Below are positions 1 through 64,000 of a DNA stretch of 64,000 bases, one piece after another. This stretch comes from Cheilinus undulatus (Eukaryota > Chordata > Actinopteri > Labriformes > Labridae). A program made the position numbers and the translations under genes. Positions within the stretch are counted from its first letter, which is position 1; the number at the start of each line of letters is the position of its first letter. The DNA is taken from assembly GCF_018320785.1 (NCBI RefSeq), contig NC_054880.1, positions 793,738 through 857,737 of the forward strand. Reading direction: 5' to 3'. Below the pieces are notes generated by a model. The model did not search any database, was not told where the DNA came from, and saw only the letters and a program-made list of their open reading frames with translations.

Positions 1-178
1 GGTGTCAGAGACCAGGGACCCCCAAAATAAAGGTGTCAGAGACCAAGGACCCCCAAAATAAAGGTGCCAGAGACCAAGGACCCCCAAAATAAAGGTGCCA
101 GAGACCAGGGACCCCCAAAATAAAGGTGCCAGAGACCAGGGACCCCCAAAATAAAGGTGTCAGAGACCGGAGACCCCC
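1..178. repeat. 31-bp minisatellite (cut by window edge)
   Basis: Six tandem copies of a 31-bp unit beginning GGTGTCAGAGACC and ending CCCCCAAAATAAA start at positions 1, 32, 63, 94, 125 and 156. The array runs off the left edge, so its true length is unknown. The only variation seen is T/C and G/A changes. Confidence 0.95.
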
Positions 179-2189
179 CTGGACCTGAAGGTGGCTGAAC
201 AGACAGGAACATTCTAGAATAGTCATGTGGAGACAAGGCCGTCCTTAAGGGGGATAACTGGGAGAGCTAACTGGGGCCCAGCCGAACTGGGGGCCAGAAA
301 GATCATGGTCCACTGTAAAGCTAATCTGTGGTAAATCAGGGTTCCCGCGGATCCTTAAAAAGTCTTAAAAGGCATTGAATTCATGAATCTAAAGATAAGG
401 CCTTAATTCGCATTAAAATGTCTTAATCTTTCAAAAGTCTTAAAAAATATGAACACATGAAAAGTAGGATTTTATGATTGTAAATCGTCTCAATTCTCAA
501 AATAAATGGTAACATTTATTTTTAAAAATAATTTACTGAATGACTCTCGTGGTAACATCGCGCAGTAACGATAGCGGAACCAACGAAACAGTGATGTGGT
601 TGCAGCCGGGACTCTTACAGCAGATGCACGTCGTTCATGTAGCATAAATTCAGCCAATGTTGGCTGTCCAACCAAGATTTTTCTCCATGGCTGAAAGCGG
701 TACCAGCAGGCCGCCCCTGCCTGGATGGAAACTACCACAGCGCCAGGGCCTCATGGTGGGGGCTCACTCTGGACGTCAGTCCGGCGTTTGTATGATAAAT
801 ATGATTGAGGTAGTGTATATACAGTGTTGGCCAAACAGAGACTTTACCTGGTCCTTACGTTAGTACATCAACCCTCCAGCGCGCTCGCTCTCCTGACGCT
901 TGCAGCACAGAAACTCTAAGCACGTCTGTCCTGAATATCCACCCGTTATTCTGCAGCCTCTCTTGTCCAAAGTCAGCTCCTGCTGTCCTTTAGTTTGGGA
1001 ATTTATGGTAAAACTCCATTTATACCATGGTCTTGGTGAGTACTCGATTCTGATTGGCTCTGGAAATTCCATTGGTGTCCATTAACTTCTGATATACGGA
1101 AAAAAAAAATCTGTTCACTGTTCCAAATTAATGCGCAGCAGCTGTTGGCCGTTCCTCTGTTAGGAGTAACCATAGCAACCTGACACAGTCATGTCTGAGC
1201 AGGGAGTACAGCGCTGCCAGCCTAAAAGCCTATAGACATCAACGCCACTTTACTGACATAAATAAGACCACAGGCTCCAGGTCAGAGAGCTGTAACCTGA
1301 CCTGGAAGCTTTTATAACCATAACATGAAGGCTAAATAAACATGAATATGTAGCTAATGTGCTCTCAGCTGTAATGAGAGCTTCTGTTCTGTGTTTACAT
1401 GTAAATGAGCAGCGACAGTAGCCACCAGTGCGCTGGATATATGTGACAAAATGCGCATGTGCGGTGTGTCTATTGACGTGTGTCAATAAAGTTTTCTCCC
1501 TCTCAGAGAGAGAGAGATCCAGTTAGAGCAGAGCGGATGTCCCGCTGTGTGATTATTCCTCCGTTAATAACTCGGTCTAGTTCTGGATGTTTGTTAGAAA
1601 CGCTGAGCAAACCGACTCTAACAGACGTACGTCTTCTCTCCATCACCTTAACTCTGAGAGGTGAGTGTCGCTAAAACTCACTTCCTCCTGTTCTAACTGC
1701 CGTAAACTGTTGTCAGAAGATTCAAATAACACAAACAAAAGAAAAGACGCCATTATGTCTGTGTAGAGCCAAAGGATCTTCTGATAAACCGTCACGATAA
1801 TATCAGATAAATATTGACGTGTCTGAAGGACAGTCAGCACCTGCAGGGCGTGGACAGCTCTGGTTCACGTCTGTGACCTCGAAGTGCTGAAGGAGGGATT
1901 ATTCAAACAGCTAAATCTGAGATTTTCATCAGATGACTGTTCATGTCACCTTACAGGTTATAGTCTGATCACATGACTCATATCTATGGCCCGTCCTATT
2001 TACTGGAGTAGTGAATAACGTTTACATTCCCTAAGGACGTTACGGGATTGGAATGGCTATTCCAGTTATTAGTCAGGCCCTCAGGCGTTGCTAGGGGAAA
2101 GAAGTTGTTGTAGTAAAACTTTCTATTTTGATCACAAAACGTATGAATGATAAATTAGTAGCTTTATTAATTATTTTTGTTGGCAAGTG
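179..2189. other. Intergenic stretch, no gene recognised
   Basis: No exon or protein homology was recognised on either strand. The segment from about 337 (GGTTCCCGCGGATCC followed by A-rich CTTAAAA repeats) resembles the end of a common fish DNA transposon, but no partner terminus was found. Short open frames here have no recognisable domain. Confidence 0.4.
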
Positions 2190-2340
2190 ACCACGGTATA
2201 AGCGGGTTAATGCCCGACGAGGTGTCCAATTATCAGGGATTAATGGATGGTGCGGAGGCAACCGTCCTTCGCGTCGTCCATTAATCCCTGATAATTGGAC
2301 ACCTGGTCAGCCATTAACCCTGACAAAGCTCCACACTGGT
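2190..2340. mobile_element. Foldback/MITE-like palindrome
   Basis: Two perfect 28-bp inverted arms lie at 2220-2247 and 2277-2304, separated by a 29-nt loop. Outside them the similarity continues imperfectly (GGGTTAATGCCCGAC on the left against the reverse complement of GTCAGCCATTAACCC on the right). It carries no open frame. This is the structure of a small non-autonomous foldback element. The family is not identified. Confidence 0.6.
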
Positions 2341-2510
2341 TCTAATTGATGTCCAAGAACCTCCTCGATCAGCTGTTTGAAAAATCAGATCGCAGGTGAA
2401 AAAAATAAAGACAACGTATATTTTAAGGTGACACAATAAAACAAAGCCTACTGATGAAGACAGAAACATAGTGAGGAAGATACAGCAGCAAAACGGATGA
2501 GCCGCTGTCT

Positions 2511-3173
2511 GTGGGTACAGGGGTGTGTCTGTGAGGGGGTGAGGGGTACAGGGGTGTGTCTGGGGGTGAGGGGTACAGGGGTGTGTCTGAGGGGTACAGG
2601 GGTGTGTCTGGGGGTGAGGGGAACAGGGGTGTGTCTGAGGGGTACAGGGGTGTGTCTGGGGGGGGTGAGGGGTACAGGGGTGTGTCTGAGGGGGGGTGAG
2701 GGGTACAGGGGTGTGTCTGGGGGGGTGAGGGGTACAGGGGTGGGTCTGTGGGGGGGTGAGGGGTACAGGGGTGTGTCTGGGGGTGAGGGGTACAGGGTGT
2801 GTCTGAGGGTACAGGGGTGTGTCTGGGGGTGAGGGGTACAGGGGTGTGTCTGAGGGGTACAGGGGTGTGTCTGGGGGTGAGGGTACAGGGGTGTGTCTGA
2901 GGGGTACAGGGGTGTGTCTGGGGGGTGAGGGGTACAGGGGTGTGTCTGGGGGGGTGAGGGGTACAGGGGTGTGTCTGAGGGGGGGTGAGGGGTACAGGGG
3001 TGTGTCTGAGGGGGGGTGAGGGGTACAGGGGTGTGTCTGGGGGGGGTGGGGGGTACAAGGGTGTGTCTGGGGGGGTGAGGGGTACAGGGGTGTGTCTGGG
3101 GGGGGTGAGGGGTACAGGGGTGTGTCTGGGGGGGGTGGGGGGTACAGGGGTGTGTCTGGGGGGGTGAGGGGGT
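2511..3173. repeat. G-rich minisatellite with G-quadruplex potential
   Basis: Roughly 25-29-bp units of the form GGGGTACAGGGGTGTGTCTG plus a variable G-run and GTGAGG are repeated across about 660 bp. The plus strand is strongly G-rich. The open frames on both strands (TGVCLGG and TPLYPS repeats) have no other coding evidence. Confidence 0.9.
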
Positions 3174-3719
3174 AAGATCACTGGTTTATGTTAGTTTAAT
3201 TCTGAGTAAACCCAGTAAAACAGTTAAAATGTGGGATTAATGTTATGATGAAGAAACTGAAAAGGTCAGGTAGATGTTAAACTGTTGTCTTTATTACAAG
3301 GAATGAGATCACTGACAGCGATGATCAGTTCTGGGACCTTTTTCCAGATAAAGGTCAGTTTTGCTGTAAGCCACAGGGCTGTGGTAGGTTTTGGTGTGCT
3401 ATCTTTGATGATGACTCAGTTTGAACTAACTCAGGCAAAACTGCAATTTGCACAGACCCTGTACGTGTTACTGTAACACTGAGATGGTGTGTGTGTGTGT
3501 GTGTGTGTGTGAGAGTGTGTGTGGGGGGGCCTCACTTCTGGGTACCAGCCAATGTGTTTGAGGCCATTTGTGTCTGCTGTGAAGTTGGTCTTAAATGATG
3601 TTTCACATGGCATTAAAAAGTCTGGAGTTTACCAGGGCTCATCACAGAAACAAATATCTATTTCATTCATTTGTGCAGGAAGTAGCCATATCCTTTTGAT
3701 CAAAACAAAATACATCAAA
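3174..3719. other. Intergenic stretch with (TG)n microsatellite
   Basis: No gene was recognised. A short TG microsatellite lies at about 3487-3520. Confidence 0.5.
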
Positions 3720-4258
3720 AATAGCTAAAATGGGTTAATAATGGAGAAAAACTGTGGAAAAGGTGGTGAAATGGGATTTTAAAAGTAGCAGAAATGGGTT
3801 AGAAATGCCAAAAATTAGATAAAAATGGCAAAAAATAACCCAAAAAATTGGTTAAAGTGGCAAAAATGGGCATATGAAGTGGTAAAAGGGGATTAAAAAG
3901 TGGCTGAAATGGTGTTAAAGTTCCAAAAAAAGGTTAAAATTTGGTGAAATGGGATGAGAAATTGATACAGAATGGCAAAAAAGGGTGAGCTGAGGCAGAA
4001 ATGGTAAGAAATGGGTTAAACTGGCAAAAATGGGCGTGTAAAATTGTGAAATGTGGCGTAAAAAGTGGTGAAAGGGTTTAAAACTGAGAAAAAATGGGTT
4101 TTAAGTTACAAAAATGTGTTAAAATTCGGCCAAATTTGTGTTTAGAGGCAACAGTGTCATTAAAAATGATCCTTCGTTTTTAAAGGCATCTGGAGACCCC
4201 CTCTCAGTGTCTCACGACCCCTAATGGGGTCCCGACCCCAACGTTGAGAACCCCTGTC
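3720..4258. repeat. A-rich dispersed repeat (GGCAAAAATGG family)
   Basis: Degenerate short repeats of the type TGGCAAAAATGGG and TTAAAATGGTG run for about 400 bp and end in GTTGAGAACCCCTG. Similar blocks occur at 33290-33705, 62100-62322 and from about 63862 to the window end, so this is a dispersed element, probably a non-autonomous DNA transposon with an internally expanded body. Confidence 0.5.
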
Positions 4259-4489
4259 TTAGAGTAAAAGCAGTCTGATTTAATGTGAGTGTAGAAATCC
4301 TCTAAACTTGAAGTGGTTCTTGATGCACAGAGAATTTTTAAAGCCATAGTTTCAGAGAGGTGCGTAAACCTCTGAGAGTCACTCCAGCGGGTAAAGTCTG
4401 GGCTCTAGTTTTCTACAGTGAAGCTCTCCAGTCAGAAACCTTTGGAAAACCACTAGGAACTCTGATGATCAATGATCATTCCAGGTGAC

Positions 4490-5160
4490 TCTACTGCAGG
4501 GGTCCTCAAATGGCGGCTCTCGGGCCACTTCCGGCCCACCAGCAGGTGTCATCTGGCCCACCAGACATTTGGGGGAAAAAGACTGAAATTTTAAAAAATC
4601 TATTAATTTTTAATTTTTACCCTCTTAGGTGTTTAAAATACAAATGTTGACTCATTTATCGTGATCTTTCTATAGTTATAGCGAGGAAAGGTCGTTCTAC
4701 CATGCAGTAAATGAGTTAGGTATGGTTGAACTCTCTCTAGAGCAGGGAGGAGCATCATTAATAGACAGCAGACTGCTTCATCACCTCAGCTCTGCTAACA
4801 GGCTGCCCAAAAAGAGGCTGATACAGACTGTATGACTTTAAAGACTGAAGGAGGATTTATTGTCTAATATTGATTATTTTGTTGAAGATGAAAAATTTAA
4901 CCCCGTGAACAGCTGCACAGACTCTCATGAGTCCAGCCCTGCCTGCACCTCTGACAGGTTTCTGCATCTCAGGCCTGAACAAATATCAGAGGTTTTTAAG
5001 CGTGTAAAACCAAACTCCTCTCCCTGTGTGGGATTACAACAGCTGCTCTCAGGACAGCAAACACTGTCCCTGCATAAATGTCCATCAGCCACAAACGCAG
5101 ACATCGTATCTCTCTTTGGTGATTCAGTTCAATGTCAGCCTGATTTAATCCATAATATTA
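4490..5160. other. Possible transposon-derived segment
   Basis: The left end (GGGGTCCTCAAATGGCGG, then CGGGCCACTTCCGGCCC) resembles the termini of the hAT-like fish elements seen elsewhere in the window. An open frame at 4860-5165 is not recognised. A LINE origin is possible, but the similarity is too weak to claim. Confidence 0.3.
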
Positions 5161-5547
5161 ACTAATTAACTAACATTAACTACATTTATTTACAGACAAT
5201 TTCATTTTATGTCAACTAGACGTGCCGTTATATTCTGGACATAACGGGACATGGTTTATAAATCCTATGTGTATTTAACTCCAGGTCTCATCAAAAAATG
5301 GTAAAAATGACTCTCATGATAATAAAACACATTGTTTATAACTGAAAATGTAACCTGGACACAGGCTGTCCTGTGACATGAGAGGTCGGCATTTTTGGTC
5401 TTGGTGCAGCACTCACTGACGTAATTACGCACGGAGATGCACCACGTCATGTATGACTCATGTATGACACGCAGGGAAGTCAGGGGGTTTAGAGAGAACG
5501 GAAGAACGACTGTTGAGGCTCAGACGTGCTTTTAAGTCCAGTTTTCA
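5161..5547. other. Intergenic stretch, nothing recognised
   Basis: Unique-looking sequence before the 59-bp array. It contains CRE-like TGACGTAA near 5417, with no exon to go with it. Confidence 0.4.
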
Positions 5548-8539
5548 CTCAGTAGCTGAGGTGAGGACTCTCCTTCTGCTCTCATCCTAGGTCGGTGAAA
5601 TAATCCCTCAGTAGCTGAGGTGAGGACTCTCCTTCTGCTCTCATCCTAGGTCGGTGAAATAATCCCTCAGTAGCTGAGGTGAGGACTCTCCTTCTGCTCT
5701 CATCCTAGGTCGGTGAAATAATCCCTCAGTAGCTGAGGTGAGGACTCTCCTGCTCTCATCCTAGGTCGGTGAAATAATCCCTCAGTAGCTGAGGTGAGGA
5801 CTCTCCTTCTGCTCTCATCCTAGGTCGGTGAAATAATCCCTCAGTAGCTGAGGTGAGGACTCTCCTTCTGCTCTCATCCTAGGTCGGTGAAATAATCCCT
5901 CAGTAGCTGAGGTGAGGACTCTCCTTCTGCTCTCATCCTAGGTCGGTGAAATAATCCCTCAGTAGCTGAGGTGAGGACTCTCCTGCTCTCATCCTAGGTC
6001 GGTGAAATAATCCTCAGTAGCTGAGGTGAGGACTCTCCTGCTCTCATCCTAGGTCGGTGAAATAATCCCTCAGTAGCTGAGGTGAGGACTCTCCTGCTCT
6101 CATCCTAGGTCGGTGAAATAATCCCTCAGTAGCTGAGGTGAGGACTCTCCTGCTCTCATCCTAGGTCGGTGAAATAATCCCTCAGTAGCTGAGGTGAGGA
6201 CTCTCCTTCTGCTCTCATCCTAGGTCGGTGAAATAATCCCTCAGTAGCTGAGGTGAGGACTCTCCTGCTCTCATCCTAGGTCGGTGAAATAATCCCTCAG
6301 TAGCTGAGGTGAGGACTCTCCTGCTCTCATCCTAGGTCGGTGAAATAATCCCTCAGTAGCTGAGGTGAGGACTCTCCTTCTGCTCTCATCCTAGGTCGGT
6401 GAAATAATCCCTCAGTAGCTGAGGTGAGGACTCTCCTGCTCTCATCCTAGGTCGGTGAAATAATCCCTCAGTAGCTGAGGTGAGGACTCTCCTGCTCTCA
6501 TCCTAGGTCGGTGAAATAATCCCTCAGTAGCTGAGGTGAGGACTCTCCTGCTCTCATCCTAGGTCGGTGAAATAATCCCTCAGTAGCTGAGGTGAGGACT
6601 CTCCTTCTGCTCTCATCCTAGGTCGGTGAAATAATCCCTCAGTAGCTGAGGTGAGGACTCTCCTGCTCTCATCCTAGGTCGGTGAAATAATCCCTCAGTA
6701 GATGAGGTGAGGACTCTCCTGCTCTCATCCTAGGTCGGTGAAATAATCCCTCAGTAGCTGAGGTGAGGACTCTCCTTCTGCTCTCATCCTAGGTCGGTGA
6801 AATAATCCCTCAGTAGCTGAGGTGAGGACTCTCCTGCTCTCATCCTAGGTCGGTGAAATAATCCCTCAGTAGCTGAGGTGAGGACTCTCCTGCTCTCATC
6901 CTAGGTCGGTGAAATAATCCCTCAGTAGCTGAGGTGAGGACTCTCCTTCTGCTCTCATCCTAGGTCGGTGAAATAATCCCTCAGTAGCTGAGGTGAGGAC
7001 TCTCCTGCTCTCATCCTAGGTCGGTGAAATAATCCCTCAGTAGCTGAGGTGAGGACTCTCCTGCTCTCATCCTAGGTCGGTGAAATAATCCCTCAGTAGC
7101 TGAGGTGAGGACTCTCCTGCTCTCATCCTAGGTCGGTGAAATAATCCTCAGTAGCTGAGGTGAGGACTCTCCTTCTGCTCTCATCCTAGGTCGGTGAAAT
7201 AATCCTCAGTAGCTGAGGTGAGGACTCTCCTGCTCTCATCCTAGGTCGGTGAAATAATCCTCAGTAGATGAGGTGAGGACTCTCCTGCTCTCATCCTAGG
7301 TCGGTGAAATAATCCTCAGTAGCTGAGGTGAGGACTCTCCTTCTGCTCTCATCCTAGGTCGGTGAAATAATCCTCAGTAGCTGAGGTGAGGACTCTCCTG
7401 CTCTCATCCTAGGTCGGTGAAATAATCCTCAGTAGCTGAGGTGAGGACTCTCCTGCTCTCATCCTAGGTCGGTGAAATAATCCTCAGTAGCTGAGGTGAG
7501 GACTCTCCTGCTCTCATCCTAGGTCGGTGAAATAATCCCTCAGTAGCTGAGGTGAGTACTCTCCTTCTGCTCTCATCCTAGGTCGGTGAAATAATCCCTC
7601 AGTAGCTGAGGTGAGGACTCTCCTGCTCTCATCCTAGGTCGGTGAAATAATCCCTCAGTAGCTGAGGTGAGGACTCTCCTGCTCTCATCCTAGGTCGGTG
7701 AAATAATCCCTCAGTAGCTGAGGTGAGGACTCTCCTGCTCTCATCCTAGGTCGGTGAAATAATCCCTCAGTAGCTGAGGTGAGGACTCTCCTTCTGCTCT
7801 CATCCTAGGTCGGTGAAATAATCCCTCAGTAACTGAGGTGAGGACTCTCCTTCTGCTCTCATCCTAGGTCGGTGAAATAATCCCTCAGTAGCTGAGGTGA
7901 GGACTCTCCTTCTGCTCTCATCCTAGGTCGGTGAAATAATCCTCAGTAGCTGAGGTGAGGACTCTCCTTCTGCTCTCATCCTAGGTCGGTGAAATAATCC
8001 CTCAGTAGCTGAGGTGAGGACTCTCCTTCTGCTCTCATACTAGGTCGGTGAAATAATACCTCAGTAGCAGAGGTGAGGACTCTCCTGCTCTCATCCTAGG
8101 TCGGTGAAATAATCCCTCAGTAGCTGAGGTGAGGACTCTCCTTCTGCTCTCATCCTAGGTCGGTGAAATAATCCCTCAGTAGCTGAGGTGAGGACTCTCC
8201 TGCTCTCATCCTAGGTCGGTGAAATAATCCCTCAGTAGCTGAGGTGAGGACTCTCCTTCTGCTCTCATCCTAGGTCGGTGAAATAATCCCTCAGTAGCTG
8301 AGGTGAGGACTCTCCTTCTGCTCTCATCCTAGGTCGGTGAAATAATCCCTCAGTAGCTGAGGTGAGGACTCTCCTTCTGCTCTCATCCTAGGTCGGTGAA
8401 ATAATCCCTCAGTAGCTGAGGTGAGGACTCTCCTTCTGCTCTCATCCTAGGTCGGTGAAATAATCCCTCAGTAGCTGAGGTGAGGACTCTCCTTCTGCTC
8501 TCATCCTAGGTCGGTGAAATAATCCCTCAGTGGATGAGG
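5548..8539. repeat. 59/56-bp minisatellite, about 52 copies
   Basis: The unit begins CAGTAGCTGAGGTGAGGACT and ends GGTCGGTGAAATAATCCCT. Long copies are 59 bp; short ones lack a TTC triplet (CTCCTGCTC instead of CTCCTTCTGCTC), and a block at about 7140-7530 also lacks one C. At each unit junction CCTCAGTAGCTGAGG is a perfect interrupted palindrome. Copies are nearly identical, so the array is young or homogenised. No coding potential is seen. Confidence 0.95.
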
Positions 8540-9238
8540 GTTCATGGCTCTTTGAGCAGAAACAGAGCAGCAGTCAGGGAAACATCCCAGCAGCAGCCTG
8601 CTCTCTCTCTCATTGTAGGCTAGCATCCCTCCTGACTGAAGGATAGGTGACTCTGGTCCTGATGGTTTTTGGTTTATTTTAACTTGAAAAGTCAACAGAT
8701 TGTAGTTGCAGAAGTCCCAGACGCTTTAAAATTCACCGTAAGAGCTGAATGTCTGCAGGAGAGGTGCTCGGTCTACACTTTCTACCGTAGCTCTCTTTGT
8801 TCACGTTACTCCGCTAACTTCTCACTGTGGTTGTGTTACTTCAGTCACTTCCTTTCTGGCGCTTTCAAAGTAAAAGTCTGCTACTGTTAAACAGTAATTA
8901 AAGTTACCTCAGCTTAAATCAATACAAAACGTAGAAAATAACCCATTACAGAAGGCTCCACCTGTAGAAACGCTTACGGCTAAATGTGGTTACTTACTCT
9001 CTCTCTGGACTCTGCCCTGATCCCAGGTTGGCTGAAATAATCCCAGGGTCTGCTCAGATATTGTGGACAGCAGGTTGCCATGCTGAATGAATGTTTATAA
9101 TGAATATTCCAGTCTTGTAAGTTTAGCATCAGTGGGTCTTAAAAATGCTAAAAATGTCACCTGATACAAGGACAGCATGACTGACCTGTTTAGATTACTA
9201 GCAAATAAATCCTCTGTCTAAAGTAGCTAATTAAGCCT

Positions 9239-9281
<43 letters not shown>

Positions 9282-9369
9282 CCCTCTTCTACTGACTGAA
9301 ATATTGAAGTAGTCATCAGTCACATCTGGAACAGCATCTTCAGCATGAACACTGCGTTGTTGTTGAGGT
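8540..9369. other. Flank of the 59-bp array, with (TG)n
   Basis: No gene was recognised. At about 9017-9056 a diverged single copy of the 59-bp unit core is visible (GATCCCAGGTTGGCTGAAAT against CATCCTAGGTCGGTGAAAT). A (TG)n microsatellite lies at about 9244-9279. Confidence 0.5.
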
Positions 9370-10960
9370 GAAAGTGTAGACTGAAACTGTCCTGAAGGTC
9401 AGATGGTTTCTAGGATTATCATGAAGGTTAATCCTCAGAGTCTGGATTTTAGAGCCAGCAGATTTTTGCTGAACAGGAGAAAGGAGCTGTTCTCTCATTG
9501 TTAAACTAGGAGGGAGACTCAGCCCTCGCTGCTTTCAGCCAGTCTGGATGATGAATGAGAAATGCTGCTCCTGTTTTACATAAATGAATAAATCAGACTT
9601 TATTTGTCTCGTTGATGTTCAGATTTTAAAAAATAAATCCATAAAAAAACTCAGTGAAGCTGTAGCCTTCATATTTGTGCTTTTAGTGGTTCCAGTTTTT
9701 CTGTTTCTAACAAAAGGCCGGAGCGTATTAATGAACGTAAATGTAAATACATTGATAAACTGCTGATTTCATCTGTAGTCCACTGGCAGGAACACAAACA
9801 CTGAAATATGAACCACAGCATGAAGGTCACAGCCTCACCAGGCATGGAAAACATTTTTATTTTGTGATTATGGGTTTAAAATCGAACAGTCTGAAAGCAC
9901 TAATGCTTCTGTTTGTTGATTTGCTTTTCTACATTTTTAAAACGGTCATTTGGAACAAAGAATCTTAGTTTTGGTTTTGTTATTTCAACTTAAAATGATT
10001 TATTCTTATGAAATATACAGACGTTACCTATCCGTCTGTGTGATTAACAGTCAGACTATGAGTTTGACCACGATTAAAACTTTTATTTTTAAAATCCTAC
10101 CGTCTCTAAAATAGAGGAAATGTCACTTCTAATGTCCTCATAACAGCTGTGTTTGTTTAGGACACACTTTTTAAATGTTTTATTTACATAAAGACATTAT
10201 TTATTTTAGGTTTCACTCTTCTTGCTTCCTGGGCTCTCACATTTGTGAAATCCTTTTTTAATGTAATTTTCTCTACTGTCTGAGATATAAAGTGGTTGTT
10301 TAAAGACTGTAATAATTATTTTAAATGAGTTTGATATTAGAATAAACAGAAATGAACCAGTCAGTGGAGGTTTCATTGATAATGTTATTTTATAAATCAT
10401 TGTTTGTATTAAAGGCTGTGATTGGTAAGGAATAATGATATTTAGGATTGTGATGGGTGAACTGTTTCAGAAATAATCCAGTTTTATCTTTTTTAACTTT
10501 ATGTGCTAATTATTTAACTTTTCTGTTTATTTCTTCACTTTGTGAGTTTTAAGCTTGTGTTTTATTCTGAGCCATGATTCTAGAATAAATAAAGGTTTAA
10601 TAAACCGATCATGGTGTTTCTGTGTCTTAAAACCAGTAGAGGCAATGGAGAGCCACTGTTCAACTATTTTTTCTTCTTTGTTAAAATAGTAATGTGATTT
10701 TTTTTCCAGGTTAAATAATCTTCTGTTAGGACTCCAGATTCATGTTCAGCTTTTCTGGAGCATGGTGGAGACAGAAAAGCTGAAAATGTCCACATGGAAG
10801 TCAAAGTTTATCAGTTTGAACATTCGTTTATTTCCGTTGTGTTGCATTCAGCTGTATAAATGTTGAGAGGGATTTGTAAAACGCTGAATTCTGCTCACAG
10901 TGTCCCAACTTTTTTGGAACGTGTTGCAGGTATAAAATATGTCTATTGAATAAAGGCTGA
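9370..10960 (+). repeat. Inverted segmental duplication, copy A
   Basis: This segment matches the reverse complement of 28955-30165 over most of its length. Shared blocks include ACTGTCCTGAAG, GAAGCTGTAGCCTTCATATT and AAGCTTGTGTTTTATTCTGA. Near the distal end it has overlapping AATAAA signals (about 10583-10594), so it may be an old 3' untranslated region of a lost gene copy. That is inference; no coding exon is attached. Confidence 0.65.
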
Positions 10961-11165
10961 AAAACGCTGAATTCTGCTCACAGCGTCCCAACTTTTTTGG
11001 AACGTGTTGCAGGTATAAAATATGTCTATTGAATAAAGGCTGAAAAACGCTGAATTCTGCTCACAGTGTCCCAACTTTTTTGGAACGTGTTGCAGGTATA
11101 AAATATGTCTATTGAATAAAGGCTGAAAAACGCTGAATTCTGCTCACAGCGTCCCAACTTTTTTG
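10879..11165. repeat. 83-bp tandem repeat, about 3.5 copies
   Basis: Copies of ACGCTGAATTCTGCTCACAG start at 10881, 10964, 11047 and 11130, an exact 83-bp period. Each copy includes TGTCCCAACTTTTTTGGAAC and AATAAAGGCTG. A single unexpanded relative lies at about 28975-29010 in the inverted copy. Confidence 0.9.
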
Positions 11166-11430
11166 GGATCAGGATGTGAACCTTTTGTCGGTTAAAATCA
11201 AGTATAAACTTTTCTAATTACGCTAAGGACGGTCACTTCACAGGAGCCTCATCATGTTTGGTCCAAAACAGTTAAAAAAAAAGCGATCATCGAAAACAGA
11301 AAAACAGGTCCGAGAAGGAGAGGGAGCTTTTCGAGCTGTCCCTGAACGCCCCATCATGGGAGCTAACGGTACACAGGGGAGCAGAGCTTTGTGTTTAAAA
11401 GGCGGGAAAAGAGGCGGTTTGAAGTTAGAA

Positions 11431-11485
11431 ATGGATGTAATGATGGTGGTGGTGGTCCTGGGGACAGGGACGATGGTCTACAGCG
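11431..11485 (+). pseudogene. MHC class I leader exon (decayed locus)
   Basis: An ATG opens 18 codons plus one base that read MDVMMVVVVLGTGTMVYS, followed by the donor GGTGAGTTT. The exon is 55 nt and ends in phase 1, exactly like the leader exon of the intact minus-strand class I gene ([18 protein letters not shown]), and it shares the LGTG motif. It would encode a signal peptide targeting a class I heavy chain to the ER. The next homologous exon on this strand is alpha2 at 20560. Between them lie a 7.75-kb minisatellite and a LINE relic, and no alpha1 exon. Homology to a leader exon is the inference; reading frame and splice donor are seen directly. Confidence 0.8.
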
Positions 11486-11637
11486 GTGAGTTTCAGATCT
11501 AGAACCGTTTTATGAGTCCGTTAAAGACGCTGTGACGTCAGTAGAAACAGGACGTTTGTTTATTGTTTAAGGCCTTCAGTGAAGAGGCTTTCTGTAGGTT
11601 AGCATTTAATATAAAGCTGTTGGTTTAGTCTCTAAAC

Positions 11638-14600
11638 ATGTTCATGTTCTCTTTACATGTTCATGTTCTCTTTACATGTTCATGTTCTCTATACATGTTC
11701 ATGTTCTCTATACATGTTCATGTTCTCCATACATGTTCATGTTCTCCATACATGTTCATGTTCTCTATACATGTTCATGTTCTCTATACATGTTCATGTT
11801 CTCTATACATGTTCATGTTCTCCATACATGTTCATGTTCTCTATACATGTTCATGTTCTCTTTACATGTTCATGTTCTCCATACATGTTCATGTTCTCTT
11901 TACATGTTCATGTTCTCTATACATGTTCATGTTCTCTTTACATGTTCATGTTCTCCATACATGTTCATGTTCTCTATACATGTTCATGTTCTCTGTACAT
12001 GTTCATGTTCTCTTTACATGTTCATGTTCCCTATACATGTTCATGTTCTCTTTACATGTTCATGTTCTCCATACATGTTCATGTTCTCTGTACATGTTCA
12101 TGTTCTCTTTACATGTTCATGTTCTCTTTACATGTTCATGTTCTCTATACATGTTCATGTTCTCTTTACATGTTCATGTTATCCATACATGTTCATGTTC
12201 TCTTTACATGTTCATGTTCTCTATACATGTTCATGTTCTCTTCACATGTTCATGTTCTCCATACATGTTCATGTTCTCTATACATGTTCATGTTCTCTGT
12301 ACATGTTCATGTTCTCTTTACATGTTCATGTTCTCTTTACATGTTCATGTTCTCTATACATGTTCATGTTCTCTTTACATGTTCATGTTCTCCATACATG
12401 TTCATGTTCTCTATACATGTTCATGTTCTCTTTACATGTTCATGTTCTCCATACATGTTCATGTTCTCTATACATGTTCATGTTCTCTTTACATGTTCAT
12501 GTTCTCCATACATGTTCATGTTCTCTATACATGTTCATGTTCTCTGTACATGTTCATGTTCTCTTTACATGTTCATGTTCTCCATACATGTTCATGTTCT
12601 CTATACATGTTCATGTTCTCCGTACATGTTCATGTTCTCCATACATGTTCATGTTCTCTATACATGTTCATGTTCTCTATACATGTTCATGTTCTCTGTA
12701 CATGTTCATGTTCTCTATACATGTTCATGTTATCCATACATGTTCATGTTCTCTATACATGTTCATGTTCTCTATACATGTTCATGTTCTTTATACATGT
12801 TCATGTTCTCTATACATGTTCATGTTCTCTATACATGTTCATGTTCTTTATACATGTTCATGTTCTCTGTACATGTTCATGTTCTCTATACATGTTCATG
12901 TTCTCTTTACATGTTCATGTTCTCTATACATGTTCATGTTCTCTGTACATGTTCATGTTCTCTTTACATGTTCATGTTATCCATACATGTTCATGTTCTC
13001 TATACATGTTCATGTTCTCTTTACATGTTCATGTTCTCTATACATGTTCATGTTCTCTTTACATGTTCATGTTCTCTATACATGTTCATGTTCTCTGTAC
13101 ATGTTCATGTTCTCTTTACATGTTCATGTTCTCTTTACATGTTCATGTTCTCTATACATGTTCATGTTCTCTGTACATGTTCATGTTCTCTTTACATGTT
13201 CATGTTCTCTTTACATGTTCATGTTCTCTATACATGTTCATGTTCTCTTTACATGTTCATGTTATCCATACATGTTCATGTTCTCTATACATGTTCATGT
13301 TCTCTTTACATGTTCATGTTCTCTATACATGTTCATGTTCTCTTTACATGTTCATGTTCTCTATACATGTTCATGTTCTCTTCACATGTTCATGTTCTCC
13401 ATACATGTTCATGTTCTCTATACATGTTCATGTTCTCTGTTCATGTTCATGTTCTCTTTACATGTTCATGTTCTCTTTACATGTTCATGTTCTCTTTACA
13501 TGTTCATGTTCTCCATACATGTTCATGTTCTCCATACATGTTCATGTTCTCTATACATGTTCATGTTCTCTTTACATGTTCATGTTCTCCATACATGTTC
13601 ATGTTCTCTTTACATGTTCATGTTCTCTGTACATGTTCATGTTCTCTTTACATGTTCATGTTCTCTTTACATGTTCATGTTCTCTATACATGTTCATGTT
13701 CTCTGTACATGTTCATCTTCTCTTTACATGTTCATGTTCTCCATACATGTTCATGTTCTCTATACATGTTCATGTTCTCCGTACATGTTCATGTTCTCCA
13801 TACATGTTCATGTTCTCTATACATGTTCATGTTCTCTATACATGTTCATGTTCTCTGTACATGTTCATGTTCTCTATACATGTTCATGTTCTCTATACAT
13901 GTTCATGTTCTCTTTACATGTTCATGTTCTCCATACATGTTTATGTTCTCTATACATGTTCATGTTCTCTGTACATGTTCATCTTCTCTTTACATGTTCA
14001 TGTTCTCCATACATGTTCATGTTCTCTATACATGTTCATGTTCTCCGTACATGTTCATGTTCTCCATACATGTTCATGTTCTCTATACATGTTCATGTTC
14101 TCTATACATGTTCATGTTCTCTGTACATGTTCATGTTCTCTATACATGTTCATGTTCTCTATACATGTTCATGTTCTCTTTACATGTTCATGTTCTCCAT
14201 ACATGTTTATGTTCTCTATACATGTTCATGTTCTCTATACATGTTCATGTTCTCTATACATGTTCATGTTCTCTTTACATGTTCATGTTCTCCATACATG
14301 TTCATGTTCTCTATACATGTTCATGTTCTCTGTACATGTTCATGTTCTCTTTACATGTTCATGTTCTCTATACATGTTCATGTTCTCTTTACATGTTCAT
14401 GTTCTCCATACATGTTCATGTTCTCTATACATGTTCATGTTCTCTGTACATGTTCATGTTCTCTTTACATGTTCATGTTCTCTTTACATGTTCATGTTCT
14501 CTATACATGTTCATGTTCTCTTTACATGTTCATGTTATCCATACATGTTCATGTTCTCTATACATGTTCATGTTCTCTTTACATGTTCATGTTCTCTATA

Positions 14601-17600
14601 CATGTTCATGTTCTCTTCACATGTTCATGTTCTCCATACATGTTCATGTTCTCTATACATGTTCATGTTCTCTGTACATGTTCATGTTCTCTTTACATGT
14701 TCATGTTCTCTTTACATGTTCATGTTCTCTATACATGTTCATGTTCTCTTTACATGTTCATGTTCTCTATACATGTTCATGTTCTCTTTACATGTTCATG
14801 TTCTCTATACATGTTCATGTTCTCTTTACATGTTCATGTTCTCTATACATGTTCATGTTCTCTATACATGTTCATGTTCTCTTTACATGTTCATGTTATC
14901 CATACATGTTCATGTTCTCTATACATGTTCATGTTCTCTTTACATGTTCATGTTCTCTATACATGTTCATGTTCTCTTTACATGTTCATGTTCTCTATAC
15001 ATGTTCATGTTCTCTATACATGTTCATGTTCTCTATACATGTTCATGTTCTCTTTACATGTTCATGTTCTCTATACATGTTCATGTTCTCCATACATGTT
15101 TATGTTCTCTATACATGTTCATGTTCTCCGTACATGTTCATGTTCTCCATACATGTTTATGTTCTCTATACATGTTCATGTTCTCCGTACATGTTCATGT
15201 TCTCTGTACATGTTTATGTTCTCTATACATGTTCATGTTCTCTATACATGTTCATGTTCTCTATACACGTTCATGTTCTCTATACACGTTCATGTTCTCT
15301 ATACACGTTCATGTTCTCCATACATGTTTATGTTCTCTATACATGTTCATGTTCTCCGTACATGTTCATGTTCTCTGTACATGTTCATGTTCTCTATACA
15401 TGTTCATGTTCTCTATACATGTTCATGTTCTCCATACATGTTTATGTTCTCTATACATGTTCATGTTCTCCGTACATGTTCATGTTCTCCATACATGTTT
15501 ATGTTCTCTATACATGTTCATGTTCTCCGTACATGTTCATGTTCTCTGTACATGTTCATGTTCTCTATACATGTTCATGTTCTCTATACATGTTCATGTT
15601 CTCTATACATGTTCATGTTCTCTATACACGTTCATGTTCTCTATACACGTTCATGTTCTCTATACACGTTCATGTTCTCTATACATGTTCATGTTCTCTA
15701 TACATGTTCATGTTCTCTGTACATGTTCATGTTCTCTATACATGTTCATGTTCTCTATACATGTTCATGTTCTCTATACATGTTCATGTTCTCTTTACAT
15801 GTTCATGTTCTCCATACATGTTTATGTTCTCTATACATGTTCATGTTCTCTTTACATGTTCATGTTCTCCATACATGTTTATGTTCTCTATACATGTTCA
15901 TGTTCTCTATACATGTTCATGTTCGCTTTACATGTTCATGTTCTCTTTACATGTTCATGTTCTCTATACATGTTCATGTTCTCTATACATGTTCATGTTC
16001 TCTTTACATGTTCATCTTCTCTTTACATGTTCATGTTCTCTTTACATGTCCATGTTCTCTTTACATGTTCATGTTCTCTTTACATGTTCATGTTCTCTTT
16101 ACATGTTCATGTTTTAGTCTCTATACATGTTCATGTTCTTTATACATGTTCATGTTTTAGTATCTATACATGTTCATGTTCTCTATACATGTTCATGTTC
16201 TCTTTACATGTTCATGTTCTCTTTACATGTTCATGTTCTCCATACATGTTTATGTTCTCTATACATGTTCATGTTCTCTTTACATGTTCATGTTCTCCAT
16301 ACATGTTTATGTTCTCTATACATGTTCATGTTCTCTATACATGTTCATGTTCTCTATACATGTTCATGTTCTCTTTACATGTTCATGTTCTCCATACATG
16401 TTTATGTTCTCTATACATGTTCATGTTCTCTATACATGTTCATGTTCTCTATACATGTTCATGTTCTCTATACATGTTCATGTTCGCTTTACATGTTCAT
16501 GTTCTCTTTACATGTTCATGTTCTCTATACATGTTCATGTTCTCTGTACATGTTCATGTTCTCTTTACATGTTCATGTTTTAGTCTCTTTACATGTTCAT
16601 GTTTTAGTCTCTGTACATGTTCATGTTTTAGTCTCTATACATGTTCATGTTCTCCATACATGTTCATGTTCTCTATACATGTTCATGTCCTCTATACATG
16701 TTCATGTCCTCTATACATGTTCATGTTCATGTTCTCTGTACATGTTCATGTTCTCTTTACATGTTCATGTCCTCTATACATGTTCATGTCCTCTATACAT
16801 GTTCATGTCCTCTATACATGTTCATGTTCATGTTCTCTGTACATGTTCATGTTCTCTTTACATGTTCATGTCCTCTATACATGTTCATGTTCATGTTCTC
16901 TGTACATGTTCATGTTCTCTTTACATGTTCATGTTCTCTTTACATGTTCATGTTCTCTATACATGTTCATGTTCTCTTTACATGTTCATGTTCTCTTTAC
17001 ATGTTCATGTTCTCTTTACATGTTCATGTTCTCTATACATGTTCATGTTCTCTATACATGTTCATGTTCTCTTTACATGTTCATGTTCTCTTTACATGTT
17101 CATGTTCTCTATACATGTTCATGTTCTCTTTACATGTTCATCTTCTCTTTACATGTTCATCTTCTCTTTACATGTTCATGTTCTCTTTACATGTTCATGT
17201 TCTCTTTACATGTTCATGTTCTCTATACATGTTCATGTTCTCTATACATGTTCATGTTCTCTTTACATGTTCATGTTCTCTTTACATGTTCATGTTCTCT
17301 ATACATGTTCATGTTCTCTTTACATGTTCATGTTCTCTATACATGTTCATGTTCTCTATACATGTTCATGTTCTCTGTACATGTTCATGTTTTAGTCTCT
17401 ATACATGTTCATGTTCTCTATACATGTTCATGTTCTCTTTACATGTTCATGTTCTCTATACATGTTCATGTTCTCTTTACATGTTCATGTTCTCTATACA
17501 TGTTCATGTTCTCTTTACATGTTCATGTTCTCTATACATGTTCATGTTCTCTATACATGTTCATGTTCTCTGTACATGTTCATGTTTTAGTCTCTATACA

Positions 17601-19393
17601 TGTTTATGTTCTCTATACATGTTCATGTTCTCTATACATGTTCATGTTCTCTATACATGTTCATGTTCTCTATACATTTTCATGTTCTCTGTACATGTTC
17701 ATGTTTTAGTCTCTATACATGTTCATGTTCTCTATACATGTTCATGTTCTCTATACATGTTCATGTTCTCTATACATGTTCATGTTCTCTGTACATGTTC
17801 ATGTTTTAGTCTCTATACATGTTCATGTTCTCTATACATGTTCATGTTCTCTGTACATGTTCATGTTTTAGTCTCTATACATGTTTATGTTCTCTATACA
17901 TGTTCATGTTCTCTATACATGTTCATGTTCTCTATACATGTTCATGTTCTCTATACATGTTCATGTTCTCTATACATGTTCATGTTCTCTATACATGTTC
18001 ATGTTCTCTATACATGTTCATGTTCTCTATACATGTTCATGTTCTTTATACATGTTCATGTTCTCTATACATGTTCATGTTCTTTATACATGTTCATGTT
18101 CTCTATACATGTTCATGTTCTTTATACATGTTCATGTTCTCTATACATGTTCATGTTCTCTATACATGTTCATGTTCTTTATACATGTTCATGTTCTCTA
18201 TACATGTTCATGTTCTTTATACATGTTCATGTTCTCTATACATGTTCATGTTCTCTATACATGTTCATGTTTTAGTCTCTATACATGTTCATGTTCTCTA
18301 TACATGTTCATGTTCTCCATACATGTTCATGTTCTCTATACATGTTCATGTTCTCTATACATGTTCATGTTCTCTTTACATGTTCATGTTCTCTATACAT
18401 GTTCATGTTCTCTTTACATGTTCATCTTCTCTTTACATGTTCATGTTCTCTATACATGTTCATGTTCTCTGTACATGTTCATGTTCTCTATACATGTTCA
18501 TGTTCTCCATACATGTTCATGTTCTCTGTACATGTTCATGTTTTAGTCTCTATACATGTTCATGTTCTCTATACATGTTCATGTTCTCTTTACATGTTCA
18601 TGTTCTCTATACATGTTCATGTTCTCTATACATGTTCATCTTCTCTTTACATGTTCATGTTCTCTATACATGTTCATGTTCATGTTTTAGTCTCTATACA
18701 TGTTCATGTTCTCCATACATGTTCATGTTCTCTGTACATGTTCATGTTTTAGTCTCTATACATGTTCATGTTCTCTATACATGTTCATGTTCTCCATACA
18801 TGTTCATGTTCTCTGTACATGTTCATGTTTTAGTCTCTATACATGTTCATGTTCTCTATACATGTTCATGTTTTAGTCTCTATACATGTTCATGTTCTCT
18901 ATACATGTTCATGTTTTAGTCTCTGTACATGTTCATGTTCTTTATACATGTTCATGTTCTCTATACATGTTCATGTTCTCTATACATGTTCATGTTTTAG
19001 TCTCTGTACATGTTCATGTTCTTTATACATGTTCATGTTCTCTATACATGTTCATGTTCTTTATACATGTTCATGTTTTAGTCTCTGTACATGTTCATGT
19101 TCTTTATACATGTTCATGTTTTAGTCTCTGTACATGTTCATGTTCTTTATACATGTTCATGTTTTAGTCTCTGTACATGTTCATGTTCTTTATACATGTT
19201 CATGTTTTAGTCTCTGTACATGTTCATGTTCTTTATACATGTTCATGTTTTAGTCTCTATACATGTTTATGTTCTCTATACATGTTCATGTTTTAGTCTC
19301 TGTACATGTTCATGTTCTCTTTACATGTTCATGTTCTCTATACATGTTCATGTTCTCTTTACATGTTCATGTTTTAGTCTCTATACATGTTCA
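11638..19393. repeat. Giant 19-bp minisatellite (7.75 kb)
   Basis: About 400 copies of ATGTTCATGTTCTCTATAC with variants at the CTATAC end (CTTTAC, CCATAC, CTGTAC, CCGTAC). Because 19 is not divisible by 3, each forward frame cycles through all three phases. The unit makes no stop codon, so all three forward frames stay open for kilobases; the apparent protein of about 2000 residues (MFMFS, HVHVL, TCSCS repeats) is an artefact. From about 16110 onward, units with an inserted TTTTAGT and units with a duplicated CATGTT appear. The array occupies what would be intron 1 of the class I pseudogene. Confidence 0.97.
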
Positions 19394-20030
19394 AATAAGG
19401 AAACGTGTTAGCTCAGACACGGGTCGCTGTGAGTTTCCTGTTTTTAACATGACGTCAGCAACGTCAGCCTGGCATGGTATTATCCAGGTTTTCTGGTCTG
19501 ACCCCCAGTATAACCAGCCCCCATATTTCTACTAGACCTGGTCCACCAGTTTATTTTATTTCATATTTTGACTTTTAAAACTCATTCATTTCAACTTTAT
19601 CTCGTATTTTGACATTTTAAACTCACTATTTCAATGTTGATCTCTTATTTTGACTGTTAAAAATATGATTTTGAATTTTATCTCAGTTTTTGACTGTTAA
19701 AATTCAGGGTTTGAGTATTCTATCTCATATTTTGCCCTTTAAAAACATTACACATTTAAAAACATATTTTGACTTTAAATATCATGTTTTTGCCTTTTAA
19801 ACTTCTAAGTTTGATTTTTGTCACAGATTTTGAGTTTTTAACTTTTCATGTTCACCTTTTAATCTCATAATCATTCATCATCAGTGCCAAGTTTTTTCCA
19901 CCATAATTCACTGCTGGTGAAAATGAGGCTGACCTTTTATGGTTAAATTTCGACCCTGTTATCTTTATTTATTTGTATTATTTATTTATTTAGCAGGTTA
20001 GACCAGAATCCGGCCCTGCTGTGACCGAGT
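19394..20030. mobile_element. hAT-like element fragment (TTTTGAC-rich body)
   Basis: Alternating short motifs such as ATTTTGACTTTTAAA, then GCTGGTGAAAATGAGG and a terminus-like AGAATCCGGCCCTGC, match the body and end of the dispersed elements at 21901-24723, 34069-34648 and 56565-57299. Exact ends and target duplication were not found. Confidence 0.45.
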
Positions 20031-20034
20031 CTGA

Positions 20035-20240
20035 CTCCTCTGGGTTAGAAGCTCTGGTTTCAGAGGTGAATCTGTGTGTCATCAGCGTAGAAATGAAACG
20101 TCATACTTTTCTCTAGATGGACTCCAGGGGTAGCAGAGGCATGCTAATAAAACATGACCAAGTCTGGATCCCTGAGGGACTCCACATGGAAGAGAGGCAG
20201 AGGAGGGGACTTGTGTCTTTTAGACACGTTAGTCTAAGAA
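20035..20240 (-). pseudogene. LINE reverse transcriptase fragment
   Basis: On the minus strand two reverse transcriptase signatures survive in order: C-G-V-P-Q-G-S (from about 20190 to 20165) and F-Y-A-D-D-T-Q-I (from about 20090 to 20067), the latter being the catalytic YADD box. The frame between them is interrupted and only a fragment remains. It is probably a CR1/L2/Rex-type LINE like the longer relic at 22396-23835. Confidence 0.65.
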
Positions 20241-20559
20241 CGAGGGTGAGAGTTAGAGTCTGGATCTTTAGGAGCTCAGGAAGTTTAGGAGGCGTACATC
20301 TCACTGCTCTCTGCCTGGGCTCAGACGTTTTTCTGCTTTTAAAGTTTAAACTCCACCTTTGATTCACAGATGTGTGACATCCACAGCGGTCCCTCAGGGC
20401 TTGCTGCAGTTTTGGTTCAAGATTTAAGATTTTATTTTTAAAGCTAGTGTCTTCAGAGGGCAGACGACACTCAGATACGTGGCGTTAACTTTGACCACAG
20501 AGAGCTGAGTTGTAAAATAACCGGTATTTCTCCTGGCGTGTTGGTTTCTGTTGATTCAG

Positions 20560-20850
20560 ATGTCCACGTGCTGCAGTGGAGGCACGGCTGTGTGGGGGAA
20601 AAGCAGCCAGACGGCAGCCTGAGGTTCGGCGGCGGCATGGACATGTACAGCTATGATGGAGACGACTTCCTGTCCTATGACGACGCCAACCATGTCTGCG
20701 TCGCACCGAGTATGGCGGCAGAGCCCACCAAGAGGTAGTATGATAATGTGCAGGTCAAAACCGAGTACATCAGACGCTTCCTGAGAAATGACTGCATGAA
20801 CTCTCTGAGCATGCTCCTGGAATACGGGAGAAGACAGCTAGAAAACGCCA
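20560..20850 (+). pseudogene. MHC class I alpha2 exon with in-frame stop
   Basis: This 291-nt exon has the same length and phase as alpha2 of the intact gene (42605-42895). It is flanked by acceptor TTGATTCAG and donor GTATGT. It starts [20 protein letters not shown] and keeps both alpha2 cysteines (in HGC and NDC). A TAG at 20736-20738 replaces the lysine after PTKR, and the next residue is Tyr instead of Trp; these correspond to Lys146 and Trp147, which bind the peptide C-terminus in class I molecules. A Trp in the V-W-V motif is also changed to Cys. The domain therefore cannot be made, although both splice sites look usable. Confidence 0.9.
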
Positions 20851-20917
20851 GTATGTATGAAGAAGCGTTCTGGGCAGGAATCCTGTTTTAATTGTAACGT
20901 TCTGTGTTCTCCTGCAG

Positions 20918-21745
20918 AGCCCCCTACGGTCCTCCTGTTTGCTAAGAACAACATTAAGAGGAACGTCGTTTTGACGTGCATGGCCGCCGGATTCTTCTAC
21001 AAAGACATGGACTTACAGATCAAAATGGACAGCCGGGTTCTAACCAAGGATGACGGAGTCACAACGAGCAGCGCCCTGCCAGACGTAGACGACACCTTCC
21101 TGAGGAGAGACAGCGTGGGGATCTTCAGGGACAGCGTGGGGATCTTCAGGGCCAGCATGGGGATCTTCAGGGCCAGCATGGGGATCTTCAGGGACAGCGT
21201 GGGGATCTTCAGGGCCAGCGTGGAGATCTTCAGGGACAGCGTGGGGATCTTCAGGGCCAGCGTGGAGATCTTCAGGGACAGCGTGGGGATCTTCAGGGAC
21301 AGCGTAGAGATCTTCAGGGACAGCGTGGGGATCTTCAGGGACAGCGTGGGGATCTTCAGGGACAGCGTGGGGATCTTCAGGGCCAGCGTAGAGATCTTCA
21401 GGGCCAGCGTGGGGATCTTCAGGGCCAGTGTAGGGATCTTCAGGGACAGCGTGGGGATCTTCAGGGACAGCGTGGGGATCTTCAGGGCCAGGGTACGGAT
21501 CTTCAGGGACAGCGTGGGGATCTTCAGGGCCAGCGTAAAGATTTTCAGGGACAGCGTGGGGATCTTCAGGGACAGCGTGGGGATCTTCAGGGCCAGCGTG
21601 GGGATCTTCAGGGACAGCGTGGGGATCTTCAGGGCCAGGGTAGAGATCTTCAGGGACAGCGTGGAGATCTTCAGGGACAGCGAGGGGACGTTCACTTGCC
21701 ACACGTCTCACGAAGCATCCAGCCAGGCCGCTGAAAGTACCTGGG
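20918..21745 (+). pseudogene. MHC class I alpha3 exon with expanded internal repeat
   Basis: An 828-nt exon is bounded by acceptor CTCCTGCAG and donor GTAAGA, in phase 1 at both ends. It encodes the Ig C1-type alpha3 domain. It opens EPPTVLLFAKNN, has the first Ig cysteine in VLTCMAAGF and the second in FTCHTSHEA, and ends STWG, all paralogous to the intact gene's alpha3. Between LRR and DSEGTFTC sit 27 copies of a 7-residue unit (DSVGIFR type) that occurs once in the intact gene. Without the repeat the exon would be the usual size of about 95 codons. The whole exon is free of stops. Such an insertion next to the second Ig cysteine should destroy the fold. Confidence 0.9.
21109..21675 (+). 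repeat. 21-bp coding minisatellite, 27 copies, inside alpha3
   Basis: Twenty-seven units of exactly 21 bp (GACAGCGTGGGGATCTTCAG plus G) fill 567 bp with no indel and no stop. The variants are mainly GAC/GCC at the first codon and GGG/GAG at the fourth. The reverse strand is also open in two frames. In the intact paralogue the same place reads DSIEIFR once. Confidence 0.95.
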
Positions 21746-21900
21746 GTAAGAACCTGAGCCTCATGTTTTTTTAATGATTAGTGGAGACACACAGCAGAGA
21801 CTACGAGGGCAAAAATGCTGAGGACAGTAGCAGCTACCAATGACCACAGGGGGGAGCCGCTGTGCTGGGCATTTTATTCCAACAGCAGCAGAATCTAGAT

Positions 21901-24723
21901 CAGGGTGTCAGTCACAGAGGGGGCCAGATTCTGGATTCAGGTCTAACCTGAGAGCCTAACAGGGTCCACATTAAACCAAACTGTTAACCTCAACAGTAAT
22001 AAATGGTGGAAAAACACTGATGATAAATGATTCTGAGATTTAAAACGTCAAAATGATCAGTTACAAGGCATAAAGTCTGAAATAAAAATTCAAACTTATT
22101 AGTTTAAAAGGTCAAAACACAAAATATGATGTTACAATAATGATTTTAAAAGGCAAGTATATTTTTAAAAAGTCACAATCATGTTTTAATGCAAAAATAG
22201 GACTTAAATTTTAAAATGGTGCAACTAAAAATTCAAAATATGAGATAATGGTCGAAATAATAAATTGAAAAGGTCAAAATATGAGATAAAAAGTCAAAAG
22301 AATAAATTTACAAAGTCAAAATTAAAAATTGATAAAGCCAAAATTTTAAGTTGAAAAAGTTAAAATACGAGATAAAAAGTTGAAATAATAAATGTAAAAT
22401 CCAATCCACTTTATTTATATAGCACATTTTAAAAACATTCACGTTTACCAAAGTGCTGCACGGTAAAATCAAAGACGTCACAAACACTGCTAAAATTAAA
22501 ACAACAACAACAACAACAAGAGGAAAGGCATAAAAGCAAGCAAGAACAACATAAAACATTAAAAAAGAAATAAAAACACATAAAACAAATAAAAGCCATA
22601 GAAACACAGGGGTTAGGACCAAAATGCCATAAAGGACAGAGATCACACAACTCTCCTGCTGAGTTAAAAGCCAAAGAGTAAAAATGAGTTTTAAGCCGTG
22701 GTTTAAAGGTCGGTAGGGTGGGGATGTTTTTATTTCCAGGGGCCGTTTGTTCCACATTTTGGGAGCCACTGCAGAGAAGGCTGGATCGCCTCGCGTTTTA
22801 ATCGGGTCTTTGGGGCGACGAGCTGAAGCCGATCAGCAGACCTCGAGGACCGGGAGGGGCTATAAACATTTAAAAGGTCAGAGGTATACTGGGGTGCTGA
22901 TCCGTTTAAAGATTGAAAAACAATAAAATGTTAAGATAAATTCTAAAATGAACGGGAAGCCAGTGGAGGGACGCCAGGATCAGGGTGATGTGGTCATGTT
23001 TTCATGTACCTGTTAAAAGATGAGCAGCAGCATTTTGGACTAACTGTAAACGTAAAAGCCTGATTAACACCAACGTAGAGAGCGTTACAGTAGTCCAACC
23101 GTGTAGAGATAAAAGCATGAGTTACTCGCTCAGAGTCGGTAAAAGATAAAACCCATTTAATCTTGGATAAAAGTCTCAGATGATAAAAACTGGATTTAAC
23201 AACTGAATTTATTTGTTGATCCAATTTAAAATCACTGTCAACTTTCACACCAAGATTTAAAACTGTGGGTTTAAAATAAGGTAAAAGAGGGTCCAGGTCC
23301 CTGAGAGGATCTTCCTGGGCTCCACTTGGGCCAAAAATGATCAGTTCAGTTTTATTTTCGTTAAAATTTAAAAAGCTTGGGGCCTTTCAGTCTCTAATGT
23401 CTTTAAAACAGTCCAGCAGACGTTTAAGAGAGCTGCCATCATTTTTGTCTATTGGCAGGTAGATCTGAGTGTCGTCTGCATACAGATGGTAGGAAATGCC
23501 ATGCTTTTTAAAAATAGGCCAAGAGGGAGGAGGCAGAGGGAGAAAAGGATGGGACCAAGAATAGAACCCTGGGGAACTCCACAGGTTAGGGGGGGACAGG
23601 AAGAGACACAGACACCAGTTTTAACTCTAAAACACCTCTCAGACAAGTAGGACCTGAACCAGTTAAGAGCTGTACCTGTAAAACCAACACAGTGTTGGAG
23701 GCCAGCAATGAGAGTTGTGTGATCGACTGTGTCAAAAGCTGCTGTTAGATCTAAAAGCATTAAAAGAGCTGAGTCAGCAGAGTCAGTAGTCAATAAAAGA
23801 TCATTAAAAACCCTTAAAAGTGCCACTCAGTGCTGGGAAATGCCTAGAAGTTTAAAGTGTGAAATAAAAGCCCAAATAATCACTTAAAGTTATAATTGTG
23901 TGATGCAAAATTGAAAATATGAAATGAAAACAAATTCATTTCCTTTCCCACATTTCTTTTTGTCTCGTTTTTTCAGTCTTTACTTTTTCACATATTTTGA
24001 TTAAGGATATTTGATATCAAGGTTATGTTTTTATTTTTCTACTGGAGGAAATCTAACCTGACAGGCCAGATGGATGTGTTTCACACATGCATCTGGGAAA
24101 GCTTCAATAGGAAACATTTGAGAAAAGGTAGAGGATTTGAAAAAACTCAGAGTGTGATTGGATGAATGTTCTGTCACATCTCTACAGGCCAATCAGAGCA
24201 ACAAAACATGTGACGTAGTAGCTATCCAGCTGCGGCTACTAAGGAATAACGTGAAACCTGGCGACTACAGACATGTCAGTACTCGACTTTTGTGGTTTTT
24301 GAAAAGAAAACAACTCACTGCTGTTCTTTGTTCTTCTTTTAACGGAGAAATGTCATCAAGTTCTGATAAAACTGGTGCTTTAGCAGCATCCACGCTAATC
24401 TCTTCCTCCAATACTGCACCAGCTCTTGCTGCTGCTTGTTTACGTCACGACTCTGCTGCGCCTAAAAGTACTGCCCCTCGTCACTGATTGGTCCTGTCAC
24501 TTTCTAACCGGGCCCAAACGTTTCAGATGGGAGCTTAACAAGATGGATTCACCAGTGAAAAACAAGGAAACGGGCGGGTCCATCTGCTTTGCAAGGTTAG
24601 AGGAAATCTGCAGACCTCGTATTTTTGGCTCAGTTATAATAATAATATGATTTGATCTCGTGGGCCGAGTGTAACTGTGTCATGGGCCGGTTTGGCCCCT
24701 GGACCTTGAGTTTGACACCCCTG
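21901..24723. mobile_element. hAT-type element with 8-bp TSD, split by a LINE
   Basis: The termini are CAGGGTGTCAGTC on the left and TTTGACACCCCTG on the right, forming short inverted repeats of the CAGGGGTGTCA type. They are flanked by identical 8-bp direct repeats ATCTAGAT at 21893-21900 and 24724-24731. An 8-bp duplication and CAGNG ends are characteristic of hAT transposons. The body is AT-rich with repeated GTCAAAAT motifs and no transposase. A LINE relic is inserted at 22396-23835, so the element was originally about 1.4 kb. Confidence 0.8.
22396..23835 (-). pseudogene. Degraded LINE reverse transcriptase (CR1/L2/Rex-type)
   Basis: Reading the minus strand, the reverse transcriptase palm appears first (LTAAFDTVDHTTLI, then CGVPQGSILGPILFS; about 23790-23530). 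Next comes the C-terminal region (SSFYHLRLLSKIK, then STRLDYCNALYVG; about 23210-23070). Last is the tail motif APKMWNKRPLEIKT (about 22765-22725). Frameshifts separate the blocks and the YADD box reads only partly. The 3' end carries the CTATATAAATAAAG-type tail and an AAC microsatellite. The copy is 5'-truncated and dead. It sits inside the hAT-type element and is therefore younger than it. Confidence 0.85.
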
Positions 24724-24731
24724 ATCTAGAT

Positions 24732-25772
24732 GTTAATGTCAGCTGTCCTGTCGGACCCTTCATCAGGGACGTCTGACTACCAGAACTGGCGCCGTGTCTG
24801 AGTTGATTCGCCACACCGTTGCTCCAAAGGCACAACCTTCATGCTCCCATTTTTGTGTTGGCCAATCAGCAGCCATGCTCTCTGGTGCACAGAGATGCTG
24901 AGCCTTTCTGCAGTTATTTAGGGGGAAACCCTCCATGCAGATTTACCTCAGTGCATTAAACACCTGATGATGAGGACGGTGACAGCACGGCTTTAACGGA
25001 GGAAAGGTCCACTTCCTGTCTGCCAGACTGCAGTTTTTATGATGAAGAATCTGATGATGAGGACGGTGACAGCACGGCTTTAACGGAGGAAAGGTCCACT
25101 TCCTGTCTGCCAGACTGCACAAACTTTCCAGAGACCAGGAACCAGCTCCAGCTCCAGTTGAAATAATCTGATATAAAATCAGGAATGTGGGGAAGTAAAT
25201 GTGTATTTTCATGTCATGTTTTAAATTTTGGTTCTCACAATTATGACTTAAAGTTATGGCTTTGACATTTTCAAATCATAAATTTGACTTTTAATCCAGT
25301 TATTTGACTATTTACATTCACTATTTCAATTTTTAAGACATATTTTGACATTTTTTATTTAAAATCTAAACATTTTTTTACATATCTTGAACTTTAAAAC
25401 TCATAATTTAATTTTTTTTTCATAACTTGACATTTAAAATGAATGATTTAGATTTTTATTTTATATTTTGATCTTTTCAACTCCTAACTTTGACCTTTAG
25501 TTTCTAAATTCCACATTCCTGACAGTCTAACTCTAAAATGGACCATGGTTTTGCTGACTGCTCTTGAATGTTCATGGCTGTGTTCAAGCACCTTCAGGTC
25601 TGTGGGGTCCCCGGTCTCTGGCCTCTATATTTTGGGGGGCCAGAGACTGAAAGGTTGAGAACCCCTGATCTAAAGGAGCAGCAGAGCATCACTCCTCTCC
25701 CTGGGTTCTCTCGCTCTGATGGCGTTCTGCAGAAGTAGAACCTGAAACTGATGCAGTGTTTCTCTGTGTTAG
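24732..25772. other. Class I pseudogene intron with short duplication
   Basis: No exon was recognised. A segment containing GATGATGAGGACGGTGACAG is present twice, about 87 bp apart (24965-25120). The rest is AT-rich TTTTGAC-type repeat sequence to about 25500. Confidence 0.5.
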
Positions 25773-25879
25773 GTGACCTTCTCCCTCCTGAACAAGACTC
25801 TGGAAGCGTTCTGGTGATTGTTGGAGGAACAGTCGGGGTTCTGCTCCTGTTAGCCGGGCTGATAATTGGAGCTTTAAAA
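25773..25879 (+). pseudogene. MHC class I connecting/transmembrane exon, donor lost
   Basis: After the acceptor CTGTGTTAG the frame reads GDLLPPEQDSGSVLVIVGG and continues with a hydrophobic stretch ending LLAGLIIGALK. It aligns with the TM exon of the intact gene ([19 protein letters not shown]). The intact gene splices at AAAA|GTAAGT; here the corresponding bases are AAAAGACGTG, so the donor GT is missing and the frame would run on to a stop near 25957. It is in the right order and strand to belong to the leader, alpha2 and alpha3 fragments upstream. Confidence 0.8.
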
Positions 25880-26219
25880 GACGTGACTTTTTCTTTAGAA
25901 CTCTCTTCAAGTGTGAGCTTCTGCAGGAGGACGGCGGTCTCTGCCGTTATTCTGTGATGGACTTTATGGTCCATTGAGTGGACTAAGGTAGTTCCAGGTG
26001 GTCCAGGTGTGTAAAGTCCTCACCTACTCCTGCAGGCTCTCTGAGAGCTCAGACACTCCAGCGTGCTTCTGTGACGATGCCTCCTTTAAGAGGAGACGGT
26101 TGGTGACATTTCACCCCTGCTGGATGTTCCTCTCAGCTGTCAGTCAGATTATTAGAGAGTGGAAGAGTTCAGGAACAACAGCAGCTCAGCCATGAAGAGG
26201 ACGACGGAAAGCACGACCA
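25880..26219. other. Tail region of the class I pseudogene, no clear exon
   Basis: Cytoplasmic tail exons matching the intact gene were not found. A TCCTGCAG acceptor-like site near 26030 is followed by unfamiliar sequence. Confidence 0.35.
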
Positions 26220-26660
26220 TGCATAAATGAAGAAGAACGGCATCATGGGAGAGTTCATCTCACATTTGACTGAAACCATCCTGGTCTTTGGAGTCAGACT
26301 AACCCAGCATTTCATCAGGAGAACCTCAGACTTACAGGCAGACATGGTGGTGGTAGTGATGGTCTGGACCAGGACCTGGACCACTAGAACCATGAATTCT
26401 GCTCTCTAGCAGAAAATCCTGAAGGAGAATGTCCAACCATCATTTCATGACCCCAAGATCAAGACCACTTGGGTTCTGGAGCAGGACCATGATCCCAAAC
26501 ACACCAGCAAGTCCACCTCTGACTGGACTAAAGACTAGATGAAGGTCCTGGAGTGGTCTAGTCAGAGTCTGGACTTAGACCTGACTGAGATGCTGAAACC
26601 TTAAACAGGCCGTTCAACTATCCTGCAGAGAAGAATGGGACAACATTCCTCCACAGTGAT
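26220..26660 (+). pseudogene. Tc1/mariner transposase remnant
   Basis: Across two or three frames the plus strand shows D-P-K-H-T-S-K followed by a D-W region and V-L-E-W-S-S-Q-S-L-D-L (about 26490-26580). This resembles the C-terminal catalytic end of Tc1-type transposases (DNDPKHTSK, then VLEWPSQSPDLNPIE). The normal P-D-L-N-P is degraded and stop codons interrupt it. Terminal repeats were not located. Confidence 0.7.
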
Positions 26661-27500
26661 GTAAAGACTCACTGACAGTTATCACAGACGTTTGCTTCAG
26701 GTGTTGCTGCCGAGGTCAGAACATCCAGGTATCAGGGAGAAGGTTTCCTAGAGGACCAGGTAGGACTGGATTCATCCATCCCATAATAATGAAACCATCA
26801 TTTAAAACTCAGGTTATCTTTATCAGTAAAATGAGTTTGATGATCTGAAACATTTAAGAGAGACCAAAAATAAATCAGGAAGGGGGATACTATTTAATAT
26901 GACTGTAGATGGAGGACTGTCAGTGTGAATGAGATCAGCACTGATGAACTTTGAACTTTGTCTTTCTTTACAGCTGTTATAGCTTATAGTTTATTTATAA
27001 AATAAAAACATAGCAGGACCTACCTGGACAAACCCTCATGTGAGTCGTTGGTTATTTATCAGAGTAATAAAAGGTTTGAATATTTAAATGACTGTAGATG
27101 TGGTCTGAGCCTGTGCTTACAAAATAACTACGTATATATAGTTATTTATTATTTTATATATAGTTATTTTATTACTTTATTTATTTTTATAACTATATAT
27201 ATACACATGTGAAGTTACATATTTTATCTCTACAAAATAAATATTTGTATAGTTATTTTATTATATATATATTTAGATACATGTATAAAATAATCATATA
27301 AATAAAAATAACTATATATATATAAAATAAATAACTATATAATTTTTTCTATATTTTTTAAATATATTTAACTATATATATATATATATATATATACAGT
27401 TATTATTTTAAATCTAAAAAATAACTATATATACTGATAACTATATATCTAAAAATAATATATATATATATATACATAAAATAACAGTTAACTGTATATA
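26661..27500. other. AT-rich intergenic stretch with (TA)n tracts
   Basis: No gene was recognised. Dense TATATA tracts run from about 27120 to 27500. Confidence 0.5.
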
Positions 27501-28713
27501 CAGAGCTTAACAAATGTATCAGACCACCTGTCATCTCTGTCTCAGAGACCATCCAGCATCATGAAGTGCTTTAATGTGGACTCTTTCATTTTCAGTCAGC
27601 TCTCCACGTTTTACCATTTTGAACAGGAATGAGGAATTTCAAACTGAATTCACCCAAATTTGAGCCGGCTCACTGGGCTTCTCTGAGAAGTCAGAAATGA
27701 ATCAAGCATAACATTCAACCACTAAAACTCATTTTTCTCTTCAGGAATGACAGTAAATAACTATAATCTGACAGATTAATCAGAAATATTAATGTGCTTT
27801 ACTATTTTTTCAGTTTTTTTGTAAATCAGTACATTTGAAAATTCATGGATAACAATAATAATTCTATTTTAGCATTAAAAATATCATTTGGGTTAAAGAG
27901 CTTCTACATATTGGTGTATTAACCATTTGTTACGGCTGTGGCCGTATTTGTTGAGTTTTTGTATCGCTGTGTTTTGTAGTTTGTTCTGTTTTTTGGTGTA
28001 GGAGTGAGTGCTCTGATGCTGTGTGGATCTTTGTCTTGTTTCGTGTGAGAGTGAGTCTTCTGTTCGCCCCATGTGTTCGTGAGTGTGTGGTCTGTCGTGT
28101 GAGTGGATCTTTGTTGTCTACAGGTGGTGATGCGTAATTGGTCGCTAGGGTGGCGGTAAAGAGACGCGGCGCTGATTGGCTCTCCACTCTTTAAAGTACG
28201 GCGGCCTGCAGCTGACGAGGAGCCTGACTGACAGCAGCATCCCCTTGTTTGCTCCCAGCCTCCAAAACCTTAGAGTTAACTGTGTTTTTTGCATTTCAGA
28301 ATAGTTTAGCAGTAGCTTTGATTGTGTTTTGTATTCTTAGTTAGTTCCTTCTGGTACTGTGTTATTTTTTTTGGATACATTTTACTTCTGAGTGCTAGAT
28401 CGCCTCCTTAGTTTGAATCCAGTCTTTTGTTTGAATTTATAGCCGATTGAGTGGCCTGTTTAATTTAAAATATTGTAAATAAACATTGTAAAACTTCTTT
28501 AGATTCTGACTGTTAGTTTGGGGACTGGGAAGAAACATTTACTTTTTCTACTTATATTATGTTAGGTACCTTCCCCCTAGACGGGTGCGTAACACCATTG
28601 CAGAAACATCAAAATGATTTTAGTAATTACCAATGCTGTTAATTTAGGGCAGCTGTGGCAGAAACCTGACTGTGGTTAGGGTTAGGGTGGGCTAATACAT
28701 TTGTTAAGCGCTG
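27501..28713. mobile_element. Tc1/mariner-type non-autonomous element, split by an LTR
   Basis: The left end CAGAGCTTAACAAATGTAT and the inverted right end (CAGCGCTTAACAAATGTAT on the minus strand) are matching terminal repeats of the Tc1 type. Neighbouring TA is visible on the left. Without the inserted solo LTR the element is about 540 bp and has no transposase. Confidence 0.75.
27928..28594. mobile_element. Solo LTR (667 bp) with 5-bp target duplication
   Basis: The sequence begins TGTTACG and ends CGTAACA, giving the TG...CA ends and a 7-bp inverted terminal pair typical of LTRs. It is flanked by identical CCATT at 27923-27927 and 28595-28599. A plus-strand AATAAA lies near 28479, about 115 bp before the end, as expected for an LTR polyadenylation signal, and a CTTTAAAG TATA-like element precedes it near 28190. 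No internal retroelement coding region remains. A Ty3/Gypsy-type origin is plausible but unproven. Confidence 0.85.
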
Positions 28714-28954
28714 TTTATAAAACAACTATATAAATATATATATATATATACGTACAGTAATTTATTATTTTATATGTATATGATGAAAACGTGCAAAGAT
28801 GCTACGGCAGAGGAAGCCAGGACGTGTCGATGTGGGGTTGAGTAGATGTGACAGAACATTCGTCCAATCACGCTCTGCCCTTTCCCAAACGCGTTTATGA
28901 GAGGTTTACCAGATGGATGTGAAACAAACCCACCTGGGTGCCAGGTTAGATAAA
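28714..28954. repeat. TA tract and fragment of the hAT-like family
   Basis: A TATATA tract lies at about 28733-28750. The segment near 28845-28870 (GATGTGACAGAACATTCGTC) is an inverted match to 24150-24180 inside the hAT-type element. Confidence 0.55.
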
Positions 28955-30165
28955 CGTCTGGGGTTTTATACCTGCAACAAGTTCCAAAAAAGTTGGGACA
29001 GGGGTCTTGAAATTCTAAAAGATGAAAATCTACCTTGAAAAAAAATCATATGACTATTTTCAACAATAGTAGAGTCAACACATTCTTTCACCTCTACTAA
29101 GACAAGGTTTTAGAAAAAAAACTCTAGAATGGTTTAATAAACCTTTCTTTATTTTACAATCATGGCTCAGAATAAAAACACAAGCTTAAAAACCCACAAA
29201 GTGCAGAGATAAACACAGAAAAGTTACAATTGTTGGCACATGAAGTCAGAAAAGACAAATCTGGGTTATTTCTGAAATGAAACAATGAATTCACTGATTT
29301 TAATCTTGTAATTCTCACTGATCCATACCAGTCATAGTCTTTAATACAATGATCTGTAGAATAGAAGATGTAATCATTGAAACCTCCACTGACTGGATCA
29401 TTGTTGTTCAGCATCAGCTAGTTCTTATTCCAACATTCATTTAGAGAAGCTGTTCAATTATTTAAAGACACTCTTTATCTCAGACAGATGAGGAGAAAGA
29501 CTAAACTCTGTTACATTAAAAAAAGATTACATACCTTTAATATTTTTAAAATAAGAGCCAAAGAAGCAAAAAAAGGAAAATCCCAAAACTTTATAATCAC
29601 TTTAAAATAAAAATGTGTAGAAATAACATGTAAAAAGTTGTAATCATAGATGAGCTTCATCCAGTGTGTTATGAGAGCATTAGACGTTACATTTATTTTG
29701 GAGACTTTAAAAATCATGAATAAAAAGTTTTTATCCTGGTAATACTCAGAGTCTGGCTATAAATCCCTACAGATGGATATTTATCGTCTGTGCGTTTCAC
29801 AGCAAACAAAATTTTGTTTTTATTATCTAAAATCTGAAGTTGTTCCAAATCACAAAAAGCACAAATATGAAGGCTACAGCTTCACTGAGTTTTTGATTGA
29901 TTTACTTTTTTAATCTAAACATCAACGAGACAAAAAAGTTAGTCTAATTTATTCATTTCTTTATGGAAACATAAAACGCTAAATGTCTCTGACTCTGACC
30001 CTCAGACTGGCTGAGGCACCGAGGGCTGACTGTGTATTTTAAGGCCTGCAGATTTTTATTGAAAAAGGAGAAATCCAAAAACAGACTATCTGATGATTAA
30101 TCTTCATGATCATCCTAGACATCATCTGAGCTTCAGGACAGTTTTAGTCTAAACTTTCACAACTT
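28955..30165 (-). repeat. Inverted segmental duplication, copy A'
   Basis: Reverse complement of copy A at 9370-10960. It holds the TCCCAACTTTTTTGGAAC block once, AAGCTTGTGTTTT, GAAGGCTACAGCTTCACTGA and CTTCAGGACAGTTTTAGTCT. A minus-strand AATAAA lies at 29148-29153. Being downstream of the intact minus-strand class I gene it could be a distant 3' untranslated region, but no joining exon is seen. Confidence 0.65.
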
Positions 30166-30254
30166 AAAAAGGAAGGAGAAAATCAGAGGGAGTACAGGCC
30201 TAAAGAGGATCCCTAGTGAGTCCATCTCAGGGCCAAACTGAGGCGTTAATCCAG

Positions 30255-30293
30255 ATGTTGGGGTTAGGGTTAGCCTTACCCTAACCCCAACAT
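30255..30293. repeat. Telomere-like inverted repeat
   Basis: Perfect 16-bp arms ATGTTGGGGTTAGGGT (30255-30270) and its complement (30278-30293) flank a 7-nt loop, with TTAGGG and CCCTAA motifs facing each other. Confidence 0.8.
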
Positions 30294-30483
30294 TTCCATT
30301 TCCAATAATACAACAGACAGAAGAGGTAGCTCAAACTGATCCAACCCTGACAAAGGAAGCACTGATAAAAACCAGAGGAAAGGGCAGAAGTGAAGAAGAA
30401 GAGTGGGAGAACCTCATTACAACATTATTTTACGCTGTTTTATTTTCTGACATGAGGATTCAGGTCTTTAAAATCTATTAAGG

Positions 30484-30946
30484 ACTAGGGGTGGGTAAAA
30501 ATATCGATTAATCGATGCATCGCAATATTCCCTCCCCCAATTCAACGTTGATTCAGCAAATCCTCTGAATCGATTCACCTCCTGGTCAGTGGGGGGCGCT
30601 GTGCGTGAGATTGGCGTTGTATGGACGGAGGCCGCACTCGACCAAACAACAACCAACCATAACCGTGTTATGTGAGGTTTATCACAGTTTCCAAGAGGAC
30701 AGAAATATTATTAAGTTTACATGCACTTTACTTTTTCAGTGTTTATACAGAACTGCCATGTTTTTTACTTTTGTACTCCATCTGCACAAATAAGTTATTA
30801 TTGTGCAAAGTTTTATTTTCAGATGTTTTATTGCCAAAAAATGTGAGGTGGCTACCAAATATGTTCACATGGGCATGAAAATAATTATTAAAAAATTGCC
30901 AATCGAAATCAAATTGAATCGTGAGGTTCTTAACAATACCCAGCCC
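30484..30946. mobile_element. hAT-type element (463 bp) with 8-bp TSD
   Basis: The ends are ACTAGGGGTGGGTA and, inverted on the right, GGGCTGGGTATTG. The element is flanked by identical 8-bp repeats TATTAAGG at 30476-30483 and 30947-30954. It includes the ATCGATTAATCGATGCATCG motif common to fish hAT elements and has no transposase. Confidence 0.8.
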
Positions 30947-30954
30947 TATTAAGG

Positions 30955-33289
30955 TCTAATTTAACCTTCGATATGATTCTCGTATGTTTTTTGAAACTAC
31001 GTCTTTAAAAATCCTCTGTACAGTCGAGGCTGATTTCCTACAGGTGTGAGGAAAGAACGAGTCATAGTCCAACATTATTCAGCGTTATCGAAGATAATCT
31101 GCAGCGTTCTGGTACTAACTTTGTTGGTTTTTTATTCATGATGATCAGGGTGAAATCTATCCCTGTTTAGGCTCCTATTTCTGTTTCCATTCATGTCAAG
31201 TTCACTTTACTTTGTAATTTAAGGGGTTAAAAAAACAGAAATAAATGCCATGCTTTAAAAAAATCATCTCCAACATTTTGATGCATTAACTTGGATTCAG
31301 AGTCTCTTCACTGTCTTGTATAATCTTTTATGCTGATTTTGCTCTGGTTTATCTACAGTCCGAGGTCTCCTGTGCATCGTTGGCGCCACATGAGGGCGCC
31401 ACTGTGGCCGCGAGCATCTCGATCAACAATTACTTCCTGTCTCTGGCATGCTCCTGTCTGGGTACACTGTAAAAAGTCTGAATCAGAATCTAAACTTATC
31501 TTGACTGCCTAGGGTCTTTTAGAAACGTATCATTCTTCTCTTTTTTTACTATTTTAAGTTGATTTACTTTACAGAGCAACCACAACAAGTCCTGGAGGAG
31601 CATTTCTGTGTCGAGCCTCAGCTCAGGGAAAAGCGTTTCATTTTCTATGGTTTAGACAGACGAGAAGATGCTGAAGAGAATAATTCTGCTGTCATATCAC
31701 CTGACTGACATGATCGGAAACCTGCTTTAAGCCAATAAAAAACACTTCTGTCCAGACGGAGAGCATAAAATACCAGCAAACATTTAAACGACACTAAAAA
31801 CTAAATAAGCCACGCTACCTGCCAAAGTAAAATTCTATTCACATGATCTGATGGTTCTGCTTTGATTTTGTTTTTAGAAGATTTAGGATTCGTTTCAGTA
31901 TCAGGTTCCTGATTTAGAAGATTTATTCTGAAAGAAGGGGAACTTCAAACTTTGCTGTGACGCTGATGTTGCTGATGGTTTTGCTGGTATGATCCACTCT
32001 CCCCATGGTGGTGACTGGACGGCCTAACCTGCTCTCATTTAAACTGATCCTAAACCAGCCTGAAGCAACACCAGACTGCTCTTCCTCTATTCAGGCACCG
32101 GTCCTCTTCATCGACCTGCCTGAAAATCAGGGTCACAAACTTTGGTTTCTACTTTAAAACCGCCTCCATCCCCTCGTTTTATGGTCTGTTAATGATAATC
32201 TCTACCCGCAGGGTTAGTAAAACCTCATTTATCACAGATAAACTCAGAGTTTAATCAGGTTCTACTTCCATCTGTGTAGATAAAGAACTGAGGAATAGTT
32301 AACTACAGAGAACATCAGCAGTGTCTCAGCATGCTTTAATAATCTGTGCATGCTCTTAATTCAAATGTAGGATCTCTAAACTCAGATTAAATCAGACTTT
32401 TCTAAGATAAGCAGCACAACTACTTCCTGTTTGTTTATTTAAAGCTGCAGTCCACATGAAGGCAGAGTTTATCACTAATTTCATTTACATGAAGATCTCT
32501 CCCTCAAACTGTATGCTGTTTTATTTTCAAATTCTCCTCATGACTTTTAATCCAGATTAAGAGATTTGGGTTCACTTTAAAGGGTTGTGAGATTTTGTCG
32601 ACTCATGGAAATCGTTCCATCTGGAAGCTTCAGGGCTCTCCATTCTTCAACAGACTGTCGGCCTCTGGAGTGCCGCCGTGGTTGGAGCCAGCTGCAGGGA
32701 TGAACAGACGAGTTATTTCACAGAAACACTTCGTTCTTTGGTATGTTGTTGTTTCTCCAGGGTTAAAATCATTTCTGATTATTGGGTGATTTTCCCTTTA
32801 ATGTTGGTTAACTCAGATTATGCCACATTTGTAGCAGAGGGGTCCAAAGGGGGACCATTAGGGCCACTAACAGAAAAGCACCAGGGTGATGGGGCCGCTG
32901 TAGGCCGTTTCCACTGAGCGCTCTGGTTCAGTCTGCTATGGCGCGGTTTGTTTGTGTTCCCCTTCTCAAAAGCTAGAAAGACTCCCAGATAACGGACACA
33001 GGGAGGCCACGTTTACCTGTCTGTCCTAAAAAAGTGGAGCTCTTTGACTTGTTGAGACCTGAACAGAGAAAAGTTAATACCACTGAACCGACAAGAGATT
33101 TCTCTGAACACTGGACCAGGGCCGAATCTTCTGATTCCATCAGCTGTTTATGAAACGTCCACTGGTGAGGGACAATTTAGTTTAGTGGCCGAGTGTGTTA
33201 GAGTTAGTCAGGTTAAGAAACGGTTAGTGGATCAAAACAGCCAACATCACAGCTTTACATTCATGACGAGGCAAACAGCCAATCAGGGT
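30955..33289. other. Intergenic stretch, no gene recognised
   Basis: Both strands were scanned for exons; no protein family was recognised and no strong repeat stands out over about 2.3 kb. Confidence 0.4.
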
Positions 33290-33705
33290 AGAGCAGCGTT
33301 ACTCAGCTGAAGAGCCAAAGTGTTGAAAAATACATCTGCAGGAGCCACGATCTAAGAGGAGAAAAGTGGCAATTAAAATAAGTAAAAGGTGGCAAAAATG
33401 GTCAAAAAGCAGCCAACACTGGGAGAAATGAGGCATAAATGGGCAGAAAGCGGCCAAAAAGGGTGGAAAGTGACCATAAAGGTGCCAAAAATTGTGAAAA
33501 AGTGGCAAAAATCTGAAAAAGGTGGGAAAAATGGGCAAAAATTTTTGCATTTCATTGCAAAAGGCAGCTTAAATGGGTGAGAAGTGTCAAAATAGGTGAA
33601 GAAAGTGGGAAAAAATGGCAAAAAGCAGGATAAAAGTGTCAAAATGTGAGTAATATTTCAAATGAAGACTTAAAGAGCCGCATGTTGAGGATCGCTGGTT
33701 TAAAG
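33290..33705. repeat. A-rich dispersed repeat (GGCAAAAATGG family)
   Basis: Same family as 3720-4258. It begins CAGCGTTACTCAGCTGAAGA and ends GAGCCGCATGTTGAGGATCG, with repeats of the type AAAAAGTGGCAAAAATG between. The open frames in it are low-complexity artefacts. Confidence 0.55.
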
Positions 33706-34068
33706 GATTCTTGAGCACCCCCGTCAGCCCCTGGCGCCCACCGGCTCCACCCCTGGTGAGGAGGAGAACGGCGCTCTATGCAGCAGAGAGGAGAGACGCC
33801 GGCGGCTCACAGTCAGACACAAACAAGAGCGAAGTGAAGAAAGCTGACAAACTTTATTGGAGAGTCAGTGAAGAAGATGGCGTGATTGAGAAATCGCCTT
33901 AGAGGACAAAACCAAACATGCTGCTCTGATCCTTCAGCCGTTATTCACCACAGGAATGAAGAAAGAAAACAACTGAGTTCTGATTGGAAACATGTCAGAT
34001 GTTTATGTGGCCTTCACAATTTTACCTAAAAAACACTGATGAATGTGTCTCATCAAAATAGTCAACAG

Positions 34069-34648
34069 CAGGAGCGTCAGACTCAGTCACAGCAGGGGCC
34101 GGATCCTGAGTCTACCAGGGTCAACATGAAACCATAAACTGTCACCCTCATTTCCCCTCTAAGAGATTATGAGGGGGAAAAAGAACCAATAAAATATAAT
34201 AAAGTAATTCTGAGGTTTAAAAAAAAAAGTCAAAATTATAGTTCAAAAGGTCAAAACATGAAATTAAAAGTCAAAATAATGTTTTAAAAAGGTCAAATAT
34301 ATGAGAAATCAGCAGTTTAAAAGGTCAAAATATAACTTAAAATTTAAAATAATCTAAAAAGTCAAAATATAACACAAAAAGTCAAACTCATAAGTCAAAG
34401 CCATAACTCTGAGATGCCAAACTGAGACAAATTAATTTCTTTCCCCACTTTTCTGACCTTTTAATGAATTATTTTTACTCAACTTTTTCAAATATTAAGA
34501 TTTAACAAGGATGTTTTAAATCCTCAGGTTTCAGCTGATGGTTTGAAGGAAATCTGCAGGCCTCCTACCACTGGGCCAGTTCTAATAGAAATCTATGATG
34601 ACCCTGCAGGACAGATTTGGCCCCTGGTTCTTGAGTGTGACACCCCTG
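34069..34648. mobile_element. hAT-like element with GTCAAAAT body
   Basis: Left end CAGGAGCGTCAGACTCAG, right end GTGTGACACCCCTG, with an AT-rich body of GTCAAAAT repeats. The flanking octamers GTCAACAG and GTTTACAG agree at 6 of 8 positions, suggesting an old 8-bp target duplication. Same family as 21901-24723. Confidence 0.65.
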
Positions 34649-34669
34649 GTTTACAGAATCAACACAGCA

Positions 34670-34683
34670 GCGCCATCTAGTGC
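34670..34683 (-). promoter_or_regulatory. CTCF-like motif
   Basis: On the minus strand GCACTAGATGGCGC agrees with 13 of 14 positions of the CTCF core CCASYAGRKGGCRS. It is a motif match only. Confidence 0.4.
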
Positions 34684-34852
34684 TGAAATATGCAGTGCAA
34701 CATAGTCAGGATAATAATGATCATTTTAATACATGAACATGTATAGAATATTTAAAAGCAGTGGTTGACAGTGTGCTTTGACACATTTGCAAAGGTGAAA
34801 TTATAAAAAAGTTAAAACAAAACCCCGAGAGAAGAACCCAAGAACCAACAAC

Positions 34853-35716
34853 ATGAACCCCAACACAAGAACCAACATGAACCCCAACACAAGAACCAAC
34901 ATGAACCCCAACACAAGAACCAACATGAACCCCAACACAAGAACCAACATGAACCCCAACACAAGAACCAACATGAACCCCAACACAAGAACCAACATGA
35001 ACCCCAACACAAGAACCAACATGAACCCCAACACAAGAACCAACATGAACCCCAACACAAGAACCAACATGAACCCCAACACAAGAACCAACATGAACCC
35101 CAACACAAGAACCAACATGAACCCCAACACAAGAACCAACATGAACCCCAACACAAGAACCAACATGAACCCCAACACAAGAACCAACATGAACCCCAAC
35201 ACAAGAACCAACATGAACCCCAACACAAGAACCAACATGAACCCCAACACAAGAACCAACATGAACCCCAACACAAGAACCAACATGAACCCCAACACAA
35301 GAACCAACATGAACCCCAACACAAGAACCAACATGAACCCCAACACAAGAACCAACATGAACCCCAACACAAGAACCAACATGAACCCCAACACAAGAAC
35401 CAACATGAACCCCAACACAAGAACCAACATGAACCCCAACACAAGAACCAACATGAACCCCAACACAAGAACCAACATGAACCCCAACACAAGAACCAAC
35501 ATGAACCCCAACACAAGAACCAACATGAACCCCAACACAAGAACCAACATGAACCCCAACACAAGAACCAACATGAACCCCAACACAAGAACCAACATGA
35601 ACCCCAACACAAGAACCAACATGAACCCCAACACAAGAACCAACATGAACCCCAACACAAGAACCAACATGAACCCCAACACAAGAACCAACATGAACCC
35701 CAACACAAGAACCAAT
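34853..35716. repeat. Perfect 24-bp minisatellite, 36 copies
   Basis: The unit reads MNPNTRTN in one plus frame and MLVLVLGF in one minus frame. In every translated frame all copies are identical, which means no substitution in 864 bp. The long open frames on both strands follow from a period divisible by 3 and are not evidence of a gene. Confidence 0.97.
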
Positions 35717-36929
35717 ATGACATGAATCAAAGATAAAGTGTATAAATCAGAAAAAAAAACCATCTTATATATAAAAATCATATACATCAACAAGTATGCA
35801 AGCATTATGAACCATCTGGAAATTATTATAAGAACCCAGACAAACCCAGGCAATACAAGAATAAAACTGTAAATAATCAAAGGTGAAATGAGACCCAAAG
35901 ACCCACGGATCAGGAACATGACTCTAGACAGACAGAAGTGAGAGGATAGAAAACACTGAGAAAGGTGGCAGAGGCCATAAGAGTAAGAAGGAGCATAATA
36001 GTTAAATTATAATAAAAAAGGTAATAGGTTCTTTGCAGTCACATGATTCTGATGAGGTGCAAACGTCTGTTGAGGGTCAGGAAGCGGGGGACGGTCATTA
36101 GGAATGAAGGAAAGTCAGCGCTTTCCAGCTCTAAATGGGCATCTACACTGCAATTATCATCAGAACATTTCTGCATATATGGAGTACAATCCCTACACTT
36201 TATATTAAGTGATTTTTACCACAATTTAACTGATTTATCTGGTGAGGAGGTGATCAATATCAAAATGTAATCAGAAGTGCTAGTGTCTTGCGTCGTCTAG
36301 AGGAGTCTAGTGCTGAGCTAAGCTGCGCTGAGCCTCTTTAACGTATAACATTCCTCATTTTATCACTAGCATGATTTTAACTGAAACAGTACTAACTGAA
36401 TAATGAACCATGAACCATACATGACCGGCTTGTCCCGGATTTAGACGGAGGCTTTTTTTAAAATTCCTGCCCGATGACGTTTTACCAATAGTTCGCTTAA
36501 ACTTCTTTTGCCTGAAGATTTGACTACTTTTAGGACACAAAGGTAGCTTAACAATTAAAAATATTTTCATTTTCACACTCTGGACACTTGTCATAGTCAT
36601 AAACTGCTTAAAACACAGACTTTTAGGTAGAGTTCTCCATGCAGAAATCACTACTTGCCTCCCCATTGGGAAATTTCCACTATGTGACGCCATCTACAAA
36701 GAACCTACAGCAGTCAAAGACTGAATAAAAAGAAGTAAAAACAGCCCAGAACAAAAGAAACCATAAAAACAGGAGAGACAGAGAAAGATGTTAGATGAAA
36801 TGAGAAAAATGAAGATAAAAAGACCGCAAGAATGAAGGTTAAGGATTAGAAATGGTGTTAGAGTGAGTAAAGGCACTAAGCAGACGATATCACACAAAAA
36901 CAAGTCTATAAAAATAAGTTTTAAGAAGG
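35717..36929. other. Intergenic stretch, no gene recognised
   Basis: A minus-strand open frame at 36355-36693 has no recognised domain. Its right part (about 36700-36930) may already belong to the LINE-derived segment that follows. Confidence 0.35.
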
Positions 36930-37620
36930 GATTTAAGAGATATTGCTAATACTGCATGCCTTATCTCCTCAGACAGGCTGTTCCAAAGTCAAGGGGCCCT
37001 GATGGGAAAGGCTCCTTTAGCTTTAAGTGTTGACTTCATTCCAAAGTTGAGAGGCCCTGATGGGAAAGGCTCCTTTGGCTTTAAGTGTTGACTTCATTCC
37101 AAAGTCGAGAGGCTCTGATGGAAAAGGCTCCTTTGGCTTTAAGTGTTGACTTCATTCCAAAGTCGAGGGGCCCTGATGGAAAAGGCTCCTTTGGCTTTAA
37201 GTGTTGACTTCATTCCAAAGTCGAGGGGCCCTGATGGAAAGGGCTCCTTTGGCTTTAAGTGTTGACTTCATTCCAAAGTCGAGGGGCCCTGATGGAAAGG
37301 CCTCCTTTGGCTTTAAGTGTTGACTTCATTCCAAAGTCGAGGGGCCCTGATGGAAAAGGCTCCCTTGGCCTTAAGTGTTGACTTCATTCCAAAGTTGAGA
37401 AGCCCTGATGGAAAAGGTTTTTTTGGTTTAAAGCCTCGACTTTGGAAAAACCAGGAGGCCCCTGCCTGAGGATCCTAGGCAGGTAGGAACCAGACCCATT
37501 AGGGCTTTAAAGGTGGTCTGATTAATCTTAAATTCTAAAACGTACAGCGAGCCAATGTGAAGCTAGAATTGGGCTGGTGTGATGTTGTCTGTTAAACGCA
37601 GTTAGAAGTCGTCAGGTCTC
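36930..37620 (-). pseudogene. LINE 3'-end relic with internal expansion
   Basis: The right part (GAGCCAATGTGAAGCTAGAA and neighbours) resembles the 3' part of the LINE relic at 22396-23835 (GAAGCCAGTGGAGGGACGCC) in the same orientation. The left part encodes, on the minus strand, a degraded version of the tail motif around A-P-x-L-W-N. No intact frame remains. Confidence 0.5.
36975..37435. repeat. 58-bp tandem repeat, about 7-8 copies
   Basis: The unit TTGACTTCATTCCAAAGTCG followed by AGGGGCCCTGATGG and GGCTCCTTTGGCTTTAAG recurs with a 58-bp period. It has arisen within the LINE relic's tail-coding segment. Confidence 0.9.
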
Positions 37621-37744
37621 AGGACAGGTATACACGAGGCTTGTGTTCTAACACTGAACACATTTCTTTCTTTTTCTTACTTTTAATAAATCATCAAACT
37701 GACATCAGGCCGCAGTTGGCCCCCAGGCCACAGTTTGGACACCC

Positions 37745-37779
37745 TCAATTGAAATACTTTTGCACAAATATTTTTGGCT
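37745..37779 (-). CDS. Candidate terminal class I exon
   Basis: After acceptor CATTCTGCAG the phase-1 frame reads KPKIFVQKYFN and then TGA (37747-37745). No clear polyadenylation signal follows, and the sequence just beyond resembles a transposon end, so a different last exon is quite possible. Confidence 0.3.
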
Positions 37780-37943
37780 CTGCAGAATGAAGCTGCTGCT
37801 GCATACAGTCTTATTATTCCTTGTATATACTGTTGCATGGAATTACAGGAGTTAGTTCAGTTTTGTTCTTGATGCTAATTCAAACATAACTCAGATTTCT
37901 GTTTATCTCTGTGGCCCGTCACCCACTGGCCTGAGTTACTTAC

Positions 37944-39658
37944 TGGAAACTCCAGAGTCACTGCCGTTCTGAGAACCCTCTGTAAGGACAATACATGTAT
38001 TTATTTACAGTTGAACTTGTAAGACTGCAGTTACGGTCCTGGTCCACCTGTGGTTGAGTCAGGGCCCAACATGCTGCTGAATACTACACTTAGGAAACCA
38101 TCATTATAATGCTAACGCTTACCTTTAGTGAGATGAATATTCTCACTGCTTGAGTTGCTGCCGTTTGAACCTGAACACAGACACAAATAAAAAAGATAAG
38201 ACCCATCAAACACAAGTTTTATGTAATTTACTTAAACCCATATGGTTTGTTTAAATGACAACAGCATTAAAATATAAACACTTAACAATCAGGTATGAAA
38301 TAGCTAACTTTAATAGAATAGAATAAAGAATACAGAATATTCTTAACTTTTCAAAAGGCAGAAATTACTGTTTGACTTAAGTGTGCAAATATCTGCCTTT
38401 ACAAACACCAAGTTGCACATTAAAAACAGACTGAAATAAATCCACAGAGAAATGATGGACTTACTGGAAGTAGCAGAGCCATTGGGTTTTGGAACTGTTA
38501 GACAGACAGATGTAATATCAGTACTCTTATTGGCTTGAGTTTTCATATGTAGGCTTTTCTCTATTGTTCTGGAACATCACTCCTACAAACAAACTCGTCT
38601 AATCCTCACAAATATACAAGTAAAACTCTGACTTAATGATTTTAAGCCCCAAAGACACTGGCGCCATCCACTCCCCCCCTTTATTTTCTATGAACAAACC
38701 CACACTAGCAGCAGCTGGACGCGCTGGGCCTCGGCACCTCCCACCACTTCTCTGTCAGCCGGGGCCAGCAGCGCTGAATATAGAGTGTTTTCCTGAGAGA
38801 ACAGCTGTTTTTGACCTTCTCAGCTGCCGTAGTAGCAGCTCTGTTTAGAAATTCAGCGCCATATTTTGTTGGAGGGGTAGAATAAATGGGAGGCCTGAGC
38901 TGCTGGTGAAATACGACCACTTTAAAGGTCTTTTTATTTACCCTCTCCACTCTGGAATCAAGCCCCCGGCCCAGCAGGGGGGGAGAGTTTGACTGCTGAC
39001 GTGCTGCTGCTAGGGATGGCAGCTAGGGGGGCGCCAGTGTTCAGAGAGCTGGGACTCACGCTATTAACCACAACACGTTAAAATATCTGAATTATTAACA
39101 GAAAATCAAGAGGACATTTCACTGTAGCGGAGTCAAAACCACTTCATTCAGAACTGCTGTTGTGGTCTATGAAACCTGGGTCTAACAACAACAGAATTCA
39201 ACTTCATATTAAGAATAATAAGAAAGCACACTATCCCATCTGTTCTAACACAGGGGAACAACAACATGAGCTCTGGGAGCCCAAAACTGTGAATATTCCT
39301 GTTGTAATTTCTTAGATGTACAACATGCTGACACAGAAAAGTCAATAAACACACATCAGCTCATTATTCTAATCTACTGCTGCTTATTTTGATTTTTATT
39401 TGCTTTTTTACTTGTGATTGTGTCTTTATGTGGCTGTTATGCCTGAATTTCCCCTCTGTAGAGATCAATGAAGGATTATTTAAGTTGAAAACTTACCTGA
39501 AGAACCGATGAAAACCTTGACTGGTTCAGCTGTTCATAAAGATAAAGTTAAAACACAAACAAAGTTAAACAAAAAAAACAAACTACTTAGTCTATTTGAA
39601 ATGTCTGACAATGCTTTAGAAATATGTAAGTTACCTCCTGGGGGTGGAGATCTGGCTT
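37944..39658 (-). CDS. Class I exons 6-10: cytoplasmic tail cassettes
   Basis: Five small exons of 24, 33, 30, 48 and 36 nt (39635-39658, 39497-39529, 38465-38494, 38123-38170, 37944-37979). Each has AG and GT boundaries and starts and ends in phase 1. They add [45 protein letters not shown] and [12 protein letters not shown]. The last three share an N-G-S core, suggesting exon duplication. Ser/Thr-rich tails of this kind are usual in fish class I. Boundaries come from sequence alone; the terminal exon is not established. Confidence 0.7.
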
Positions 39659-42600
39659 CTGTGAATAAAACAAATAAAAACAGTGACTGATCGTGTATGG
39701 AGTCACTATCAAAGTGTAGATCCAGCTAAACTAAACCTGTTCCTGAGGAATTACACATAACTCTGAACATACTTTACAGGACTGTAAATAAAAATATACA
39801 TGCTCTATTGAGGGCTTTATATCACATTTCAGACTAAAACATGACTAAGTCACAAGAACTCCAGCTAACTGCCATAATAATTAACAGGACTTTTACTCAG
39901 CGTGACCTCTGAACAGCTCATAAAGTCCATAATAAAATAATAACAGACCTTTGCACCTGATAACCAGCAGTAATAACACAGACACATCATTGTGGCTATC
40001 AGCCTTATAGTGTGACGTAACGTCCGTAATAACTGTTACGACTAAAACTACTGCCAGGTACTTTCTGCCCCTACAACTCTGCTGACCACTGCTCCTGCTG
40101 TTTTTCATGAGTCGCCTTGTTTCCATGAGTCCAGAGCAACAGAAACAGACTTAAAGAGCCTGTAAAGCAAAATTCAAAGTTTGTGTCTGAACACTCTGAT
40201 TTTGAAGCTGATTTTCATAAACTCAGAGACGTTTTATCTGACTGGAATTTGATTTAGGGGTTCATAACACAGTGATCTGTCACACCACAAACCTAAATAC
40301 TCATTTATCTTCACTTTCACTTTCTCTTCCTTACAAAAAAATGCACAGCTTAATACATAATAGTACATGGTCATAAATACCTCACAATATAGATCACAGC
40401 GACCTTTAACCTCCAAAATCTACAAGTTCACCCTCAAGTTACAGAGTAGGTTTGCTCCAAATGGTGCAAAAACCCCTGAATGCATCCTTGAGATAGTGTT
40501 CACAAGCAAACGATAAAAATGAGGCTAATGACTGATTTTGGAAGCTGTAAGTTGAAAATCAAACTGTTTCATCCTTCAGAAATAGTGGATAAAGTTCAAA
40601 GTTCAAGGAAAATCCCAGAAAGTGTTCTTGAGATAAGACATTAACAAGAACAGCCCAAACAGAGTGTACTCCTAGAAAAACATTTAAATTAAAATTGTTT
40701 GGTCTTTCTTTCAAATAATCCTGTTCTAAATAAGTCCACGTTGAAGGAAGAGGCACTTACTTTTATTCCGCAGGAAGACAACCAGCCCCCCAATACCAGC
40801 ACCAATCAGGAGCAGTGCGGCCATCCCTCCAACAATCGGCCCCAAACTACCAGAGTCATCACAAGGAGGGAGAATCTTATCTGAAACACAGAAAACACTC
40901 TTTAGTTTCATCTTCACATTTCAGTTCTGTTAAGGGTTCCAGCCCTAAGAGGGAAGAACCTTACAGCCTTTGTGTCTGTTACTCTTTCTGCTCAAAACAT
41001 CCAAATTCCCATGAGATAAAATATACTAGTAACACAATACCTGGCATTTTTACCAAAAATCCTGCCCATTAACTCCATCAGAAATCTACACCCCATCAGC
41101 CAGAGGGTGGCGCTGTAATTAAGGAAAGGCTATTTCTGAAATGCCTCTTTGAAGGCAGACTGACTTTATAAATGACACATGTCTGATTCAATAGGACTGC
41201 TGAAGTTTGCTATCGCTAGCTAGCTAAGCTTAGCTACTTAGCAGCCACCTGAGCTTAAATGGTTGAGAACTTCTTGCTCTCCACTATAGTAGCACTATCC
41301 ACCCAAACACATGGCCAATACATCAACCTGTGTGACTTTGGTTGTGGTGTTGATGTAAGGAGAGGGATCCTCCTCTACTGTAGATCCAACAGCTGTAAAC
41401 ACCACACAGCTAAGTTCAGACTGGGATCTCTCTGGTTTTACTGGTTTAAACAGTGCTGTATGGGATCCAACTGGACACAGTCTTAGAGTTTAATTCACAA
41501 TCTCTATTTTCATGTGATTTTCAGGTGATGTAAACAAATGTCATTTTTAAGAACTAGAGAATAAAATGCGTAGTGCTGCAGCTCCACGTAGTGGTCAATA
41601 GCATCTGCTACAGCTGAGAGCTGTGAATTAAAACCAAATGTGCTGTGAAATTTAGGCTGTTATCAGCTGGACAAGGCTTGCTGACATCTGACTTTGTTTT
41701 GAAGGTATAGACCAATAAGCTTTGAGTGAGACAGGGAGGGTGTTAGCAGGAATTTGTAGATAGGAGCCCAGAAATCACCGTTTCTGCAGCACTATCGATG
41801 AGGTTTAGTCTACTAAAAGCTCCCATTGTGACGTATTTCTCAACTAATTATTCCAAAAAGCCAAAGCGTCCTACCCCAGGCACTTTCAACCATAAAGCCG
41901 GATGCTTTGTGAGACACGTGACAGGTGTAGTCCACCAAGTCGTCCCTGAAGATCTCGATGCTGTCCCTCCTCTGGAAAGTGTCGTCTTCGTTCGGGAGGG
42001 CGTCGGTAGATATCACCCCGTCTTCTCTGGTAAGGATGCGACCGTCCCTCTTGATCTTCAGTTCGATTTCTTTGGGTAGGAAACCGGTGGCGAAGCAGGT
42101 CAAAACGACGTTTGACTTGATGTTGGAGTTCTTCGCAAACAGGGTAACTTTGGGGGGCTCTGCAAGAGAAAACAGGGACCAGAAAATGAACATTTAACAC
42201 AATTCATGAGTGAGTCTGTCACGAAGAACGGACAAAAACGCCGTTGCAAACAGGAGACGTGTGATGGTGCTAGTGGGACTTGGCTCAGGAGGTTAAAATA
42301 CTGGTTTTACCTAACAGCTTGTGCTCTCTCATATCATTGGTTTTGATTTTCCTACAAAAACTAAATCACACTGAAGTCTTACCTGGTCTTCTTGGCAAAA
42401 ACTAGAAGTGCTTTTGTCAAAACTTCCACTCTAAAAGACCGAGTTTTAGCTCGTCTTATTCTAGTCCTCCTCATGGAAAAAGGACATCAAGAACATTTTA
42501 GACAGTTTTAGTCCACAAAATGATCACTGGATCAGTCAGTAAAACCTTTAATGGATGCTCACACTCTGCTGAAATAAACAAGTAGACCAAGCAGTCATAC

Positions 42601-45600
42601 ATACCGGCAGTTTTAAGCTGCTTCTGTCCGTAGTCCATGAACTTGGTCAGCCAATCAATGCACTCCTTCTCCAGGTAGCCTCTGGTGTACTCTTTCAGGA
42701 CCTGGACGTTGTCCCACTTCCTCTTGGTCGGTTCTGCTGCGGCGGTCGGTGCCACCCAGACTTCGTTGGAATCGTCGAAGGACAGGAAGTCGTTCCCGTC
42801 GTAGTTGTACATGTCCATGCCACGCAGGAACTTCAGGCTGCCGTTTGGCTGCTTTTCCCCCACGCAGCCGTGCATCCACTGCAGCACGTGGACGTCTGAA
42901 ACAACAGAAACCAACACAACCAGGATCTAAAACCCTCCGTTTCCTTATTGAACAATCCAAACCTCTGCAGACCTCAGTGGTTGTCTTTAAAGCCTAAGTA
43001 TTATACAGCAGTGAAAGCTCTAGGATGTTCTGAACAAGCTCTGACAGCAGATGAACTTTGAACTTTGCTCTCTGTTGAAGTTGTCTGATGTTCCTCACAC
43101 GTTCCACACAAAGCCTTAGTAATAATTTTGTTTTAGTGAAGTATTTGGAGGGTTTTTACTTGTTTTCATTTGTTTTATGTGCTGTCCCCTGGATGTTGAT
43201 GCTCTTGGTGCGAGACTAAGGGTCAACAAAAGTTCCTTTCATTCATCTCTAAGTTAAGTATATATTCATGTATGATAAATTATATATTTATTTATATTTT
43301 TATAGTCGAGCTCTAAACATCCTTTTCTCCAGGACTACCTGGGCTTTAAGAATGTCACTTTTATAAAGTTCTGGGACTGTAAAGACAAAAGAAAAACACT
43401 AATCAGAAATTATTGTTCTGTATTGAACTCAGTAAACATTCATGACTACGGGGTTTTTGCCCCATCTCTTTACACTAAAGAATTAAAAATAAGAATTCTG
43501 TGACAGAAAGTCTTCAAAATATTCACATTTCTACATAAAAGTCATTATTTAGAGCTCAGAGACTCTGAGGGACACGTCACGGCCTCTCTGTGTCTCTTTC
43601 TCTCTGTTATGAGTCAGTCAGGCTCTCTTATGGAGTTTCTAAGTCTGTGCACAGGCGCTGTTCGCTAACACAACTGGTTGTTGTAGCCCAGTTGCAATGC
43701 ATTCTGGGATACACAGAGACAATATGGCGGCAGGCTAACCAGCTAACTGCAGGAATGATTGAAAACTGGATGATAAATGGATAAAAAGGCGTTCAAAGTC
43801 AGAGTTCCTGATGTGGATTTAGACTTTAAAGACCCTGGAAAGTCAGCCCAGACCCAGCCTCTCTAGAAAACGCTCTCTGATGTTTTACCGACGTTCTACG
43901 AAGGCTAAAAGAGCGTCATTAGAACGGTACAATGGAGAGCTTTCAGAGGAAAACAACGCTGAGCTGGCCATGATTTACAGTTCAAAGGTTATTAACTCTG
44001 AGTAGCACCTGTCTCTGATTGGCTTAAACACCAATGTGGTCCTTACAGCTAGAATAAGGGTTAGGGTTAGGGTTACCTGAGTTGTTCTGTCTCATCCTCT
44101 CCATCAGGATGTCGATGTTCACTTTGAACCACTGCTGCTTGCTCTGGCGGGACTGTGTGCCTTTCTCCCAGTAATCGGCATCAAGTCTCTCCTTCATCCA
44201 GTCCTCTTTAGGAATCTTCTTCTGGATCGTGCTGTCGTAGTAGTCGATCATCTTGTTGTCCAGCAGACCCATGGCCGTGAACTCGTGGATGCCGGGGAGC
44301 CCCACGGGTTTGGACAGGGCCGTGTAGATGTAGGTGAGCGAGTGAATCTCTGAGAGGGGCACAGGGAGAAAGACGGAGACTGATTTAGTTTTTAGAGAGC
44401 AGAGAGAAGAACCCAAGTCATCCTCATCCTCGCCTTTCAGAGAGCCAACCTAACTGTGATGTCCTAAAAGTCACATCTTCATCAATCCAACCACAGAGAT
44501 ACGAGCAGACATCACCCCCGTGGAAGAAAGAGACAAAAACTCTTTCAGACACTCACCTGGAGCTCAAATATCTACATGTTCTTGGAAATACCAAACAGAT
44601 TTACAGAACTGGAGTTCCTACAGCCAGTTAGATGACTGTTTATGATAGAGACGTACTGATAAGGATCGGATCGTTAAGTATTGATAAGGATAATCACACA
44701 GCTTATTTATGAACCATTTCTGAATAAGATCGTCACGTCAGAGATATCTGAACAATGTCGTCTGTCCTGATCTGTCAGCCAATCAGGGGGTGGCACTTAT
44801 CCAGGGAGCCAAAGATCAACAACAAGTCATAAACACCTGTACCTGTCTGCTAACCTGGCTTTATATCCACGGGAAGGATAATTTAATCCCCCTGATGGCT
44901 TAAACATTAAACTACATTACCTCAATGATACCACAGTAACAGGATCACACCAGGATTAGTTCACTTTTTCTCAGACATATTCAAACCTTTAAACCTTTCA
45001 TAAATAAAACAGGAAAAGGTCAGAGCTCTAATCCCACATTAAACTGGGTATAAACCTGATTCTGACCTCAGAACTGATCCTTTCAAAGGTACATCCATTG
45101 ATTTGTTTCCCCATTTAAAAGCTTTAACAGGCATCCTTTATTTATTTATCTGTGTATTTCCATCAGATGTGCAAAAGAACATGCAGGATAAATATCACTG
45201 ATTATTGACAAAGGACAGAAAAAGGTCTGAACTCAACAAACTTTAGTTTTCTCTCAGTAATCTGAAGCAGCTCTGTAAGGGAACAGTTTTTTAATTCAGC
45301 CTTTCTTTTACAAAATATGACTTTATACCGACTGTACACTATAATGCCAAAAGTATTCGCTCACCTGCCTTGACTGGCATATGAACTCTAGTGACATCCC
45401 ATTCTTAATCCATAGGGTTTAACCTGATGTGGGTCCACTCTTTGCAGCTAAAACAGCTTCAACTCTTCTGTGAAGGCTTTCCATAAGGTTTAGGAGTGTG
45501 TTGATGGGAATTTTTGACCATTCTTCATTGGTCCATTCTTCATTCAATTCACCGAGCGTCTGAGAGCGAGCCATTCTTTCACTAATGTTTGCAGAAACAG

Positions 45601-47284
45601 TCTGCATACATAGGTGATGATTTTATACACCTGTGGACATGGAAGTGACTGGAACACCTGATTTACATTATTTGGATGGGTGAGTGAATACTTTTGGCAA
45701 TATAGTGTATCTTGATTTTGTCAACAGTCAGACACACTATAACAAATTAATCTTTATTTTATTAACTCCAGATAATTCCCTAATATTAGTAATAATATTT
45801 TATAATAAAATGCAGTATTTCACTTTCCTCAGTCATCTAAACTATCTAATCACTGAATTTCATGATTTTCTAACTTAATCTTTAATATCAACCATTTTAA
45901 ACTAATCTTCTCTGATTAATTTGTTATGTTTCATACAGATGAGCTGGTGTTTTAACAAATGAGCAGAAATAAATCAAAAGAGGATAAAGCACAAACAAAA
46001 CCATCATGTGACTGGGTAAACATGGGATTAAAATAATAAACTAGCTTTTGAACCCATCTAGTTATCATAATAGACTATAGAGAAAGAGAAATAATGAGAC
46101 TGACAGGTGAACCACAGCTTAATAATGGTTTTAGTCATTATTGGTTTGGTTTGTGGCTCTTCCAAAGATTTTTCCCACAAAGGGTTAAATGTATAGTCCA
46201 GTCCAGACACTGGTTGTTTATTTAGCCTGTAGTTAATTGATGGTTATTCACTTAAATAATAATAATAATTATTAAAACATTAAAGCCTTTTGTTTAAGAA
46301 AAACCTGAGGAAGGAGTGATTCATGGACTCAATAAAAAGTTTGAGGTTTGTTTGGAAAAGAGATTGATAAGCTGGCACTCTCTTTAAGCATTGAAAGGCC
46401 TTTATTTTCAGGGCATGGTCGTGTGTAGACTTAAAAACACACTTCAGCGCGTTTCAGCATCAAACCTTCATCAGGAAGTCAGGGCTTCAACTGTTTTTAG
46501 GTCTAGACACGACCATGCAGTGGAAATAAAGGCATTTTAATGCTTGAAGAGACTTTTTTCCTTTTATTTCACAGTTTGGCCTGAAGTATCAGTGCTGAGA
46601 AAGCTTCATTTTACCACTAAATATATGTTAATCTAAATTATTGGCATTAAGAGAAGTCTAACAGGAAAATAACAAAACCCAAAAAGTAATAAAACTCAGT
46701 ATTAGTAAAAAAATAGTCTAAATAATGAGATAAAATGCCTTTCTGACAAGTCATGTCATTATTTTCACATCTTACTTCATAATTATGACAGCTGATGATA
46801 ATAGTCAGAATCATTTTTCAGTAATGTTTCTGTTTTCTGTTCAGTCACGGACAGTGAACATAGAAACCTGAATTTCCTTCTTTATATGTGTTTGAAATTG
46901 TTGTTCGTCCGGACAGAGTGAAAATATAACTCCATAATCAGACGGCTGTCAGAACTTCCTGTTCATTTTACTGTTGACGCCATGTTATTACCAGGCCTAA
47001 CTTACCGACGGCCTGGCCTCAAAACAACACACGTTTTCTTATTAGTTTCACGGTATTAGATTAAAAATGGAGGAGCACTTCAAACCGTGAAGACATAAAG
47101 TGTTCCTGCTGAGAACAGTACACTGAAATGATCGATGAACATCACATTTTAAAAGACGTCACAACTTCTCCCGCTATACTTTCGATTTGGACTAGAATCG
47201 TATAAACGTGTCAAAAACAGCGAACTCACCGCCGTTTACCGTCAGTCCTGTTCCCAGGAGGACCAGCACCAGGATCAGGTTCAT
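37944..47284 (-). CDS. MHC class I heavy chain (U-lineage-like), spliced
   Basis: Membrane glycoprotein that would present peptides with beta-2-microglobulin at the cell surface. The exons below were read from splice signals and all junctions are phase 1: leader 47230-47284, alpha1 44077-44349, alpha2 42605-42895, alpha3 41875-42159, TM 40761-40880, tail 39635-39658, 39497-39529, 38465-38494, 38123-38170, 37944-37979. No stop or frameshift is seen in these 1195 coding nt. Peptide-binding residues look classical for fish: Tyr7, Tyr59, Arg in place of Tyr84, Thr143, Lys146, Trp147, Tyr159, with Phe in place of Tyr171. The alpha2 and Ig cysteines and the end-of-alpha1 glycosylation site are present. 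The final exon with the stop is uncertain; a candidate at 37745-37779 would add 11 residues. It converges on the plus-strand class I pseudogene. Assignment to U lineage rests on remembered family features. Confidence 0.9.
38643..39050. mobile_element. Possible MITE in class I intron
   Basis: CACTGGCGCC (near 38655) and its inverted copy GGCGCCAGTG (near 39030) bracket about 400 bp without exons. Target duplication was not established. Confidence 0.35.
40761..40880 (-). CDS. Class I exon 5: connecting peptide and TM segment
   Basis: 40 codons: [12 protein letters not shown] as the connecting peptide, then a membrane segment [19 protein letters not shown] continuing LVVFL, and the stop-transfer RNK. 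Acceptor TGTTTCAG, donor GTAAGT, phase 1 on both sides. Confidence 0.92.
41875..42159 (-). CDS. Class I exon 4: alpha3 Ig domain
   Basis: 95 codons of an Ig C1-set domain: [12 protein letters not shown], first cysteine in VLTCFATGF, second in [10 protein letters not shown], ending ESAWG. The segment [11 protein letters not shown] is the place where the paralogous pseudogene has expanded one 7-codon unit to 27. Acceptor TCTTGCAG, donor GTAGGA. Confidence 0.93.
42605..42895 (-). CDS. Class I exon 3: alpha2 domain
   Basis: 97 codons. It starts [20 protein letters not shown], with [14 protein letters not shown] in the floor, and PTKRKWDN and [11 protein letters not shown] in the helix. The cysteines in HGC and KEC form the alpha2 disulfide. 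Thr143, Lys146, Trp147 and Tyr159 are present; Phe occupies 171. NGS is a second possible glycosylation site. Acceptor GTTTCAG, donor GTATGT. Confidence 0.93.
44053..44076 (-). repeat. Telomere-like repeats at the alpha1 splice donor
   Basis: Read on the gene's strand the intron begins GTAACCCTAACCCTAACCCT, so the 5' splice site is part of a (CCCTAA) run. Confidence 0.9.
44077..44349 (-). CDS. Class I exon 2: alpha1 domain
   Basis: 91 codons. It starts [12 protein letters not shown], continues with IDYYDS, EDWM and [11 protein letters not shown], and ends [10 protein letters not shown]. The Y in LTYIY is Tyr7 and the Y in DYWE is Tyr59; Arg stands at position 84, as in most fish class I chains. 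NNS provides the conserved N-glycosylation site near residue 86. The acceptor is CCCCTCTCAG. The donor is GTAACC and is embedded in telomere-like repeats. Confidence 0.93.
45337..45707. mobile_element. Tc1/mariner-type MITE in class I intron 1
   Basis: The termini CACTATAATGCCAAAAGTAT and, inverted, CACTATATTGCCAAAAGTAT bound 371 bp, with TA on both sides (45335-45336 and 45708-45709). There is no intact transposase. This is a well-known type of fish element. Confidence 0.85.
46380..46552. mobile_element. Short foldback MITE in class I intron 1
   Basis: About 50-bp imperfect inverted arms at 46381-46429 and 46502-46552, sharing AAGCATT, CCTTTATTT and GCATGGTCGTGT, enclose about 70 bp. No coding. 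Confidence 0.7.
47230..47284 (-). CDS. Class I exon 1: signal peptide
   Basis: ATG at 47284-47282 opens [18 protein letters not shown], a short hydrophobic leader, then one base and the donor GTGAGT. The plus-strand leader exon at 11431 has the same length, phase and LGTG motif. No other in-frame ATG lies close upstream. Confidence 0.88.
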
Positions 47285-48439
47285 CTTTGCCTCGGACTCC
47301 TCTCCCTCCGCGTCTTTGAACGGCTTTTCTCACACCACTGTCCGGTCGTGCTCGTCGTTGTGCCCGCAGAGAACTGCTCCTTCCTGATACTGTGGTCTGG
47401 GTTGTCTTCATGGTGCATTCACTGAGAGCTCGTAAATACAGCTTTCCAACCTCTCCGTCTCTACGTTCAGCCCACTTAGCGATTTTTTACATTAAAGATT
47501 TAAGTTTGACAAGGATCCTTGTGGCTTTGGTTATTCGACGGTGGAAACCATTTAATGTTGGTTTTGAATCACGCGTACGGCATTTTTTTTTTGGTGTGAA
47601 GTTTTTAAAATAAACTTTCCTTCAGCTACATACACTGATATAATGTATGACATTTACATGTCATATATAATTTTATAAAACTTACATTTTTCTGTAAAAA
47701 TCATATTAAAATGCAAACTAAGAAACATTAACTTTGATTTAATGTCGTTATGAGTTATTTATTCACTCTAAAGCATGGAAACATGAACAAAACAGGGATT
47801 AAACTTCATTATTAAATAAAATGCTCTTTAAATGTGTCCTAATTACCTTTCTGTGATCTTTAGTCTGTTTGTTTTGGTGCCTTAATTTTTTTTTATCTAC
47901 TTAGATTTTGAAACAAAGTTTTATATTTCACATTTCCTCAGAGGACGTACAACAAACAAAACATGGCCATAGCAAAGTGGTAATAATTATAGTTACAGTA
48001 AAAGTGGCTTGTTTTGAATTACTCTGAGTTTGTTTTTCGTGAGGCTTTCTGATTGGTTTATCTGCATTTGCTCAGAGATATTATAAGAATAGATTGAAAG
48101 GTTTTAAGAAAATATCCAGGTGCCATTGAACGCATCTTCCGTGTCTTTGTGTTTATTTATTTTCTGGTGTTCGTTAACGGCGCTGGTTGATATTTCTGAT
48201 CTACATTTATGCTAGCTCTTTTACATATTAAGTGTGATCTGTTAATTTTACCTTAGAAACATTTACTAACAGAGCAGTTTATCCTTAAGCAACATTTTTG
48301 TCTTTAACTTTTGTGACAGGTTGTTGTTTTTGACCGACAGAGCAGATTTACCGCCTACAGCCGGCTCTGAACTCAGCTTTATGAAAGATTAAAAACGTTA
48401 ACGTCGATTATTTGATTGATTTATGGTTTAAAACCGACG
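47285..48439. other. Upstream region of the intact class I gene
   Basis: The first 150 bp give a plausible 5' untranslated region. A TATA-like CTGTATTTACG lies near 47435 on the minus strand. No X-box, ISRE or kappaB match was seen in the first 1.1 kb. A Y-box-like CTGATTGG at about 48049-48056 is isolated. Confidence 0.4.
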
Positions 48440-48555
48440 CATGAAACAGAAAAGGGGACTTTCCGTGAGATCACAGAACTGAGCGCGAGGACAAACATTG
48501 CAGTCCAGGTGTCAGCCAATCCCGTGATGACTCATGACTGGTTGCTAGGCAGACT
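48440..48555. promoter_or_regulatory. MHC-type promoter module (ISRE, NF-kappaB, Y, X2, X1)
   Basis: On the plus strand: ISRE GAAACAGAAA (48443-48452), NF-kappaB GGGGACTTTCC (48454-48464), CCAAT/Y-box AGCCAATC (48514-48521), AP-1/CRE-like X2 TGATGACTCA (48526-48535) and X-box GGTTGCTAGG (48540-48549). Read on the minus strand, the direction of the class I gene, the order is X1 (CCTAGCAACC), X2, Y, as in the SXY module bound by RFX, CREB-type factors and NF-Y. The kappaB and ISRE lie on the gene side, which differs from the mammalian order. X1 and Y are separated by 18 bp, shorter than in mammalian class II promoters. The ATG is about 1.2 kb away, so an upstream non-coding exon, a distal enhancer or the promoter of a lost gene are all possible. 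Confidence 0.65.
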
Positions 48556-48776
48556 ACAGTTAAACAGGTTTTGGGCAGATATTCGCGGTACACTTGGTCG
48601 GAGAAGAGTTAGCGGAAGAAGAGTGGTTAGTCCAGCTCTGTAAAGGAACTCACGCTCGATGACAGGGTTTTCTGCTTTAAGGTGAACGTAAGAGAGAGTT
48701 TACAGGTGTTACTGGGAACATTAGGCGACGTTTGAGCAGTGAAAAACCATGTTTGTGTCTGATACTATGGAAGCCC

Positions 48777-51700
48777 ATGACTGACAATATAAAAATGTAC
48801 GCCCAAAAATAACTGACAATATAAAAAATAACTGACAACATAAAAATGTACCTCCAAAAATAACTGACAATATAAAAAATGACTGACAATATAAAACTGT
48901 ACGCCCAAAAATAACTGACAATTTAAAAAATAACTGACAACATAAAAATGTACCTCCAAAAATAACTGACAATTTAAAAAATAACTGACAATATAAAAAA
49001 TGACTGACAATATAAAACTGTACGTCCAAAAATAACTGACAATTTAAAAAATAACTGACAACATAAAAATGTACCTCCAAAAATAACTGACAATTTAAAA
49101 AATAACTGACAATATAAAAAATGACTGACAATATAAAACTGTACCTCCAAAAATAACTGACAATTTAAAAAATAACTGACAACATAAAAATGTACGTCCA
49201 AAAATAACTGACAATTTAAAAAATAACTGACAATATAAAAAATGACTGACAATATAAAACTGTACGTCCAAAAATAACTGACAATTTAAAAAATAACTGA
49301 CAACATAAAAATGTACCTCCAAAAATAACTGACAATTTAAAAAATAACTGACAATATAAAAAATGACTGACAATATAAAACTGTACGTCCAAAAATAACT
49401 GACAATTTAAAAAATAACTGACAATATAAAAAATAACTGACAATATAAAAAATGACTGACAATATAAAAATGTACCTCCAAAAATAACTGACAATTTAAA
49501 AAATAACTGACAACATAAAAATGTACCTCCAAAAATAACTGACAATTTAAAAAATAACTGACAATATAAAACTGTACGTCCAAAAATAACTGACAATTTA
49601 AAAAATAACTGACAATATAAAAAATGACTGACAACATAAAACTGTACATCCAAAAATAACTGACAATTTAAAAAATAACTGAAAATATCAAAATGTACCT
49701 CCAAAAATAACTGACAATTTAAAAAATAACTGACAATATAAAAAATGACTGACAATATAAAACTGTACGCCCAAAAATAACTGACAATTTAAAAAATAAC
49801 TGACAATATAAAAATGTACGTCCAAAAATAACTGACAATTTAAAAAATAACTGAAAATATAAAAAATGACTGACAATATAAAACTGTACGTCCAAAAATA
49901 ACTGACAATTTAAAAAATAACTGATAATATAAAAAATGACTGACAATATAAAACTGTACGTCCAAAAATAACTGACAATTTAAAAAATAACTGACAATAT
50001 AAAAAATGACTGACAATATAAAAATGTACGTCCAAAAATAACTGACAATATAAAAAATAACTGACAATATAAAAATGTACGTCCAAAAATAAATGACAAT
50101 GTAAAAAATAACTGACAATATAAAAAATGACTGACAATATAAAAATGTACATCCAAAAATAACTGACAATTTAAAAAATGACTGACAATATAAAAATGTA
50201 TGTCCAAAAATAACTGACAATTTAAAAAATAACTGACAATATAAAAAATGACTGACAATATAAAAATGTACGTCCAAAAATAACTGACAATTTAAAAAAT
50301 AACTGACAATATAAAAAATGACTGACAATATAAAAATGTACGTCCAAAAATAACTGACAATTTAAAAAATAACTGACAATATAAAAAATGACTGACAATA
50401 TAAAAATGTATGTCCAAAAATAACTGACAATATAAAAAATAACTGACAATATGAAAATGTACGTCCAAAAGTAAATGACAATGTAAAAATAACTGACAAT
50501 ATGAAAATGTACGTCCAAAAATAAATGACAATGTAAAAATAACTGACAATATAAAAAATAACTGACAATATAAAAATGTATGTCCAAAAATAACTGACAA
50601 TATAAAAAATAACTGACAATATAAAAATGTACGTCCAAAAATAAATGACAATGTAAAAAATAACTGACAATATAAAAAATGACTGACAATATAAAAATGT
50701 ATGTCCAAAAATAACTGACAATTTAAAAAATGACTGACAATATAAAAATGTATGTCCAAAAATAACTGACAATTTAAAAAATAACTGACAATATAAAAAA
50801 TGACTGACAATATAAAAATGTATGTCCAAAAATAACTGACAATTTAAAAAATAACTGACAATATAAAAAATGACTGACAATATAAAAATGTATGTCCAAA
50901 AATAACTGACAATTTAAAAAATAACTGACAATATAAAAATGTGCGTCCAAAAATAACTGACAATTTAAAAAAATAACTGACAATATAAAAATGTGCGTCC
51001 AAAAATAACTGACAATTTAAAAAAATAACTGACAATATAAAAATGTGCGTCCAAAAATAACTGACAATTTAAAAAATGACTGACAATATAAAAATGTATG
51101 TCCAAAAATAACTGACAATTTAAAAAATAACTGACAATATAAAAAATGACTGACAATATAAAAATGTATGTCCAAAAATAACTGACAATTTAAAAAATAA
51201 CTGACAATATAAAAAATGACTGACAATATAAAAATGTATGTCCAAAAATAACTGACAATTTAAAAAATAACTGACAATATAAAAAATGACTGACAATATA
51301 AAAATGTATGTCCAAAAATAACTGACAATTTAAAAAATAACTGACAATATAAAAATGTGCATCTTAAAATAACTGACAATTTAAAAAAATAACTGACAAT
51401 ATAAAAATGTGCGTCCAAAAATAAATGACAATGTAAAAATAACTGACAATATAAAAATGTACCTCCAAAAATAACTGACAATATAAAAAATAACTGACAA
51501 TATGAAAATGTACGTCCAAAAATAACTGACAATATAAAAATGTATGTCCAAAAATAACTGACAATATAAAAAAATAACTGACAATATGAAAATGTACGTC
51601 CAAAAATAACTGACAATATAAAAATGTATGTCCAAAAATAACTGACAATATAAAAAATAACTGACAATATGAAAATGTACGTCCAAAAATAACTGACAAT

Positions 51701-54425
51701 ATAAAAATGTATGTCCAAAAATAACTGACAATATAAAAATGTATGTCCAAAAATAACTGACAATATAAAAAATAACTGACAATATGAAAATGTACGTCCA
51801 AAAATAACTGACAATATAAAAATGTATGTCCAAAAATAACTGACAATATAAAAATGTATGTCCAAAAATAACTGACAATATAAAAAAATAACTGACAATA
51901 TAAAAATGTATGTCCAAAAATAACTGACAATATAAAAATGTATGTCCAAAAATAACTGACAATATAAAAATGTATGTCCAAAAATAACTGACAATATAAA
52001 AAAATAACTGACAATATGAAAATGTACGTCCAAAAATAACTGACAATTTAAAAAATAACTGACAATATAAAAAATGACTGACAACATAAAACTGTACATC
52101 CAAAAATAACTGACAATTTAAAAAATAACTGAAAATATCAAAATGTACCTCCAAAAATAACTGACAATTTAAAAAATAACTGACAATATAAAAAATGACT
52201 GACAATATAAAAATGTATGTCCAAAAATAACTGACAATATAAAAAAATAACTGACAATATAAAAATGTATGTCCAAAAATAACTGACAATATAAAAATGT
52301 ATGTCCAAAAATAACTGACAATATAAAAATGTATGTCCAAAATTAACTGACAATATAAAAAAATAACTGACAATATGAAAATGTACGTCCAAAAATAACT
52401 GACAATTTAAAAAATAACTGACAATATAAAAAATGACTGACAACATAAAACTGTACATCCAAAAATAACTGACAATTTAAAAAATAACTGAAAATATCAA
52501 AATGTACCTCCAAAAATAACTGACAATTTAAAAAATAACTGACAATATAAAAAATGACTGACAATATAAAAATGTACGCCCAAAAATAACTGACAATTTA
52601 AAAAATAACTGACAATATAAAAATGTACGTCCAAAAATAACTGACAATTTAAAAAATAACTGAAAATATAAAAAATGACTGACAATATAAAACTGTACGT
52701 CCAAAAATAACTGACAATTTAAAAAATAACTGATAATATAAAAAATGACTGACAATATAAAACTGTACGTCCAAAAATAACTGACAATTTAAAAAATAAC
52801 TGACAATATAAAAAATGACTGACAATATAAAAATGTACATCCAAAAATAACTGACAATTTAAAAAATAACTGACAATATAAAAATGTGCGTCCAAAAATA
52901 ACTGACAATTTAAAAAAATAACTGACAATATAAAAATGTGCGTCCAAAAATAACTGACAATTTAAAAAAATAACTGACAATATAAAAATGTGCGTCCAAA
53001 AATAACTGACAATTTAAAAAATGACTGACAATATAAAAATGTATGTCCAAAAATAACTGACAATTTAAAAAATAACTGACAATATAAAAAATGACTGACA
53101 ATATAAAAATGTATGTCCAAAAATAACTGACAATTTAAAAAATAACTGACAATATAAAAAATGACTGACAATATAAAAATGTATGTCCAAAAATAACTGA
53201 CAATTTAAAAAATAACTGACAATATAAAAAATGACTGACAATATAAAAATGTATGTCCAAAAATAACTGACAATTTAAAAAATAACTGACAATATAAAAA
53301 TGTACCTCCAAAAATAACTGACAATATAAAAAATAACTGACAATATAAAAATGTGCGTCCAAAAATAAATGACAATGTAAAAATAACTGACAATATAAAA
53401 ATGTACCTCCAAAAATAACTGACAATATAAAAAATAACTGACAATATGAAAATGTACGTCCAAAAATAACTGACAATATAAAAATGTATGTCCAAAAATA
53501 ACTGACAATATAAAAAATAACTGACAATATGAAAATGTACGTCCAAAAATAACTGACAATATAAAAATGTATGTCCAAAAATAACTGACAATATAAAAAA
53601 ATAACTGACAATATAAAAATGTATGTCCAAAAATAACTGACAATATAAAAATGTATGTCCAAAAATAACTGACAATATAAAAATGTATGTCCAAAAATAA
53701 CTGACAATATAAAAAAATAACTGACAATATGAAAATGTATGTCCAAAAATAACTGACAATATAAAAATGTATGTCCAAAAATAACTGACAATATAAAAAT
53801 GTATGTCCAAAAATAACTGACAATATAAAAATGTATGTCCAAAAATAACTGACAATATAAAAAAATAACTGACAATTTAAAAAATAACGTCCAAAAATAA
53901 CTGACAATATAAAAATGTATGTCCAAAAATAACTGACAATATAAAAAATAACTGACAATATGAAAATGTACGTCCAAAAATAACTGACAATATAAAAATG
54001 TATGTCCAAAAATAACTGACAATATAAAAAATAACTGACAATATGAAAATGTACGTCCAAAAATAACTGACAATATAAAAATGTATGTCCAAAAATAACT
54101 GACAATATGAAAAAATAACTGACAATATGAAAATGTACGTCCAAAAATAACTGACAATATAAAAATGTATGTCCAAAAATAACTGACAATATAAAAATGT
54201 ATGTCCAAAAATAACTGACAATATAAAAATGTATGTCCAAAAATAACTGACAATATAAAAAATAACTGACAATATGAAAATGTACGTCCAAAAATAACTG
54301 ACAATATAAAAATGTATGTCCAAAAATAACTGACAATATAAAAATGTATGTCCAAAAATAACTGACAATATAAAAATGTATGTCCAAAAATAACTGACAA
54401 TATAAAAAAATAACTGACAATATGA
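48777..54425. repeat. AT-rich minisatellite with higher-order structure (5.6 kb)
   Basis: Modules ATAACTGACAATTTAAAAA, ATAACTGACAATATAAAAA and a TGTACGTCCAAAA linker are combined in varying order. Multi-module blocks recur far apart. For example, the block with CTGAAAATATCAAAATGTAC occurs near 49680, 52130 and 52490, and the GTGCGTCCAAAAATAAC block occurs near 50940-51060 and 52880-53000. All long minus-strand frames here (SVIFYIVSYF type) are repeat artefacts. Confidence 0.95.
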
Positions 54426-56118
54426 AATCACAAAACATTATCCATCTCTTGACCCATGTAACTTTCCCCCTCTGCTGGATAAATTTAAAGATGTTGTACT
54501 ACTATGGAGAACAGAGTGACCGCAGTGAAGATGATCTTTTTACCACAAATTCTCTACCTGATTCAGAACATCCCAGTTTTTGTAACCGAGCTATTTTTCA
54601 AAGGTTGGATTCAATAATAACTCCCTTTTCATGGAATTACTAAACACATAGATTAAATATTAAACAGCTCTGCAAATCTCAGTCTAGTGGGGGCTTAGCC
54701 CTTCCTAGTTTCACTCTCTACTACTGGGCGTCAGCCATCAGATCCTTCACATTTAGGCTGAACCCTCCAAACCCCCTACATGGTTAAAGACAGAGCAAGA
54801 GGACTGTCATCCTGTTTCCATAGGAGCTATATTGCTAGCTCCTGTTCCAGTTTACAAATCCATATACAATCAGAACCCTATAGTCCATGATTTATTCAAA
54901 GTATGGAAACAAAGTAAATTACACTTTGACATTTAATCCTCATCTCCTCTTTTACCCATTACTAATAATCCCACTTTCCCGCCATCTCATCTTGACACAA
55001 CATTTTCTGCTTGGAGAGATTCGGGGATCCGCGCTGTGGAGGATCGATACCTGGATGGCAAATTCACCTCCTTTGAACAATTGCAAAGGAGAGACAGTCT
55101 CCCAGCCAGCAACTTTTTTAGATACCTTCAGGGATTATGCTCGGAAGTACATGATAGGGTTTGAGATAGAAAACAAGTCAGTTATAGACGACTGTCTCTC
55201 GACATCTCCAAATGAGAGCAAGTCTATCTCTTGTATATATGATATCTTACTCAGAGAAAGCTCCCCTTCCTCTGAAAGATTTAGATTGAGCTGGGAGGCC
55301 AAAATGGGTCTGCTGATTCCTAAAGATTCATGGCAAAGAGGTCTTGAGCAGATACATAAGTGCTCAAATAACAGTAGACACTGCCTTATACAATATAAAG
55401 TCATTCATAGACTTCTCCAAAACAAAAGTACACAGTATATATCCGAATGTACCACCCATCTGTGACAAATGTAGTGGCTCTGATGCGGATCTGGTCCACA
55501 GCTTTGTTTCATGCCCCTGGGTTTCCTCCCTCTGGAAAGAGGTGTTTAAAATCATGTCTGAAATTATTCATAGTCCACTAGACCAGACCCTTGGCTGATT
55601 ATCCTCGGCGTGTCCACGACGCCCAATAAATTTACATCAACTCAACAAGAATTGCTCTCCTATCGCCTGATTACTGCCAAAAAGCTGCTCCTGACATGAT
55701 AGAAGGGAACCTCAGCCCCCTCTGCTGAACTGGGGTCACACCAGTGAACTGATTCATGGCACCTGGAGAGGACCAGGTACGTCCTCAGGGACAACCTATA
55801 CAAGTTCAACACCATATGGCAGCCATTCATTTCGTGGCTTAAGAAAGAGAACATATAGAAGTCTTACCCTAACTACTACTGCAGTGTAATGGAGGGAGTG
55901 TGCCTGGGGAGAGAGGGAGAGCGAGGTGGGGTAAAGATGTTGGGATAGGGGGTCCTGCTTGTTTTCCTGTTCAATCAGATTTAGTTTTTATGCTGATACC
56001 TCATGTTTTCATGTTCGCTTGTTTATAACAAAGGAAAATGAGCGCTGTATATTCTGTATACTGTAAATTATTTGTACATTTCAAGGCTCAATAAAAATCT
56101 ACTTGAGAAAAACAAAAT
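54426..56118 (+). pseudogene. 5'-truncated L1/Tx1-type LINE inside the array
   Basis: Plus-strand fragments follow the C-terminal part of an L1/Tx1-type ORF2 in order: RLDSIITPFSWN (about 54604), SGGLALPSFTLYYWASAIRS (about 54686), a W-x-x-K and HKCS-type helix region including LIQYKVIHRL (about 55385), and the zinc-knuckle-like CDKCSGSDADLVHSFVSCPW (about 55460). Stops and frameshifts separate them. The 3' end has CTCAATAAAAATC followed by an A-rich tail at about 56085-56118. The array resumes at once after the tail, so the copy inserted into the minisatellite by target-primed reverse transcription. Confidence 0.82.
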
Positions 56119-56155
56119 AAAATAACTGACAATATAAAAATGTACGTCCAAAGAT
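56119..56155. repeat. Resumed unit of the AT-rich array
   Basis: AATAACTGACAATATAAAAA followed by TGTACGTCCAAA is one unit of the 48777-54425 array on the far side of the LINE. Confidence 0.9.
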
Positions 56156-56294
56156 AAGAATTAACCAAAATTAAGCTATAGAAATAGCAAGGGTTGCTCC
56201 CCTAAACATGGACAAACAGTTTAAAAACCAACAGGTTTTGGCAAAATGAATTTTAATTTCTAAAACTTTGATGTATAAGCCTTTGAGAGGGACC

Positions 56295-56540
56295 CAACTG
56301 CAGCCAAGATGGCCGACATGGGCGTCGCTATACATCCAATCCACGCAGGAAGTCCCAAGCAGAAGTTTCTTCTTCCTGTTGGACTCAGCTGCCAGTGTTG
56401 GTCAGTCTTTTGGCGCCTGAGCCTTGGTGCTGGATCTCACCGTCCCCACCGCCTTCCCCTGAACCTAACCACGCGGCTTTTAATGCCTAAGCCTGACCTT
56501 CTGCTATGGATGGTATGTCGGCCATCTTGGCTGCATCAAG
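56295..56540. mobile_element. Foldback element with 20-bp arms
   Basis: GCAGCCAAGATGGCCGACAT at 56301-56320 is perfectly inverted at 56515-56534. The arm contains a YY1-like CAAGATGGC. No coding. Confidence 0.65.
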
Positions 56541-56564
56541 GTACTCTTGAAGCCTTTAGATCAT

Positions 56565-57299
56565 CACGGGTGTCAAACTCAAGGCCCGGGGGCCAAATCC
56601 GGCCCGTGGTACAGTTACACCCGGCCACAAGATCACATCCTGTTATTACAACTGTCCCTAAACTATGAGGGGTGCTGATTTCCTCCAGGATGTAAACCTA
56701 ACCTTGATGGTCTCAAATATCCTTGAGTCATAAAAATGTGAGAAAAAACGAATGAAACTAATTAGAAAAAAGAAACGTGGGAAAGAAATTTATTTGTGTT
56801 TTCATTTCATATTTTCAATTTTGCATCGCACAATTATGATTTCAGTTATTTAGACTTTTATTTTATATTTCAGCCTTTTACATTTATTATTTTGACTTTT
56901 TGTTTCATATTTTGACTTTGTCAGTTTATTATATCAACTTTTATCTCATATTTTGACCTTTTAGGTGCACCATTTGATCTTTTAATCATATTCTTTGCCT
57001 TAGAAACATGATTGTGACTTTCTTTTTCATATATTTGCCCTTTTAAAGCATATTTTAACATCTAATTTTGTGTTTTGACCTCTTGAACTAATCAGTTTGA
57101 CCTTTTATCTCAGCTTTTTAACTGATCATTTTGACTTTTTAAATCTCAGAATCATTTATCATCAGTGCTAGTTTTTCCCATATTTTATTACTGGTGAAAA
57201 TGAGGTTAACAGTTTGGATAAATGTGGACCCTGTTAGACCCTCAGGTTAGACCCTAAGTCAGAATCCAGCCCCCTCTGTGACAGAGTCTGACACCCCTG
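56565..57299. mobile_element. hAT-like element with TTTTGAC body
   Basis: The ends are CACGGGTGTCAAACTC and GTCTGACACCCCTG. The body is rich in TTTTGACTTTT repeats, inverted in orientation relative to 34069-34648. No clear 8-bp target duplication remains. Confidence 0.65.
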
Positions 57300-58440
57300 A
57301 CCTTGATACTTAATCCAGATTAATGAGAAACTGTTTTTTAAATGGCATGAATTTAAAATAATAATTTGAAAACATGAACACATGATTATGTTGATTCTTC
57401 ACATCATAACCATTTGAAAGCTTTTTTATTAATGAGAATTTTCATGTCAATTGGAAAGAAGTCATCTGAAGTAAACCAAGTTTTAGTACTCTGCAGTATA
57501 AACAGTGTCACTGCTCCTTTAACTAAACACAGTCGTCTCTGTGGCCAAGTTAATACTGATAAGCAGCTAAAAAGGTCAGCATTGGAGTACATTACATTTT
57601 TAATTCTCTAAATCACTCTGATAATCAGGATCAGAATCTCGTTACCATGCAAGGACTCTGAGACAGAAAGGACCACACGTCTACACATTTCACCTCGAGT
57701 GTCATGGAGGCTAGGACTGCTGTGGGTAAATGCTATTTTAGAAATCTTAATAATAATAATAATAATAATATCTTGAATTTATATAGCGCCTTTCAAGAAA
57801 CCCAAGGACGCTTTACAGGAACACAGACATGGACAAACTACTGGGGGTTTCTGTGACTCATGTACGTCACAGTAAAAAACAAGTTTAGTTCTGTGATCCT
57901 CCAGTTTATCCTGAGAGGAAAAATACATTTTTTTTAAAAATATAAATGGCTTTTTAAATATATTCACATATTTTTACGCAAAACTCTGAGACACACCGAG
58001 TTAATAAAACACATTTTCAGAGATATCTTTAACATCTAATCTCCTGTAAACCAAGGCTGGTAGCTAACCTGTGTTAGACTTTATTTAAACCAAATTCTAG
58101 TGCTAAATGCATTTATTTATGAAATTATTCTGAAAATATTTCTTCATTCATTGACTCAGGAGAGCTCCAAATAATCACACCCATTATTTTTGCACTGTCC
58201 GACTCTTTATTCATTAGTAATATTCAAACCAACAATTCAGCACATTTACAAATAATTACTTACAGGAAATAAACATTTCATATATGTACACGATTTTGTC
58301 AGACGTTTAATTTTACAGATCTCTTTTCTTTAGAGTTTAATGTGATAGTCACGCTGAAACACCATCAAGGAGGAGCTCCATGTTGTTACACCTGACCTCT
58401 GCGCCAAAATTAAACACAAAGCATGACTCTACCTGACACT
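57300..58440. other. Intergenic stretch with a LINE 3' tail
   Basis: (AAT)n at about 57750-57772, then TTATATAGCGCCTTTCAAG and GGACGCTTTACAGG (to about 57870), is the inverted 3' tail of a fish LINE or LINE-dependent SINE. Nothing else was recognised. Confidence 0.5.
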
Positions 58441-61400
58441 GGGTGGCGCTAGAGCAGCAGTAGGGTGGTGCTACAACGGCATAAGGTGGTGCTAGAGCAG
58501 CATAAGGTAGTGCTAGAAGGGCATAAGGTGGTGCTGGAGTGGCATAAGGTGGTGCTAGAGAGGCATAAGGTGGTGCTAGAGAGGCATAAGGTACTGCTAG
58601 AGCAGCATAAGGTGGTGCTAGAGCAGCGGTAGGATGGCGGTAGAGCATAGGTAGGGTGGTGCTAGAGTGGCATAGGGTGGTGCTAGAGAGGCATAAGGTG
58701 GTGCTAGAGAGGCATAAGGTGGTGCTAGAGAGGCATAAGGTGGTGCTAGAGAGGCATAAGGTGGTGCTAGAGCGGCATAAGGTAGTGCTAGAAGGGCATA
58801 AGGTGGTGCTGGAGTGGCATAAGGTGGTGCTAGAGCAGCATAAGGTGGTGCTAGAGCAGCATAAGGTGGTGCTAGAAGGGCATAAGGTGGTGCTAGAGCA
58901 GCATAAGGTGGTGCTAGAGCAGCATAAGGTGGTGCTAGAAGGGCATAAGGTGGTGCTAGAGCAGCATAAGGTGGTGCTAGAAGGGCATAAGGTGGTGCTA
59001 GAGCAGCATAAGGTGGTGCTAGAAGGGCATAAGGTGGTGCTAGAGCAGCATAAGGTGGCGGTAGAGCAGCAAAAGGTGGCGCTAAAGCAGCATAAGTTGG
59101 TGCTAAAGCAGCATAAGGTGGTGCTAGAACGGTATAAGGTGGTGCTAGAGTAGCAAAAGGTGGCGCTAAAGCAGCATAAGGTGGTGCTAGAGCAGCATAA
59201 GGTGGTGCTAGAAGGGCATAAGGTGGTGCTAGAGAGGCATAAGGTGGTGCTAGAGAGGCATAAGGTGGTGCTAGAGAGGCATAAGGTGGTGCTAGAGCAG
59301 CGGTAGGATGGCGGTAGAGCATAGGTAGGGTGGTGCTTGAGTGGCATAAGGTGGTGCTAGAGTGGCATAGGGTGGTACTAGAGCGGCATAAGGTGGTGCT
59401 AGAGCAGCGGTAGGATGGCGGTAGAGCATAGGTAGGGTGGTGCTTGAGTGGCATAAGGTGGTGCTAGAGTGGCATAGGGTGGTGCTAGAGAGGCATAAGG
59501 TGGTGCTAGAGAGGCATAAGGTGGTGCTAGAGAGGCATAAGGTGGTGCTAGAGAGGCATAAGGTGGTGCTAGAGAGGCATAAGGTGGTGCTAGAGAGGCA
59601 TAAGGTGGTGCTAGAGCGGCATAAGGTAGTGCTAGAAGGGCATAAGGTGGTGCTGGAGTGGCATAAGGTGGTGCTAGAGCAGCATAAGGTAGTGCTAGAA
59701 GGGCATAAGGTGGTGCTGGAGTGGCATAAGGTGGTGCTAGAGCAGCATAAGGTGGTGCTAGAAGGGCATAAGGTGGTGCTAGAGCAGCATAAGGTAGTGC
59801 TAGAAGGGCATAAGGTGGTGCTGGAGTGGCATAAGGTGGTGCTAGAGCAGCATAAGGTGGTGCTAGAGCAGCATAAGGTGGTGCTAGAAGGGCATAAGGT
59901 GGTGCTAGAGCAGCATAAGGTGGTGCTAGAGCAGCATAAGGTGGTGCTAGAAGGGCATAAGGTGGTGCTAGAGCAGCATAAGGTGGTGCTAGAAGGGCAT
60001 AAAGTGGTGCTGGAGTGGCATAAGGTGGTGCTAGAGCAGCATAAGGTGGCGGTAGAGCAGCAAAAGGTGGCGCTAAAGCAGCATAAGTTGGTGCTAAAGC
60101 AGCATAAGGTGGTGCTAGAGTAGCAAAAGGTGGCGCTAAAGCAGCATAAGGTGGTGCTAGAGCAGCATAAGGTGGTGCTAGAGCGGCGGTAGGGTGGCGC
60201 TAGAACAGCCTAAGGTGGCGCTAAAGCAGCATAAGGTGGTGCTAGAGCAGCATAAGGTGGTGCTAGAGCAGCATAAGGTGGCAGTAGAGCAGCAAAAGGT
60301 GGCGCTAAAGCAGCATAAGTTGGTGCTAAAGCAGCATAAGGTGGTGCTAGAACGGCATAAGGTGGTGCTAGAGTAGCAAAAGGTGGTGCTAGAGCGGCAT
60401 AAGGTGGTGCTAGAGCAGCATAAGGTGGTGCTAGAGCAGCATAAGGTGGTGCTAGAGTGGCATAGGGTGGTACTAGAGCGGCATAAGGTGGTGCTAGAGA
60501 GGCATAAGGTGGTGCTAGAGAGGCATAAGGTGGTGCTAGAGCAGCATAAGGTGGTGCTAGAGTGGCATAGGGTGGTACTAGAGCGGCATAAGGTGGTGCT
60601 AGAGCAGCGGTAGGATGGCGGTAGAGCATAGGTAGGGTGGTGCTTGAGCGACATAAGGTGGCGCTAGAGCGGCGGTAGGGTGGCGCTAGAACAGCCTAAG
60701 GTGGCGCTAAAGCAGCATAAGGTGGTGCTAGAGCAGCATAAGGTGGTGCTAGAGCAGCATAAGGTGGCGGTAGAGCAGCAAAAGGTGGCGCTAAAGCAGC
60801 ATAAGTTGGTGCTAAAGCAGCATAAGGTGGTGCTAGAACGGTATAAGGTGGTGCTAGAGTAGCAAAAGGTGGCGCTAAAGCAGCCTTAGTGGGTGCTCAA
60901 GCAGCATAAGGTGGTGCTAGAGCAGCATAAGGTGGTGCTAGAGTAGCAAAAGGTGGTGCTAAAGCAGCCTAAGGTGGTGCTAGAGTAGCAAAAGGTGGCG
61001 CTAAAGCAGCCTAAGTTGGTGCTAAAGCAGCATAAGGTGGTGCTAGAGCAGCATAAGGTGGTGCTAGAGTAGCAAAAGGTGGCGCTAAAGCAGCATAAGG
61101 TGGTGCTAGAGCAGCATAAGGTGGTGCTAGAGCAGCAAAAGGTGGCGCTAAAGCAGCATAAGTTGGTGCTAAAGCAGCATAAGGTGGTGCTAGAACGGTA
61201 TAAGGTGGTGCTAGAGTAGCAAAAGGTGGCGCTAAAGCAGCCTAAGTGGGTGCTCAAGCAGCATAAGGTGGTGCTAGAGCAGCATAAGGTGGTGCTAGAG
61301 TAGCAAAAGGTGGCGCTAAAGCAGCATAAGGTGGTGCTAAAGCAGCATAAGTTGGTGCTAAAGCAGCATAAGGTGGTGCTAAAGCAGCATAAGGTGGTGC

Positions 61401-61470
61401 TAGAGCAGCGGTAGGATGTCGGTAGAGCAGTGGTAGGGTGGCGTAGGGTGGCGTAGGGTGGCGGTCACAG
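58441..61470. repeat. 21-bp minisatellite (3 kb)
   Basis: About 140 units built on GGTGGTGCTAGAGCAGC plus ATAA. Variants are AGAGAGGC, AGAAGGGC, GGAGTGGC and AAAGCAGC. A longer punctuation block containing GCGGTAGGATGGCGGTAGAG recurs near 58620, 59290, 59400, 60600 and 61405. The 21-bp period keeps several frames open on both strands (HKVVLEQ on plus; SSTTLCC and ALAPPYA on minus). No start context, splice site or domain suggests a real protein. Confidence 0.95.
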
Positions 61471-62099
61471 TCGTGGATGTATACTAATAAAAAAGGAAAG
61501 CATTGATCCAGATCAGACAGACTCTGAGGGCCAAAAGGGGTGGAGCATGTGAATTAAAGCCTATGTGAGGAAGGAAAAGAGGCTCCGCCCACATTTGTAA
61601 AACAGGAAGTACCAGGTTTAGACAAGAGTAAGTCTGGATTAATGTTAGCAAAGCTAGCACCAGCCACAAGCTCCACCAAGCGGCCGAGGATGGCGAGGAC
61701 TGGACTGAAATAATGAGGTTCTGGGTTGGGTCATGATGGCTTGGACTTCCTAAAACGCGTGTCACCAGGAAAGAAAGAACGGCTGAGAGCCATTGGGCTA
61801 GAGCCCAGGACCCCTGACCTGTCCCTAGGACTAGCTGAGACCCCCAGGACGTTTGCAACAATAAAAACACATTTTTATTGTTTTCACTGAGAAAACTCAA
61901 CAGAAAAGGCCTGGACTTCATGTTGCTGGAGGATGGAGGCAACTATATGTGTCCAATCATGATAGAAATGCACGGTGTGTCACAGTCTACCACCAGGGGG
62001 CGCTCAGCCAACAGCAACACTAGCTCTTTAGGCTTTACTGGCTAGTTAGCTAGCGCCGTGTCCATGTCTGCTTTACTCTACTGAAGGAGGACTGTTAAA
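61471..62099. other. Intergenic stretch, no gene recognised
   Basis: A minus-strand frame at 61484-61942 has no recognised family and no conserved motif. The CTCF-like site at 61990 is listed separately. Confidence 0.4.
61990..62003 (+). promoter_or_regulatory. CTCF core motif match
   Basis: CCACCAGGGGGCGC agrees with all 14 positions of CCASYAGRKGGCRS. It lies between the 21-bp array and qrfp and could mark an insulator. Only the motif is seen. Confidence 0.5.
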
Positions 62100-62322
62100 G
62101 AAAAAAATTGGAAAAGTTGCAAAAAGAAGTGGCAAAAATGGGCAAAACATAGGAAACTAGTAGTATTTAATAGCAAAAGGTAGCATAAATGGGTGAAAAG
62201 TGGCAAACATGGTGAAAATGACTAAAGAAGTTCCTTTTTAAGGTTTTCTGGGGGAAATATTAAAAAGACTAAAGAGCCACATGAAGCTCCAGAGCCACTC
62301 GCTGAGTATCACTGGTTTAAAG
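62100..62322. repeat. A-rich dispersed repeat (GGCAAAAATGG family)
   Basis: Same family as 3720-4258 and 33290-33705. It ends GAGCCACTCGCTGAGTATCA next to the 3' end of qrfp. Confidence 0.5.
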
Positions 62323-62326
62323 TGTC

Positions 62327-62332
62327 TTTATT
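62327..62332 (-). terminator. qrfp: Candidate polyadenylation signal of qrfp
   Basis: TTTATT on the plus strand is AATAAA on the gene strand, about 205 nt after the stop codon. Confidence 0.45.
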
Positions 62333-62536
62333 CTCTGTCTTCAGGGGTTTTCTGGTTCAGGTCAGGATTTCTTTACTTTGTTTTTATATTTTCTCCTATA
62401 AAGGGAAATCTGAGGCAGGAGGAGCTGTTTATGGAAACAAAAGTCAACTTTAACAACAACAGGCAGCTATGAGAGGAGCTCTGAAGGTGAGATTGTGAAG
62501 ACTGCTCACTGGAAAGCCCCTCCCCCTGTCCGTCCA

Positions 62537-62998
62537 TCATTTCCTCCCAAAGCGGAACCCGAATCCTCCTTTCTCCCTGCTGACGGCCTGCAGTCCTCCG
62601 GCGATGAAGGTCAGAGCGTTGTTCCTCCTCCCTCCGTCCTCTCCTCCGCCCTGATAGCTCATACTCTCCAGAGAGTGACTGGCGGGGAAGGGCGACAGCG
62701 GCTGGGCCTTCAGCTCTCCTCTCTGACTCCTCAGCAGAAACTCCTCCTCCTCCTCCTCCTCCTCCTCGCCGGGCTCCAGCAGGCCACGTCGGGGGTCCGT
62801 GGGCGGGGGGAACCAGGCGTCGTTCAGGCCGTCCAGAGCAGCCTGGAGCCGCAGGAGGGCGGATTCTGGTCCGCCGTCTCTCGGCAGGAGGGCGGAGAGA
62901 GAGTGGGGGTACGACGTGACGGTGTGGGGGAGGGGGAGGAGGAGAGCGAGGGAGAGGAGGGTGAGCTGAGAGGTGCTGAGGTGGGCAGAGGGGCACAT
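62537..62998 (-). CDS. qrfp: Pyroglutamylated RFamide peptide precursor (QRFP/26RFa)
   Basis: A 153-residue secreted neuropeptide precursor. In vertebrates QRFP acts through the receptor QRFPR (GPR103) on feeding and arousal. An N-terminal signal peptide (about residues 1-29, with LLSLALLLPLPHT) is followed by a spacer with nine glutamates (78-86, a CTC microsatellite in the DNA). A dibasic site RR is at 124-125. The C-terminal peptide 126-150 contains FIAGGLQAVSREK and ends GGFGFRF. Gly151 is the amidation donor, then Arg-Lys and TGA. The mammalian peptide ends GGFSFRF-G-RR, so the match is strong. The ATG at 62998 directly follows an acceptor (TCTCTTCCAG), implying a non-coding upstream exon and a single coding exon, as in mammals. 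Upstream in-frame codons exist but lie before that acceptor. The first residue of the 25-mer is Asn, not Gln, if cleavage is at RR. Confidence 0.92.
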   Translation of the reverse strand: MCPSAHLSTSQLTLLSLALLLPLPHTVTSYPHSLSALLPRDGGPESALLRLQAALDGLNDAWFPPPTDPRRGLLEPGEEEEEEEEEFLLRSQRGELKAQPLSPFPASHSLESMSYQGGGEDGGRRNNALTFIAGGLQAVSREKGGFGFRFGRK

Positions 62999-63019
62999 CT
63001 GGAAGAGAACAGAGGTTAT

Positions 63020-63861
63020 TCTTTCTTCAGCTGATGGTCCAGCTCCACAAACACTGGACGTGGGATGTCTCTCATGTAACACTGCAGAAATAAATGTGCA
63101 AGAACTCAGTTAGCCAGATCATCTGTGCTCAGATTTAAAGATCTGGACCCTGACTGATTAAGACCACGTCCCCGTGTACAGGGGTCTTTATCTTAAAGAA
63201 GCGATCTGAAGTAATGATGCACCAGAGCACCGTCCTGTTAACGGTCATCAGCCAACCAGAAAATAATGTGGTGATGACGGTGGCTGATGTGGGTCAAAAA
63301 CAGACAGATCGAAAGTTCACGCTGTTGTGAGAGACAATGCCAACACAAACGTCTGCGTGGTGTAAACCCTCCAGCTGGCTGTCCAGATCTGCAGTCAGCC
63401 CCAGAAATAGTGGGACATTAAACATTCTCCCATCGCCCACCCAGAACACTGCAGGACGTCTGGACCCAGGGGAATACTGGACCCGGTTTTCTAAGAGGCC
63501 AAGCCTCACCAGATAAGCCCCTGACTACCATCGGCCCACAACTCTACCTGCACAGAAGTCTGAACACTTTATCCCACTCCTCTCTTCCTCTGACGAGAAT
63601 CCAGCGTGTTGATTCATCAGCTGCTGACATGATCCCCTCAGTAAGAGCCCTGAAACGTCTGAAGACCAGAGCCACTGATCATGGTGTTAAACCAGCAAAG
63701 ACTACTTTATTAGAGGCTGAGAGCAAACGCAGTCTGACCCTCATCCTGGAACCAGGACTCTTATACTGATGAGGACGTTAAAGCGCAGCAGTGCAGGAGC
63801 GCAGCTCGACACTGAGCATGCCGCCACCATGCATCCAACCAAGACGAAGACTTGGACCAGC
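63020..63861. other. Upstream of qrfp, no further gene recognised
   Basis: The non-coding first exon of qrfp should lie here or beyond the window but could not be placed. No repeat family was recognised. Confidence 0.35.
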
Positions 63862-64000
63862 GTTACTCAACCCTGCTCAAACACAGAGCCGAACTGTTCA
63901 AAATACCTTTGCTACAGCCACAGCCTAAGGGGGAAAGGTGGAAAAAATGGGGAAAAGCAACAAAAAACAAAGTTACATGTCAAAAAGTGGTAAAAAAAAA
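63862..64000. repeat. A-rich dispersed repeat, cut by window end
   Basis: CAGCGTTACTCAACC, then GAGCCGAACTGTTC and AAAAAATGGGGAAAAGC, match the start of the element at 33290-33705. Confidence 0.5.

Follow-up and report, generated by a model that had tools for sequence, protein, structure and literature searches.

Teleost MHC class I molecules of the Z lineage carry the substitution Y171F relative to classical class I, and 37 of their groove residues show near-complete conservation, according to the portions of the source used here (PMC4364491). The excerpts of a study on frogs link subtelomeric recombination to minisatellite growth, and describe a SINE-derived segment which expands only in its subtelomeric copies (PMC10794172). 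Likewise, slippage at non-contiguous repeats has been proposed for the birth of a minisatellite in guppy mitochondrial DNA (Taylor and Breden 2000, cited in PMC3599147, itself used in part). Among the papers listed from an open library, none was, by its title and the opening lines of its abstract, about a tandem repeat within the alpha3 exon of an MHC class I gene, and none was seen in the portions of PMC7853315 and PMC6523485 that were at hand.

The window analysed here is a stretch of 64,000 nucleotides of Cheilinus undulatus (C16:793738-857737, from an assembly of 1.17 Gb in 46 contigs). It contains a class I gene copy, hereafter locus P, in which a short coding unit of the alpha3 exon has been multiplied in tandem (Table 1). 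This array very probably arose when a minisatellite expanded neutrally, through slippage or unequal crossover, within a gene, dying or already dead, that lies in a subtelomere-like zone.

Table 1. Features of the array-bearing locus P and of its paralogue B (positions counted from the first base of the window)
Feature	Position	Strand	Remark
19-bp minisatellite	11629..19373	+	about 401 copies; upstream of P, where alpha1 is expected
alpha2 exon of P	20560..20850	+	ends by reading splice sites
In-frame TAG in alpha2 of P	20736..20738	+	Lys in A, B and C
alpha3 (Ig C1-set) exon of P	20918..21745	+	defective locus; splice sites intact
Array of 27 in-frame 21-bp units in the alpha3 exon	21109..21675	+	consensus DSVGIFR; TRF and unit cutting
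13-bp partial unit	21676..21688	+	candidate slippage seed
Transmembrane (TM) exon relic of P	25773..25880	+	donor altered by reading of the sequence; end approximate
alpha3 exon of B	41873..42160	-	unit once (DSIEIFR)
alpha2 exon of B	42606..42896	-	
alpha1 exon of B	44078..44341	-	

The tandem array and its exon

The TRF call on the array covers 21109-21688 with a period of 21, 27.6 copies, 90% matches and 0% indels, and it is hence a minisatellite in the usual sense of a head-to-tail array with many copies of a unit of about 10-100 bp. Cutting from 21109 yields exactly 27 uninterrupted units, which fall into 11 types with the commonest present 14 times, and their overall identity to the consensus GACAGCGTGGGGATCTTCAGG is 94.4%. 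The 27th unit is followed by GACAGCGAGGGGA, the 13-bp partial unit. The two procedures agree with the sequence-only reading of this DNA, which had described a 27-fold in-frame repetition of a 21-bp unit inside the alpha3 exon of an MHC class I gene, and its description of intact splice sites and of both Ig cysteines around the array is confirmed as well. The exon of 828 nt has an AG acceptor, a GTAAGA donor, an open frame and its two cysteines (in LTC and FTC); its length minus 26 units is 282 nt. A higher-order repeat in the array was considered and rejected, as the identity at lag 2 (0.924) differs too weakly from that at lag 1 (0.903). The array is known from one assembly.

Paralogues and the ancestral unit

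The search of the genome with an alpha3 query gave at least 15 matches, five of which represent four Z-type loci (one match each in A, B and C, and two pieces in P). These loci are all located inside C16:740-838 kb, with A and P on the plus strand and B, the minus-strand copy of the window, and C on the minus strand. The remaining ten, among the matches listed, are weaker (31-42% identical), and seven of them are found at C16 7.9-8.1 Mb; these seven look like putative U-lineage alpha3 exons. The joined exons of B match the Pfam families MHC_I (8.8e-40) and C1-set (1.1e-10), and A and C were assigned to class I by their tblastn similarity to B. The aligned Y171F position is occupied by F in A, B and C and by L in P. 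The assignment to the Z type is based on class I domains, the F at this position and the genomic layout (PMC4364491).

It had been stated earlier that DSIEIFR is present once in the minus-strand copy, which is correct for B and extends to the other loci: GACAGCATCGAGATCTTCAGG (DSIEIFR) is single in A and B, and locus C has a single unit that differs by one base. The minisatellite lies within the exon at an identifiable site, as had been proposed. One unit is the ancestral state and the array is derived in P, since the other nearby Z-type loci, three out of three, carry the unit once. The proposal of a ‘single-copy ancestor 20 kb away’ is not supported. Locus B is, by its divergence, an old paralogue of P and not the direct ancestor; the two differ at 24% of nucleotides in alpha2 and 27% in alpha3, with an NG86 dS of about 0.7. 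The units nearest to that of A and B are units 27 and 10, with 2 differences.

Loci A and B, separated by about 70 kb, constitute an inverted pair (window 41763-47147; C16:760625-767888). Four matched blocks of this pair have identities of 96.7-99.8%, and the best of them extends over 1740 bp, which would point to a recent inverted duplication or conversion.

Lesions of the array-bearing locus

The array-bearing gene copy is defective: its alpha2 exon has a stop, alpha1 was not found and the TM donor is altered, while alpha2, alpha3 and the TM relic are kept in order. The residue after the alpha2 TAG is also changed in P, and is Trp in the others. A tblastn search for the alpha1 exon of P over C16:715001-877737 (162,737 bp, of which the 5000 bases of C16:726738-731737, 82 kb from P, are N) matched the alpha1 exons of A, B and C, together with one extra stretch of 20 residues (E 0.28) that is 82 kb from P on the opposite strand. 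Similarly, blastn and tblastx over 40.5 kb upstream of P recovered for alpha1 only a 30-bp match at the alpha2 edge. The 19-bp minisatellite upstream of P spans 7.7 kb.

The residues common to A, B and C are changed in P at 13 of 54 positions in alpha2, one of them the stop, and at 20 of 67 in alpha3, one of them a deletion. With disabling lesions against intact paralogues, P is a pseudogene or gene fragment, and it lacks the combination of Y171F with a complete alpha1-alpha2 that makes up a Z-lineage groove. By descent, P is a decayed relative of the Z lineage. The alpha3-TM intron of P also harbors a reverse-transcriptase fragment (23449-23826, minus strand; Pfam RVT_1, 1.8e-9), presumably of a non-LTR element.

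Open frame and selection

The array has neither a stop nor an indel, as had been pointed out, and the observation is true (0% indels, open exon) but expected with or without selection. Steps of one unit keep the frame because 21 bp make seven codons. None of the 63 single-base changes of the consensus unit gives a stop, and across the whole array the number is 7 out of 1701. In a simulation with 32 random mutations, the frame of the array stayed open in 93% of the runs; the figure was 33% when ordinary class I coding DNA of the same length was used. Hence, with no one-step stop in the consensus unit and with unit-sized steps that keep the frame, the open frame is uninformative on selection; it was discarded as a sign of it, the stop-free and indel-free state being expected neutrally. 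Among the regional arrays with at least 15 copies, 10 of 24 show 0% indels, the alpha3 array included, when each merged array is represented by its first TRF row. The repeat unit of Prdm9 also has a length that is a multiple of three.

The differences among the units fit neutrality, and mild constraint is compatible with them as well. There are nine distinct unit mutations, 3 silent and 6 changing, with 21-27% expected to be silent in the absence of selection. The probability of at least 3 silent mutations is 0.28-0.46 without selection, and that of at most 3 is 0.36 at an omega of 0.38 and 0.09 at an omega of 0.2; nine mutations are too few to separate neutrality from an omega of 0.38. Outside the array, the NG86 dN/dS of P vs B is 0.29 in alpha2 and 0.38 in alpha3. 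The lineage-specific ratio outside the array is 0.55 for P (29 changing, 12 silent) and 0.60 for C (33 and 14), a locus which looks intact, with no stop in the exons read. By these ratios P was under constraint, outside the array, for much of its history. The gene hence lived long after the duplication, and it may have been in that period that the array started to grow.

This history of constraint, like the intact exon frame, splice sites and cysteines, speaks for a reading in which the array grew in a functional gene, its frame kept by selection, and in which a class I molecule longer by about 182 residues in alpha3 was made and used for a time. That reading is nevertheless unlikely, as an open and stop-free frame is expected without selection, and the alignment places the insert in the segment just before the second cysteine. 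In other class I chains this segment forms a strand of the Ig fold, and an insert falling in it should therefore disturb the fold. An alignment-free structure model of the alpha3 exon alone gave a long helix with the Ig fold absent at a pTM of 0.30, a score at which the model is uninformative. It is very improbable that a Z-type gene was still making protein while the repeat grew, and that its long-repeat product, or stop-free alleles, acted as a decoy or scaffold before the death of the locus.

A neighbourhood rich in minisatellites

Arrays in the region were counted by TRF at a period of at least 10 and a span of at least 200 bp. On this basis, C16:715001-877737, which is near the contig end, holds 28 arrays that amount to 37.1% of its sequence, and all of the 10 flanking pieces contain arrays (9-64%). 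Samples of 10 kb from the middle of chromosomes were without arrays by TRF in 6 out of 6 cases, whereas those about 0.8 Mb from contig ends had arrays in 5 out of 5 (73%, 99.8%, 8.7%, 6.7% and 100%), with 2428 and 5000 N among the 10,000 bases of the 8.7% and 6.7% samples, respectively. Arrays were absent from the C16 sample at 1.6 Mb, and the 5 kb at 1.1 Mb had one array of the size counted, with 84-bp units, which presumably belongs to a zinc-finger gene. Minisatellites abound in the first 5 kb of C16. The label ‘subtelomere’ for this region is positional and not proven, because neither TTAGGG nor CCCTAA occurs in those first 5 kb; of the five samples near contig ends, two are below 10%.

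With minisatellites making up 37% of the region, an array in the alpha3 exon is unsurprising. The regional rate is 0.27 arrays per kb of array-free DNA, from which 0.19 arrays are expected in the exons of P, where one is observed (P(≥1) = 0.17), and 0.77 in those of A, B and C, where none is observed; these expected figures use some approximate TM exon ends.

Several other arrays may be mentioned in their own right. A 31-bp array of 58.7 copies (C16:741208-743027) takes up the greater part of the intron between alpha2 and alpha3 in C with the exons spared, and the TM exon of A is closely followed by another. The window also has a 24-bp array of 36 units (34849-35720), 99% identical and with long open frames on both strands, that looks very recent, and a second 21-bp array of 141 copies (58442-61409), the unit of which is unrelated and which contains many open frames.

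Origin of the array

The steps of neutral expansion could be arranged as follows. The source would be a single 21-bp stretch (DSIEIFR in A and B) in the alpha3 exon of a duplicated Z-type class I gene. Substitutions in the P lineage may have made the bases after the unit resemble the start of the unit (GACAGCG.GGGGA), and thereby provided a near-repeat at a distance of 21 bp that could seed misalignment. Of the 13 bases that follow unit 27, 12 agree with the start of the consensus unit and 11 with that of the adjacent unit 27 itself, and the homologous 13 bases in A and B, and in C, match their own unit at 7. The seed repeat may, however, be a product of the array and not its cause. Copying would have proceeded by replication slippage or unequal crossing-over, and steps of one unit could both enlarge and homogenise the array, with the frame kept since 21 is a multiple of 3. 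An in-frame array can thus arise without selection, because slippage and unequal exchange go in whole units. The mutation pressure would have come from the minisatellite-prone, subtelomere-like setting, and the array would have been able to persist because the dying gene was under little or no constraint. No protein function is implied by the array.

An error of assembly, by which the unit number was inflated or the array misplaced, has little probability. Some sampled stretches elsewhere do contain N, which stand for gaps or for withheld letters, but the window has none, both flanks of the exon align with the paralogues, and the units differ, with 11 types in 27. The invasion or conversion of the exon by a dispersed minisatellite family from elsewhere is least probable of all, for although several minisatellites occur nearby, one of them also of period 21, an exhaustive scan of C16:715001-877737 (5000 bases of N included) at up to 5 mismatches found, apart from the array, just three copies of the unit, one in each of the loci A, B and C and all at the homologous place in the exon.

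Neutral expansion in locus P is of interest as a clean example of a minisatellite arising within an exon, which can be compared with three single-copy paralogues of the same genome. The Z-type class I cluster sits near a contig end where more than one third of the DNA is minisatellite, and this setting may shape both the birth and the death of Z-type class I genes. Two cautions follow for annotation: an open frame through an array whose unit is a multiple of three does not count as evidence that the array is coding, and a fragment such as P could be included when alpha3 exons are counted.

Comparison with known systems

Loci A, B and C are similar to the teleost Z lineage, as far as the excerpts of its description go, in having class I domains and F at the Y171F position, and in forming a cluster that lies about 7 Mb away from further class I-like alpha3 matches on the same chromosome (PMC4364491). 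Locus P departs from that description with no alpha1 detected, a stop in alpha2, L at the Y171F position and the alpha3 array (PMC4364491). Its content of alpha2 and alpha3 without alpha1 is similar to that of class I fragments in cod, but those belong to the U lineage and not to Z, and no exon-internal tandem array was seen in the available part of that work (PMC6081975).

The zinc-finger array of Prdm9 is, like the present one, an in-frame array inside an exon, but in the account drawn on here Prdm9 encodes a protein that is used (PMC3890296), whereas P is broken. The SINE-derived case in frogs is closer in that, within the excerpts, a pre-existing short segment is tandemly amplified in copies near chromosome ends (PMC10794172), although the source in P is an exon of an immune gene. 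Likewise, the slippage model, in the form cited, has its counterpart in the near-direct short repeat one unit apart that could have seeded the array of P (PMC3599147), with the difference that the model concerns guppy mitochondrial DNA and P is nuclear, its seeding step being deduced. Taken against these systems, the array of locus P, a class I gene now decayed, is an exon-born minisatellite which is explained by its neighbourhood and is not a new kind of system.
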